Position numbers and translations under genes: made by a program. A DNA stretch of 64,000 nucleotides, taken from the NCBI GenBank assembly GCA_000442125.1, contig KE546973.1, positions 62,001 to 126,000 of the forward strand, in the 5' to 3' direction. The notes below the pieces were generated by a model that searched no databases, had not been told where the DNA came from, and saw only the letters and a program-made list of their open reading frames with translations. The DNA comes from Opeltia flavorubescens (Eukaryota > Ascomycota > Lecanoromycetes > Teloschistales > Teloschistaceae). Positions within the stretch are counted from its first letter, which is position 1. The number at the start of each line of letters is the position of its first letter. Positions 1 through 64,000 of the stretch are shown here, piece by piece.

Positions 1-1518
1 CCCCAACTCCCATGCAAGCTGGAAAGAGAGGTCCAAGATACCAGTAAATGTATCTGCAATTGCTAAGTCTGTACCATAGTCTGAGGGTGGGAAGTCAACA
101 ACAGCAGGCTTGAATGGTGTGAGTGGCCCACGATGGAAAGCCAAGGTTGGATCTCCATCAGATGTACGGTAATCAAGGAGACTGTATCCGCCAAGAATCC
201 GATTCTTCGCCCAATCATCTGATTGCACAGTACCTGAGGAAGCCTGGTTGAGTAGCACGTCAGGCGCGCGAAGTGGTTGGACGTCGCTTCCAATACCTCG
301 GAATAAAGCATGCAATGAAGCACCTGCACTCGGTACACAAGTGTAACTCCAGCTGTACAGACTAACAAGAGCCGCAGGCCTCTGATTCATTGGATCAGCA
401 TTGACGTTCTCGAGCAAACCGTAAAGAGAGACCAAGTGGGCATGAACAGCAACAGGTGCATCGTTGTCTAATGGACCAGTCCTGACACCGATAACGGTAG
501 AAAATTGCTCTTGTCCATTACCTGCCCGATTAGTCATCCCAGACGTCTCCACGGACCGGACGTTGCACATTGGCTTGAACCGATCCAGAGTGAAGCCGCC
601 GGCATGCGTCCGACCAAAAATACCTCTCATGAGATTAGCAGAAACAAAGGCCGTCTGCACCGTTGTCTTATCAGTACTATTGGCGTCACTGTACGCGATC
701 GATGAAGATGCAAGGCCATTCCATAGCAAGTCATTGAGCTGACTGACGGTCAATAATTTGGTAAATGTTGGGGAGTTGGTCAGTGGAGATAGCTGAGCGG
801 ATAAAGCAGCATCCGAAGCTGTGAGTTCATCCTCAGTAAAGGTTAATAAACCAATCCAAGGTGCCGAGGATTCCCCTTCCGAGTCAGACGGTGACATGGA
901 CCATGGCAGCGATGCATTATTGAAAACCACATGAGGCAGTACATCTATAATTTTGTCAGTGCCAACTCATGGGTGAAAACGCAATGGGACCGAGCAGCAC
1001 AAGAGGCTATGGTGGTACAATGTCCAAATTCAGGAAAAAAAGAAGAACATGGTGAACCGAAGCCTACTTGAATAGTCCGAGTGCCCAGGTGGAGGATAGA
1101 CGGAATGTATGGCAGACTCGTCCAGGGTCCAGGGCGACTCAATAACCTTGAACTGCTGCAAGGAGTTCTGGGTCTCTGTCTGAGACTGCCATTTGATCTC
1201 TTGCTTGATATTGATGGTATATTGCTTCTCGCCCTGTATGTGCGGTGTTGATGAAGAGTGGATCCTAACTTTTCCCGAAATCAAAGGATCGACTCCAGTT
1301 GGTGCTTGCGCAGGGAGTATAAGATAATCATCGATAGCTGAGAAGACGTCTTTCCGTGGACCGGACGCATCCTCAATGGAAATAACGGGGTCAGCTTTGA
1401 TGAGCATATCGAAGCTGCCAAAATTTAAATCAAAGTATCTTTTGTGGAACTTGATATGAGTTGAGAATGGAGATGAATGTGGGCGAGGGATTTTGAATGT
1501 TGAAGATGGCAATGTCAA
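1..1518 (-). CDS. Uncharacterised large protein, 3' end outside window
   Basis: Minus-strand gene running off the left edge. Exon 1 reads to 1068, an intron spans 1067-945 and exon 2 (944 to 1) stays open to the edge, giving about 470 visible residues. The splice joins codons cleanly (DYSN/VLPHVV). Recognisable stretches include APWIGLLTFTEDEL, VHAHLVSLYG, AALVSLYSWSYTC and FHRGPLTPFKP. I have an uncertain memory of long unnamed bacterial and fungal proteins with a similar order of motifs (LVSL, SW.FTC, RGPL.P), but no domain name and no function. The 5' end is unresolved: the open frame begins at a TTG at 1518, and the nearest upstream ATG (1582) would need a very short intron to connect. 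It is head-to-head with the giant gene at 2663, so the two may be functionally paired (inference). Confidence 0.6.
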
Positions 1519-1582
1519 CTAGTAAAGCACAGATTTACTAGCTGTATGGTAAAGAAAACCCCGGGTATTCTTCAATTGCCAT

Positions 1583-2662
1583 GGTGAGAAAAGGATCAAC
1601 AGACGGATGATTGACGGAAATAGATCTGTCATCGTGAAGATCTGGGTGGGGGGACGGGACAGACGCGCGATGAGCAGAGTAGAGAAGTAGCTATGTTAGC
1701 CTGGTGGTACTCTACCAGGCCGATCTGGACTTAAGCCATGCCGCATTCTAATGGCTGAATACGATGTTTTGGCCATGTTGACCGACGACAGCTTGCACTC
1801 TAGTGCTCGTGTCAAAGTCTTGAGTGAGAAACTCGGCCCATTCTGGGTATGGTATATTTGAGCAAGCGGCGAGCCGAGCGACTAGATGCTCGACCAACGG
1901 AGTCTCCAAGTCTTCATAGCTCCAGCATCGTGGCTGAACCCACGCGGGGAGTTTTGGATCAACAGACGCAGGCGTCATGGTAGTGGGACAGTATACTTCG
2001 CGTGTTCTGAGAGTCAGAGTGATCGAGATATCGATTGCACAATCTAATCGCAAGATCATACTTGTAAAAGACAAGTATGTAACTCGGGGAATATTTCGCC
2101 GTGCTTGGACCTGCCAAGCAAGACTAGCTCGAATTGGGTAAAGCGTGATGAGGTCAGCCACTAGCTCTCACACGAGGTCGAAACTCAAAGATCTGGCGTT
2201 TATTTGCGGGGTTGGCTGAGACGTCTCGTCAATAATCTTCGTATTCAGTTTTTAAGAGCGTGGCTTGCATTGGCCTTCGTATATCAATCAGTCATGTCAA
2301 TCTCACTCGGGAAAGCATACTCTTTCTGGCACCCTCCCCACATTGGTGGCGCGTACGGCGTTGTCTGGGAAGCCCTCGACTTCACCTGCAATGGTGATGG
2401 TCTTGCATCGATCATGTTTGGCTATGAAGCTAGCAGATCTATCTCCGAGATTATCGTGACAGGCTCCGGTGGCTCTCAATGCCACAAGGCAAGACGTTTC
2501 CGGAGAGTTGAAACTTACTTTATACCAGACTCCTAGATTGGAATAAGTTGCTTAGGTACCAGGCTTCGGACAGTGGTCCCATCGCTTTTTTAATGTCCAA
2601 AACACACTGCTGTGCCATGTTCATGACAGAAAGGAATACATTCTGAAAAGTCCTTCCTCACA
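1583..2662. other. Divergent intergenic region
   Basis: Roughly 1 kb between the 5' ends of the partial minus-strand gene and the giant plus-strand gene. It contains short open frames on both strands (1748-1978 minus, 2204-2536 plus) without recognisable motifs. It presumably carries both promoters; I could not pick out a convincing TATA element. Confidence 0.4.
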
Positions 2663-5600
2663 ATGCCTACCCCTGTGGTAGTGACACCCTCGCAATGGTT
2701 TGTCGACTATTATCAGCTCAATGCATCTGTCAGTCATAAGGGCGATGCTGCTGTCGTTGCCCTTGTCAAGAAGGACAGTGATGCGACCAAGCCTGGCACG
2801 GTCGAGCGACTTGTCTTGATCGATGGCGGCAATGGCCTTGAGACAGCAGCTCTGATCGTCACCACTCTCGGACGGATCAAGGCCAAATACAACATGAAGA
2901 CCACCCCACAATTCGATGCCATTGTGATCAGTCACTGGGATATGGATCACTGCAAGGGAGTTATCGGATTTCTTGTTCTCGACACCAACTGGGACTTGGA
3001 TGCCAAACGACATAAATACTTAAAGTGGGATGCCACCGGTGCCAAGACAACTAGATTGTACTGTCAAGCATTCAAAGCTGGTTATACGGACAAGATCTAC
3101 CTCACAGGCAACAAGGGCAAGGGAGGCCGGATTCGTCCATCACAGGGATTCACCCAACAGGACGATCCCTTCAATGGAGCTCTCAATGTCAGGAAAAACG
3201 ATAAGACATCCAAATTTTGGGTCGGCGGTGTCCTCAGAGTCTACCATCATCTCAATGTTGACTTGCGGGGCTGTAACATATTCACTGGGAAATTTCTTAG
3301 TGCCGCCAACATCGATGCTGCAACTTCGCCTCTAGCGCTTGTCACAAAGAATGACCCTTGGACTCAGACCACAGGCAATGATTTGCAAAATGCTCCTGGC
3401 CTGTATATCGTCGGGTACCACTTCCTCTTCTTATAAAAGCTCTACGAAATCATCCTCCCGAAACATGACTAATAGATGAATAGAGTGAAGCGACAATTCC
3501 TACAGCCACCACCGAAACCAAAACCAAAAGCTGTCCGGTCGGGAGGCGGACTTCGTATCGTGAATGAAACCCTGGACACCATCGATATCAATCAAGATTC
3601 AGTTATCTGTATGCTTATCTGGAAAGACCAGGCGAATCCACTCACAGCGAAGCCAAAGCTTTCGCTATTCTCTGGTGGTGATGCCGAATGGGTAATGGAA
3701 GACAACGTTGGCTCTTGGATCGATAGCAAGGTGGAGGTCCTCAAGACTGGCCATCACGGTAGTCTAGCTGGAACTTCCACAGCTTTTGTGGAAAAGATTG
3801 CCCCACAGCATGTTTTGTTGTCTGCAGGAGACGACCATAATCATCCAGGTCAGTAACAATCCTATATCGAAGTACCGAAGCTTACCGATTGTTTTCTTAG
3901 TCCCTGAATGGATATTGTACTTTCACGCATACTACAAAAAAATCAGCGGTCTTCTCCCGACGAACCGGATCCGTAAGTCTACTTTTCTTGCTCGATGTCT
4001 TCACTGAGGTTTCTTGCGCTTGAATTGTGTGGAACATAGAGCCCTATCTTCATGTATTTCAAATCACATGTGCAGTCGATGTATCGAATTGATCTCCCCT
4101 GCAAATCCGGATTACTGAAAAGCTTACTCGGTCAGACTCTGTGTGCTATCCCTACAATCTCGGCTACGTAAAAGATCCCGCTTATTTCGATGGGATCCGG
4201 TTCTTCGTCAGCAAACACAAGTTCACATCAAGATTTAAAGCCCTTCCTGCTACGAAGCCAAAGGGCCACGAGGATGGTCTGTTCTGGGACTTCTTCACAT
4301 GGCTTCAGACTAAAGACTCGGGGCCCATTGGCGAAATCCGGCAGCGTATGGATGACGCACAAGTATGGTTTGATGCCGATGAATCCGAAGCGCAAAGTTG
4401 GGCGGCTGTCAGGAACGCTCGAAAGGTGAAGTATGATGCAGCGGTCGCAGCATGGGTGAAGGGCGGTTCAAGGGTGAGAGGTCCATTGTTCGATGCCAAG
4501 GAGGAGGAAGAGGGAATTTACGAGGAGATGAGTGACAAAACGAAGTACCAGAATTACTTTAATGTCAACTATATCTCCTGGGTTGTAGCCAACTGCTGGG
4601 AAGCGCTTAGCAATGTCGACAACCAATGGTATCCCGCAGGTGTTGACAAGGAAGGACTCACTGAAGCCGGTACACCGGTAAGCCAAGATCATCGAGAATT
4701 TGACGTTGTATATCTTTTCCATATGCTGATAGGTACAGATGGATTATCAACATGTCCAATTCTTCCCGGTCGCGTCACCCACCTTCGAAATCGTGCCTCC
4801 ACCCAAAGCGAGAGCTACTAAGGGCAGGCAAGTCTTGACACCAAACAAGAAGTTGAAGAAGAACAATGATGGGGCAAAAGTTAGTAGGCAGTCCGGGCTG
4901 GTCGAAGGTGTACAAGTCCTTCCCAGCAATGTTGCCGTGAATCCTTCTGTCCCGGGACGTGGGACGAAGCGAGGTGCCCATACCCCAATGGACCCAATCA
5001 CATTCACCCGCGCACGATATGTCATGTCACTCGACCAGGAGAGAGGAATCACAAACGTCGAGTATGCACCCGACGAGGACGAGGCGGAGATGATGGATGT
5101 TGACTACGACGGCGAAGAGGTCAGTCCACGAGCCACACGCAACGTCAGAAGTGCTGTCATCAACGGTCCACCTCCCACTCAATTCCAGAGCATTGTGCCT
5201 ACAACAAACGCCGTCCAAGGCTCCGCTATCTTATTGCAGAACTCGGAAGACCAGCTGAATGCGTATTTCTTCCTCAAGGCTTTGCAGAGCGCGAGTATCT
5301 CTTTGTCGTCGGCTGTGTCAATCTCACCCACCTGGTCAGCAGTGCTCGATGATGATGATCCCATGTACACATGGCTATGGGCATATCTTGCTGACCAAGG
5401 AGGTGCAAGTAACATCACCATGATCAGTTCTGGAGGTTAGTAACATCCAATCTGAATGCCATACAACATACTCGACTGTAGCTGACATGGATACATCGAT
5501 TTGTAGTCACCGATGTGGATTCAGACAGTGGCGCAAATGTTGCACTCATCACTGATATCAGTTTATCGTTTTTCATTGGCGAAACCTCGGCATCCATGAC

Positions 5601-8600
5601 ATTCAAATCCTCCTCAGTATCAGAGGGTTTCAATGTGGATATTCCCGCTGGCATGATTGACTCTTACGGCTTCATGGAAAACGGAGCAGGCCTCATGCTC
5701 GGCTTGTCGACCCAAGCTTCATCAGATAACGCATTCAGTCTAACAGATCTACTACAGCTAGCCGGCATCCAGGATAGTCTTCTTGACGGGAGTACTCAGC
5801 TCAAGCTGTGCAAAGGCAAGCAAGGAATTGCGAAACTTCCTGATCCCATCAACGGCATGTGGTACTACCCTCAGAACAATAACAAGACCATCTTCACGGT
5901 CTGTGCCCAGGCAATCACGCCGCCGACGGACAACAAACTTATTGGTCTGCCCCTCTCCATACCCGGTTGTAACTTCAGCAACTCGACCATCATCGTCACG
6001 AAGTCTGGATACTTATCCTCGGCCTATGTTGCGGACAGTGGTTCTTCTACTGCAGATGACTATGTCTGTAGCACAGGCAGTTTCTGCCTCCAATCCGAGT
6101 TGAGTCTAGGCAATCCAGCGTCCATGACATGTCAATGCTGGATCGGGGTCAGCGAAGAGAGCCTTTCATTGACATTGCAATGGGATAAGGTAGGTCCAGA
6201 GGCTCGATCATCACCGTTCTCATCTTTGACAGGCCGAATTCGTGATGCATTGGCTAATTCGACCGTTGCTTACAGAACCAAAGCCCATCTATCAACGATT
6301 TCTTGACATGGGTTGCCGACTCAGCTGGAATTCAATACGGGACCGCCTGGTCCGATTTCGAGGATATATGCGGCAATATCCTCGGAGCCTTGCACCTTCG
6401 GCAGGCCACTCTAGCCGTCTCGAAGGAGGCCGGTAATTGGAAATTCACAGCCGATTTCTCCATCACTTTCGAAGTAGATTGCGGCTCCGGCTGGGGCTTA
6501 AGCGATGACAGTCCTGTCCCAATCATGCTGACCTTTGAGTACAAGTCGTCCGACGCGTCGGACAGTAGCAGCAACTATGCCGGCATCAGAGGCAACATGT
6601 GGACACAGATCACAGATGAGATTGTGGCGACAGACAGGCTGACCTCTGACGCACCACTTGCACCAAGACTGACTCCTATCCCTGATACTCCCCAGTATGC
6701 CATAGACTTGCTGAAGTTAGGTGGTATGGACAAAGCCAGTTTCACCAAGATCGCAAATTTATTCCCGACCTTGATTACATCGCTTTCTTTCGAACTAAGC
6801 AATCAGAGTGTCGGTTTTTCAGGAATTATGATAGCTGATCCTGATGTGGTATGTGACAATCTATCCCCCATCCCCCCTCCAATGCGCACTGTGATTATAG
6901 TACTTTCTCAGTCATTGCCTTTGCTAACATCGCTTTTCAGGGCTTTTCTCAACCTGATGGCACTCTACCGTTTCTCCGTTTCGATCAAGTCAAGATCGCT
7001 GCATCGTACACGTATCCGAGCGAATCATCAGGAAAGCATCTCGACTTCTTCTTTGATGCTCTCATTGTTCTCAACCCGCGTGGAACAGATCCAGCATATT
7101 CTGCAAGCCTCGAAGTGTCGATTGTCTACGACAATGGATCATGGACTTTCGAAGGTTTGGTTTCCGAGCTCAATGTCGGCTGTCTCTACTCGCTCTTTCC
7201 CTCGGCAGACAATGATGCCATTATGAACGTTATGGAAGAGATCACCATTGTTGAGCTTGATATTGCCTACACCTACGATTCACCTACGTCGTCGTCAATC
7301 ACCGCAGATGGTACGCTTCAGCTGGGGCCTGTCACTCTACAGATTGATTACTCATTCAATGGAACGAATACCTGGAGTTTCTCGGCATCGCTTGGTGTAG
7401 AGTTCACCGGCGGCAACATCATCTTAGGCGAATTCTTATCTGGGCCCTGCGCCGACATCGCAAACCTCTTGCCGGATTTTGTGTACAATACTCAGTTCCT
7501 GGTGAACGATCAGACTGACCGTCCTGACGACGCAACACCACCCATAAGGCTAGTATGCGAAAAGCTTCAGGGCTATTTTGTGCTCAGCATCATCGTCGAA
7601 GCGCACGGCTTCGAATTTGCGTACGTACAACTGACAGACTCGGCGCCGAACCAAGGTGTCAAGAAGCCGAAGCGAATGTTGAGATTTGAAATGGAGACGT
7701 TGCCGGCCGTTGATAATGTTCCATTGTTGAAGTCGCTTGCGCAGCCCTTTGATCAGATGGATCTCATCTGGACTAGTGACGATTTTACAAAGGGTGAGGT
7801 CGAATTCTTGAACTCAGACGTCTTCACAAGCGTAAAGGATAGGCTTACGTGCAAGCCTGCGGTAACACCTAACGCTGATCCAGCTAAGCAGAAAGATGAT
7901 ATTGTACTTCCTAAAGGTGCGTGGAATCTAGGCTTGCGCTATCGTTGTCCACTTCTGTCTATGTCTTTTGGAATTGGTAATATCTATGGGCTGATGCAAT
8001 TTACAGGTGTCCATTTCATGGTCATTGCTGAACAGAATAACGTGCCAACTGCTGTTCTGGATTATGTTTTCGGCGGTACTCCCAAAGGACCTCCAGCAGA
8101 TGCGAGTAATGGGCTAGAGTCTTTCAACAACAACGATGACTCCGCACCGAAAGATGATCCGCCGCCTGATCCTCCTACACCTGCGCCAACGGGCACTGCA
8201 ACTACACCCTGGACCAAGACTATTGGGCCGCTGACAATTGCAGCTATCGGATTGAAGTATCTTGACAAAAAGCTTCAGCTCACTTTGGACGCGACTATCA
8301 AGGTCAATGGAGTAGAGGTCAAGTTCAAAGGCTTCGGTCTACGGTTCCCAATGGAAAGTGCATCCTCATTCGTCAGGAACATCACAGAAGTCGAATTACT
8401 CCTTGACGGCATGGGCATCTCTCTTAATCGTCCACCCTTGATGATTGCAGGAACTCTACAGCGCATTCCCAACGGCTACGCAGGTGGCATCGCTGTTGAA
8501 TTCGAGCCCTACACTTTCCTCGCTATGGGCGCATATATGAAGATGACAGAGACAACAATACTGGCGAATGGACAGAGCGTCGAGGAAGATTTCAAATCCA

Positions 8601-10871
8601 TTCTCGTGCTTTTGGAGGTGGTTGGCCCGATTGCAGAGCTGGAGTTTGCATCACTAGACGGTCTCACGGGTGGTTACGGATACAATTCGCAGATGCGCTT
8701 GCCTTCTGTTGAGGAAGTGACATCGCATCCATTCCTGGCGTCTTCTCAGATCATGAAACCGGGTCCGGATGGAGACATGCTAGCCACTATGAACTCTTTG
8801 ACCATCGGGAAGAATCCCTGGTTCTCACCCAAGAACGGTCCGATGTGGGTCGCTGGCGGGTTGACAGCAGGCCTATTCCAAATCCTTGATGTCGACGTAG
8901 TCCTTGCGGTCGACATCAGCGATGACGTCCAAATCTCTCTATTCGGAGATTGTCAAGCCGCCATCCCAGCAGCCGCAAAGAACGACTCGGAGCGTTTTGC
9001 GTTTGTGGAGCTTGGATTTATAATGACTTTGGACTACGCCAAAGGATCGTTCAACTGCCAGGGCAGACTCACACCAAAATCTTACATTCTAAGCAAGGAT
9101 TGCCATCTGAGTGGAGGCTTTGCACTTTGCTATTGGTTCGATGGTTCTGGTCACGAAGGTGATTGGGTCTTCACTGTCGGTGGGTATCATTCCCAATATA
9201 CGCCTCCTACATGGTATCCAAAGGTGCCGAGACTGGCCGTTGACTGGAAGTATGACGACAATATCTCCATACATGGAGAGGCATATTTTGCAATCACGCC
9301 CAAGGTGAGTCCACTTATTCAAAGCAGACAGTGATCAGGTTCTGCTTGTCGTTTGTGGAAGCTAGAAGCTGACAATTTATACGCTAGGTCTGCATGGGTG
9401 GTGGCAAGCTAAATCTACTATACCACTCCGGCAGCATCAACGCTCATCTGGACGCATATGCAGATTTCCTAATCAACTACAAGCCATTCACATTCACCGC
9501 AGGCATGGGCGTAGACGTAGGTGCCTCATACACGTTCAAGCATTGGGGTATTACAAAGACATTCTCAGCATCAATCGGCTGTGATTTGGAGCTACATGGT
9601 CCGCCGGTCGCCGGAACGGTCAAGATAGATTGGCATATCATTCACCATTTCTTTCGGGCCGAAAGCTCCACTTGCCCCCGCGCAAGACTGGGAAGGTTTC
9701 AAAGACCTTTTGCTGCAGAATCCAGATTCTTCTAAAAACAGACCGAGTATTGATCCACTGCATGCCCTTGCAGCAACCGCCGGTGAGTTCTCTATTTTCA
9801 AAGCGGCTGTTATTAATACACACTGGCTAATTAGTATGCAACGTAGGTGTCATACCACTAGGATCAAACGAACCCTCTCAAGATTGCTGGACCGTCGACG
9901 GCTCCGCCTTCGCATTCCGCTTCACCTCCCTCTTCCCAATCCGTGCTCTCTACGACTCAAAGAACACAGTGCAATACACCTCCGACAAAGCCGCTCCATT
10001 CATGAAGCCAATGCATATCACATCATCCACAGACGTAACATCAAACGTGACCATCTCCATAAAAGACGCGGAAAACAACGACGTGGCCGATTTCTTCACC
10101 ATCACGCCCATCATCAAGAAAGTTCCCGCTGCAATATGGGGTCCTTGTAAGCCCCCCCATCTCCGCTCTCACCCCCATTCATTCATTCCCGGCCCCAACT
10201 TCCACCCTCCCCTCCCCTCTATCACACAATCATTCTAACCCCCAAATCAAAAAACAGACGACCCAAAAACCGACCCCTCCTTCAACCCCTCCCAACCCTC
10301 CCTCCTCTCCACCTCTTCCGCCACAATCGACCAAGTAACAGGTTTCGACCTAGGCCCCAGCACCGTAACTCAATCCGCCGACATAATAGAACTGGACATC
10401 GCCCAGGACTGCTCCGAAGACGTCTTCGCCTCCACCCCTTCAAAAGCGCCCATCATACCCTCCGCTCTCTCAATCCCCTTGAGCATCCCCTCCCCCAGCG
10501 ATCCAAATGTGCAAGTCCCGTTGAATTCAAGCGAAGATACGAGGGCGACGCAATACAGCAGCTGCATCACGCAGCGGCAATCCTGGGTTCCGGATTTCGC
10601 CTCCGACACCCTGCCCCAATCCCAACAACTCTCCAACCTAAAGGGGAAGATCGCAAAAATGGACATCGGTATGCAAGACGTATTAAGAAGCTGGACATGT
10701 TTCAAAGGCCTATCGTATGTGGATACGTTAAAGGAGGGGAGCACAGCTGCTAGGTATGTGAAGATGGCGGTGGAGAATTGTGTGATGCCGTTGGATGTGG
10801 CGGTATGTGCGCCGTTTGAGGAGAATGTCTGTTTGCCGGTGCCGAGGATGGCCGTGGTGGGTGCTGCTTAG
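2663..10871 (+). CDS. Giant ComEC-type MBL-fold / DUF6603-like protein
   Basis: Twelve-exon model of about 2,460 codons: 2663-3414, 3484-3848, 3901-3972, a 30-nt exon from about 4040 (uncertain), 4136-4677, 4733-5435, 5507-6189, 6276-6848, 6941-9304, 9388-9782, 9847-10146, 10258-10871. All joins keep phase and no stop or fresh start separates the halves. Residues 1-400 are a metallo-beta-lactamase fold of ComEC/Rec2 style: LIDGGNG (52-58), SHWDMDH (90-96), FSGGDAE (313-319), KTGHHGS (338-344) and SAGDDHNHP (364-372). A Lys-rich and then an acidic linker follow (about 600-720). The rest is beta-rich with repeated modules (DLLQLAG, DLLKLGG). From about 1660 the phrase IGPLTIAAIGLKYLDKKLQL resembles DUF6603 (from memory). 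No signal peptide is visible. A reading-frame change near 9640 breaks exon 10, yet both flanking frames stay open, so it may be a sequence error. The substrate is unknown; two adjacent genes remain possible. Confidence 0.65.
9625..9665 (+). other. Apparent frameshift inside the giant gene
   Basis: Up to 9640 the frame reads VKIDWHIIHH and continues into a non-matching tail that stops at 9735. From about 9640 the +1 frame reads SFTISFGPKAPLAPAQDW and continues through a good donor at 9783 and the last two exons to 10871. The net change equals loss of 2 (or 5) bases in an ATCATT/TCATTC-like stretch. No intron fits in the available space. Single-base-scale assembly error or a recent mutation are both possible. 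Confidence 0.6.
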
Positions 10872-12782
10872 GGTTTATGGTTTGAAAGGTGCAGGTGGGG
10901 GGGTGATGGTTTGGTACACCATCCCCTGCGATGGCACTCGAATTATATACTAGTGACTAAGAATGGTGAAGTCTCTGCTATAAGCTGAGAAGCATCTACA
11001 CTATGAAATTACATTAAACCTTGACACAACAAAATTTGCGTAACAACTACACCTCATATCATACATGCACTGTGTCAACCACGAAGCCAGCCAATATATT
11101 TCAAGGTAGTAAATCTGGGCTCCATTCGAACAATAGACATGATTGATGCGCGCTTCACAATAATATAGAAGTAAAATGATCCCAGTGATCAATATCCATC
11201 CACGAATGGTGTTGCCACTATTTAATATATCCGTCATTAAATCCAAAGAAAGTGCCCTAGTTAAACCAACATCTTCTCAAAGTAAAAAAAAATCGTATTT
11301 GAGTGACTAAATTTAAATTTTACTCATCAAAGCAGTCTCTTTCAGGGGAAAAATCGAGGATTAGCGCACAGACTCAAAAACATAATCCAATGCATGGAGA
11401 AAAAGGTAAGACATAACCTTACCGCTAACCAATAAACTAAACACAAATAAAGGAAAATTCGCAAATACACCGGTATATTTGAAAAAGAAACCCCCCCGTT
11501 TTGAAAGGTATGCACCGTAGTCAAGAATCCGGGAATATTATCACCCGTCTAAACCCATTCAAAAAACAACTTTTCCGAAAGGGGTTATATCTCTTGAGAT
11601 AAATTGTTCATCGAATATTCCCCACGCTTTATCATACCCACCTGCCTTACATCTCGTGAGAAAAAAAACCATTTCGCCAGAATTAGGAAACATTTATTAT
11701 TATTATTGATGAGATATAGTTTAGAAGATTCTGTTGGTGTATGATGGACGGTAGTGAGGGTGGTATTGTCTTGCTAGGAGTGAGAGGGGGGGAAAGAGTA
11801 GCGCCGGATGTATCCATGAGGTTTTTTTTTTAATATCGAGGAAATGATTTAGTAGGACGTTTAGCGCGGTATAGGTTCTATAAGGCAATGGAGGGGAGGC
11901 TATACTTTGGGGTCTTGTGGAGTTAAGTCTAGCTCGCTAGAGGGGAAAAGATAAAAGAAAGTGCGTTCTGGGGAGATCCTTTGGAATAAATTATTTATTT
12001 GGGGGATTGAGATGCCACGGTCTAGGGCCCAAACTTATATTTAGAGAGCTAGTTTTAAGATGGGTTGAGGGAGATGGCACTTCACTAAATACCATAGGGC
12101 TGGAGAAATGATAAGCAGCAAAGACTGTATTTGTCATTGAAGAGCTTTTATCCATCAGACCATCCCATCCCCTGCTACTCATGGCATCCAAAAAAATTGG
12201 GCGCGCGGGCGGGGGAGTTGTAATTTTTCGTCCAATATACAAATAGCTGCTTTGATTGATTGATTTATTCGGCACAGCTTACATACGTGTTTAGGTGCAT
12301 AACGACTCTATAATCGTAAAAGAAAAATTGGCATAGTTCCGTAATTTATCTACGAATAATTTACATTGGCTTCCTTATAATATTAATTATCATCATTGGT
12401 GATAGCACTTCTCTAACTCTTTTCGATTGACAGCAATCATTCTATCATATTTGTTTTAAATTTTAACTATGCAATTAAGAAACTCTACTAGCAGTGTTTC
12501 CCACTGTCACATATATAGAAAAGACTGTTTCATCTTGCCGGAGATAGTCCCGTTTCATAAATGCAATTTTGACATTCGCATATCGCTCCATGCGCACGTC
12601 CCGTCTCGGAACAAAGAATTCTGCCATGCCAGGCGGGAGGATTTACCCGACAGGTGGGTTATAGTAGATGATGCAGCCACATGCAATTTCTGTGTAACCA
12701 GAACTTGGGGTAATCGAGGATGCGACGCACAGCCTTCGCAATTGGTGCATTGCTGGGCACCTGTGGTGTCGGGGCCACAGCC
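10872..12782. other. AT-rich gene-free stretch
   Basis: About 1.9 kb with no ORF that looks coding on either strand. It is AT-rich with short homopolymers and a small TTA repeat near 11697-11710. It holds the 3' end of the giant gene's transcript and the promoter of the next gene. I see no terminal repeats or transposase remnants. Confidence 0.5.
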
Positions 12783-13698
12783 ATGCAATTGGATTTGACG
12801 TCAAATCTCGAGATTGTGACGTAGGTTCTTTCCTGACAAAATTGGTATCGTGACAGTATGTATATTGGTTAACCACATATCGGGTAATCACAGCCAAGAA
12901 ACCACCCACCTCTCCGCACCACCCCCCAACTTCAAAGTTTCGGTCGCATACAATGTTCAGATCCCAATAGATGTCGAAGAAATCTACCGCACAGCCACAG
13001 ACATGATGTTCGTCGTAACCGACTACCCCCTCTCACAAACATGGCTAGAGCGGGTATTCACCTCACCCATCGGTCCCGCCGCCATCTACGTATCCCAAAA
13101 CGCAATAGGAAAAGACCAACCGCTAAACACGCAGCATATAATCTGGGGTTTGAACCACGTGATGCTCGCCATCACGATAGGGGAGAAATATTGCCAGACG
13201 ACCGCAAGCCTAAAGTGGGATGGGGTTGAGATAGGGAAGATTGAGATCCTCCCGCACAGGCGACAAATCCCATTGTCAGATACCAGTAGTAAGGGGGTTT
13301 CGAGTCAGCCCAACACCTCTTCCGGTTCAGAAGTATCGCATTTCTTCGACAAAGACATCTCCATCTCTTGCGTCTACGGTAAAAAACCCGTCGACAAGCG
13401 ACTCCTCTACCTAACCGCCATGAAAGCAATGGGCGACGCAGCCGAAAAAGGCTTAGATACAGCGTGTGAAGGAATGCTCACCACGAGCATAAAACAGGTG
13501 ACATGGAAGATGATACGAGAACCCGGGAACCAGGTACCTGTCTTCAAGGCGGGACATTCGAGATTTGCTGCGTTCAGTACGATTGGGAAATTAGTTCAGG
13601 ATAACAGGTGGCAGGAGATTCATACGGTTATGATGATTGATAAGATTCCTGCTGCTGTGGGAGGATTTCATCAAGGGCTGATAGCTGCGACAGCTTGA
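12783..13698 (+). CDS. Unrecognised 280-residue protein
   Basis: Two-exon model. ATG at 12783 opens a 38-nt exon (to 12820); an intron (12821-12893, GTAGGT...CACAG) leads to exon 2 (12894-13698). The phase matches and gives MQLDLTSNLEIVT followed by the main body. This start is chosen because the long open frame has no in-frame ATG before 13003 although protein-like sequence begins well before it (FKVSVAYNVQIPIDVEEIY). The protein is soluble-looking, with no signal peptide, no transmembrane segment and no motif I know. A segment around residues 150-175 is Ser-rich and may be a loop. It lies between the giant gene and the RNase gene; nothing ties it firmly to either. Confidence 0.55.
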
Positions 13699-14627
13699 AC
13701 CTCTTGGAGCCGAAGATAGTGGACTGGGCTTCTGGTGCAACTCTTGGGAGGATTCTGTGAATCACAGTATTGATTTATCGAAGTTTTAATAACTGTTACC
13801 CCCAGGGAGAGGGTTTCTGCACCAAGACGAAGGCCTGCGGAGCTTTATTTATTTTTGACGGTGATTATGTCGGGCTGCAGCATATACGGAAGAGATTGGC
13901 GGTGTAATAACTACGCGTTGTGATAGTGAGACCTAAGCTCGAGCATCATGAATCTCCTTGCAAGTGCTCTCGATGCTATAGTCTATTGTTGTGGCGCAAG
14001 GTTTGCAAGTGATCAGGATGTGCCTCACACTGGACGAAGGGCTCTCATGGTAGCCGTTAGCCATTGTGGATGCTGTACTTAGCTTCCCTCTCTAGATGTA
14101 GGGTGCACGAGAAGGACGCAGGTGCAAAGTCAGCGCCTTGCTGTTGGCTATTAACTCTTCAAATGACGAGGGTTGCTTATCCTGGACCATTGCAGAAAAT
14201 GGAAGGAGCAGGCCCAAGTCCATATATCAGCGCAGGTGATCGAGCGATTGCAATGACTATCACGAACCACATGCTCGACATGTGTACCGTAGCAGCATGT
14301 CATTGGACACTAATTCAATGTTCTGCTATGCTGTGCATCATCGCGATGCAACCATCGGCGGACCGTTGCGATGTGCGAAATCAGAAGTGGTAAAGATCTG
14401 CCTCTAATATTCGGCTTCCATACCGAACGTGGCAGGACGTCAGATATGCGCGACATATTGCGATAAAGGATTGATAGTAGGCCAAGAAGGAGCAAAGAAC
14501 ATAAAACAAGGTATACTTCCATCTGAAACGATGTATCTTGCTGCGGGCGTCAGGCAGAAGCACCGGCGACTGCTTTCAACGGCTATTCAAAGTTCCTAGC
14601 CTCCAGCCAATCTTTGTCAAAACAACG
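13699..14627. other. Intergenic region
   Basis: Over 900 bp between the unrecognised gene and the RNase T1 homologue. Only short unsupported ORFs are present (for example 14064-14393), none with signal peptide, domain or splice support. Confidence 0.4.
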
Positions 14628-15132
14628 ATGCTCGACATGAAGGTATGTCTTCGATATTACGATGGTGTGCCGTGGGAGTTGACTCACAGATATCATTAGC
14701 TCTTGCTCGTCTTAGCTTTCGGTGCTGTCTCCCTCGCTAATCCAATCGCTCCTATTAAACGTGTAAGTCTGCCGTTCCAGCATACAACTTCAATGCTCAG
14801 GAGCTGGTTAGGCCTCATGTGTCGACACATGCGGCTCAACATGCTACTGGCAATCCGATATCAATGAAGCTGTTACCCAAGGTTGCAATTACCTCAAGAA
14901 AGGTCAGACCGTAGGATCCGGCAGCTATCCGCATAAATACAATGACTATGAGGGGTTCAGCTTCCCAAACCCCGGCACCAATTACGAATTCCCTATCCTC
15001 AGCAGCTACAAAGTTTACACGGGAGGTAGCCCAGGTCCTGACCGAGTGATTTTCACCGGGTCATGCGCCTTCCAAGCTGTCATTACGCACACCGGCGCGT
15101 CAGGCAATGATTTTGTGCAATGTCGGGCATGA
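14628..15132 (+). CDS. Secreted guanyl-specific ribonuclease, RNase T1/N1 family
   Basis: Three exons (14628-14642, 14700-14762, 14812-15132), all joined in phase 0, encode 132 residues. An N-terminal signal peptide (MLDMKLLLVLAFGAVSLA) and a short propeptide ending in Lys-Arg precede a mature domain of about 106 residues, the usual size for the family. The T1 active-site set is visible: YPHKYNDYEGF (the His40 position), EFPILSS (Glu58), GPDRVIF (Arg77) and ITHTGASGND (His92). The four Cys residues of the fold are at ASC, TCG, TCYW and the final FVQC. The family cleaves single-stranded RNA after guanosine through a 2',3'-cyclic phosphate. It is expected to be secreted after Kex2-type processing. 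Likely roles are nutrition or interaction with other organisms (inference). Confidence 0.93.
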
Positions 15133-15898
15133 GAGACAGTCTGCGGTTGTCGGTCATTCTCCCTTCAGAGATACTGAACTGTGTATACTTTTTGGAAAAT
15201 GTCTTTTCTCTTCTCTTCCATTTCCTTCGCTTTCGCCCTCTTCTTCGGCGAAGATTGTTGCTCAGGTTGCCACGGATAATATTGTTTCTAACTCTCCACT
15301 ACGTAAGCCTTATACATGAGACGACCTACAGCAGGATGGAAAACATCAGTATTCGTCCTTCAAAATTTTCTTTAAAACACTCGGCAATACTATGATATCT
15401 TTTCTCATTTCAAGACTGGCATCTGCCGATGATGAAAAGAAAGATTGACGTCGCTGAATACCCTCCGAGCGGAAGCACATCCGATACGCATATGCTGTAA
15501 GCACAATTTGCCAGAGTGACCTACGGATGAATTTAAGTTTGGGATTATCGTTTCTTGGCGAGGTTTATGCGTGCACGATGACGTCTGAGGTTCAGGTTTC
15601 GTGTCGGAGCTGTTCGCCTCATGCAAGATATAAATGATTTGCATCATAGACCGATTAGAAGAGGAGTCTGAAGTATTTACCCCCCAGAGACGATAAATGA
15701 GTGGTTAGAGCTGTAGGCCGGTCAGCTTTCTGATCAAAGGTACTTCTGCATGATGCAATAATTGAGCGTGAGAGTCCGCCCACCCATGTCGTAGGCGACA
15801 TATATCAAGCGCCCAGCCCCGGACGAGATGCTGTGCTCCGTGATACAAGAAACTCCCTACCTCCATTGTTCTCCTTTCTACAACCTCATTTGCCAGTC
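15133..15898. other. Intergenic region
   Basis: About 770 bp between the RNase gene and the CFEM gene, same strand. No supported coding sequence. It contains the downstream gene's promoter; an in-frame ATG at 15833 is not preferred because it would precede the signal peptide by 22 residues. Confidence 0.4.
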
Positions 15899-17017
15899 AT
15901 GTGTAACACATTCCTTTTGGCAGCGTGTGCCTTTTTTCTAACCTCAGCATCTTGTCAAGTTACAGGTACTTACCCCGTGCAAATAACAGCGACCACTCCG
16001 ATAGGCCCGGCCGGAACCGACATATCAAACTACCCACAATGCGCAGTAGGCAGCCTTTCGTGTACCGCTTCTCCGAAGATTGGCTGATAACAATCTCCGT
16101 TCAGCAAGATTGCGGGGCCAATGTTCCTATTTGCGTTCCTCAGAATGATCCAGAATGTCTATGCGGTCTTGCAAACCGTGGAAATACCTCCGCTTGTCAG
16201 ACTTTGGTTTGCAACGATGCCGATTATTTGAGTGCGTCTGCGTTAGATATGCTGAGGAGATAAAACACACGAGAGATAAGCTGACACCATACCCAGAGGC
16301 TCTAGCGCTCAGTCGTGATATTTGCGGACCGGTATACGCAGCCAATCCAGCGCTGGGTGTTGCTGCAGCATCTGCAATTGGATCTGCCACGGCGGCAGCC
16401 CAATCGGCCCGCGCAACCAGAAATCCAGAAGTTCTCACGGATTATCCGACTTGTGCGGTAAGAACGTTGTGTCTACACCTCAGCAACGGTGTGAATAGAT
16501 TAAACTGATTATCCCACAGCAACAATGTTCCAGCCTCTCACAAACGATTTGCAAGGGTGACAGGGAATGTGTCTGCCACTGTCCGGCAGTTCAGGCAGTC
16601 GAGGGTGCTTGTGAAGTCGCCAATTGTTCGAGAGCAGATCTGGACAGTATGTCACACAGCTCGTTCACTGACACAGCATCTATCAATGAGCCTCATCTTG
16701 TCCACATGTGTCTCATCCACGTTCCAGTCGCCTAAAAAAGGCGTGAAGCTGATTTTGACTGCTCTGTAGTTACCACCTTTCTTGTCTTTAGCCTCTGTGG
16801 CTCGGTGGGTGGGTTGGAACCTAAACGACAAAGCGCTTGTCGCAATGGAAATAGTTCAACCACTGGTAGCCAGTCCTTGATTTCGCCCACAGCTACGGGC
16901 ACATCGCCTCCGATTACGCCATTCACCGGGGAAGGGCCTTGGATCCATGATGGGAGGTTGGCAATGGCACTTACTGTGTGCGCTGGGGCGTTGCTTGCAA
17001 TGGTCTTCGCGCTATGA
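15899..17017 (+). CDS. Double-CFEM-domain GPI-anchored protein
   Basis: Five exons (15899-16045, 16105-16231, 16297-16457, 16520-16646, 16770-17017) encode 269 residues. The start at 15899 gives a clear signal peptide (MCNTFLLAACAFFLTSASC). Two CFEM domains follow. The first runs from YPQCAQDCGANVP to SRDICGP, with eight Cys and the Asp of NDPECLC in the position used for haem binding. The second runs from YPTCAQQC to FSLCGS, has the GDRECVC motif and carries one extra Cys (HCP). A Ser/Thr/Pro-rich stretch and a hydrophobic C-terminus (LTVCAGALLAMVFAL) suggest GPI anchoring. CFEM proteins act at the cell surface in haem-iron uptake, adhesion or as effectors. Which applies here cannot be told from sequence. 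Confidence 0.88.
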
Positions 17018-17677
17018 CAAATATCTTGGACCTTTGGACGGTTTGACAGCTGGTAAAAGCAGCCGGTGGTCGATCTTATATCGTCACTTGAGAAGATCTT
17101 GCAGGATGTCATGTAGTTTATCATCGAATAGTCGATGTATCTAGGGATAGATTTAAGCCTCCTTATGAAAGATTGAGAAGGTCGTCAGTCGTATAATAAT
17201 ATATGAAGATGTTTCCGAGCCTGATTGTGTATCTTTTCTTTCGGAGACTACGCCCAGGATCCCCTTGCGTTAGTTTTTCTTTGCTCGATACCTTAACTTG
17301 GTTGAATTTCGGTCATAGCCTTCAAGGCTATATCAAGAAGCTAACAGCATTTTAACTGACTCGACGATTCATCCAATTTCAATCGAACACCTGCGGATAT
17401 CGATCGTATGACCGTTGTTTCGTGAATAAAACCAATATTACAACGCCAGCGCTAGCGGTCCCGAATCGATAAGGATCATGATGACGCGATGACGTATGCA
17501 GTCGAGACCCTTAGAACAGCGTCGCGACTTCCAGCAACCAGGTACACGAAGCACATTCTACAATCGTGAACATTTGCCAGCACTCGATTGTGATACATGT
17601 CCCCAGTCTTCATTCCTGATACATGCTCTCGATGACCAAGTGACCAGCACTTCCCAATCTCCAACCTCAATCTCACA
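17018..17677. other. Intergenic region
   Basis: 660 bp between the CFEM gene and the WW-domain gene. AT-rich first half; no coding sequence supported. Confidence 0.4.
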
Positions 17678-18721
17678 ATGACCTCTCACCCTTCAATCAC
17701 CGTCTCGGACGCTCCAAACGAACCACCTCCATCATACGATGCCGCTACAGCTTCTCAATCAGCTCCTTCCCAACCACCACCCACTCAAAGCAGCCATCAA
17801 CATAGAACCCGCAATGGCATCCCCCCAGCCTACCGCCGCAGCATGGAAGACGAAGGTCGGCCCCTCCCTCAAGGCTGGATCCGCCAATACGATCCTGACA
17901 ACCTCCACCAATACTTCGTCGACACCACCGTCGAACCCCCCCGCTCAATCTGGCACCACCCTTACGACGACGAAGAATACATGAACACTCTGGACCCAAA
18001 GGAGAGACAGAAAATCCGCAGTACCCTGCAAGTCCCCAGCCGTGACGACATCGCTGCCGAAAGCAGTGACGAGGACCGCGATGATGGTCATCAGCATTCT
18101 TCTAGTGAAAGTGGGGCTGCTACGCACACCCCAGCCTCGAATGCGAATGCACAACCCCAATCAGGCGCTACGCGTCTCGGCCGAAAACTAAAGGACAAAC
18201 TAACAAGCACCACCCACGAGCAACGCCAAGAACAGCGCCGCCAACGTGCCATCGCCGAAGAAGAAGCCTACAAACGCCACATGGAGCTTCGTCGCGCCAT
18301 GGTCGAAGCGATGCGCAGCGGGGAACCACAACTTATTGGAAAGGATCGGAATGGGCAGGACATATACATCGAGCCGCCCCCTACGGTCAACGGGCCAAGA
18401 AGAGCTGGAGGAGTAGGAGCTGGATATAGCCCGTACGCGAGGGGGGTGTATGCGAACCCGAATGCGCGGTTTATTCGGCCGGGGGGGCCTTATGGACGGC
18501 CGTATGGAGGGGGGTTTGGAGGCGGGTATGGGTTGCCGTTGGCGGGGGGGTTGGCGGGAGGGATGTTATTGGGGGGTGCGATGGGAGGGTTTGGAGGGGA
18601 TTATGGAGGGGGGGATTTTGGTGGTGGTGGAGGGTTTGGGGGTGGGGATGGTGGAGGGGGCGGTGGTGGTGGAGGGTTTGGGGGTGGGGATGGTGGAGGG
18701 GGCGGTGGTGGTGGGTTTTGA
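17678..18721 (+). CDS. WW-domain protein with Gly-rich C-terminus
   Basis: Single-exon gene of 347 residues. A Pro-rich N-terminus with a PPPSY motif (residues 16-20) precedes one WW domain starting at LPQGW; its two signature Trp are W67 and W92 (SIWHHP), with YFVD between. WW domains bind Pro-rich peptides, including PPxY, so self-interaction with the N-terminal motif is possible (inference). A charged helical segment (about 170-215, rich in Arg, Gln and Glu) follows. The last 100 residues are almost pure Gly with Phe, Asp and Tyr, encoded by short tandem repeats. Similar fungal proteins are usually unnamed. Such a tail could favour self-association, but that is not shown here. No signal peptide or membrane segment. 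Confidence 0.85.
   Translation: MTSHPSITVSDAPNEPPPSYDAATASQSAPSQPPPTQSSHQHRTRNGIPPAYRRSMEDEGRPLPQGWIRQYDPDNLHQYFVDTTVEPPRSIWHHPYDDEEYMNTLDPKERQKIRSTLQVPSRDDIAAESSDEDRDDGHQHSSSESGAATHTPASNANAQPQSGATRLGRKLKDKLTSTTHEQRQEQRRQRAIAEEEAYKRHMELRRAMVEAMRSGEPQLIGKDRNGQDIYIEPPPTVNGPRRAGGVGAGYSPYARGVYANPNARFIRPGGPYGRPYGGGFGGGYGLPLAGGLAGGMLLGGAMGGFGGDYGGGDFGGGGGFGGGDGGGGGGGGGFGGGDGGGGGGGGF
18600..18718 (+). repeat. Gly-codon tandem repeat in WW-protein gene
   Basis: G-rich tract encoding the Gly-rich tail. A unit of roughly 40 bp (GGGTTTGGGGGTGGGGATGG followed by more GGT/GGA codons) occurs twice in tandem at about 18635-18715. The purine bias also creates a spurious Pro-rich ORF on the other strand (18601-18864). 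Likely to vary in length between strains. Confidence 0.75.
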
Positions 18722-19852
18722 GTCCTGAGTGGGTATTCTGAGGGCATGGATATGCTTATGATTGGCATGAGATATGATATTCTGGGGGATAATGCAATTG
18801 GCGATGAAATGCAGGCCCCGAGGGCGATACCACTGAGCCGACGGTGGTCACTTGACCAGGTCATGGCGCTGGGACACTCTTCCCATTCTTTTCTTTGACT
18901 GTATCCTTATTACTCATCATCCATAGGGGAAGCAGTTTCTAGAGTCTCAAACCCACAACTAGCTAGCTAGCTTGCAAAGCAAAACTCATACCCTCAAGTC
19001 CAATCCTCTCATTAGCGGCCTTATCTCCACTGCACTTGTTTCCCCGCCTCATTCCCCAAAGGAGATTTGTTTTCTTTCACGGCAGCATAGCGAGAAAATT
19101 CATTCGTGTGATTGAGGGGACTAAGGCCTTATGATTATGAATCTCGACCAAGTAAAAGAACCGTGATCTCACGACCGAAATAACGGCGCGGTGCTTTCCA
19201 TTTTCCCGTTAGAATTTTTTTTTTGCATCGGAGCATTTTGACATATCGAACAGTGATCTCCCAGGGGATTTGTCAATGAGCCACTACTAATGGATCAATC
19301 ACCATTTCCTTCAGACATCATCTTGATGCTGAAGCTTTCTACATCACCAGAAAAAATCAGCTCACGCCGCTCAATCAAGCTTATATTTCACCGCCCGGAA
19401 AAATCCGTCCGCTGTTTTCAGTGAAGGTTTGCAGGCCAAGCCATGCTCGATGATGTTTAGGATAATCACTTCGCGCAATTTAGACGGTTGTTTTCCCTTT
19501 CCCAACTAGAGTAATCGAGGTTGGATGCAATAACGCTGGACAGACTTGCTGAGGTTTTAGCAGCTTTCCGAGTCTCGGCTGTCACGGACGGCATATTTTG
19601 GTCCCAAGGACCAGAGCGTGTGACACTCTTTCTTGCCCCTGGGTTGATTTCGCCACAGAACGGAAAACAGGTTCTGTAACCAAAAATTAGTTGATCTGCT
19701 AAATACTTTCGTCGCAGGTATTAAGGCGTTGCCCCTGTCAGAGGTTCGGGGTGTTCGATGGTAGCTTCAGAGCAGCACTGCTGAGTTGCCGATCACACTA
19801 TGAAAGTGGCAGCCATTCGAATCCTCTAGGTAATGATACATCCGCTTCATAC
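18722..19852. other. Convergent intergenic region
   Basis: About 1.1 kb between the 3' ends of the WW-protein gene and the minus-strand F-box-like gene. No ORF of note on either strand and no repeats seen. Confidence 0.45.
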
Positions 19853-20884
19853 TCAATGACCTGGATTACTTATGACGAAATGCTCGGCAGCCTCTCGGCG
19901 TAATTTAGTTAGCTGGTCGGGAGACAGTCCATTATGGTAAGGGCCGATGCGAAAAACGAACGTCGAAATGTAATAATAAATCCCATCTGCTTTAGCGTTC
20001 ATGGGATGCCCTTCCTCTTTGTAGAACCTCAAAAGCTGATTAAAGATCGAAGTCTCCAACCTAATTTCTTTTTCGAATCTTGCGCCACAGTCGGCCCGTA
20101 TCCTGGCCTTTGCTCTAGACGAGACGGAAGCATCGTCAGACCAAAGATCATCGATAAGATGTAAGCCATTACGAGTAAGGTAGTTGGTCATCCACTGACT
20201 TCCATCCATGTTCCATTGATTGTCCCATGACTTACTCCATAAGGTTTCACTCGAGCCTTCTGTTTGATGATCGAAGGTGGACTTGCCTCTGATGCACCAC
20301 AGCGCCACGATAAGGTCCGTTACAGCTACTTCGGAGAGCGAGATACAGTACTCTCGCCACCGGCGCAAGAGCTCTCGTTCCTGCTCTTTCCGAGCCGACA
20401 GCCACCGTCCAAACCAAAGAAATCTGCTCTTCCCTGGAGGTTCGCGATCGCACTCGGGGAACTCCGTTCTGAATTCTTTGTATATATGGGATAGTGCGGA
20501 GATTCCTAACAATCCGGTCTGAACCTTGCGCCGAATTTCGTCTCCCAGAGTATCGTCCGGTGGTATGCCCTTCAATATAGGCGGTCCACGGGTGCCATAA
20601 ACCTGATCTGAGGCCACGGCTTTGATCGCCAATCTGTGGGCTAATTGTAGCCGGAAGATGTACTTCAATTGATTAGATGCAGCCGGGCCAAAGTCAATGA
20701 ATTGCTCTTTATTATCAATGAGACCAAGATTTATTGCTAGGTTTTTGATGGTGGATGGCTGGTAGCAAGTGATCAGGTGGTTCAAGGACTTATTGACCAC
20801 CCGAAGACTCAACAGAGCTGGCACATCGACTAACTCGACGATCTGTAGGACAACAGATGCGATATGGAACAAATCATGCATATT
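19853..20884 (-). CDS. F-box-like hypothetical protein
   Basis: Single-exon minus-strand gene of 343 residues using the ATG at 20884. The open frame extends 23 codons upstream to an ATG at 20953, but the later start puts the F-box-like segment at the N-terminus. Residues about 1-35 (ELVDVPALLSLRVVNKSLNH) match the short helical pattern of fungal F-boxes, which recruit substrates to SCF ubiquitin ligases through Skp1. The rest is helical and charged with several Trp, and has no repeat or domain I recognise. It ends close to FRIGPYHNGLSPDQL, a phrase reminiscent of other fungal F-box-like proteins of unknown function. Soluble; no signal peptide. Confidence 0.6.
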   Translation of the reverse strand, partial: NMHDLFHIASVVLQIVELVDVPALLSLRVVNKSLNHLITCYQPSTIKNLAINLGLIDNKEQFIDFGPAASNQLKYIFRLQLAHRLAIKAVASDQVYGTRGPPILKGIPPDDTLGDEIRRKVQTGLLGISALSHIYKEFRTEFPECDREPPGKSRFLWFGRWLSARKEQERELLRRWREYCISLSEVAVTDLIVALWCIRGKSTFDHQTEGSSETLWSKSWDNQWNMDGSQWMTNYLTRNGLHLIDDLWSDDASVSSRAKARIRADCGARFEKEIRLETSIFNQLLRFYKEEGHPMNAKADGIYYYISTFVFRIGPYHNGLSPDQLTKLRREAAEHFVISNPGH

Positions 20885-22268
20885 TACTGCGGAAAAATAA
20901 AGACTGCTGCGAAGTAAAATGAATTTGAAAATACATAATATGTCGCACATCATTGAAGTAGGATCAGGCCCTCACAGCTCACGTGACTTGACTCGCCAAC
21001 ACCAAAGGAGGATGCGTATCACTTTCAAGTTTCATCCCATTCCTTATACAATGCAGCTAAACAGATACTATCGCATGTTGTCCAATGAAGTACATGATTT
21101 GGACAATCTATTCTTTCCCATGTGTAAGGTCGCATTGGCCGTAAAATGGAAGGTAGAGAATCTTATTGAATTGCTTGCTTCATCTCTTCAATTAGTATCG
21201 CCCGTGTCAATGCATATCAAGCATGCATGTTCCACTCAAATTCGCTCTTTCCTGTCTTAGAATGGCATCTAGACGTAATGTCGTCATACACTCTCGATAG
21301 AAAAGCCTTGGACTTAAAGGAATCGTCTATGCACACCCACATTCATCCCACATCTTTCATGCTTGCTGTCCTGCCTCTGTTGCTTTAGTTTCGAACACAG
21401 CAGGCAGTAGTCCAATGTCTGAAACGGTGTCTACATTTGTTTTCTCCAAGCTCCTACACAATTTGATTGGTGTTACCATGAACCGATGGATGCTTGGGAT
21501 TCTATTCACAGCTTTCGAAGCCTCTGATGTGCTCGCCAGTCCCAAAGAGACTGATGGTTCATGCAATCACCGAGTGACCAACACATTCACCTTAGACGGA
21601 GGACTCAATGACTGGGGCAACATGTCTTATCCTTGCCCTGAGCAAGGCTCCAGCTAAATTGTACGTCACTATGTTCCTTTGGGCAAAAATAGATACACCG
21701 TCAGCGATTGAAACGTCACAGCCTGATGGATTTCCTGTTAGTCATGACGACAGCGAAACTTGTCCCGACGGACATCGATCTAGGGTATAGTTGATTAGGT
21801 TGCCTCATTGGTATCGTAATCGATGGTTTCCGAAAAACACCATTTCGTTAATGAGCCATACCTTCGACCCTGAAATCCCAATCCTCTTTGGACCATGCTT
21901 CAGCCGCATAGCAGAGACACAGTCACTCAGAAATGGTCCACGCTGATTCATCTAAATTGACAGACCAAGCTCTATCGGTGATTACATAGGTCGGAAGTTA
22001 CCCAATGATAACATGTTTCGACATCGGAAACATGTCTCGACACTCCAAAATCCTCGTTTTAACAGCCCGAGGTACGAATCCACCGTTGGAATAATAACAT
22101 TTTCAATCGAAAGCCTGACGTCGTCTCCATGTTGGACAATCTGCCATGATCATCTCTTCGACCAAGTGAAAAGGTCGGATAGCATCTATAAAAGAAGACC
22201 ATTTTCCCTGGAGAGAAGATATCAAGCACCACTACCACCATCACCTAACACAAGCGAAGCATTACATT
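20885..22268. other. Intergenic region
   Basis: About 1.4 kb between the divergent F-box-like and astacin genes. The only candidate is a short ORF at 21415-21657 with a hydrophobic N-terminal part (MNRWMLGILFTAF) that could be a relic of a secreted protein, too weak to call. The right end carries the astacin promoter. Confidence 0.4.
22187..22194 (+). promoter_or_regulatory. TATA box of astacin gene
   Basis: TATAAAAG lies 75 bp upstream of the ATG at 22269, followed by a pyrimidine/adenine-rich leader (CACCACTACCACCATCACC). The position and match are what is expected for a strongly or inducibly expressed fungal gene. Confidence 0.6.
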
Positions 22269-23586
22269 ATGTCCTTCAACAAAATCTTCGTCGCCTCTGC
22301 GACCGTTCTTTCCATCCTTCCTGGCACCCTTGCCGCTCCATCTTTCAATGAATTACCAAAGCTCTCTAAGAGATGGTTCACGGTCAACCCTAGCCTTGAA
22401 CACGGTCACACAACATGGCCGGACCATAAACTGAAATACAAATTCGCAGACGACAATTCAAAGTCGAAATTGGAGAGTGTCTTCAAGGCAGGTTGGAAGC
22501 TCTGGACGGACGGCGGAGTTGACAAAGCGAACATTGATATCGAGGAATCTCAAGATGCGTCGGCCCTTGTCATTGAGGTCACCAGCGATGCGAAAGCACA
22601 GACTTCAATCGGATTCACCGAAAGTAATCACATGACCTTTGGCGACAGTAACGTCTATGGTTTCCTTGATAAGACCGCAAACATGGCTCACGAGATCGGG
22701 CATGCAATCGGGTTCTACCACGAACACCAGAGGGATGACCGTGATCAACATGTCGTCTTCAACTGTAAGTTGACTTCGACCTGAAGTCGCTACTTATGTG
22801 ATTCAATGGTGACTAATTTGGTAAATAGGTGAAAATCTAGCAGATTACGACGAGAAGAAAAAAGCCGATGGCTTTTGCGACGATCTACTCGAGGCAAACC
22901 GACAGGGCTGGTCCTCTCTCGAATTCATAATCTACCCTCAAAGCTTCTCAAACCCAGCACTAAATTGCGTCGGACAGAACTACGACGAAGACTCGATAAT
23001 GCATTACCCTGGCGGTGCAGGCGCTGCCAAACCCTTCGTCGGACACAGAAAGACAGTCCTCGGCACCATCGGAGATCCCAACAAATCATTCAAGAAAAAC
23101 ACAAAGCCCTCAACAACGGACGTAGCTCGAGCGAACGCCATGTACGCCACAACAGCAAACCAGAAACGCGACATCGGGAAAGATTGCCGCAGCAACTCCA
23201 CTAGATTGACTGCGACATACTCTGCACCAGCTGGAGTTACGAGCGTATTCAATATGACAGCTGCGCCGATCGATATCACTGGGACTCCTAGGATCTCATC
23301 GGGCATTGTCGAACCAAGTGCAGATACAACGGTGGCCTCCACGATGGATACTACAACCCCTATTACGTTATTGGCACCCTCAGCCACCTCGAATTCTTCA
23401 GCTACCACGGCCGTGGTTCCTCCACCTCCATCTGGAGATATCAAAGCGAGAGCAGCCACGATGGTGGATGCTCTCAATTCTACGATGGATACTACCACTC
23501 CTATTACATTATTGGCTCCCTCGGCCACCACAAATCCTTCAGTCGCCACGGATTTACCTCCTCCACCTCCATCTACAGACACGTAA
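22269..23586 (+). CDS. Secreted astacin-like (M12A) zinc metalloprotease
   Basis: Two exons (22269-22764, 22829-23586) encode 417 residues. A signal peptide (residues 1-22, ending TLAA) and a short propeptide ending in Lys34-Arg35 precede the catalytic domain. The zinc site HEIGHAIGFYHEHQRDDRD starts at residue 141 (His141, Glu142, His145, His151), and the Met-turn SIMHYP is at 221-226; both are diagnostic for astacins. Catalytic water activation by Glu142 is known for the family. After about residue 310 comes a Thr/Ser/Pro-rich tail with a 47-bp sequence repeated twice; it is probably O-glycosylated (inference). There is no GPI-like hydrophobic end, so the enzyme is likely released outside the cell. 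The splice joins AsnCys to GluAsn in phase and lies just after the zinc-binding region. Confidence 0.92.
23341..23528 (+). repeat. Direct repeat in astacin tail
   Basis: Two diverged copies (23341-23387 and 23482-23528, offset 141 bp), each encoding TMDTTTPITLLAPSAT, separated by a Pro-rich linker (VVPPPPSGD; the second copy is followed by DLPPPPPSTD). The copies differ mainly at third positions, so the duplication is not recent and the peptide has been maintained. Confidence 0.8.
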
Positions 23587-24779
23587 TCCATGGAGTCAAT
23601 GTTACGCAAAACCCTTCTGCTGGACGGAAAGAGAAAGACCTAGCTTCATTACATTGCGGACAGAATCTCTAAAGGTCGCTGGCTCGATCTTATGATGAAC
23701 CGTCAACTTGCTCGATCCCATTGTCAATTTACTCTTCGGTTTGATACCGAAACTAGCTCCTTGATGGATGAGGACCAATCCTAACCTCTTATACCCCGAA
23801 CCCTCATTTTGGAGTTAATTGGAAAGACAATGGAATGCGGATGGGGAATTGGGAAAGGATAATGACAGGAACACTACCGTTCGCTGAGGGCATGCATGCT
23901 ACTAGTTCAAGTGAATGTAATGATTAGTTGATAGGAAACAGTTTGTACTTCAAGATTTAATGAAATGTTACTAGTTCTATCACAGTTTCTTGACCAGTCT
24001 TCTCCCCACCGTACTAGCAATCTCATCCAAAACCGCTCCAATTTACATGAGATATCTAATTAAAACCCATGATTAAAACGTTCTTCTCCGGCCAACAGTT
24101 GATCAGTAGCCCATTGAGATCAAGCTAGATTAAGACACACCTTCAATTATTTTCAAGCCATTCAGAAGAGACAAATACGCTCATAATGATAGAAATTACT
24201 CATTATCTCGCGGATGACAACATCAAAAAGTTCTCCAACAATAACGATGGGAAGTCATCGTATTGGAAAATTTAGCCCCACTTCTGTCTGAAGCTACGCT
24301 GATGAATATGCTGCTTCGCTCCATACGCTGTGGACAAAATGGGGCATTGGAGTGGTAGAAAGTAACGGTTAGTTTTCAGAGTTGAATTGATTCAAGACAT
24401 ATTCTGTTGCTTATTTCGTGGATTTCCCTCCCATGTCGAAAGGGAGACGCGAAACTAAGCCAAATCAGGGTGAGCCGAATTGAGCTTAGTTCATAGCCGG
24501 CGATAAGATACATCCGCTAGTAAATCGTCATATGTTTGGCGGCACACCGTCCTCTCTCTTTAACATTCGCGCTCCTCTTCCCTGGGAGGTTTTCATGAGC
24601 ATTCAGTCCTTTGATGGCTCTCGAAGAATGTTAAATTAACTACGTAGCTTGACTTCTTCCATTCATCAATTTTGAATCCGCACGACGTCGGCAAAGACAG
24701 CTCCAGTCCTGTGGGCGCCCCCAATCCGAGCCCCGTGTTCTTCCACTCACCGGCGGATCCCATCAATCGAAACACCACA
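23587..24779. other. Intergenic region
   Basis: About 1.2 kb, AT-rich in its middle, between the astacin gene and the Sds3-like gene. No coding sequence or repeat supported. Confidence 0.45.
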
Positions 24780-26506
24780 ATGGCAGTCTATCAGAACTCC
24801 CCTCAACCTCTACCGAGCGTCATAGCTGGCTCCCGACCCTCTCACCTCCATCGCTCTCCTGCAACTCCTCAGCCGATGACCAAAAGGGAGAAGCGTCATC
24901 ATAATATGCTGGACCGCTACAAAGACATTTGCAACAACTTTGCGGAGAATCGTGAACATCATTACCGTCAGCAGCTAAAAGCAATACAACGAGATGTTGC
25001 ACTCATTGCTAATGCCGACCCATACCAAGACAAACCGCTGGATGAACTCCTCGATGACTTTGACGAGGACGGCACAACAACTATTGCCGGGTTAAGAGGT
25101 GGGCATTACAGCTCGATGAATGAGCACAATGAAAGACAGCCGAGAGCTGGAAAATACGCGCGGCGCTTCATAGAGGAGACCAACAACGCTATGGAAGATA
25201 GAGATGCGCAGCTGTGCCTCATCATGGTGAGTTAAGCCTGTTTTGATGAAGTCACGCTTGCAACAGATATTCCAATACGCTTCCGAGCTTATGCATGGTC
25301 GCTGACACTACCTCCTAGGAACGACACAGTTTCCGCATCCACGAGCTGAAAGAAGACCATCTATACTACACCACCCGAGCCAAAAAAGAGTACGACCTCT
25401 TACTCATCAGCCTACGCGACCGATTGACCAAGATTGTGAGCGATAGAAAGGCGGCCTTGTTGAAGGAGAGGGACAAGGTTGAATCCTTCGACGCAACCTC
25501 CCTCCTCGTAAACCCAAGTCAACTCGGTTTTGGCATCCCTGCCAGTCCCGGAGGCCCCCAGAGCAACCGCAAAACAAGACATACCCGTCATCGTCTGGAC
25601 ATTGAAGATATCGGCGCTCCGGGCGAGAACAAACGAAAGAGGAAGCTCGCCGCAGATGCCGACGAAGGTTCACCGGGGCCTTCAAACCGTTTGGCTGACG
25701 CCGAACCATCAGCACCGTCAAGAGATTCTCGAAGCAAGATCACCACATCTCAGCCATTCACATCGGCACATTCCCTAGACTCCTTGGTCAGTGACAAAGA
25801 TCTAATCTTAATTCAGCAAGAAGCATCCTACGTTGCACTACAAGAGATAGCACAAACGCGGAAACAGATTAAGATAGACAGAGACACCGTGAAGAAATTA
25901 GAGGCACTACCTATGCGAGCCCGCAGCAATGGTCACAAATCCGCTCAGCCCAACGGTTCCACAAATCCCACAACCGCAAACGTCACCGACGTTGAAGACG
26001 ATGCAGATCTCCCTGCCCCCAAGATCGACGCCGCGGACGAATCTTCTTCTGAAGAAATCTTCCTCACGGCCCCAGCCATGGACCGCACTGCAAACTCCTC
26101 CCTCCACGCCACGCGCTCCACCCGCAACGCCCCCAACCCCCTTCTCGCATTCCCAAACATCAATCCCTCCTCATCCTCCCTCCACACCCTGGGCGACCTT
26201 GCCGGCCGCGCCTCCGCCATAAAATTCCTCGGCACCTACAGCAAAGACTACAGCAAAGATCGTAAACAATCCGACGACACGATCCGCGCGCCGCCGTGTA
26301 CGGATCAGGAAGCTGAGGACGATATGGCGAGGATCGCGGCGGCGATGGAGGAGTGGAAGAGGGCGCCTGGGAAGATGAACGTGAGGCTTGTGGAGGAGGT
26401 TTGTGCGGAGGTGGTGGATTATACTAATGATGGGAGCGGGGATGGGAGTGGGGAGTATAGTTGTTTGAGAGGGTGTAGTAGGCGGGGGAGTTCGACTGTG
26501 GGATGA
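24780..26506 (+). CDS. Sds3-like subunit of Rpd3L histone deacetylase complex
   Basis: Two exons (24780-25226, 25319-26506) encode 544 residues. The N-terminal third carries the Sds3/Dep1-type signature: KREKRHHNMLDRYKDICNNF, then ENREHHYRQQLKAIQRDVALI. This is a coiled coil that in yeast and animal Sds3/BRMS1 proteins links Sin3 to the Rpd3 deacetylase. The intron falls inside the coiled-coil region; exon 2 continues it (ERHSFRIHELKEDHLYY). After that comes a long, disordered Ser/Pro/Lys-rich part with a basic stretch (GENKRKRKLA) likely to be a nuclear localisation signal, and an acidic segment. The ATG at 24780 is the first in frame. Nuclear co-repressor role is from family knowledge. Whether it is the Sds3 or the Dep1 orthologue is not settled. 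Confidence 0.8.
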
Positions 26507-27151
26507 GATTCTTGTTTTCGTGGAGGATATCTTGCCGAGCTGCACCGTCGGTGGTATTTTGTTGAGACTAGTGTTCTGTCCTTGGATTTACGCTCGCCAC
26601 AACAGAGGACCGAATCAGATGCCTCAGTATGCCCGATAATCAATTCGCGCTTTTCATAAATGCCGCTCCATTGAAAGTTTTCGTTGCAGGATAGATAAAC
26701 GTAGATATACTGTGGCCTGGTATCGAACTATCTATTCCTTAGGTTCATAAAGACACAACCTCGACCCCCGCCATACTTGTTCCAAGATCTCACGGTTCGG
26801 GAGTAATTTCTGCGTCTCTTTGATTAGTCTTGATCTCCGCCAAAGATATCATGAATATATCAAATGCAAGTAAAGAAATGAGAGAACCAGCTCCGCAGGC
26901 CCACAAACGACAATGGAAACCCTCTGGTTGTTCTTGACGCTAGGACGAAACTTTGTGTCTGGCGGCGGCCGGATGTATAGGAAATATCAATGCACCCTAA
27001 CCACTTTCTTTCTTCCTGAAACAATTCCCAAAACATATGACAAATCCCGAGGGAGCAATACACAACAACACAACCTCCAGCATCAAAGAAAAAATGAACA
27101 CAACACCCCCATCAAAACGTTCAAAAAACCTATCCCCCCAACCCCCCCAAA
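26507..27151. other. Convergent intergenic region
   Basis: About 650 bp between the Sds3-like and PIG-H genes, tail to tail. A third PIG-H exon might lie here on the minus strand (an acceptor TTTCAG near 27017 and others), but no sequence matched the expected end of the protein. Confidence 0.35.
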
Positions 27152-27960
27152 TCAAAACCCAAAAGAAATAAATCCACCCTCACTCACAGGAAAAACCACA
27201 ACCCCCTCCCCCTCCCCCTCCACCACAACACAAAGGTAATACCTAACCTCAAACCCCTTGAAAGCTTCATGAATGTATAAATCTCGGATCTGCGACGTAG
27301 GTATGAAGCGCGTCGTTGCAGGGAGGAGGTAGGAAGGGGAAAGAGTGGTGGTTTGGATGCCGAGGGTGCGGAGGATGAGGAGGGATTCTTCTATTTAGTT
27401 GAAGGGGGAGGGGGGGACGTTAGATTGTGTTGGAGGAGGGGGGGAGGGGGAGGGTAGTAAGCGAGAAGATGATTTTTATTCAATTTGTTGAAGAGAGAAA
27501 ATGGGGCAGGGAGGGGAGGGGGGGGATTTTGTGCGGTTTTTTTTTCGTACTTGTTGTAGGGGGAGATTGTTGGTATACCGTAAAAGGATTATGGGGCTAG
27601 AAGAGAGGGTATATAGAATTCACTGAACGAAGAACGACAAAAAAAAGCCAAAATAAACGTAAACGAACCGGTATGCCACCTCCTCAACACCAAAAACATC
27701 ACCGCACTAGCCCCCAGCCCAAACCTCCACAAAGGGACTTCCTCCAAATGCCCATACCTCAAAAACAATTCAATAGGTAAAAGCTCAAATCTTTCAAGAA
27801 ATGCAATAAGAATGGAAATTCCGATGAGGGTACGGAGTAAGATGCTAGAATAGCGTAGGATATGTGATCTTAAGTTCTCGGGTCGAGAGGCTGTAGAGAC
27901 GGTGTATTCGATTGCGCAGGGTGAGGGGGCTTTGATGGTGAGGTGGCAGCGGGATGGCAT
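27152..27960 (-). CDS. GPI15: PIG-H/Gpi15 subunit of GPI-GlcNAc transferase
   Basis: Two exons on the minus strand: 27960-27669, then 27390-27152, separated by a 278-nt intron that starts with the uncommon donor GTTCGT and ends CTAAATAG. The product is about 176 residues. Exon 1 supplies a membrane hairpin (about residues 38-58 and 80-95) ending RRWHT. Exon 2 continues EESLLILRTLGIQT, RFIPTSQIRDLYIHEAF and KGFEVRYYLCVVVEGEGEG, which is the PIG-H domain. The complex (PIG-A/Gpi3 and partners) performs the first step of GPI-anchor synthesis on the cytosolic face of the ER, adding GlcNAc to phosphatidylinositol. The C-terminus is uncertain: a GTGAGT donor after VVVFP could lead to a further exon instead of the in-frame stop at 27152. 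The gene fits a genome with several GPI-anchored proteins, two in this window. Confidence 0.85.
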
Positions 27961-28199
27961 CGAGGATTAAGAGGCGCCGAGTCAATTCACATTTGCACAA
28001 TTTTGTTTCTTTTCTTTTTCTTGTCTATTCGACTTTCATTCGAGTATATTATTTCGGCATGAAGTCATTCTCGGAGCCGAAGTGCCCAGCCAAGCCGACA
28101 TTCATGCGTAGGGCTGACAAATTTGCCTAGACCCGCCGACGCCGCCCCACCTCCGTCGATTTCACATGTATCTTCATAAGCCCTTCACCCACAAAGCCC

Positions 28200-29089
28200 A
28201 TGCCTTCCCCACCCCCCTCCTCCTCCCGCCGACGTTCTCCTCCCTATCACTCCTCCCGCCACTCACCATCTGGGTCCCGTTCACGCTCCCGCTCCCCACC
28301 CCATCGAAAACTGACTTCTGACCGCTCTCGACTCAATTCAGGCGGTTTCCGCTGGAAGCAGAAATCGAAAGATGAAGATCAGCGTGGTGATGCGGACGAT
28401 AGGAGATTAGATCGCGGATACAGAGACCGAGATCGTCGGGATAGGGATAGAGATCGTGAAAGAGACAGGGACCGCACAGGTTATACAGACCGGAATGGAG
28501 GGAGGTATGGAAACGAGCGCGAGGATGACAGGTATGGAGATCGGGATAGGGAGAGAAGGAGAAGGGAGAGAGACGATGACGATGATCGCCGCGGAGGACG
28601 GGATCGAGATGGGGAGGGGAGGAAGGGAGATGACTCCACAAGGAGGAATGACGATACAAAGACCGACGAAGTTCGAAGAGACCCCTTCGCAGAACCCTCA
28701 AAGCCGAAAAAAGAGAAAAAGGAAAAGAAAAAGGAACCCAAGATCGCGCCTACGGCTGAGCCGATGATAATCGTGAATGTGAATGATCGGTTGGGGACTA
28801 AGGCGGCGGTGCCGTGTTTGGCTAGTGATTCGATACGTGAGTTGATCTCTTTCTCTATGGAATCAATTTGAATGTTTGGGGGGAAAAAATAATTTGAGTG
28901 AAGCTAATTACTGATCCGAAAATAATAGGGGGGTTCAAAGCCATGGTCGCAGCACGTATCGGGCGTGAACCACACGAGATAATGTTGAAGAGGCAGGGGG
29001 AGAGACCATTCAAGGATCAGCTTACGTTGGAGGATTATGGGGTGAGCAATGGGGTGCAGCTGGATCTGGAGGTGGACACGGGGGACTAA
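28200..29089 (+). CDS. HUB1: RS-rich protein with C-terminal Hub1 ubiquitin-like domain
   Basis: Two exons (28200-28836, 28929-29089) encode 265 residues. Residues 1-40 are a classic Arg-Ser tract (SRSRSRSPPH), followed by about 110 residues of RD/RE/DR repeats and a Lys-rich segment. The last 75 residues are a Hub1/UBL5-type ubiquitin fold: IIVNVNDRLGTKAAVPCLA, DSIRGFKAMVAARIG, MLKRQGERPFKDQLTLEDYG. Hub1 is normally a free protein of 73 residues that binds Snu66 HIND motifs and modifies the spliceosome without conjugation. It ends in LDLEVDTGD, without the double-Tyr end of yeast Hub1 and without a diglycine. The RS/RD part should bring it to splicing complexes (inference). The intron lies inside the ubiquitin fold, and the spliced reading is unambiguous. 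Confidence 0.88.
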
Positions 29090-30129
29090 ATATGGAGCTT
29101 TTATGGGAAAATGACGGTGAGAGGTACTGGACATTTTGCTGGAAAGGCCGTGGAATATCTATGATACCCTAATGACTGACACTAGACCCAAAAATTGTGC
29201 TTAAAACGCAGTACTATACAGTTAAACAACGTCTTCGTGGAATCAAATGCCAAACTCGATGCCGTGTTACAGCCAGATTTTGTTTGTTCAAACATATCCT
29301 GCCTACTTAACCATTTACTCTACGGTCAACTCCACCAGTATGAGACACGCACGGCAATACACCTTCACGCATTCCTCACAATTGTGGGGGGAACGTACAG
29401 CAAGATATGTAGTCTACAGTAATGAACAGTCAGGTCAATTTAACGACTTGAGTAGACATATGTTAGCTATCCCGCGTGGAATTTGGATAGTACGGTGACC
29501 CTTGGTTTCAATGACTGGAGACGAAGGAAGGTGGATGAAGGATCTTAAGTGATCCGTATCAGAATAAATGGGGGTACCAATGNAATGACTCCCAACTCGA
29601 CTAGCGTGCTTAACAAGAGATCAGATACATGGATTGAAAGAGTGATCTAATTATATGAACACAATGGAGGATCGAATGAGCAGGAATCTTGTATGTGAAG
29701 AAAGCCAGTTGCTTTAGGATCGCAGCGAAGGACTGACGGATGCCAAGAAGTGGATCCTTCCCGTCCGCGCGTCCGTTATCAAGGTTATCAGCGGGTCTAG
29801 AGCTTTGACCCTGGAAACAAGCTCTGTTCGAGCTTGCTTTTCCTGCATTCGCCAATCCTTTCACTCACAAACCTTCTTCTTCGTTCGTTGCACTCCTTGA
29901 TGATCTTGTGTCCTTCGCTACTTCCTTGGTCATCTGTGACCGTCCTTTCGCTTGCTTCAATCGATCATCGATACGTGTGAAACATCTACTCCGCAGAGCT
30001 CGTTTCACCCGCAGGGCAATTTCCGCTTCAATCAAAATTCTCGGCTCCACTTCGATGATCCAAGACCATTGATCTTCCTTGTCAAATATTCCGATTGCAT
30101 CATACAGTGTCTTAATAATCTTTTCGATA
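29090..30129. other. Intergenic region with one ambiguous base
   Basis: About 1 kb between the Hub1-fusion and GH72 genes on the same strand. It contains an N at 29583. No supported gene; the open frames at 29610-29864 and 29865-30257 on the minus strand lack motifs and overlap the GH72 start. Confidence 0.4.
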
Positions 30130-31672
30130 ATGCTTCCTTCTACCCTTCCTTCTACCCTTCCTTTACTACTGGCCCTTTCCACAGCTTTCAACCACGCTCT
30201 CGCTGCCACCCCCGTTGTCTCTGCCGTCGGCTCCAAATTCTTCACGTCCGACGGCAACCAATTCTACATCAAAGGTACTTCGCGAAACTCCGACTATTGG
30301 AGCTTACCCATGACTTGCTAACCTCTGTGTACCCTTAACAGGCATTGCCTACCAGCTCATCTCCACTGATCCTCTCGTCGATACCGAACAATGCAAGCGA
30401 GATGCAAAGCAGATGCAAGATGTGGGCGCAAATGTGATCCGAGTCTACCATGTCGACCCTACTGGTGATCATCAAGGCTGCATGGATGCTTTCGCCGAGG
30501 CTGGCATATACCTCTTCGTCGATCTAGACGATTTCCCCACCCAAATACAACCCGTACGTCCCGTCGATAGTTCTCAGGCCAATCTTTTGCTGATGGTTTT
30601 GTTGGCAGACTGCACCCACATGGAATGAGACACAGCTATCTGCCTTTTCCGCCGTTTTGGATGAATTCCAAAAGTACGACAATACCGCCGGTGTCTTTGT
30701 CGGAAATGAGGTCTTGACAACCGGTCAGTTGAAAACGTTTGTTATATGGACACCAGCTGATCGATTTTACACGCAGCCGAAACTTCAGGAGCGGCACCGT
30801 ACGTGAAAGCTGCCGTAAGAGATATGAAAGCCTACCGCGACTCAAAGAAATACCGAGAGATACCAATAGGATATTCAGCAGGTATGCGGTATAATCTCTG
30901 GGTTCAGTACAACAATGTCTAATGTGTCTCAGCCGATGTGCCTGGCCTCCGTCCAATGCTGCAAAATTACCTTTCTTGCGGTGACGACGACGCAGAACGC
31001 GCGGAGTTCTTCTCTCTGAATGTATATGAGTGGTGCGGTGATTCAAGCTACGATGGGTCTGGATACTCCCAATTGGTGAAGAACGCTACGGGCTACAATG
31101 TGCCAATCTTCGTCTCAGAGACCGGGTGTAGGGAGCCAAGACCCCGTCTTTTCACAGACCAGACAGCCATCTTTGGCACAGATATGGCAGATACTTGGTC
31201 TGGAGCTATTGTATACGAATGGATTCAGGAGGCCAATGATTACGGCTTGGTCAGCTACGGACCTATGGTGGATCCCAAGACAGCTACTGATGCCCTGGAC
31301 GGTTATCCTCGCTCAGGTACACCAATGACTGTTTCCCCCGACTACCCCAATCTGAAGAGTCAATGGGCTACCTTAAGTCCTTCTGGGGTTAAACTTTCCG
31401 CATATTCTGCATCGGCTAAAATCACACCACCTGCGTGCCCAACGTCGACGGCAGGAGGATGGATAGTGAATGGGAATGCAAGACTTCCGAGCTTAGGTCA
31501 GACTCTTGACAGCGCTGCAACCGCATCGGGCGCTACACCAACATCTACTGGCTCTGCAGCTGGACCATCAGCATCTGCTACAGGTGGCAGTACACCGACA
31601 GGGGGTAAAGAGATCACCGGGATGGTGTTGGGTCTCCTTGGAGTAATGTTTGGCTTCGTGATATGGCTTTAA
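30130..31672 (+). CDS. GH72 1,3-beta-glucanosyltransferase, GPI-anchored (Gas/Gel type)
   Basis: Five exons (30130-30274, 30342-30553, 30609-30723, 30777-30881, 30933-31672) encode 438 residues. The signal peptide begins MLPSTLPSTLPLLLAL. The GH72 barrel has the acid/base Glu153 (FVGNEVL) and the nucleophile Glu255 (FVSETGC), together with the hallmark GANVIRVYHVDP and VYEWCGDSSY. These enzymes elongate and branch cell-wall beta-1,3-glucan at the outer side of the plasma membrane. It lacks the Cys-rich X8/CBM43 module and so belongs to the Gas3-5/Gel1-like group. A Ser/Ala/Gly/Thr-rich stretch and the hydrophobic end (MVLGLLGVMFGFVIWL) mark a GPI signal. The start at 30130 is the first ATG giving a signal peptide. 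A short tandem duplication (CTACCCTTCCTT) in the signal-peptide coding sequence repeats the PST peptide. Confidence 0.93.
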
Positions 31673-32507
31673 AGCGTTTTCCTTGAGGGGTTACTCAGTC
31701 ATAATGCATCAGCGGGAACATACAATAGACCACGGATCATCATGAGCATATGCATCAGCGCTGGCGTACAGAGGCAAGGCCAGGAAAGGTGTTATTAGAA
31801 TAGAGACCAATGATAGCCGCACGTGGAATGCTGCTTCGAGTCGTCTTCGTTTTCCTCGTTCCTACCGGGTATGTTCGCTGCTACCGAATTGTCGGTCTCG
31901 AGGCGCTGTCTCTGACTTCTCATATTAACCTACATCTGGTCGATATCGATACTTATGGCGTTAATGTGGTAATACCCATAAAAGCCAATGGACGAATTAA
32001 GATTTTGGTGATATGATCGGCGACTTAAGCAGCAAGCTAATGCGTATCACATGTGCTGGCCGCAGGATATTTCGGGGCAAGTTGCCCGTGGCGCCGCTGG
32101 TCGGTGCTTGTGTAAGGTATCCCGCTTCCTTACCTCATCGACAGCGATTAGTAATTCGACACTTCCATTATTGTTATACCAGCTCTGTGTTCCTACTTTC
32201 CATCCACCTTCGTTTCACAAGTCTAGAACTTAAGTCCGCTCGTTCTTGCCAGCCTCCGCAGTCTCGGACCTGGTTTCCGTTACATCCGGACGATCCTATT
32301 ATGACGTAGATTCTGTCGGTCACCGGACGATTGCATCCTTCAAAGAGCAATCAATAGGTTGTTGTACCGCTGTGAATTCTAGTTTCTTCTGGGTCAAGCT
32401 GTGGTGCTTCGGGCCATCCTTAATTATTGCGGATTGGGAGTTGGTCGTACAAGGTACATCCATATACCAAGGGATTGATTCACCTCTGCTTCACCCCAGC
32501 AACATCA
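31673..32507. other. Intergenic region
   Basis: About 830 bp between GH72 and the glycosyltransferase-like gene. Short ORFs (31810-32016, 32013-32309) have no recognisable content. Confidence 0.4.
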
Positions 32508-34390
32508 ATGGCGTTTCGCGATTCTTTCGATGCTATTACAGAGCCAGATAGAGGCTACCAAACTCCTGCATTCTTGCGAATTGCCCGCTCCCGTCGAAGT
32601 AGGACTCCCATTTTCATCGCTATCGCTGCTCTACTCCTATTGATCCTAGGATGGAAAAGCTCAGGCAAGGTGGGATAGCCTAGGACAGATGACTTCATAC
32701 GAATAGCTGACATCAACAGCTCTCTACGCGATCTCCCTCCCGCAGCAGACAACATTTCGGAGTAGATTCTCTACAAACCTACATCCCTCCCAGTCTCAAC
32801 CATGAAACAGAATCTCCTCTTCTCGCCCCTTCAACAGAAGATGCAAATACCACTGCGCCGATGGGTTTGCAGAAAACCAATCCATCCTTTCATCTTCTTG
32901 TCCCGGCAACCGAATCGAATCCAAGTCTCTGCAAGACGCTTCTCTCGTCTTTCGTCCTCGCTTACCCGCCGCCGACTCTCATCAATTACGGCAAGAAATT
33001 CGACGGAGGCAATTGGGACAAGGGAAGCCACACTGGCAAGATTCGAGGAGTATACAATTATCTGAATGATAAGAAGAAGGTCAAGGATGATGATATGGTC
33101 CTGATCATTGATGGCTTTGACATCTGGTTCCAGCTTCCGCCCGTGATCATGATCAAAAGGTATCATCAAATGGTCAATGAGGCCAATGATCGACTTCGCC
33201 GACGCTATGGAACCGAGCTTAAGAAGGTAGAAGGAGAAGAGAAAGCTGCCGAAATGAGTCCCAAATACTCACAGAAGGTCATCTTCGGAGCAGACAAGCT
33301 ATGCTGGCCTAATCCGCCTGAAGATCCCGCCTGCGCCGCCGTGCCTTATTCAACGCTTCCCAAGAATGTCTACGGTCCATCCACAGACAACGAATCCACA
33401 GGAAATCTAAACCGTCCAAGGTTTCTAAACTCCGGTACTGTCATGGGTCCGGTCAAGGACGTGAGAGCAATCTATGAAGCGGCCGTCGAGAAGGTAGAGA
33501 AAGAGAACAGAGGCATCATCGGCGATCAATTCGTCTTCGCAGAGATCTTCGGCGAGCAAGAATATCAACGGGAGACGCAACGACAATCAACACAAGGCGC
33601 AGGTGGAAGATGGTACGAATGGCTGTCAAATGCTTTGGGAGGGTCCGATTCGCCATTGTCCGGCAACCAGACCATCCACAACATGACCACGATACCAGGA
33701 CGTCGGTACGAGTTCGGCATCGGTCTGGACTATGAATCGCAGATGTTCCAAACCATGACGCATTCAGCCCAAGATGTCGAATTCGTCACTTATAACGACA
33801 GTAACATCTTTCCCCAAATCCTAGAAAACCACCCGAATCTCAAATCTAACAACCCTTTCGCACTACCGGTCGATCTACAAACCGTGCATGGACCGCTGTG
33901 GTACTCTTCCCCGGGCAACCACGGCTTAGACCATAGAGATACCCTCCTACTACCACATTCCGACAAGCTCGACGATCTCCCAGACAAGCTGGATTGGTTC
34001 TCCATCCCACTAGCAACGAACCTCTACTCCCCCTCCGTGCCCTCCCTCCTACACATCAACGGCGACAAATCCCCCCTCCAAGAATGGTGGCCATCGATGT
34101 GGTATCATCCCTACAGCCGCGCCCTCGTCCGCCGCTACATTCGGTCCACGCAGACACGACAAGCTGCGGCCGCGGCAGCGGCCGGGGGGCAAACGTGGTG
34201 GGATATGAGAGGTGGGAGGGGAGGGGTGTGGACTGATAATAAAGTGTGGATGAGCTGGTGGGATGTTTGTAAGGGGACGGAGGAGGAGGTTTTTGGGGAT
34301 GGGAAGGGTAAGTGGGGGAGGGAGGAAGGGAGTAGGAAGGTGGTGAATTCTTTTGGGAGGGTGGTTGTTGAGGATGAGGGTGGGGAATGA
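32508..34390 (+). CDS. Type II membrane PLOD/procollagen-galactosyltransferase-like glycosyltransferase
   Basis: Two exons (32508-32669, 32720-34390) encode 610 residues. A short cytosolic N-terminus with basic residues (RIARSRRSRT) precedes a single transmembrane helix (about residues 34-48), then a Ser/Thr-rich stem; this is the layout of Golgi or ER type II transferases. The luminal domain opens with HLLVPATESNPSLCKTLLSS and has KVKDDDMVLIIDGFDIWFQL, where the Asp-Gly-Phe-Asp would be the metal/nucleotide-sugar site. NRPRFLNSGTVMGPVKDVRAI and GDQFVFAEIF follow, as in PLOD-type glycosyltransferase domains. Donor and acceptor sugars are unknown. The C-terminus is low-complexity (Ala run, Trp/Gly-rich). 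I chose the ATG at 32508 because the intron joins it to the main frame with the membrane anchor. Confidence 0.75.
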
Positions 34391-35147
34391 TTGATTGATG
34401 GATGGATTGATGGATGATGCGAATGACTTGATGAGGAATGATCGTCAACGGGGCAGCATTTATGGGGATGGAGGAGGGGAAGTGGATGGATCAGGATCAG
34501 AGAGGAAGGGGTTCGCTACATTCTCGTTATTCTCGCATATTCAGCTACGTTGAAGATACCCCTAGGATCGGGCGTTCGTGAAGATACGGAAAAATAGCAA
34601 TTCACCAGGGCTTTATGAAAATGAAGGAATGTCTAGCTTCTTAGCATCATTGGTTTTGATCATTTTTGAAATCCTTCTCCTTTTTTCCCATGTGGGACGA
34701 GATGTCTGTGTGGCGTCAATTAGTCACTAGAGTATCACGAATTGAATATTTAAAATAAGCATGATCCCCCAGTGCAAATATGCATGCGCGATGGCGTGCT
34801 TCCATGTGCTTTCCCCGGATAAGCGGATCCTTTCGCTAACATCAAGTAGTCTAATTCAATGGAAGCATTGACAAATTAGATTATCAACCTCGGAAACCAA
34901 AATATTCGTGGGAATGACGTTATGAGGGGATATGGGGGGCAAGCTTACAAAACAATAATTCAATTGATTGGAAATCGGGAATGTAGAGTCTAGAGTATAT
35001 ATGGCTTGAGTAGATAGCTTGAGAATCCTAATTTCAATCCATTGAATAAATTTTCTTGGAGGATAAGAATAGCACTGTCCTGATTCCACCAGCAGCAACA
35101 TCCTTATTCTGATCGAACCCCTTGTTAAAACCTCCTTTTACATCACA
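34391..35147. other. Intergenic region
   Basis: About 760 bp, AT-rich from 34620 to 35100, between the glycosyltransferase-like and CmcJ/AsaB-like genes. No gene seen. Confidence 0.45.
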
Positions 35148-36050
35148 ATGGCAACCACCACCCAAACCACAACAACAACAACAACAACAACCGCCCCTCC
35201 CCCTTCCCTAAAACCCCACCCCTCCACCTCAACATCCACCCCCTATATCCCCCGCGGCCCCGTAACCGCCTCTTTAAATTTCTATCAACCCCCTTCCGAT
35301 GGTTCCTCACCATACAACTACGTCGAAACCCCACCCCCCGGTTTCCCCTCCCGAAATTTCGACGACACCACCCACGAAGTCCTCATTCGTGACCTCCGGG
35401 GCGAAGACCCATCAAAATTCAAATTATCCACGCACGCTTTCGCAGCTCTGCAGAATGTATCCAGTGCCGCGGATAGGGAAACTTTCAATGCTGAAGATTT
35501 GGTCAAGAAGGTGTACTACCCCGAGGTCGAAGACCTCCTGTTAAAGACCGTCCCCGGCGCAAAACGAGTCCTAATATTCGACCACACAATCCGCCTCGCC
35601 ACACCCGGCGCAAAACGCTCCCCCGTAAACCGCGTCCACGTAGACCAAACCCCCCTCTCCGGCCCCATGCGCGTCCACCAGCACCTCCCAGCCGAAGCCC
35701 CCACCCTCCTCCAAAACCGAGTCCGTATAATCAACGTATGGCGCCCCCTCTCCCCACCCATAACCGCGCACCCGCTCGCATTCGCAGACTCCCGCTCCGT
35801 GCCCTCGGAAGCAATGGTAGGAATCCAGCACCGCTACCCTGATAGAGTGGGGGAGACAGCAGCGATAAAATTCACCGAGGGGCAGGAATGGTGGTATTGG
35901 AGTGGGATGGAGGAAGGGGAGAGGTTGTTATTGCAGTGTTTTGATAGTGAGACGGGGGGACGGGTGCCGCATAGTGCGTTTGTGGATCCGAGGAGTGAGG
36001 TTGGGGTTGGGAGGGAGAGTGTGGAGGTTAGGGCTTTGGTTTTTGGGTAG
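35148..36050 (+). CDS. CmcJ/AsaB/GA4-desaturase-like oxygenase
   Basis: Single-exon gene of 300 residues. After a Thr- and Pro-rich N-terminus (encoded partly by an ACA microsatellite) comes a fungal family annotated as CmcJ-like methoxylase, GA4 desaturase family or AsaB hydroxylase/desaturase. Visible hallmarks are VLIFDHTIR, NRVHVDQTPLSG with a His-x-Asp pair, RIINVWRPLSPPI, LAFADSRSV and EWWYWSGMEEGERLLLQCFDS. Members act on small molecules in secondary metabolism as presumed Fe(II)/2-oxoglutarate-type oxygenases, though many are uncharacterised. No metabolic neighbour is present at this position (a membrane glycosyltransferase on one side, seryl-tRNA synthetase on the other), so the substrate cannot be inferred. 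It is 12 kb from the isocyanide cluster and separated from it by housekeeping genes. Confidence 0.85.
   Translation: MATTTQTTTTTTTTTAPPPSLKPHPSTSTSTPYIPRGPVTASLNFYQPPSDGSSPYNYVETPPPGFPSRNFDDTTHEVLIRDLRGEDPSKFKLSTHAFAALQNVSSAADRETFNAEDLVKKVYYPEVEDLLLKTVPGAKRVLIFDHTIRLATPGAKRSPVNRVHVDQTPLSGPMRVHQHLPAEAPTLLQNRVRIINVWRPLSPPITAHPLAFADSRSVPSEAMVGIQHRYPDRVGETAAIKFTEGQEWWYWSGMEEGERLLLQCFDSETGGRVPHSAFVDPRSEVGVGRESVEVRALVFG
35160..35196 (+). repeat. ACA microsatellite encoding poly-Thr
   Basis: A run of ACA/ACC codons at the start of the CmcJ/AsaB-like gene encodes consecutive Thr residues. Probably length-variable and outside the catalytic domain. Confidence 0.7.
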
Positions 36051-36209
36051 CTGTGTGTTTGTGGGGAGGGTTTGATGGTGTGGTGATGATGATTATGGTG
36101 GTGATGGTGGAGAGAAGGGGAGACGGAATGTGTCGGAAACAAGCTGCTTGTAATGCTGGAGTAGTGAGGGAGTAATTTTTTGGGAAGGATTTTGTGCTGA
36201 TTGGACCAA

Positions 36210-37739
36210 TCATGATTTATTCGGATTCTTCTTGATATGTTCTATACCGTGCATCCACGGATCGAGTACCATAGGTATATCAATCTGCTTTTCCCGCTCA
36301 TTCCATCCGTTTTCCAAAAGTGCTGCAAGAACTCGTGGGACTGCAAGTGCTGTCCCGTTCACGGTGGAAGGGAAATCGGTTTTCCCGCCCGACGAAGTTG
36401 ATTTCACCCTTGTGTCGAGTCTTCGGGTCTGGTAATCTGTACAGATTGAGGCGGATGTCACCTCCCCCCATCCCTCATTCTTCTCCCTCCGCGAGGGGAA
36501 AAAAGCCTCGATATCGGTCTTCTGGGTGGCAGAGGCACCAAGATCTGTGGAAGGCATCTCGAGAATCCGACAATATAGGCCAAGACCTTGAAGAATCTCT
36601 TTCTGAACGGCGAGCATAGCGTTGAAGGTTGCCCGTTCCTTATCCTTCATAGTCCACGCAAACATCTCCACTTTGGTGAACTCGCGGACACGGTAAAGTC
36701 CTTTCGTCTCTGCTCCTCTTGCTCCAGCTTCAGCCCTGTAACAACGGCTTGCTCCAACAATTTTGATGGGTAATTGCCGCTCACTCAGTGTTGTATTTGC
36801 CTTCATAGCCGCAAAAGGAATCTCAGCCGTTCCCGCCAAAGTTTTTTCGGGGCTCCGTTCTTTTTTTTCCTCGGTTTGATGCTCGTCTTCTTTCTGAGCA
36901 ATGGCATAAGCTTGCTGCTCACCGCCTTGATCTCGTGGCAGAAAGCCACAGGCATTAGCAATATGGCTATATACCATCGATGGTGGAGAGACTACAGAGA
37001 AGCCGTGTTTTGTAGCGACCCTAATTGCATACTGGATCAATGCTTGCTCGAGTAGCGCAGCTTCATTCTTGAGATAGTACCATCCCCATCCAGTTGTGGT
37101 CCCAGCGCTGGCAAAATCCAGCAAATCGAACTCGCTGCCGATGTGGACGTGGTTCCTCCATGTATGATCATTAGATGATTCCGGAAGGTCAGGACTCTTA
37201 TTGATATAGCCTAGGACGCGAGGCTCCTCGCCAATGGGTGTTTCTTCACTTGTGAGGTTGGGGAGACAAATGGCTAAACTCTCGAGGCGTTTGTCCAAAT
37301 TGTTTTCCTGCAATTCAACCTCCGCAATCTCTGACTTAAGGCGCCTAGCTTCTTGTAGGAGGTCTTCCTCATTGCGGGGTTCTGCTGAAGCTTCGGCTAC
37401 CTCAATACCACTAAAAGTTTTGGCGTGGGATAGCTGTGTGCGGATATCATTGTTTCTTTGCCTTAGAGTACGAGCGTTGCGTTGTATCTCCTTCCACTGA
37501 TCGAACAGCTGCACTATAAGGTGTGGGTGCTCTTGTTGCTTAGGGTAGTTTCTTGCGAGGCAGTTCAATGCGTACAGGTCTGGATTTTCGCGGATATGTT
37601 TGATGTTGAGGGAAGTCTTAGGAGCTATCGATGGTCGATTTTCTAGAGAGGCAGAGGTAGTTGAATGAAATTTGGACTGCACTGTACGCTTAAGGTACAA
37701 AGTGGTTAAATGCCTTGCGACTGTAAATGGGGCTACCAT
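36210..37739 (-). CDS. DIA4: Seryl-tRNA synthetase, mitochondrial
   Basis: Single-exon minus-strand gene of 509 residues. The first about 40 residues are rich in Arg, Ser and Thr and poor in acids (VARHLTTLYLKRTVQSKFHS), as expected of a mitochondrial presequence. An N-terminal coiled-coil arm (about 75-160) that grips the long variable arm of tRNA-Ser follows. The class II catalytic core shows GTAEIPFAAM, motif 2 (ASRCYRAEAG, LYRVREFTKVEMF) and motif 3 (VNGTALAVPRVLAALLENG). A Lys/Glu-rich insertion (QKEDEHQTEEKKERSPEK) sits just before the TAEI motif. It charges mitochondrial tRNA-Ser with serine and corresponds to yeast Dia4. It is divergent from COG8 with only 202 bp between the start codons, and tail-to-tail (159 bp) with the CmcJ/AsaB-like gene. 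Confidence 0.93.
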   Translation of the reverse strand: MVAPFTVARHLTTLYLKRTVQSKFHSTTSASLENRPSIAPKTSLNIKHIRENPDLYALNCLARNYPKQQEHPHLIVQLFDQWKEIQRNARTLRQRNNDIRTQLSHAKTFSGIEVAEASAEPRNEEDLLQEARRLKSEIAEVELQENNLDKRLESLAICLPNLTSEETPIGEEPRVLGYINKSPDLPESSNDHTWRNHVHIGSEFDLLDFASAGTTTGWGWYYLKNEAALLEQALIQYAIRVATKHGFSVVSPPSMVYSHIANACGFLPRDQGGEQQAYAIAQKEDEHQTEEKKERSPEKTLAGTAEIPFAAMKANTTLSERQLPIKIVGASRCYRAEAGARGAETKGLYRVREFTKVEMFAWTMKDKERATFNAMLAVQKEILQGLGLYCRILEMPSTDLGASATQKTDIEAFFPSRREKNEGWGEVTSASICTDYQTRRLDTRVKSTSSGGKTDFPSTVNGTALAVPRVLAALLENGWNEREKQIDIPMVLDPWMHGIEHIKKNPNKS

Positions 37740-37941
37740 TGTATTGAGAGATGTGGACTGTTAGTCTTCGGAAGATTTTGGCGTCGGCTAGCTTCGCCGA
37801 GTGGACCTTCTAAACTTTACTGCACTGGTCCATCACAATGTAAATACGGATTCACAGCCAAACCCGCCATGACGTTCAGCAAAGTTCAATTACCAGCAAA
37901 AGCAGAATCCATAGCGACCCTACGACATCCAAGGGATCGCT

Positions 37942-39414
37942 ATGGCGGATCCTCTGTACGAGCTACTTGCTCCATACCTTGACGAAACATCCGCTTCCAG
38001 CTCAATACCAGTTTCGAGCGACTCAGTCACCAGCAGGTATCTGAATCGGCTTTCGACCCTATCCCTGTCGTCACTCGCCTCGCAGGAGCAGCAATCACTT
38101 TCTCAGTCATCACACTCGACTCTCCTGAGCATCCAGGCTCTCTCCTCTCGCTCTAATGCCGCCATCATCGCTTCTTCGGATCATTTCTCTCGCCTCCAAG
38201 AGACCCTTCCATCTTTAGTAGACAACGCAAACACGCTCCAACATGATATACCTAAGCTTGACGAGACTGCAGCGGTCTTCTCTACAACATACAGCAGGAG
38301 CACCGAGAATGACATCCTTGACCGTCGGAAAAGAGCCTTGCTTATGGAAAGGAATTCGGATCGTCTCTCAGACATACTGGACCTCCCTACGCTTTTAACA
38401 TCTGCCATCTCATCATCGGCGGCTCAGGGTGCATCGAGCACGACAAATTACGCTACTGCCCTAGATCTCCATTCGCATATCAAGCGACTGCAACTCCTAT
38501 ACCCCGACTCTCCCTTAGTCAGTTCCATATATGAACAAACAGAGTCCGCCATGCAGGATCTCACATTACATCTGATCTCGTCGCTGCGTGCAACGAACAT
38601 CAAGCTGGCAGCCGGCATGCGTACAATTGGCTGGTTACGACGCGTGGCTCCTGAGCTAGATACGATGGGCAAAAGCAATTCCAACCGAGAAGGACATTTG
38701 GGGTACCTCTTTCTCCTATGTCGGCTTTCCACGTTGATGACGACTTTATCAGCCTTGGAGCCATTGAGACAGCTCGCCGAACAGGAAACCGAAACCCGGC
38801 TGCAAAAAGCGTCAACTCCCACGACAGGCAGAGGCACCAATGGAAGTGCGTGGCATGGAGGTCAGCAGACTGAACGGTATCTCAAGAAATACATCGAAAT
38901 ATTTCGGGAACAATCATTCGCGATTATATCCATGTACAAGAGTATATTTCCTTCTACGGCGGATGGTTCTATGGTCGAGGACGCTCAATCATCACTTAAG
39001 CATTTGGGACTCAAATCTATGGTACCATCACATCAGGGCACGCGAAACGGTGCACCAGAACCGTCGCCATCGGCCATGGCCACATTTCCTACTCATCTGA
39101 CAGAATTGTTGTTTGACACTCTGGCACGATACCTACCGAATGTGCTAGATAAAAGTTCAAGAGAGAGTCTATTGACACAGGTCCTCTATTGCGCAGGAAG
39201 TTTAGGTCGGCTAGGCGGAGATTTTAGCCTTATGCTTGGTATGGTCGCATATGAGACAGATGACTCGAACGTTGAAGAGGATGATGCAGATGGCGAATGG
39301 GTGGAAATCATGAAGAAGCACCGAGAGCTAGCAGGGAGACTAGAAGCACTTGCAAGCGGTGTAGGTACCGGTAAGGGAGCAGATAAAGGAGGTAGCCTTC
39401 GAATCAAATCATAG
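37942..39414 (+). CDS. COG8: Conserved oligomeric Golgi complex subunit 8
   Basis: Single-exon gene of 490 residues. The N-terminus (LYELLAPYLD, then SRYLNRLSTLSLSSLASQE) and the helical stretch around residues 55-120 match the Dor1/COG8 family. HIKRLQLLYPDSPLVSSIYEQ, followed by LHLISSLRATNIKLAAGMRTIGWLRR and GYLFLLCRLSTLMTTLSALEPL, is its most typical segment. The COG complex tethers retrograde vesicles at the Golgi, and COG8 bridges its two lobes. The length is similar to other fungal COG8 proteins and shorter than the human protein. The C-terminal 60 residues are acidic and probably disordered. It shares a short bidirectional promoter with seryl-tRNA synthetase. Confidence 0.88.
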   Translation: MADPLYELLAPYLDETSASSSIPVSSDSVTSRYLNRLSTLSLSSLASQEQQSLSQSSHSTLLSIQALSSRSNAAIIASSDHFSRLQETLPSLVDNANTLQHDIPKLDETAAVFSTTYSRSTENDILDRRKRALLMERNSDRLSDILDLPTLLTSAISSSAAQGASSTTNYATALDLHSHIKRLQLLYPDSPLVSSIYEQTESAMQDLTLHLISSLRATNIKLAAGMRTIGWLRRVAPELDTMGKSNSNREGHLGYLFLLCRLSTLMTTLSALEPLRQLAEQETETRLQKASTPTTGRGTNGSAWHGGQQTERYLKKYIEIFREQSFAIISMYKSIFPSTADGSMVEDAQSSLKHLGLKSMVPSHQGTRNGAPEPSPSAMATFPTHLTELLFDTLARYLPNVLDKSSRESLLTQVLYCAGSLGRLGGDFSLMLGMVAYETDDSNVEEDDADGEWVEIMKKHRELAGRLEALASGVGTGKGADKGGSLRIKS

Positions 39415-39819
39415 TACCAATCCTTCCCTTTCACGTGTCGTGGTTCAGGCGGTGACTGTTGGTCAAAAGAAGCTAATGCGCCAAGGCTCGGCTGCGTGAC
39501 GTGCTTTGGCCGCAAATCCAAATTTTCGTGATACTCCCTCGATCATGCTTGTCTCTCTTCTTTTCTCTTTGTCTTCACAATGCTGTTATCAGTCTCCAAG
39601 AGTCTGCAACTTTCTTTGTCAGATCGAATTCTTGATTCAGATCGAGTTTATACAGCAGCCATCACCTCTACCACATCCTGACAATGCATCAGTAACCCCT
39701 TGCTGTCATCCCACCTTTACCCCACACAGTGTTCACGTCTCCCACGCGACTACCGACATCGGATCGACTTCCCAATTGGAGTTGATTTCTACATTCGGTT
39801 CGAGATTTTATCGACAGCA

Positions 39820-41248
39820 ATGGTTCGAAACATCGTGGTGCTGGGCGGGAGCTCCCACCCTCAGCTGAACTCGACAATTTGCGATCACCTACAGATTCCC
39901 ATCGGCAACGTCCTACTCTCGAAGTTTTCGGTCGGCGAGACTCGGGTTGAGATTCAAGAATCCGTTCGAGGCAAAGATGTGTACATCGTGCAGTCAGGAG
40001 GTGGAAGAGTCAATGATCATCTGGTCGAACTGCTCATAGCAATCTCTGCCTGCAAGACCGCTTCTGCACGAAAAGTCACCGCCGTTCTTCCCTTGTTCCC
40101 TTACTCGAGACAAAGCGATATCCCATACAACAAAACTGGAGCACCACTATCCAAAGCTTCAAATTGCTACAACAAGCCCGATTTCCCGTACTCCTTCGAG
40201 AGCAAGCCGCAAACCCCCCACCCTGACCACCCTCATTCAGATGGCTTGCCCAACGGTGTGAATCGGCTACATAAAGGGCTGGAGAAGCTTCAGGTGGATG
40301 ATGCTATTTTTGATTCACAGAACCAACAGAATGGACGGTACTCGAACTATATCCGCGGCCCACCCAAGCGAAGCGATACCCTAGATTCTCAGATCTCCTC
40401 CAGCTCCAATCGTCAGCGAAACACGCCGGCTTCCACAGCCGTCAATGGTAACATGCAACAGCTTGAAGACGCCCAGAGCACAAGTTCTTCGAAAGATTCC
40501 CAATTCCAGCCTCGGCCAGGGTACAAGCAATGGGTCGCGCAGGCAGGTACATTGGTTGCGGACCTTTTGACCTGCGCAGGTGCAGATCATGTCATTACCA
40601 TGGATCTACACGACCCACAATATCAGGGATTCTTTGACATTCCCGTCGACAATTTGTACGGCAGACCGCTGCTGAAGAAGTACATCCGCAACGAGATACC
40701 TGATTACCAACATGCTGTCGTTGTCAGTCCAGATGCGGGGGGCGCAAAGCGAGCAACTGCCATTGCAGACGGCTTGGGTATGCCATTTGCATTAATACAC
40801 AAGGAGAGACGGCCCACCAAGATCACCGATCGACAAAATGCTTCGATGATGTTGGTTGGGGATGTATCGAACCGGACTGCCATCTTAGTGGACGATCTAG
40901 TCGATACATCGAATACCATCACCCGAGCAGCGAAGCTTCTCAAGAAAGAAGGTGCTACGAAAGTATACGCTTTGCTCACACATGGAGTGCTCAGTGGAGA
41001 TGCGATCGACCGAATCAATGCCAGTGCATTGGATAAGGTGGTCGTGACGAATAGTACACCACAAGAGGAGCACAAGAAAAGATGTCCGAAGTTGGAAGTC
41101 TTGGAAGTTGGACATATTTTTGCTGAGGTAGGTGTGCTCAGGCTCTTGAAGGGTCTACCTGGGTTCTCTGTACTGACAACGACTTTCGTAGGCAATCCGT
41201 CGAGTCCATCATGGCGAAAGCATCAGCGTGCTTTTCCAATACGACTAA
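39820..41248 (+). CDS. PRS5: Ribose-phosphate pyrophosphokinase, Prs5-type
   Basis: Two exons (39820-41127, 41192-41248) encode 454 residues. Exon 2 supplies only the last 18 residues (AIRRVHHGESISVLFQYD), the standard family end; reading through the intron would give an unrelated tail, so the splice is well supported. Motifs: NIVVLGGSSHPQL, DLHDPQYQGFFDIPVDNLYG, VVVSPDAGGAKRATAIAD, and the PRPP loop AILVDDLVDTSNT. A Ser/Gln/Asn-rich insertion of about 130 residues (104-233) follows PYSRQSD. Yeast Prs5 has an insertion at the same point, flanked similarly (GYKQWVAQAGTL here). It lacks Prs5's second insertion. The enzyme makes PRPP from ribose 5-phosphate and ATP for nucleotide, His and Trp synthesis; inserted paralogues also act in cell-wall integrity in yeast. 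Confidence 0.92.
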
Positions 41249-42542
41249 GAAAACCGAAACCCGCCATTTTAGCCATCTTGCAGTATGTGAAGGGCGGTCC
41301 CAAATGTCTTGCATTATTCATCATGACACAGTTGGGAACGGGAGTTGTAGGTGATTTGATTGGCATATCTGGGGGTCAGATTGATTTTGACATTATGCAT
41401 GCTTAAAAGTTCATCATGATTCGCTTGACCAAGTGCTGGGAAACAGCGCCGGAGAGAACAAACACAAATACCAAAAATAGAAAGTTTGCTGCAAAAAGGG
41501 TGGAGATTAGTCTAGAAAGTTGAAAGTCTTTCCATGTATTCGTTTTCGCGTATCTTGATGATCCTCCGACGTCTTTTTACATCGATCAATCAATCTTCTA
41601 ACGCAAATTGGTATCGCATGGGATTTTTCTCTAGCATCTACCATCAACGACCACGATATCTTCCACGAACTTTCTTCCAGTTTATACTTGAATGCATGAT
41701 AGCGACGCTATCCTCTGATCTTTGCTCAACGCAAAAAGTCTCCATGTAAGAATCGTAAAGATATCATTCAAAATTCAGGCAGATCCGTCTCCATTGTCAA
41801 ATCTCCAATATCTAGAGGAATTATCCTCCAAATCAAAGTCCTCGTGTGCGTTTAGCAGCTCGTAAAAATGAGAGAATGAGAGAAAGGACTCTGCTTAACA
41901 TTCATCCCTACCCAACTCATAAAAGCAAAATAGAAAATTGGTTTACCGCGAGAACACCAAACGACCCTTTCAATTCCATTCCTCCAAATCTCAATTAAAC
42001 TCTCTTTTTCCTTATATGCTGGAAAGGAGATGATTTAAAAGGTTTCTTGAACAACCATGTCTCCTCCATCAAGCCAGCAAACTACCCCTACATATATGAA
42101 CGCATCATCCTTCGAAGACGATCTCGAATACCAACCTTAAAGTCCTGTATCTCGTCTAGAAAATTAGTAAACTCCAATTCACTTAAGACGTAAAAAACTT
42201 AGGCAGCGAAAAGGAGAGAAAAGGAAGTAAGCTCGTAAGAAGGAATCTGAATAACATCCTTCCTTCACAATGTTCCTCGAAGTCTCAAAGTGAGAGGTGA
42301 TGTAAAAAGTCGTAATTTGCTGATCTTCCGCCATTTTGCCTTATATCCCGTGACGCCGTTGAAAATCAAATGAAACCATAACACAAAATCTGCAATCCTA
42401 TCAAAGGAGAACCCCCATAAAAACCTCATCCGCGTAAAAAAGAGAGAAATCATCGCCCATTATCACGTCCGACTCATGCCCCATCCCCTACCACCCATGG
42501 CATCATCTAGATAAGCAATAACATGGCAGGAGATGGGATCGA
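41249..42542. other. Intergenic region
   Basis: About 1.3 kb between the 3' ends of the PRPP synthetase and the first Zn2Cys6 regulator. AT-rich; no coding sequence or repeat supported. Confidence 0.45.
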
Positions 42543-45300
42543 TTAACAAAAGGTAGTTGCCACATAAACATCCGTACTCGAAGGCGTTGTCGCAGTCTCA
42601 CTCCCACCACTCAACCTCGTAGGTCCACTCTGAGTCGACGAAGGCGAAGTATGCGTGAACCGATTACTATCGGTATCATTGTACATGTCCGGGAACTCCT
42701 GGGTCGCAAAGCCGTTCATTGGGTGCACATTGCCTGGAGACGGCCGATATGGCATTGATTCCGTGAGAGCTTGCCAATCATCCGGGCCGGAGGAGAAAAA
42801 GCCGTTCTCCAACTGGGGTTGGGACTGAGGAGCAAAGTCCAAGAATTGCCAGAAATTGGTGCTCGGGTCGTTGGAGAGCACGGGTAGGACGTCCAGGTCT
42901 TGGAACCCGTCGGCGGGTGGTGGTACCATGGGCATGGGCATGTCTAACTGGGGGAAGAAGTTGTTGGTGTTGTTCGGACTTGCTTGTTGATGCATCGATA
43001 CGGATGGACTTTGGGCGTTTTCTTGAAGGGCATCCAAGACAGCGATGACTTTGTCCTTGAGTGATTTCTTTGGACTTGCGCTAGATAATGATCCTTGCCT
43101 TCCTGGACGCGTTCCGTTTGGCGTTGCTCCATTGGGTTCTCCACTCTTGTTTGATTCCTCTTCCTCAAGCTTCATTAGAGCTTCGAGCACAAGAACCCCT
43201 CGGTGGGCAGAGGGTTTAGGAGTCCCCCATTGAGCCTCCTGCGGAGAGGGAGATCGTTCTATGTCGCTTTGTGTCCTCAATAGATCGATAGCCTCTCGGA
43301 TTTTGTCTTTGATCATCAGCCGACTTAGTTGAGCGCTTGAACAATCTTCATCCTTTTGTTTGGATGAGAACAGCAAGTCAACAAGCAAGACAGTGGCAGC
43401 ATTGAACAGCTGAGTCTTGCTGATCGATAAGGAACCACAAACAGCGCAGCGTGCTCGTATCTGTGCTTGATTGCTGATGATGTTCTGAGCCAGTAATTGA
43501 CAGGAGGCGCGTCCATCATGGGACGAGAAATTAGCTCGATGGAGCCTCAGGAACAGTCCCCATAGCTGCTGATGCAGCATCCATCGTTGGATTGGCATTG
43601 CTGCCATTGGTCCTTGGGAGTTGAGTCCCATGCTGCTCCCAAGTCGGAAATACGTTGGCAAGCTAGCAATAATATTTTCATATTTCTTGTTAAGGAGATT
43701 CCGTGTCTTTGCACCGCCGTTGGAATCGTCTTGTTTGTGTGCCTGCGACAATGGGCCACGCAGGTCTATTGATTCTCGTGCAAGGGTCGCGATCTCTAGA
43801 GCATGAACCGTGTATGAGAGATTCGTAAATTCGGTTCGAGGCCGCTCGGTGACGTGACCACGGATGTCAATCTTTAATGTTGTTGAGCAAAGATCTTCGT
43901 CATTGATATTCAACGGCGGTCGAGTATTGAACTGTGAAGGACGGATGGTGTAATAGCCTAACGCTTGTCCTCGAGACCAATCTCGCATGACGAGTGCCCA
44001 CCTAGTTTGGCAAGAATGTTAGAGACTGCACACAAATACGTTCGCGGCCATATGACCCACCAAATGCGGATACCAAGTTCTGTTCGCACGCGTAGTGTCT
44101 CCATGGGATTGGATACCCCATTTTGAGAGGTGCTGGGCGAAGCGGAAGCATCCAACTTCGCATCACCTAGTCGGTGCAGACCCAGCTTTTGCGCTCCAGA
44201 AATTGCAGTGACCAAGATTGCGTCAAGCTCCAATGCTCCATCTTGGCCATCAAGCAGAAGCATGATGGCAGCTTGTAAGCTAGCGATGGAGCCACAGAAA
44301 AGAGAGACGTTGCCTCTGAGACAACGTAAGGCAAGTGACCTCCACTTCTTGGAATATAGATCTGACGCTCGAACCTCTTCAATCCGCAAGGTCTGAGGAG
44401 TTGGATACCAGCCGTGCAAAGATGGCGTAGGATGAAAGGCCAAGGAGAGAACGAGCTATACAAGAGTCATTACTTAAGCATGCACTGAAGGAGCACTATG
44501 CGGGTATACGAACGGCCAAGAGATGACAAGCAAGTTCGTCCATGGAGACTGTATTGTAAAGAGCCATAACTTGAGCTTCTGGCGAACCTTGTCCCAAACA
44601 GCCGTAAAGCTTCTCAGCTTGCTTCAAAAAGGTCGGTGTATGTATAACGTTGCCAAGCGGGCTTTGGCAACGTGTGATGAAGACATCGTAAAGCAGGCGG
44701 ATAATGTCCTGTTCGAGCATCGCATCGACAATTTCTCGAATCAAGCCAAACTTTTCGTTCTGGCTCTGAGGATCGTTGCGGTTCAGCCAGTAACCATTGG
44801 GATGGTCCGGTGCCACGGAAGGCAATGTCGGCTCCAGCATGGCGGATGGGTATGCATCGGTGCAAGAGGGACCATCGATGAAGTTCTCGAGTGCTCGAGC
44901 AGCCTCCTCTGCTTCTGTCTCCTGAGTTGGTGGAGAGTTACTGATGAAGTCAGTCAAAGGTGATGGATAGAAGATGAAAGGACGACTGACACTTTGGACT
45001 TGTTGTCCGCATTGTCTGCTGTTTTGGCCCTTTTCGCCCTTGGCTGACGCTCATCTTTGGTACAGAGGTGACCGACATTGCGCCTGACGCATTCCATCTA
45101 GATGATCATGATCAGTTCTGAAGCTGGTCTTGCGGCAGAAGCCGACAGCATACACATGGTTCCTTCTTGTCGCATTTGAGCTTGGATGCCCGGCATCTTG
45201 AACAGGACAGAGTGAACTTGCGGACTGTAGTGTCTGCGCCCGAGACAGCCTTGGTATCGGTGTTTCCGTCCTTACTATGATCGACCATCGTTGTAGGCAT
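42543..45300 (-). CDS. Zn2Cys6 transcription factor (fungal_trans domain)
   Basis: Five exons on the minus strand (45300-45154, 45097-44991, 44940-44514, 44455-44061, 44001-42543) encode 844 residues. The first intron splits the zinc cluster. Once it is removed the six Cys are 33, 36, 43, 49, 52 and 61 (SCSRCRASKLKCDKKEPC then MECVRRNVGHLC), spaced C-x2-C-x6-C-x5-C-x2-C-x8-C, with a basic segment (RAKRAK) after it. A middle homology region follows, including WWALVMRDWSRGQALGYYTI and INDEDLCSTTL. The third intron uses the donor GTTCGT. The C-terminal 200 residues are Ser/Pro/Asn-rich and probably the activation domain. It is a nuclear DNA-binding regulator whose targets are unknown. It lies 2.4 kb beyond the 3' end of the isocyanide synthase gene and could be a second cluster regulator, or unrelated. 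Confidence 0.88.
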
Positions 45301-46113
45301 GATGATATGAAGCTGGGAACGATGACACCACTAGCGCCACAAAGAAGTATTCGCTGAACCCTTCCAGCCCATTCCACTGTCAATCAATGGAATGTCATCA
45401 GTCCAGGCTCACCGACTCTCAAGCGGCTGAGCGGGGCGCGGCAATTTCAGCGGGCCGTGTCCAGACTAAGTTAGCGTATCCATCCAATCAAAAGAACCCC
45501 CCTGGTTCATTCTACCCCTCGATCACTTTCCAAAACACCCCCTAATCTTAGCATCTGCAAGTTTAGATCGGTGGGATTGGTAGAAGTAGGATTGAAGCCA
45601 CGACTCCTGCAAGATCTTTGGCTTGGAGTGATGAGCGTCTTCTAGTGGACTAGCTAAAGCAGTATTCCGTACAGTAATCGGTCTTCACCCGATAACGGGA
45701 CGGGCTGATCAAAACCTATGTCTAACGCATTATGGTTTAGCGCCTCAAGCCACTGGCTGACGAGGGCAAATGCTATGGAGGATGACGACCATCGCAGGGA
45801 TTCCCTAATTCCAGACACTGGGCTATGGATAGAAGCATGCAGAACTCTAGTTCAAAGCTGCAGCAACTATGCCAGGCAGCCCGTAAGCTTACGACAGGGC
45901 CGAGCCTCTCTGTCACCTACACCCGTTTCAGCCATCTCCGAAACCTGAACCCATGAGTGAGATGAGACACCCAAAATGACTAAGATGACCTGACCACCAA
46001 ACCCCGGTCACGAATCCTGGGAGTTTCCATGGATACTATCTATTGGATTGCTTCTTTGAAGTATCCATGGTCAATTGGTATGCAATTTTCGTGTGCCAGA
46101 CACTTTACACGCG
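45301..46113. other. Divergent intergenic region
   Basis: About 810 bp between the Zn2Cys6 gene and the plus-strand low-complexity gene. A GC-rich block near 45420-45470 contains several CGG/CCG triplets, possible zinc-cluster targets. The short ORF 45718-45948 is not supported. Confidence 0.35.
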
Positions 46114-47157
46114 ATGGGGAAGGATCTGGATACCCAATGGGTTCACCTGCTGGCAGTCAACCGCAGTAATATCAATGGCTTCACACTTCCTAAAGCATCA
46201 TCCCACAGCAACGACAGGAAACGACATGTGCGCTCTCGTAGCAGCGTAACGAATTACTTCGCTCTACTTTCCGCCAGTGAACATGGCTCCAACGCTGGTA
46301 GATCGCCCGCCTACAACCAGAAAGCCAGCATTGTCCCCAGCATGACCACCAGAGACATGGACTCCTCGTGGGTCGCCTGGTTTACCGAACGCTGGCAACA
46401 ACGTCAACTCGTCGACGACATACCCGGAGGAGGAAGAACATTCTCAGACCACACTTCTTCCGAACTGCCTTTCCCTAAGAACCGAACCCTACCACATCAT
46501 TCACAACCACATCCGGAGTCGCAGCAACAAAACCAGCAACAGCAGCAGCAGCAGATTCAGCGGCACAACAACCAAGACCAAGACGACAGCCTCCTCTTCA
46601 ACCACCACAACACCCCTCCAACCACCGCAATCTCCTCCGCCAGAACAACCAGCCCCGTCCCTACAAACCTAGACCTCGACATCGAAAACCTAGATACATT
46701 CCTCTCAAACTTCTGCACCGGATCCTCCTTCCCGCCCGTCCCAGCCCTCACACACAATTCTTCCTCTGCCTCAACAAGTAATAACTCAAACTCAATACCA
46801 CATCAACCCAGTACAACTAATCTCGTCGACGACGGAGCATTCACCTGGCTAGAAGACGCTCAACAACCACAGCACCCCTTTAACCCCCTGCCCATGACCG
46901 GCGGAGAAATAAGAGGTGAAGAACCCATAATCACCTCATCAAGTAGTCCGGGGAGCAAGCGCAGTCGAGAGGAATGTAGCTACCAGGGGGATTACTGCAT
47001 TGAAGGGTATAATCATCAGGGTCAGATGGAGAACAACGGAGGTGGGAGTTCATCGAGTAACAAAAAACAAAAAGTATCCTACTCAGGAACGGGAGCGGAT
47101 TGGTTCGACATGCCGTCCCCGGATGCATTTGGGGTGTCGAGATCTGTTTATGGGTAG
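46114..47157 (+). CDS. Low-complexity hypothetical protein with NLS-like motifs
   Basis: Open frame of 347 residues from the ATG at 46114; an ATG at 46342 (MTTRDMDSSW) is an equally good start, and upstream exons cannot be excluded. The middle is Gln/His/Asn-rich (a run of seven Gln), with DLDIENLDTFLSNFC as a possible acidic activation-type helix. The C-terminal part has SPGSKRSREE and NKKQKVSYSG, basic clusters typical of nuclear proteins. The protein ends in WFDMPSPDAFG. I do not recognise the family. It looks like a fungal regulatory protein rather than an enzyme. It lies between the Zn2Cys6 regulator and the isocyanide synthase (convergent with the latter), so it may or may not belong to the cluster. 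Confidence 0.45.
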   Translation: MGKDLDTQWVHLLAVNRSNINGFTLPKASSHSNDRKRHVRSRSSVTNYFALLSASEHGSNAGRSPAYNQKASIVPSMTTRDMDSSWVAWFTERWQQRQLVDDIPGGGRTFSDHTSSELPFPKNRTLPHHSQPHPESQQQNQQQQQQQIQRHNNQDQDDSLLFNHHNTPPTTAISSARTTSPVPTNLDLDIENLDTFLSNFCTGSSFPPVPALTHNSSSASTSNNSNSIPHQPSTTNLVDDGAFTWLEDAQQPQHPFNPLPMTGGEIRGEEPIITSSSSPGSKRSREECSYQGDYCIEGYNHQGQMENNGGGSSSSNKKQKVSYSGTGADWFDMPSPDAFGVSRSVYG

Positions 47158-47704
47158 TGCATAACTGGTTGGGGGAGGCTGCTGGGAGATGAGGATTTTG
47201 GGGGTGGTATTTACGGGTTGTATATAGAAAGGGTGGAAAGAGTAGATACCCAACGAAACTTCTTCTTTCATGTATGTTTTTCCAAGTGCATGTATCTCAA
47301 TGCTGGTGATATTCAATTTCTTCGTACTCTCTGATCTGAGTAAAGAACCCACAGTTCTCGATATATAATCCTCTAGACATTATTGCTACTCCCACATATT
47401 GAAGATTTCAAGTAGAAGTACAAAATACCTATTAGCACCACCAATGAAATATCTAAATGCTCTCGCAGGTTTCTAGGAAATTGCAAATAATCACGTTGCT
47501 CAAAAAGCTCAGAGTAGTGAACTGCATGATATCATTTCAAATTCAATCTCCAACCCAAGGAAAGAGAAGTATAATACACAAGAAATAATTTTCCCCCTTC
47601 CTCGCTCTCTATGCAAAATTCATCCTCCCCCTTCACATTCCTACACCTTCCCCATTTCCCCCATCTCTCTCTCTCCCTGCCACTCCCCTCCACCATCTCA
47701 CCTT
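47158..47704. other. Convergent intergenic region
   Basis: About 550 bp between the low-complexity gene and the isocyanide synthase gene, tail to tail. Pyrimidine-rich before 47700; no gene. Confidence 0.45.
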
Positions 47705-49685
47705 CTAATTAACATGCACCCTCCACAACTCCCTATGCCCGCTCTCAAACGCCGTCCTCGTATGATGCGTAGTAGCATTATCATTAAAGATAAAATCCCC
47801 CTCAACCCACTGATGCCTCAACGTAACCCTCCGATCATACATCAACCCCGTCAACTTCTCACAAAGCTCCTCCCCCTCCTTCACCGGCATGCCCGGAACC
47901 TCCACAATAGTAGGCTCGCTCGTAGCCCCAATACATTTCTCCGCCGGCCACGGCTCATGAAAACGGAAAGTATCCTTCCCCGTCTCCGGATGCGGAGAAA
48001 TAAACGGCAAGACCAACTCCGCGCCTCCAAATTGCGGATTCGCAGCCGTAAAAGTCTTCCATTTAAGCTTCTTCAGCTCAGGAAGAGGAATGGTATCCGG
48101 CCCAAGTAGCGGTAACATATTCCTCGAAGATGAAAAAAGCGTCAACCCCCCCACCTGCTGCGCCGCCGCCCGATTCCTAAACATCTGAAAAAGCGGCGGC
48201 ACAGAAATCGCCTCCCCCGTCTTCTCATCCTTCACAGTCTTAAAAACGCCATCGTAGTGGAAAGGCATAGCCTCATTCGTGAGCACATTATTCATATTCA
48301 TGCCCGGGTTTTCGCGGATCTCGATGATATCGCCGAAAGGCCACATCTGGATTTCGCCCAGCTCATTGGCTTTGGCGCGGAAGACTTCCTTTTGGACTTC
48401 CATCGTGAAGCCCCTGAGGAGAAGCGGGGCGGTGGAGAGAGCGAGCTGTCGCACATGCTTCATATCCACGTCCTCGAACTTGTAGGGTTTGATGCCGGGC
48501 TGGGGTTTGACGATCATGCCGCACGGGTAGAGGGGTTCGAAATCCAATTTCATGCTACCCCAGTTGAAGAGGTCTGAACGTTCGCGCAGGAGCCAAGGGC
48601 GGCCGGAGGCGGAGGTCTGGATGTAGAATTTGGATTTGTCGATTTTGGAAGCGTCGACGATGAGGACTGTGGCGTCGGCCATGACGGCGACGGCGCCATG
48701 CCAAGGGGTGATGAAGGAGGGGTTTGTACCGGGGGTGAAGAGGTCGATGGTGATTTTGCCGACGTTGTTGGATTCGTGGATGGAGAGGCGGATGTAGGAG
48801 GATGAGGTTGATTCGATAAGCTTTGCGAAGGCCTGAACACGAAGGAGTTAGCGAGGATGTCAGAACTTAGTTCAAAGGTTGGGTCATACCTTTCCTCGCT
48901 TCAGCATCTCAGCCTTGAAAGCTGCCGGGTCTTGCTTAGTTGGGAGAGCATTGTCGTAATGCTTGCTCGTTGCCTTGATGTTCTCGTCCTTGCTCGGATC
49001 GACATCTTCGGCATACGTGGTATCGAGTTCACGGCGTGTCTTTCGGACCTGAGCAGAAAACTGCTCAAGGGTTTGCGCGTCTTGGGCGACGGCGCCGGAG
49101 AGTGGACCTGCGCGTACAAACTTAAGATGCTTGAGACCAAGGGAGGAGGCAAGTTCCCGTAATTCGGTCTGGTAGGCATATGCATCGGCGTCGGGGACTT
49201 GGAGAAGATCTATTTGGAGGTATAGAGTTAACAAAAGTTGTTTCTTCGAACGACTATAATTATGTCTCACCTCCATAGACGGAAGCATCTGATACAATTA
49301 TGACATTGGAGCCAGGTGCGTAGATTTCCGCAATCGAATCAGCCAAGCCATCGAGCGTGTGCAAAGCAATCTCTTCAGTCTTGTCTGGCAGCTGGCCTAG
49401 TGTCTTGCCCTTCTTCCCTTGTTCGACGGGTGCTTTGAATGGGAAGCCAGGTAGAATGAATTCAACAGGCTCCCCCTTGGCGACAATCTTGTCCAATTGC
49501 TTCTCAAGCTCAGGAATGAATTTGGAGAAGCGGTCTGGAACATTCTGTGACCGATGACGATATGCGGCGATAATGGAGAGGATCTTGGAGACTTGAGGGT
49601 CGGCAGCGGAGATTGAGGGGATGGAGGACATTTTGCCCCTGAAGAGAGCGGTGAAAGGGTTAGGGAGAATGAAATCGAAACTCAT
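47705..49685 (-). CDS. Isocyanide synthase-TauD dioxygenase fusion
   Basis: Three exons on the minus strand (49685-49271, 49209-48890, 48832-47705) encode 620 residues. Residues about 20-250 are a DIT1/PvcA isocyanide synthase domain (EFILPGFPFKAP at 75-86, LGQLPDKTEEIALHTLDGL at 96-114, IYAPGSNVIIVSDASVYGD). Such enzymes convert the amino group of an amino acid, classically Tyr or Trp, to an isonitrile using ribulose 5-phosphate. Residues about 300-620 are a TauD-type Fe(II)/2-oxoglutarate dioxygenase: AMPFHYDGVF gives His437-x-Asp439, and NDNATTHHTRTAF gives the distal His601/602 with Arg604 for 2-oxoglutarate. Bacterial PvcA and PvcB are separate proteins; this one-chain layout is known in fungi (the ICS-dioxygenase class). 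All joins are in phase. The ATG at 49685 is used; M19 is an alternative. A TATA element lies 125 bp upstream. Confidence 0.9.
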
Positions 49686-49807
49686 GATGGGCTAAAGATG
49701 ATAGAGAACTCGTATACAAAATTGAGATAGGATGAAAAATATGGTCAAATAGTAAATAAGATAATGACCTTTACATTAACGAGAGAAAATAACTTGTCGC
49801 AGAAGAG

Positions 49808-49815
49808 CTTATATC
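49808..49815 (-). promoter_or_regulatory. TATA box of isocyanide synthase gene
   Basis: On the minus strand GATATAAG lies about 125 bp upstream of the ATG at 49685, a spacing shared with the halogenase-like and MFS genes of the cluster. Confidence 0.5.
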
Positions 49816-50080
49816 GATTCACAATTTTTGATGTGCTTACAACATACTTGGTGAGTGAGGTAAGATTCACCTCTTAGTAGACGTACTATCAAGGATATTC
49901 GATCTACGGGGCCAAGTTCGTAAGCCAAAAACTGTGCTGTGCCATGCGACAGCTACGACCTCGGTCTTTAGTCGAAAGCCATGTGTGGCGACGGGTGACA
50001 GCTACTTCATGTGGACTGTCAATCATGTCCATCATGTAACAGAAAGCTAAGAAGCTGGAAGCAGTGAAACAGCATGCAGA

Positions 50081-50168
50081 CGGATTCCGACGGAGCTGAC
50101 TACTCGTGGGATTTCAGGAATGAAACCTTACGTGATCAATTGGTCCGTGGCTTCCGACGGCGTTACCG
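50081..50168. promoter_or_regulatory. Paired CGG inverted repeats upstream of isocyanide synthase
   Basis: CGG-N3-CCG at 50081-50089 and CGG-N5-CCG at 50158-50168, and the 9-mer TTCCGACGG repeated at 50085-50093 and 50152-50160, about 400-480 bp upstream of the synthase ATG. Zn2Cys6 dimers typically bind CGG half-sites in this kind of arrangement, and two such regulators flank the cluster. The link is inference. Confidence 0.4.
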
Positions 50169-51788
50169 CGGAATAAGCGAAATGCTTGGTTTGGCTTGCC
50201 GTTATTCATGTTCATGCATCAAGTGAAACCCTTTCTTCGATTCTATGAAGTCTTTGTAACGACGATGCTTCATCGACTTGCATGCGAAATAGAAAAAGAA
50301 TTGGTGGGTTAGATCGGAGACAACTCCTAATCTGCGGTCTAGCTCCAAAAGGGCATCTCAACCCGGACAAGCCTTATTTGTGTAACAGTAACATGCAGAT
50401 GCAGCACGCGGCCACCACATGGTTATACATACATATACTTTGGGTCTTGCGCATGCGTAGTCAAGCCATATCTTTCAATTTCAGGTGCCTGGAGAACAAA
50501 GGTCTAGGCGCGAAAGTGTAGCTGCAAGGACAGCTGTCGAGGTATTCCTCACCTGCGAAAGTAGAGGCCCATTCTGCAAGTCGTAGAGCAGTTCCGTCAA
50601 TTCCTGCTTCTGTACGTTTCCTTTGATACATCCGCGCAATGATACGTATCTCATACTCCTTCGTTCTGCCTTAAAAATCTGATATCCAGCTTCGAGAGAC
50701 TATGGAGACAAGGTCTTTATTCTATCTTCCGTCCAATCCGCAAAATGACCCACAAATAATGATCTAGGGTCCAAGCTGACTGGCAGCCAGAAAATAAAAC
50801 GATGATGTAAGTTAATTTATACAGTAAGTCCTCGGTCCAGTAAGTCCAGTCACAGAACCGGAGCTTTCGGCACCTCAAAAACAGCGAGCTGAACCATATA
50901 TATAAATATAATAATCATATCTCCTCCTTTCAACATTCATAGGGTTCATCTTCTCGATGAAGCCGCTCTATCGAATGTGGGAGAAAGATATCTTGCCAGC
51001 AAGTCCAGTTTTGTGTAGCTCCCCTGGATCTCCCTTGCTGCAAACGCACACGAAGAGTGATTAAAAGAGAAAAGTAAGGTAATTACATGTTGCCCAGTCA
51101 CTCATGATAGATCCCCGAGGCGAAAGAGAAACGTCACAGTGCTTAGTAAAACAGGAAGAAATCTTTGATAAACTTTTTGATACGGAAATGGAAAAATTAA
51201 TATCAATGTATTTGTGTTGTGATTTTCAGATGTATGTGTGTACATATGTGTGCGTGTGTATTTGTCCATCCACTATTGGCCCTGCATGCCTGAAGAAAAG
51301 TGTTGGTGAAGGATCGTAGAGATACACATGTATACATAGAAGTGACAGAGGGGAAGAGAAGAGACGTAGAATGAAAAGATAGATCACCAGACATAGAGTG
51401 CGTAGGATGTATGGCTAAACGGAAAATTTACATGTATGCTTGAAACTTATATAATTCATCTTTATAATGTGATGTATCTTATTAAGGTACGTCTTATTAA
51501 GAGGTGTCTATAGACGGGGTGATAATGGTTTTGGACTGATGCAAAAACCTCCACATATCGATCTAGCGCAGATAGATTTACACTAACCTGTCAATTTTGA
51601 TTCTATACCAAAGGAAGGAAATGAAGAAAACACTAAAATGAAGAGACTTGGAAAGCAGAATTATACAAGAAGTAGTGTTGAAGTCTGATTGCTGTATAAA
51701 GATCTAATTTTCGTACTCACAAGCCATAAATACATCCAAACATCCATAAGCTATGCATCAACAACAACCCAGCCCCCAATCAGCAATT

Positions 51789-53852
51789 CTATACACAAAC
51801 CTCCTTCGACAAAGTCGGGAAAGTCGCCGGCATATCACTCTGCTCATGGAACGGCGTCGAACTAACCCCCGGTTTCGCATCAGAAGCAGCAACGAGATAC
51901 TTGACCTCCTCAGCCGCAAGCGGTGGGTTCCAAACAATACTCGCCTCCTCCTCCGTCCTCATCTTACCGCAAGAATAGCACTTCTTCCAATCCGGCCTCA
52001 AGGCCAACCAAGAGGAACAATGCGTGCACTGGCGCACGAATTTATCCTTCGTAGTCTTATTCTCGTCGTAGTTGAGGTAGAGGTCGTAGTACCTCAGAAG
52101 ACCGTCCCAGCGGAAGTTAAATTTGTTGCTATCGACGGCTTGCTTCTTCATATTGTTGCTGAAATCGATGATTTCGGTGACGATGGCATCAGGGACGGGT
52201 TCTTCGAGTGGGATGGGAGCGATGAGTTCGATGGCCTTCTTGGCGACGGCGTCGTACTCTGGGACCCAGGTACCCCAGGCCCAGTTGATGGAGTAGCGGA
52301 CGTAGTTGTCGATAGTGAGGTTGTAGTCCTGTCGAATGAGTTGCCAGCCGGGTGTGCCGACACCGATGAGAGCTTGCCAGATGAGGGAGACTTGTGGGCC
52401 GAGACGGGGTTCGCGGAAGCAGCAGTAGTTGAACTTGTTCATTTGGTTCAGGGCGGGATACATGTCCTTTGCGAATTTGTCGTAGGGGGCGAAGGTCTTA
52501 CGGATGGCGAGTTCAGCGGCCTCGTTGTCCTTGGCAGCCTTTGCTTCTCCGAGGGCTTTGTGAGCGAGCTCTGCGGAGTAGACGGATGTGGCCATGGCGG
52601 CAGTGATACCTGGGGATAGGTAGGGGTTGGTGAAGCCACAGGCATCACCGATGGCGACCCAACCGGCGCCAGAGACAACAGGAGACTGGTAGGTGAGTGA
52701 CTTGCGGACGATCCAGGTGGTGTTCGGGCCATAGAGATCCTCAATGAGCTCGAAGCTCTTCATAAATTCCTTGATGAGATCATACTTCTCAACGAAGTAG
52801 TAGAATTTGCGCTCGGCTTCCTTGGTGCCATATTTCGACATATCTTCGGGGTATTTGACATCATTGCGTGTGGCCATGCCGATACTGGTGACCCACTGGA
52901 ATTTGAGGCCGAACATCTCAGCAAGCTCCTCAGAGCTTGGGATCTCGTCATTGGGTGTTCTGGCTTCGGCACAGTCAAGGAGGTAGGTGAGCATGTCCAT
53001 CAGGTTGGGGATTGGGCTGCCTTCCCATGAAGGAACGCGGATAACCCACGCCCAACCCTCGGGGAAACACAAATGGTTGGTGTTGGGGCCTTCCCAGAAT
53101 CGGAAGGGGATCTTGCTCTCGTCCTTGGGGCAAGTGAAGTAAGCCCAGAAAGCATCGTAGTTCCATCCCTCGAAGCGGTGGATGGGAGCATTCTTGGAAG
53201 CGACTTGTCGGAAACGGCCAGTCGCATCAACCAAGAGGGAAGAGTTGACGGTAGTGGCAGGNTGGGAGTCATATTTGCCCTTGGTGATTTCGATCTTGTT
53301 GGTCTCCAAGCCAGGAGCCACCTTGCTACCTTGGAAGTCGACTTGCTTTCCGTGATAGACATTGACACCCAGACGCTGGGCGAAGAGGGTAAGGAGAAGT
53401 TCGCTCATTGGTCGCTCCATCTGGAAGCCGGCCAAGAAAAGACCTGGAGGGCCGTTGGTGGCCCAATCTGTGTAGTGACCCTGGTTCTCACGGTCGAGGA
53501 AGTCGAAGGCCAAACCATCCTTGATACCGAATATTCGGAGAAGGTATTCACCGGTGAGACCCAGCATCTTGCACCATAATGAGAAGAGGGGAAGCGTGCT
53601 CTCGCCGATCTTATACCCTGGCTTGGCGTTCTTTTCGATGAGAGTCGTCTTCAGCTGACCAGGCTTGTGCTTCTCTGACTGAATGGCGTGGATGAGACCG
53701 TGGATACCACCACCAGCAACGAGAACGTCTGAATCGGTGGGAACATCTGGGCCACCTTTGTTGTTGGAGTTGAGGATCTGGGCATCGTTAAGATTCCCAG
53801 CCTTGGCACGCTCGGTGAAGGTGAACTTCGGGGTGGGAGCTTCAGTTGCCAT
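51789..53852 (-). CDS. Flavin-dependent halogenase-like enzyme with C-terminal CxxC pairs
   Basis: Single-exon minus-strand gene of 687 residues from the ATG at 53852 (an earlier in-frame start at 53906 is non-ATG). Motifs of the flavin-dependent halogenase/monooxygenase superfamily: dinucleotide-binding VLVAGGGIHGL (GGGIHG at 47-52), IGESTLP (82-88), GWAWVIRVPSW in the place of the halogenase WxWxIP motif, VAIGDACGFTNPYLSPGI. Lys111 (GIKDGLAFDF) sits where the catalytic Lys of halogenases is expected. The enzyme would use FADH2 and O2 to oxidise halide, or act as a hydroxylase. Unusually, residues 609-628 form C-x2-C-x12-C-x2-C (CTHC...CYSC), a zinc-ribbon-like module. One codon contains an N (53262), giving an unknown residue. 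It lies between the isocyanide synthase and the hydratase-like gene, all on one strand. Confidence 0.8.
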   Translation of the reverse strand: MATEAPTPKFTFTERAKAGNLNDAQILNSNNKGGPDVPTDSDVLVAGGGIHGLIHAIQSEKHKPGQLKTTLIEKNAKPGYKIGESTLPLFSLWCKMLGLTGEYLLRIFGIKDGLAFDFLDRENQGHYTDWATNGPPGLFLAGFQMERPMSELLLTLFAQRLGVNVYHGKQVDFQGSKVAPGLETNKIEITKGKYDSXPATTVNSSLLVDATGRFRQVASKNAPIHRFEGWNYDAFWAYFTCPKDESKIPFRFWEGPNTNHLCFPEGWAWVIRVPSWEGSPIPNLMDMLTYLLDCAEARTPNDEIPSSEELAEMFGLKFQWVTSIGMATRNDVKYPEDMSKYGTKEAERKFYYFVEKYDLIKEFMKSFELIEDLYGPNTTWIVRKSLTYQSPVVSGAGWVAIGDACGFTNPYLSPGITAAMATSVYSAELAHKALGEAKAAKDNEAAELAIRKTFAPYDKFAKDMYPALNQMNKFNYCCFREPRLGPQVSLIWQALIGVGTPGWQLIRQDYNLTIDNYVRYSINWAWGTWVPEYDAVAKKAIELIAPIPLEEPVPDAIVTEIIDFSNNMKKQAVDSNKFNFRWDGLLRYYDLYLNYDENKTTKDKFVRQCTHCSSWLALRPDWKKCYSCGKMRTEEEASIVWNPPLAAEEVKYLVAASDAKPGVSSTPFHEQSDMPATFPTLSKEVCV

Positions 53853-56210
53853 GATGGATACAATAGGAAAGTAGAATGGGAAAGTAGAATTGGGAGATAG
53901 AGACAAGGCGATTGTCTTGTGCTGTCGAAATAAAGAGCTGGAGTAAGGAAGCGACGAGATTCTTATATATTACCATTTACAGCACGAGACCCAGAGAGGT
54001 TACACGACCGGTAAGCCATTGACATGACGGTCTTCACTGTTTGCCTAAGATAATCTTGCCACATTGCCGAAGATGAAAATGTTGCTTACCGCATATACGC
54101 GGACCTTGCAGGTAGACGATCCGCGGGCTCGGTATAGTATCAACGAGTAGTTTCCGTCAATCGAGGCTTAAGATCTCACTCAGCACTTACTCTCACTATC
54201 TCAGCCCGTCTCGCAACATGCAACCCTGTTGATCTGCGTCTGAGGTTCGACGCAGGACCCGAATATGGTTCTACATGCTTCCAGAACAATTGCGCGATCT
54301 GATACACTCCGTACCTGCAGGTGGCCTAACACCTCGTTGACCAACATGTAACCCAAAATGGATCTTGTAGCAAAGAAGACAGTATGCATGAGATTAGCGT
54401 GTCGGCAATGTAAGTAGTGGTGACGCTGGTGCAACGGTAACGCTCAATTGGCTCTCCCCTCCGTCGTACTAGCGATCAACGGTAGTTCCTGCCTCTACAA
54501 CGGGACAGGTATAGGCCCCCACTCCTTGCGCCGCACCAGCCAGTGCCACCAACCTGAATAACGTTGCTGACTCCTCAAGACTCTGCAGAGAGGACTTCAA
54601 ACTACGGCGTAATGTGTGCCCGCACTTGAACCGATCCGACTCTGCTCCATGGCTGACTTCATGCATCGGCCACGAGATTGCCGCATATTCTCAACCCGTC
54701 CTGGAACGTGGACATACGGCCCCATTTGGCCTAAGCACTAAATCTCTATCTATCTAGTAAGCATGGGATGTACAGTAGAGTTTACTCATCCTCTAGATTC
54801 GTCCATTCTGGAGCCTCTCTCCCCATCCATTATTTCGAAGAGTTATCGGGTTGACCGACGTCGAGGCACGTTCAAACAACAAAGACTGCTATCGCTGGCT
54901 CTTATTAATCGTACAGCACGAATAAATCCGATAATTTGGATGCAATTGGCAGCCAATTGAGGATCAACATCGTGGAGCGATCCGTTGCGAAAGTCCGATG
55001 ATTGCGGAGTTTCAATTTGGTCGCAGGTTCAAATCATCGCTCATTTGCGACAAGTCCTGCAACTGGTAAATTGTGTCAACAAAGATGCATCAAGGAGGAG
55101 GGGATCACCCCATTTTCTGAGCACCAGAAGATCTTTCAATGAGGACGAGGGCTGACGTTTCAATCTCACAACCAAGGTATGAGCTCTGTTGTATGGTCGG
55201 CATGATCGTAGACGAGGCTCCTTTGATTGAGAATCGTCATTCGAGACGAGTCGCCCTGTTTGCGCAATAGCAATGCCATCGGATGTCAATCCCTACCTCT
55301 TAACGTCCCTCTTCACCAATCCGTTCCATAAACTTGAACCTCCAGTTTCATCCAACAAACAAACAACCCACCACCACCACACCCTCATCACCAAATCCTC
55401 TCAGCAGCCCCCAAAAATAAACCCGCGCACATGGAAAAATGCATAGTCAGAGTCGTACAGACAAACTGTCGTCCCGCCAAGCTTTAGGGTGCTTACACAC
55501 ACAGAGCTCCACTGTAATCCTTCTCGAAACCCTGAATTACTACCAAATGGGGACCTCTTACCGGCGTCAACCAGCAGCATGTCAGAACCCTAAAGCTAAA
55601 GGGCTTCCCTGAAAAAGGTTGTTGTCGCGGCGCGTATTATCCTTGTTGGGGAAATGCAATGGTGGGGAGACCGGAAGGATGCGGATGTATGTGCGTGAGC
55701 AGCTTTGTGGGTGAACCCTGTGGGATTTTCTATGGTGGATTCGAGAATGATTTGGAAACACCTCCGAGCAGTGCTGTTTCATCCTGCTATCGTCACAGGA
55801 AACCACAGTCGCTACGTCAAGGTAGGTCACGCAAAGTTCCCCTTTTCCGGGGATGAATCTGGAGTAGTTTTCGTTTCTGTTGGATGCGTCACAGATCTGT
55901 CTCGGTACATTATGACTTAGTGATGTACGGATGATTGGTGTTTGCTTTTGTATAAAGTATGGTAGATTGGTCGTTTGCATTAAATGGGATGGCTAAACTC
56001 CCTTCTCCTGGGAATCGAAGGGAGTTGAGGAGTTGACGGTTGCAAAAGGATCATGAGATGGTAAGCAATCATTGACGAAGAGTAGATGAGAAGATATTTT
56101 GTAGATCTAGTACTTGTGCATTCAGTTCTAATCGTTTATTTCTATTCAAGTCGTTGCCTCGTTTTAAAATCATACATCGTCCAAACAACCACCTAGACTG
56201 GCTAATTACC
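53853..56210. other. Cluster intergenic region
   Basis: About 2.3 kb between the halogenase-like promoter and the 3' end of the DJ-1/PfpI gene. Short ORFs only; I see no P450, methyltransferase or reductase fragment, no tRNA and no repeat. Confidence 0.45.
53962..53969 (-). promoter_or_regulatory. TATA box of halogenase-like gene
   Basis: Minus-strand TATATAAG about 110 bp upstream of the ATG at 53852. Confidence 0.55.
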
Positions 56211-57181
56211 CTACCCAATCTTCATATGCTCTATCTCTTTCCTCGTAAGCCTCACAAACGGGTCATCGCTCGGATCATCATGCCAGCGATACTCCAATTC
56301 ATAAGCAATTGAATGAGCGTAGTCTAGCGCTTTCTGGGCATCGAAGCCAGGGAGTTGTATTGCGTCGCCGTCCCTTCGAGCTTTGATAATTTCACCATCT
56401 GAGAGGTGAGCGTTGCGATTTTGGGGAGGAATGTAGGTTCTGGAAAGGAAGAAGAAGCCGGCATCCATGCCAGCGGTGACACCGGATGAGGACAGAAATT
56501 TCCCGTCTTGGACCCAGCGGGCGCGTTTTTGCCATTCTACGTTTGGATCTATGGGAGGGGGGTGGATTAGTAAGGAAAGGTGTTTGATGAGGGTGGAGCG
56601 GAAAGAGTGGGTGATCTAGATGGATCGGGAGGGAAAGGGAATAGTGGAGGCTGGAGATAGGGATTTGATCTGCTTTGTACCATCGATAGAGGGAAGGAGT
56701 TGAACAAAGGGGAACGAGTATACCTACATTTCCTCGTATGCTCCTCATAAGACCGCTTATTCGTCGTTGCCTTCCTCCCGTCAAGCCTCCCCGTGGCTGC
56801 GAGCACCACACCCCCGGTGCATACCGTAAATACATTTAGGGCTAGGTCGGCCAACAGCCCGATTTGCTTTAGTAGGACCGGATCCCAGGTCAAAGGCAGC
56901 ATGCCGGGGCCGCCGGGGATGAAGAGCGTATCGAAATGCTTATTTTGGTATCCGGCCGTGACGTACGTTTTTAGGGCATCGGCTAGGGAGATATTCGGGA
57001 CGATGCCGATGCCGTTTTTGATGGTTGACTCGAGGCCATGAGGCGCAGGCAGGTTGTGCACGTTTACGAGGGACAGGGTGTAGAAGTCGCTGCGAGGGAC
57101 AATGGAACCGAGGGGGCCGAAAAGGTCAAGAGCTTCAAAATCATTGAAGATGAGGGCGAGGATGTGGTGGTTGTTGGGCAT
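56211..57181 (-). CDS. DJ-1/PfpI protein, isonitrile hydratase-like
   Basis: Two exons on the minus strand (57181-56728, 56548-56211) encode 263 residues; the 179-nt intron joins RK/YPNVEWQKRARW in phase. The fold is DJ-1/PfpI. The motif LDLFGP carries Asp19, and the nucleophile elbow VCTGG carries Cys121-Thr122, followed by LAATGRLDGRKATT. SSSGVTAGMD comes near residue 175. Asp, Cys and Thr at these positions are the catalytic set described for bacterial isonitrile hydratase, which adds water to an isonitrile to give an N-formamide. The Aspergillus xanthocillin cluster is reported to include an isocyanide hydratase of this kind. Together with the isocyanide synthase 6.5 kb away, tailoring or self-protection is the natural reading (inference). 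Other DJ-1 relatives (glyoxalase III, AraC-like cofactors) cannot be excluded on sequence alone. Confidence 0.85.
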
Positions 57182-58051
57182 ATTGTTGCCTCTTTGGGAT
57201 TCAAGTGTTTGCCTATTCTTTCTGTTGATCCTCAGTAACCTGCTGTCAGCCTTTATTCTCCGATGTCATTGATTTGCTAGGGTGAATAGTTGGTTTGAGC
57301 TGCAAGGCTGGTCTTGAGCCGAAACTCTGTTTTCAACCGTGTTTCTATCGAATAGTTATCCTTGGCCGCCCCCCCAGTTGCTGTTCGTGCCGCAAAGGAA
57401 TCAAGGGATGTGACGCCGATGACGGACGGTGGACGAAAGTCCGTGGAAATTCCAGCATTAGGAGTGGGGCCCGCGGACCGTGCCGACTGTCCGTCTTACA
57501 GGTTGGTATTAGCGACTTTCCGTGGGCTCTGTGGCTGAAGTTAGGGGATCCTTTGGTGCGCAGTAGGCTTGGGCTATTCCAAAAGCCTCTGCGGAGGCCA
57601 GTGCATGCCTGATGTCGATGATAGAGAGCGCATCTTGGTAATGACTTGGCAAAATTCGACGCTGCTGAAATATTTCGTGATCAGACTGGAGGATATGATT
57701 TACATGGCTGAGTACAAAGGTCATGATGGCAGTCCGTAGCGAGTAGGATCAATGATGATGTAATCATAATCCTTCGAAGTCTAAACTCTATGAGCACGAC
57801 ATGCCACATCAAAATTCTGTACGGTACAAAGTATTATGTGGGTGCTGCTTATGGAACATTAGATATTTTTGTTCTTTCGTTGCAATTCTTAGTCGAAGCG
57901 CAGTTCACATTCTGGGAGAGAAAAAGTACTTTTGCCTAGCCTTGCTAAAGCTGTATTAATTACATAAGTCTATTAACAGGTCTATTGGTCGTGATGATGC
58001 AAACAGAATGCCAATGCTTTCAACTAGCAAGCTACCAGAACTTGTCTCAGG
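57182..58051. other. Cluster intergenic region
   Basis: About 870 bp between the DJ-1/PfpI start and the 3' end of the MFS gene. A GC-rich block (57405-57500) contains several CGG and CCG triplets, including CGGACCG at 57474-57480. No gene supported. Confidence 0.4.
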
Positions 58052-59629
58052 TCATGACTTTTGGTCTTGTTCGGCCGCCGCTTTACGGTCAGCTTCAGCA
58101 GCCCCAGCCGTACCACTGAGACGGTCATCGCGGATAAAGAGAGCAACTGTGAGAAAGGCAATCAACGCAAACCCCATGCCGAGCCAATATGCCCCTCGGT
58201 ACCCCAGAATTATGTCGGTACCATGCTTATTGACATGTCCCTCAACTGTCGCAGCAAATCCGAGACCCTGGGCGACTGAGAATAGCACCACAGTCGAGAT
58301 AAATGATCCAGCAACGCCTTGCTCTTCCGGCAAGACCGCGTTGGAGACAATGATGTTGGAGGATGCGAAAGAAAGATCCGGCCCTCCGACGACGAGGAGG
58401 CAGGCAGGACCAACGAAAGCCCAGTAGGAGGTTGAGTGTTTGGCGAAGCTCATCAGGAGGCAGCCGAGGAAGAACGAGAACATCGAAACACCGAAGATGA
58501 AATGCGCTGGCACTTTCATGATGAATATGCCAACCGACGCCGTCGCGAAAGCACCACCTATGACTAGGGGTGTCATCTCTGCCACGTTCTCAAGGGGACC
58601 TTTGTGGCGGACCATGAAAATCCAGACGGTGGTGTAATAGAGGAAGATTCCGAAAGACATCCAGCCAAAGCACATTGCGATCATGATGGGGGTGAAGCCT
58701 TTGCGTTTCCAGAGGTGATTTGGCAGAACGGGCGCTTTGACGTATGCCTGAGTGAAGACAAAAGCAACGAGGAGAAGGATGCCGACTATCATGAGGATGT
58801 AGACGTAAGGCTTTTCCCAACCAACCACGGGCGCTTGATTCCATGCGAATGAGAATAGGGTGAGGCCGCTGATACCAGTGATGGTACCAAGGTAGTCGAA
58901 ATCTCGCATCTTCAGCCCTGGTAGAGGAGAACCAACACTGTGGGGAACAACGAGGAAAGAATAAAGGCCCAGGACGAGGCAGCCGATGGCCCAGAACCAG
59001 AAACCCCATCGCCAAGTGGACTTCTGCGCGAATGCAGCACCAATGAGCCCGCCAAAGATGTATCCGGCCGGGGAGCAGAAACCGAGGAAAGCGAAGGATA
59101 TATTTTTCTTCACTGAGAATGGCTCGAAAGATCGTCCCAAAAGTGCGAACGCGTTGGGAACCAGGGCACCACTGCCGACACCCATCATCGCGCGGCACCA
59201 GTCGAAGAATATTATATCATCGGCGAATCCGGCAGCCAGAGACCAGACAGCCATCCAAGCCCATCCGCCCATGAAAACATATTTGTGGCCGAGGTGATCT
59301 CCCAATCGTCCCGTCACCAAGACGAAGACACCACCGCAAAGTGCATATGCTGATAGAAACCAGGATAATTGGCCATTGCTTGTTTCGTTCATTGTTTTTC
59401 CGATTTGAAAGATGTTGAAAGCGGACAAGCCTAGACCTCCAACAGAGAAGAGCTGTGATATGCCCACAAGGGCGATGAAAAGAGCTTCTTGGAATGTTGA
59501 GGAGAAATGATTGTAATGTGGAGGCGCTGCAGGCTCGCCCATGCCGCCAGGTCCCATGGCATCGACGTTGGTCATCTCATATTCGTCTTTGCTGAACCGT
59601 CTGTCGTCGGGGCTCGTAGTAGAAGACAT
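58052..59629 (-). CDS. MFS drug:H+ antiporter-type exporter
   Basis: Single-exon minus-strand gene of 525 residues from the ATG at 59629; 39 nt of upstream open frame begin at a TTG. After an acidic cytosolic tail there are 12-14 hydrophobic helices. GRLGDHLGHKYVFMGG in the loop after the second helix is MFS motif A. RAMMGVGSGALVPNAFALLGRSF corresponds to the motif B region, and GFCSPAGYIFGGLIGA to the antiporter motif C region. This is the pattern of DHA1/DHA2 multidrug exporters. In this context the likely job is export of the cluster product (inference). It is divergent from the Zn2Cys6 regulator, sharing a 540-bp promoter. The C-terminus is hydrophilic (Ala/Glu/Asp-rich). Confidence 0.88.
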   Translation of the reverse strand: MSSTTSPDDRRFSKDEYEMTNVDAMGPGGMGEPAAPPHYNHFSSTFQEALFIALVGISQLFSVGGLGLSAFNIFQIGKTMNETSNGQLSWFLSAYALCGGVFVLVTGRLGDHLGHKYVFMGGWAWMAVWSLAAGFADDIIFFDWCRAMMGVGSGALVPNAFALLGRSFEPFSVKKNISFAFLGFCSPAGYIFGGLIGAAFAQKSTWRWGFWFWAIGCLVLGLYSFLVVPHSVGSPLPGLKMRDFDYLGTITGISGLTLFSFAWNQAPVVGWEKPYVYILMIVGILLLVAFVFTQAYVKAPVLPNHLWKRKGFTPIMIAMCFGWMSFGIFLYYTTVWIFMVRHKGPLENVAEMTPLVIGGAFATASVGIFIMKVPAHFIFGVSMFSFFLGCLLMSFAKHSTSYWAFVGPACLLVVGGPDLSFASSNIIVSNAVLPEEQGVAGSFISTVVLFSVAQGLGFAATVEGHVNKHGTDIILGYRGAYWLGMGFALIAFLTVALFIRDDRLSGTAGAAEADRKAAAEQDQKS

Positions 59630-60169
59630 GGCGACGTTTCTTTGCAGGGTGAATAGGAGCAAAGTCAACGCTGAGGAAGGATGTGGAGATAGAGTGGATC
59701 AGAGTCGTCTTCGATGGATGTAAGACTGTAAGGATTTTGCTGGGCACCAGGGTTTATATGATCCTGTGCCGTCACGCCGTCTGCCAAAGTAAGCGCCGCC
59801 CCTTGATGTCAAGATCTTCATTTTGGCAACCTGTCGGATTTTATACAGCGGAAAATGGTGAAGCTCCGCGGGAGTGCCAAGACTCCGATGTATCAAAGCA
59901 ACCGCAAACAACGCCGCTGACACAGAAAGAATAGAGTTTGCACTTAGCCAAATGCGGAAAGCGCAATGCTCGGTCACCATCTGACATGAGATTCTAATTT
60001 CTCCATGCCATACTTAGTTCGGTTACACAATCTTAGGTGATCCTTTCAACGTCATCCGCAGCGTCGATTGCTCTATCAATGCTGACCCCGGTCGGAGCAG
60101 CCTTATTGTCGACTGGCGGCTGTCAAACATGAAAAAGCAATACTCCGAGCGACGTTGCTGATCATTAAA
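59630..60169. promoter_or_regulatory. Bidirectional promoter of MFS and Zn2Cys6 genes
   Basis: 540 bp between the two divergent start codons. It holds the MFS TATA element and scattered CGG/CCG triplets, for example CCGGTCGG near 60088. Divergent regulator-transporter pairs are common in fungal metabolite clusters, so joint or autoregulatory control is plausible. Confidence 0.5.
59753..59759 (-). promoter_or_regulatory. TATA box of MFS gene
   Basis: Minus-strand ATATAAA about 125 bp upstream of the ATG at 59629. Confidence 0.5.
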
Positions 60170-62682
60170 ATGCATACCAATGTTCCGAAAGCACCTACAG
60201 ATACCAGCGCCAATAAAAATCCATCAGCCCAGTCAGGACCTGCACGGCATGACCAGCCTCCGAAGAAGGGTAAAGACAAGAAAATCTGGAGCTGCCATTC
60301 ATGTCGACGACGAAAGCTCAAATGTGACCGATCTGATCCCTGTGGAGCCTGCCAGGCGCGCGGTGAAGGTAATTCGTGCACCTGGGAAGAAGGTCAAAGA
60401 CCTGAGTATGCATGGTCAGCACCTTGAATACACGCGTCGCTAACCCTGGCTTGTTTTCCGATAGGAAAAATAACCGAGAAAGTTTGGAACAACTTCCGAG
60501 CTTGATTCAGAAGCTCACGCAAGAGGTGAAGGAGCTCAAGGCATCTAACGCAGAGTTAGTACAAAACTTCCTACACAAAGGGGGAACCACTTCTTTGGAA
60601 GATCGATCGACGACTCTCCGCAAAACGCAAGATGTCAGTCCTGTGGTCGGTAGGTCTGGGACGAGCTCCCTCAATCCTGTTTCATCTCCATCTCGGTTGC
60701 CACGAGCCCCATTCCTGACCATGTGCTCTGCTCTACCTCAAGGGTCAGACCTCTCCCATCAAAATCCTGACCGACAGCGCTGGACGCATTCGCGGATAGC
60801 GGCTTTGCTCCCGGAAAGTAATCTGTTATGGGGACTACTATGTCATTTTGTAAGTATTCTTCTTTCGTCGACCATAGGAAAATAATGGTACGGTTTACCT
60901 CGAGACGCTCTTACACTGCGTCAGTTTCACGTTTCCGCATCGTTGACTGGATTTATTGACGTTTCGCAATTACTCTCTGAGCTTGAGGAAGTGGAGCATG
61001 TCCGTAGAGGGATGGAAAATCGCAGCTCAACTATATCTGTTGAATATCTTGACGTGAAGGTGTCCCTCATTCTTGCCTGCGCAAGTCTTGCTGCAACGAA
61101 CCTCGACACGGCTAAAGCGGAGGAGCTTGGTATTGGTCGTCTGAATATTGACGCATTTGCGAGGGAGCTGTGGAAAAAGGCAAGAATGCTGATTACGCCC
61201 CTAGAGTTAGACTCTTTTCCCAGTGGTTCTGAGGCAGTGCCAAAAGCACACTCTTCTCTGGCTGACTCGCAAATGAATGCACATCAGCCAGGGCTCACTT
61301 CATCTTGCCCTCCAGCTACGCTCCTGAAAATCGTGGCCATAAAGATCATACTACTTCTCGCCGCTCGATCTTTTGCCGGACCATCAGAATATCTCAAGCT
61401 CCATCTCGACGCTATTTCTTCTGCCGTGGAAGCTTCATTGGATTCTCCCTGCGATGACGAAGTCTCACTCGAAGAACGTGAATGGCGATGGCAGCTCTGG
61501 TCTTCCCTTTGTGTTCTTGATTGGACTTCTCCAGGTATATACCACAACGGTAGCTACTTTATTCGGCCGGAAATGCACAGCGATCCTCCATCGAAGATTC
61601 CCGGGATTCCTGATGACGGAACATACTCGCCAATGATGGAAATGGAGCACTTGGAAAGGCTCGGCCAGACCAGATATTTTTTGGAATACGCCTTAGCACT
61701 TGCCAGTCTCTCTTGCAGGGCAGAGGATTGCATCGTCCACCCAGGACCTGTTCTACCTGGTCAGGCTGCGGCACTATGCTCCGAGCTGGATGATTTAGAC
61801 CACAAACTGAGTTTTTATCATCTGTTAGGCAGCGCCGGAGGAGGACGAGGAGGAGACATGGGGTTCTCGAAAAGCAGCATCAACGGCAGCGCTGGTGGTG
61901 GAGGAAGGCAACTCGGAAACAATAGCGGCCATAGTGCAAACGACCATCGACTTTCCAACCAAACAGCCTTGCAAGTGCAATTCGTACATTTGACTCTGAT
62001 GTTAGGACTCACCCGCTTCAAGCTCTGTCGCCACGAGGCTTTCCACCTTATGCAAGACGCCACGAGTTCTTTGTCCCTACGAACGATGTGCATGGATACC
62101 TGCATGGATGCTTGCATCCTTGTCCTCTCTCACAGTAGGAACATCGGTATTCGCACACCGCAAATGATCATCATGGGAGCAGAAGGAATGCGCAGTATTA
62201 TCTCCGACAATGGGGAGAAACATCCCTACCCTGGCATTTTCCGGCGCGTCATCCAGCCCGCTTCATCCGCAGCTTTAGTAGGACAAGTTCTGCTTCACGC
62301 TTCGCGATCTTCCGAAGGAAAGGGTATGATGATGGTGCAAGACAAGAACCCCGGGACAGTCGCAAACAACAGCAATAACCAGAATCCCACCTCACAGTCA
62401 ACGTCCACGAATGGCAATATGGCAAATAAGGAGTATTACAAATCATATGCAGAACCGTACGTCATGAAAGGATTCGGGCCACAGAGCCCTTGGAATACGA
62501 GTGCGAATGGGACGCCTGATACTGGCGCTGCTGCTGCTGCTTCCACTGCTGGGATATTTGGGAAGGAGAAAATGGGGCTATTGCAGTGGCATATCAATGC
62601 AGTTGTTGGGGAGCTGGAGGCTCTACAAACGACATCACCGTTGGCGAAGCATAAGTTGGTATTGCATCGGCAGTGTATGTAA
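60170..62682 (+). CDS. Zn2Cys6 transcription factor, probable cluster regulator
   Basis: Three exons (60170-60405, 60465-60849, 60925-62682) encode about 793 residues. The zinc cluster has Cys 42, 45, 52, 58, 61 and 70 (SCHSCRRRKLKCDRSDPC, GACQARGEGNSC), spaced C-x2-C-x6-C-x5-C-x2-C-x8-C, after a Lys-rich stretch. Exon 2 starts with a Leu-rich coiled-coil (EQLPSLIQKLTQEVKELKAS) suitable for dimerisation. The long third exon is the fungal_trans-like middle region (SLILACASLAATNL, EWRWQLWSSLCVLDW, HNGSYFIRPEMHSDPP). Exon 2 to 3 splicing to the acceptor at 60924 restores the frame; the earlier acceptor at 60879 runs into a stop. The 3' end is ambiguous: a strong GTATGTAAG donor at 62675 could join a terminal exon (62722-62822) instead of using the stop at 62682. 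It likely controls the neighbouring isocyanide genes (inference). Confidence 0.85.
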
Positions 62683-63571
62683 GATCTCTCTTGGAATGTG
62701 ATGTTGACGTGATACCCATAGCGAGACTCAATGTTTTCATCTCACCATTTCAGTCTGGCGGGCTCATGTTGGCGGAAACGCGTCGCCTGTGTATTCAGCT
62801 GGTCGGAATACCCACTTTTTGATAGCGGAATTAGTCTCCTGCAATTGACTTGTTTAAAGGAAACTTAAGCATGATTTATTCACATGCATCAGTTTCCCTT
62901 GCCTAGTTTTGAATTCCTTTCACTCACGCACCTCATTCTCTTAGAAAATTCTCTTTCATTTTCTTTATATGCCCTTCCATAACGGGGAGTGTGATCGTCC
63001 TGATGAATTAGAATGTTTTGGAATTTCTGTTCATTTTATGTGAAGTTTCTATATAAATGTTGTCGGGCAATGCCCTCTCATTGCTCTGTCTCTGGCACTA
63101 TGGCTCGGAGCCACGGGCACATCCATAGCATACCCTGGTTAATCTTGGACGTGGCTTGAAGCGGGGTCTGCTCGGATCCTCATAACCATGACGGTAGTCA
63201 TGGTGTATTCTGATTCAGTAATCGATATTTACGCTTCAGGATAGTTTGCCACCTTCTGAAGAAGCACTGATGCAGTGGCGCCATCTAGAGCTACAATTAC
63301 ACTGCGGCCGCACCGGCAGATCTTGAAATATTGGGCTCGGCTGCTGGAAAACATCATGGTGGATTGTTCTCTACCTTCCGTGAACCCAGGTTGAGTGGAA
63401 ATATCTTCCAGGAAGAAATTCAAAATAACGCGGTGATGTCGTACCTATCGTGTGTCACCCACACCTGTCCTGACATGTTTCTCTTCCCTCGTCTATTGGG
63501 AGTCAGGGTCGATGATGTGGATTCTGTGGCAGCTATCATCTTGCTCTATCTACTCTGTTTCTTAACGCTCA
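62683..63571. other. Intergenic region
   Basis: About 890 bp between the regulator and the truncated last gene. If the alternative terminal exon is real, the regulator ends at 62822. The remainder is AT-rich and empty of supported ORFs. Confidence 0.4.
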
Positions 63572-64000
63572 ATGGACTCATCTGCGAACCCAGAGCCCGC
63601 AGACGAAGGTGTTATCGTGCCTTTCAACATCTTAACTACATGCCATGGACAACACCGCCGTTCATACAACCCCGAGGCCCCGCTGGGAACAGGTCATGGT
63701 CGCAGGCATGTCGTGTCGATGTTCACAGCGACGACCGGATCTCCAAACCAACCAGATCAAACGCCCACTACACAGCCTGATGATCATCCCGAGATTACGA
63801 TTGCTTCCGAAGAGGAAGTGGACTCAAATCTCAAGCATCGCCCACTATCTTACAGCGAGCGACCACAGCCAGCAGCTGTTGATTTTGCCCAGCCTTTTAC
63901 AAAGGATGACATCGATACGAGTACAGAAAAGCAGCAGACTGCCTTGATCGCCGCTCCGGATGATTCAGGCGACACGATTACAGAGCTTGACACGGGCGGC
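63572..64000 (+). CDS. Truncated acidic hypothetical protein, 5' part only
   Basis: Open frame from the ATG at 63572 to the window edge (143 codons, no stop), starting MDSSANPEPADEGVIVPFNI. It is rich in Asp, Glu, Pro, Gln and Thr (TTQPDDHPEITIASEEEVDS) and looks disordered, like the N-terminal part of a larger regulatory or membrane-associated protein. I recognise no domain. It is preferred over the two overlapping closed frames (63331-63780 and 63645-63947) because it is longer in this part and has even, protein-like composition. Confidence 0.45.
   Translation, partial: MDSSANPEPADEGVIVPFNILTTCHGQHRRSYNPEAPLGTGHGRRHVVSMFTATTGSPNQPDQTPTTQPDDHPEITIASEEEVDSNLKHRPLSYSERPQPAAVDFAQPFTKDDIDTSTEKQQTALIAAPDDSGDTITELDTGG

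Follow-up and report, generated by a model that had tools for sequence, protein, structure and literature searches.

We consider it probable that the locus described here, from a Teloschistales lichen fungus, encodes a biosynthetic cluster for a ring-halogenated aromatic vinyl isocyanide. Metal binding is a property of isocyanides, many of which are bioactive, and halogens alter reactivity and potency; an enzyme set joining the two groups would supply compounds of this kind as well as halogenation catalysts. Because the halogenase differs in a loop from a halogenase of known structure, its substrate choice is directly testable. The initial annotation had named five neighbouring genes in the window (the whole 64,000-nucleotide stretch analysed), and gene models together with Pfam domains confirmed all five between positions 47,705 and 62,682.

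The isocyanide synthase (ICS) gene (49685–47705, − strand) encodes a 620-residue ICS–TauD fusion of the icsB-type clade; in its gene model, introns at 49270–49210 and 48889–48833 separate three exons, which match TauD (4.6e-32) and DIT1_PvcA (5.9e-16, 3.1e-8 and 5.4e-22). The halogenase gene (53852–51789, −), intronless and with an ambiguous base at 53262, encodes 687 residues matching Trp_halogenase (5.1e-12). The 263-residue DJ-1/PfpI isonitrile-hydratase-like protein (57181–56211, −; DJ-1_PfpI, 2.9e-10) is encoded with one 179-bp intron (56727–56549). No convincing ORF was found in the 2.36-kb gap between the halogenase and DJ-1 genes. The same two genes are separated by two locus tags in three relatives. 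An MFS transporter of 525 residues (59629–58052, −; MFS_1, 1.3e-31) is a probable exporter, and divergent from it lies a Zn2Cys6 transcription factor of about 792 residues (60170–62682, +; likely introns 60406–60464 and 60850–60924), whose Zn_clus match of 6.4e-6 was scored on an 803-residue splice variant. Intron-spliced models were required for the ICS, DJ-1 and regulator genes. The placement of the four structural genes on one strand, with a divergent regulator, was borne out.

In the synthase, PF05141 and PF02668 occur in a single protein, the combination that marks an ICS-DOX enzyme. Both domains are covered by alignments to solved relatives, namely PvcA (3e59, 8e-22), PIsnB (7tcl, 2.5e-21) and PvcB (3eat, 1.7e-18). 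His437, Asp439 and His602 form the His/Asp/His set that we take to be the metal-binding triad of a TauD-type domain, and they are kept in 50, 50 and 51 of the 52 aligned sequences, respectively. Lys443 and His537 occupy the diagnostic positions 107 and 188 of PIsnB, at which enzymes of the PIsnB type, which form vinyl isonitriles, carry Lys or Arg and Asn or His, respectively, according to the available part of the source (PMC9467999). Among the 52 aligned ICS sequences the first position is Lys in 46 and Arg in two, and the second is His in 48. From both positions, the TauD domain is predicted to be of the vinyl-isocyanide-forming type. As the presumed first step, the ICS domain would take an aromatic amino acid, more likely tyrosine than tryptophan, and convert its amino group to an isocyanide; the fused TauD domain would then yield a vinyl isocyanide by removing the carboxylate and desaturating the side chain. 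The ICS–TauD proteins of Aspergillus fischeri and A. clavatus fall in the same clade, with 72–73% identity.

Linkage in other genomes was scored indirectly, by locus-tag spacing and/or by an identical size of the contig recorded for both proteins. The closest named homologues among the matches listed come from Teloschistales lichens (Gyalolechia and its kin). At least two of the ICS, halogenase and DJ-1 genes lie within six locus tags in seven named lichens, with identical contig sizes too in six. All three occur together in Blastenia crenularia (ICS Q9170_003126, DJ-1 Q9170_003129, halogenase Q9170_003132) and on one 78.5-kb contig, and two of the three in the six other named lichens. Tags and contig size both link DJ-1 and halogenase in Gyalolechia ehrenbergii (LQ343_005452 and LQ343_005455), Gyalolechia sp. 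2 (Q9216_005233 and Q9216_005236) and Xanthoria sp. 1 (L6R42_000378 and L6R42_000381), and ICS and DJ-1 in Loekoesia (Q9225_003612 and Q9225_003615) and cf. Caloplaca sp. 3 (Q9219_006393 and Q9219_006397). For 'Letrouitia leprolyta', ICS (L6R41_006245) and halogenase (L6R41_006246) are linked by tag; their entries give longest contigs of 19,989 and 60,882, so a single contig is not established, and the nearest DJ-1 (L6R41_004711) sits elsewhere (contig 30,227). The ICS–halogenase pair was found in two named lichens (one from tags alone) and on four further contigs. Contigs of identical size numbered six for halogenase–ICS, six for halogenase–DJ-1 and 11 for ICS–DJ-1, against a mean of 0.05–0.07 and a maximum of two when the sizes were shifted. 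Among the matches listed, the halogenases of Usnochroma, Wetmoreana and Bogoriella and a second one of Blastenia had no partner; in Calcarisporiella, ICS and halogenase are on separate contigs. The distances of ICS and halogenase were uncorrelated over five mid-distance pairs (r 0.19; 38 of 120 permutations as high). The cluster reading, with synteny as its key test, held in part, for three of the five genes, which travel two or three together.

These data bear on an unlikely reading, in which the halogenase is a neighbour working for another pathway (for example, Teloschistales chlorinated polyketides) and the isocyanide cluster comprises ICS–TauD, DJ-1, MFS and the regulator. The A. clavatus ICS–TauD and DJ-1 entries give the same contig (1.04 Mb) while the best 120 of 159 halogenase matches include no A. 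clavatus protein, and the partners usual across 3,800 ICS clusters are MFS proteins (~60%), zinc-finger factors (21.3%) and hydratases (21.1%), as given in the accessible part of the survey (PMC10153163). Yet halogenase and ICS entries give identical contig sizes in five cases (20.8, 28.3, 42.8, 50.7 and 78.5 kb), three other Trp_halogenase-family loci in the genome (C5, C11 and, near an O-methyltransferase, C22) are free for different work, and the window ORFs scanned contain no PKS or NRPS domain. We retain the halogenase in the proposed pathway; the core probably works without one, since Aspergillus has ICS and DJ-1 and is not named among those best 120 of 159 matches. In bacteria, two of the best 80 of 127 ICS-like loci had a match to a fungal-halogenase profile, with which distant bacterial halogenases may be missed. 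One, in Wenjunlia vitaminophila, belongs to the Trp_halogenase family and is separated from the ICS match by roughly 6 kb; the other, in Taibaiella, was set aside, as general FAD-binding families match it better.

The term 'halogenase-like' of the initial annotation can be sharpened: judged by its residues, the protein belongs to the MalA-type zinc-binding flavin-dependent halogenases. Its alignment to MalA structures (5wgv, 5wgr and others; E ~1e-287) spans nearly the whole protein, with 60% identity to a MalA record (P0046) that has Asp at 494. Lys111 corresponds to the catalytic Lys108 of MalA, the zinc cysteines are kept (Cys609, Cys612, Cys625 and Cys628), GxGxxG is present and FxxPxxSxG is retained as F407–P410–S413. 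The enzyme would place Cl or Br on the electron-rich ring of the pathway substrate, with FADH2 supplied by a reductase encoded elsewhere. The loop bearing MalA Glu494 is replaced by the longer GVGTPGWQLIRQDYNL; the residue aligned with Glu494 is Gly or Ile506, depending on the alignment, neither of them acidic, and an Asp follows three residues past Ile506 in loops of differing length, where the structural counterpart of Glu494 may be another residue. A different residue also stands at the position aligned with His253. As Glu494 and His253 are absent at the aligned positions, the substrate of the lichen enzyme cannot be read from MalA. Phe496 is given as a MalA substrate contact in a review; residue 496 is Tyr in the record compared here.

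That the flavoprotein is instead an oxygenase or oxidase acting on the isocyanide product seems very improbable. The non-acidic residue and altered loop would suit such a role, as would the WxWxIP position, a motif thought to block monooxygenation according to the available part of PMC8407142, which reads WAWVIRVP here; but MalA halogenates despite its own WVWVIRLP, and the lysine, the FxxPxxSxG motif and the zinc cysteines are intact. Returning to the halogenase assignment, a broader idea that we regard as tentative and rather doubtful is that ICS and a MalA-type halogenase form an old, mobile fungal module for halogenated aromatic vinyl isocyanides across lichens, perhaps also in the basidiomycete Parajaminaea and in Calcarisporiella, and that the MalA-type halogenases of indole alkaloids were recruited from it, the GWQLIR loop giving way to the Glu494 loop.

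The DJ-1 protein matches 3mgk (5e-25) and InhA (6e-12), and is 68% identical to its G. ehrenbergii counterpart, versus 95% for the halogenase. The InhA cysteine is matched by Cys121, and an Asp of 3mgk by Asp19, the InhA alignment stopping short of this Asp; we take Cys101 and Asp17 to be the catalytic residues of InhA. Among the 120 homologue matches listed, Cys121 is conserved in 120 and Asp19 in 116. These alignments support the isonitrile-hydratase-like reading, and the protein would hydrate stray isocyanide to the formamide as self-protection, while the MFS protein would export the product. We give little credence to an end product that is a halogenated vinyl formamide or a dityrosine-like wall precursor, with DJ-1 converting the isocyanide to an N-formyl compound: the hydratase-like residues are kept and A. 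fumigatus XanA is presumed to yield N-formyl derivatives (PMC5974471, available part), but self-protection is the hydratase role hypothesized in the accessible part of PMC10153163, and no P450 domain was found among the scanned window ORFs.

TATA boxes had been proposed 110–125 bp upstream of three genes; the three genes stand, but the hexamers start at 129 (ICS), 117 (halogenase) and 130 bp (MFS, with a second at 216) from the start codon. For DJ-1 and the regulator, the upstream sequence gave no TATA-like hexamer. The Zn2Cys6 protein would turn on the cluster genes, possibly through CCGCGG, a lead noticed post hoc in the promoter sequences. All four promoters carry one copy of this dyad, and 40,359–64,000 contains no others; the copies lie at 50166–50171 (481 bp upstream of the ICS start), 54121–54126 (269 bp, halogenase), 57471–57476 (290 bp, DJ-1) and 59866–59871 in the divergent promoter (237 bp from the MFS start and 299 bp from the regulator start). 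When 63 dyad patterns were compared, unspaced CCG-CGG was the sole one common to all four. Other words shared by the promoters were two 7-mers (0.9 expected; maximum three in 60 shuffles) and no 8- or 9-mer. Copper control found no support: TGTGCTCA or TTTGCTCA, which we take to be the copper-factor consensus, is in none of the four promoters, the shorter TTTGCTC occurs once (MFS/regulator) and CGGGG is not enriched.

Synthase, MFS transporter, zinc-finger regulator and hydratase are frequent companions in fungi, and the halogenase is the unusual member; no description of an ICS–halogenase cluster was found in the literature searched for that pairing, mostly without full texts. As far as a literature search without full texts went, no lichen isocyanide compound has been described; ICS clusters in lichen fungi have been counted previously, as the available part of PMC12711211 indicates. 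The Aspergillus icsB-type clusters (ICS4G; in A. fumigatus IcsA AFUA_4G01370 and IcsB AFUA_4G01420) share the ICS–TauD fusion and, in A. clavatus, the DJ-1 entry on a contig of the same size as that of ICS, but differ in the halogenase, with no Aspergillus in the best 120 of 159 matches. A. fumigatus has icsA and icsB, whereas the lichen cluster has one ICS gene; we infer that IcsB itself is the orthologue of the lichen synthase. In the part of PMC5974471 available, icsA and icsB were silent under the conditions tested, and the A. fumigatus xanthocillin (xan) cluster resembles ours in an ICS-dioxygenase (XanB) and an isocyanide hydratase homologue (XanA) but is without a predicted transporter; the word 'halogen' is absent from the main text of that paper. 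PIsnB and PvcB, both Fe/2OG enzymes, and PvcA align with the two domains, with PIsnB-type residues at both sites, whereas here the domains are fused in one protein. MalA, the malbrancheamide halogenase, shares the overall identity, Lys108, the four zinc cysteines and FxxPxxSxG, but differs at the positions aligned with Glu494 and His253 and in loop length. Cyanobacterial hapalindole-type pathways also make halogenated isocyanides, like the proposed lichen product; there, however, the halogen is set by an Fe/2OG halogenase rather than a flavin enzyme.

Five genes occupy positions 47,705-62,682 of the window, which lies at G000:C9:62001-126000 in the 34.4 Mb fungal genome: an isocyanide synthase fused to a TauD dioxygenase (ICS-TauD), a halogenase, a DJ-1/PfpI isonitrile-hydratase-like protein (DJ-1), an MFS transporter and a Zn2Cys6 regulator. 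The first four are encoded on the minus strand and the regulator is divergent, the arrangement of four structural genes and a regulator that the initial annotation had described. To the left lies a ribose-phosphate pyrophosphokinase gene (39,682-41,406), and no Pfam match was obtained for the four ORFs examined at 42.5-47.2 kb; the right flank, beyond the window end, carries a family-2 glycosyltransferase and a PARP/ubiquitin-conjugating protein. The G+C content is 48.9% in the window and 48.6% in eleven further stretches chosen around genes. The halogenase gene contains one ambiguous base at 53262, which gives one unknown residue (X) and leaves the frame open. No convincing gene was found in the gap of ~2.3 kb between the halogenase and DJ-1 (53969-56211), whereas in three relatives the numbering leaves two tags between these genes.

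The ICS-TauD domains align to the structures of PvcA, PIsnB and PvcB. Two positions distinguish PIsnB-type enzymes, which form vinyl isonitrile, from PvcB-type enzymes, which form isocyanoacrylate (PMC9467999), and ICS-TauD has Lys and His there. Its clade holds Aspergillus fischeri, A. clavatus and Penicillium proteins (63-73% identity) together with two shorter P. nalgiovense entries (51-53%). One ICS-TauD, catalogued under the name of the fern Adiantum nelumboides, matches another entry almost perfectly where the two overlap (P0136, P0149); it is probably fungal contamination. Four further ICS loci were found in the same genome (L014-L021): another ICS-TauD at G000:C2:1.004M, two loci on C16 (679k and 284k), one of them close to an NRPS-like gene that encodes AMP-binding C-terminal, carrier and transferase domains, and one at C3:2.028M near a zinc-cluster gene. 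The solved-structure relatives of DJ-1 include 3mgk and the isonitrile hydratase InhA; Cys121 is conserved in 120 and Asp19 in 116 of the 120 listed homologues, and no second DJ-1-type gene was found in the genome at E 1e-3.

The locus is a partly conserved isocyanide cluster. Linkage elsewhere was read from two indirect signs, locus-tag numbers and an identical size of the longest contig, with protein matches taken as clusters at 90% identity that conceal individual members. The synteny expected of the cluster is borne out in part: two or three of ICS, halogenase and DJ-1 lie within six tags of each other in seven named lichens. Blastenia crenularia has the full trio; Gyalolechia ehrenbergii, Gyalolechia sp. 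2 and Xanthoria sp. 1 have the halogenase with DJ-1, Loekoesia and cf. Caloplaca sp. 3 have ICS with DJ-1, and 'Letrouitia leprolyta' has ICS with the halogenase, by tags alone. Contig sizes match for six halogenase-ICS pairs (20.8, 28.3, 42.8, 50.7 and 78.5 kb and 9.86 Mb; the 50.7-kb match is Blastenia, and the 9.86-Mb match, Parajaminaea, implies the same chromosome only), six halogenase-DJ-1 pairs, one involving an Alectoria fallacina DJ-1, and eleven ICS-DJ-1 pairs, four of them on Mb-sized Aspergillus or Penicillium contigs; when the sizes were shifted by 1-200, matches averaged 0.05-0.07 and never exceeded 2. However, the entries for the 'L. leprolyta' ICS and halogenase give differing contigs (19,989 and 60,882) and that for its DJ-1 a third, the halogenases of Usnochroma, Wetmoreana and Bogoriella and a second one of Blastenia have no partner among the matches listed, and Calcarisporiella carries ICS and halogenase on separate contigs. 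The halogenase is linked to ICS on four further contigs and in at least one other named lichen, probably two.

Across seven pairs, the ICS distance is correlated with that of the halogenase (r 0.93, exact p 0.0006), but the correlation depends on the extreme pairs: r is 0.83 without Parajaminaea (6/720 permutations) and 0.19 for the five pairs left when 'L. leprolyta' is also removed (38/120 permutations). In the basidiomycete Parajaminaea phylloscopi, the entries for an ICS-TauD (53% identity) and a halogenase (51%) (P0061, P0156) give the same 9.86-Mb contig size, which suggests wide or horizontal spread. In Wenjunlia vitaminophila (L048:76-1959 and 8001-8906), a Trp_halogenase-family gene lies ~6 kb from an ICS-like match followed by a TauD domain, possibly a bacterial parallel.

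Each of four cluster promoters contains one CCGCGG site (50,166, 54,121, 57,471 and 59,866), 237-481 bp from the start codon, and no other occurs from 40,359 to 64,000. With 3,676 sites in 34.4 Mb, the chance of four out of four within ~500 bp is about 8e-6 at the genome rate and 3e-5 at the window rate, for a pattern selected after 63 dyads had been tested and a 500-bp limit fixed once the sites were known. Owing to this post hoc choice of both, the shared site is a lead, short of proof.

The closest named matches of the halogenase are from Gyalolechia sp. 2 (95%), G. ehrenbergii (95%) and 'L. leprolyta' (93%), a sample that groups within Gyalolechia (PMC9907504). Residues 5-662 align to structures of the malbrancheamide halogenase MalA (E about 1e-287), and identity to the Malbranchea MalA record P0046, which has Asp at 494, is 60%. 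In an alignment of 112 proteins (that of the window and those of 120 listed matches with at least 560 residues), Lys111 corresponds to the catalytic Lys108 of MalA, and the zinc cysteines 609, 612, 625 and 628 and F407-P410-S413 are retained. The additional halogenase is probably functional. The region of Glu494, which binds or deprotonates the MalA substrate (reviewed in PMC9144378 and PMC8407142), is replaced by GVGTPGWQLIRQDYNL. The residue aligned to Glu494 is Gly in the MalA structure alignment or Ile506 in the 112-protein alignment; since an Asp stands three residues after Ile506, the role of Glu494 could pass to a shifted acidic residue. GWQLIR is present in 32 of the 112 aligned proteins. 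These include 11 linked halogenases (the window's among them), of which 10 have GWQLIR and the eleventh, from Parajaminaea, has GYQWIR; a twelfth linked protein, P0064, was left out of the alignment because of its short length. No linked halogenase lacking the loop motif was seen among P0001-P0070, where linkage was looked for. In a midpoint-rooted FastTree tree, many of whose inner nodes are weak, MalA nests within the group holding most linked halogenases. Three other Trp_halogenase-family loci occur in the genome (L012, L013, L026), at G000:C5:1003812, at C22:254973 near an O-methyltransferase, and at C11:1236295 with 37% identity to the window halogenase.

Trichoderma makes chlorinated fungal isocyanides. 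As the initial annotation had supposed of this gene combination, no description of an ICS-halogenase cluster was found in the literature searched, which is thin in subscription journals, so that this absence is weak evidence. The word halogenase is absent from the main text of a survey of 3,800 fungal ICS clusters (PMC10153163), and the figure legend of a lichen survey tallies such clusters under 'other' (PMC12711211). The chemistry of the cluster is inferred. Its ICS-TauD, DJ-1, MFS transporter and regulator are ordinary components; the unusual one is a MalA-type halogenase with a loop of its own.
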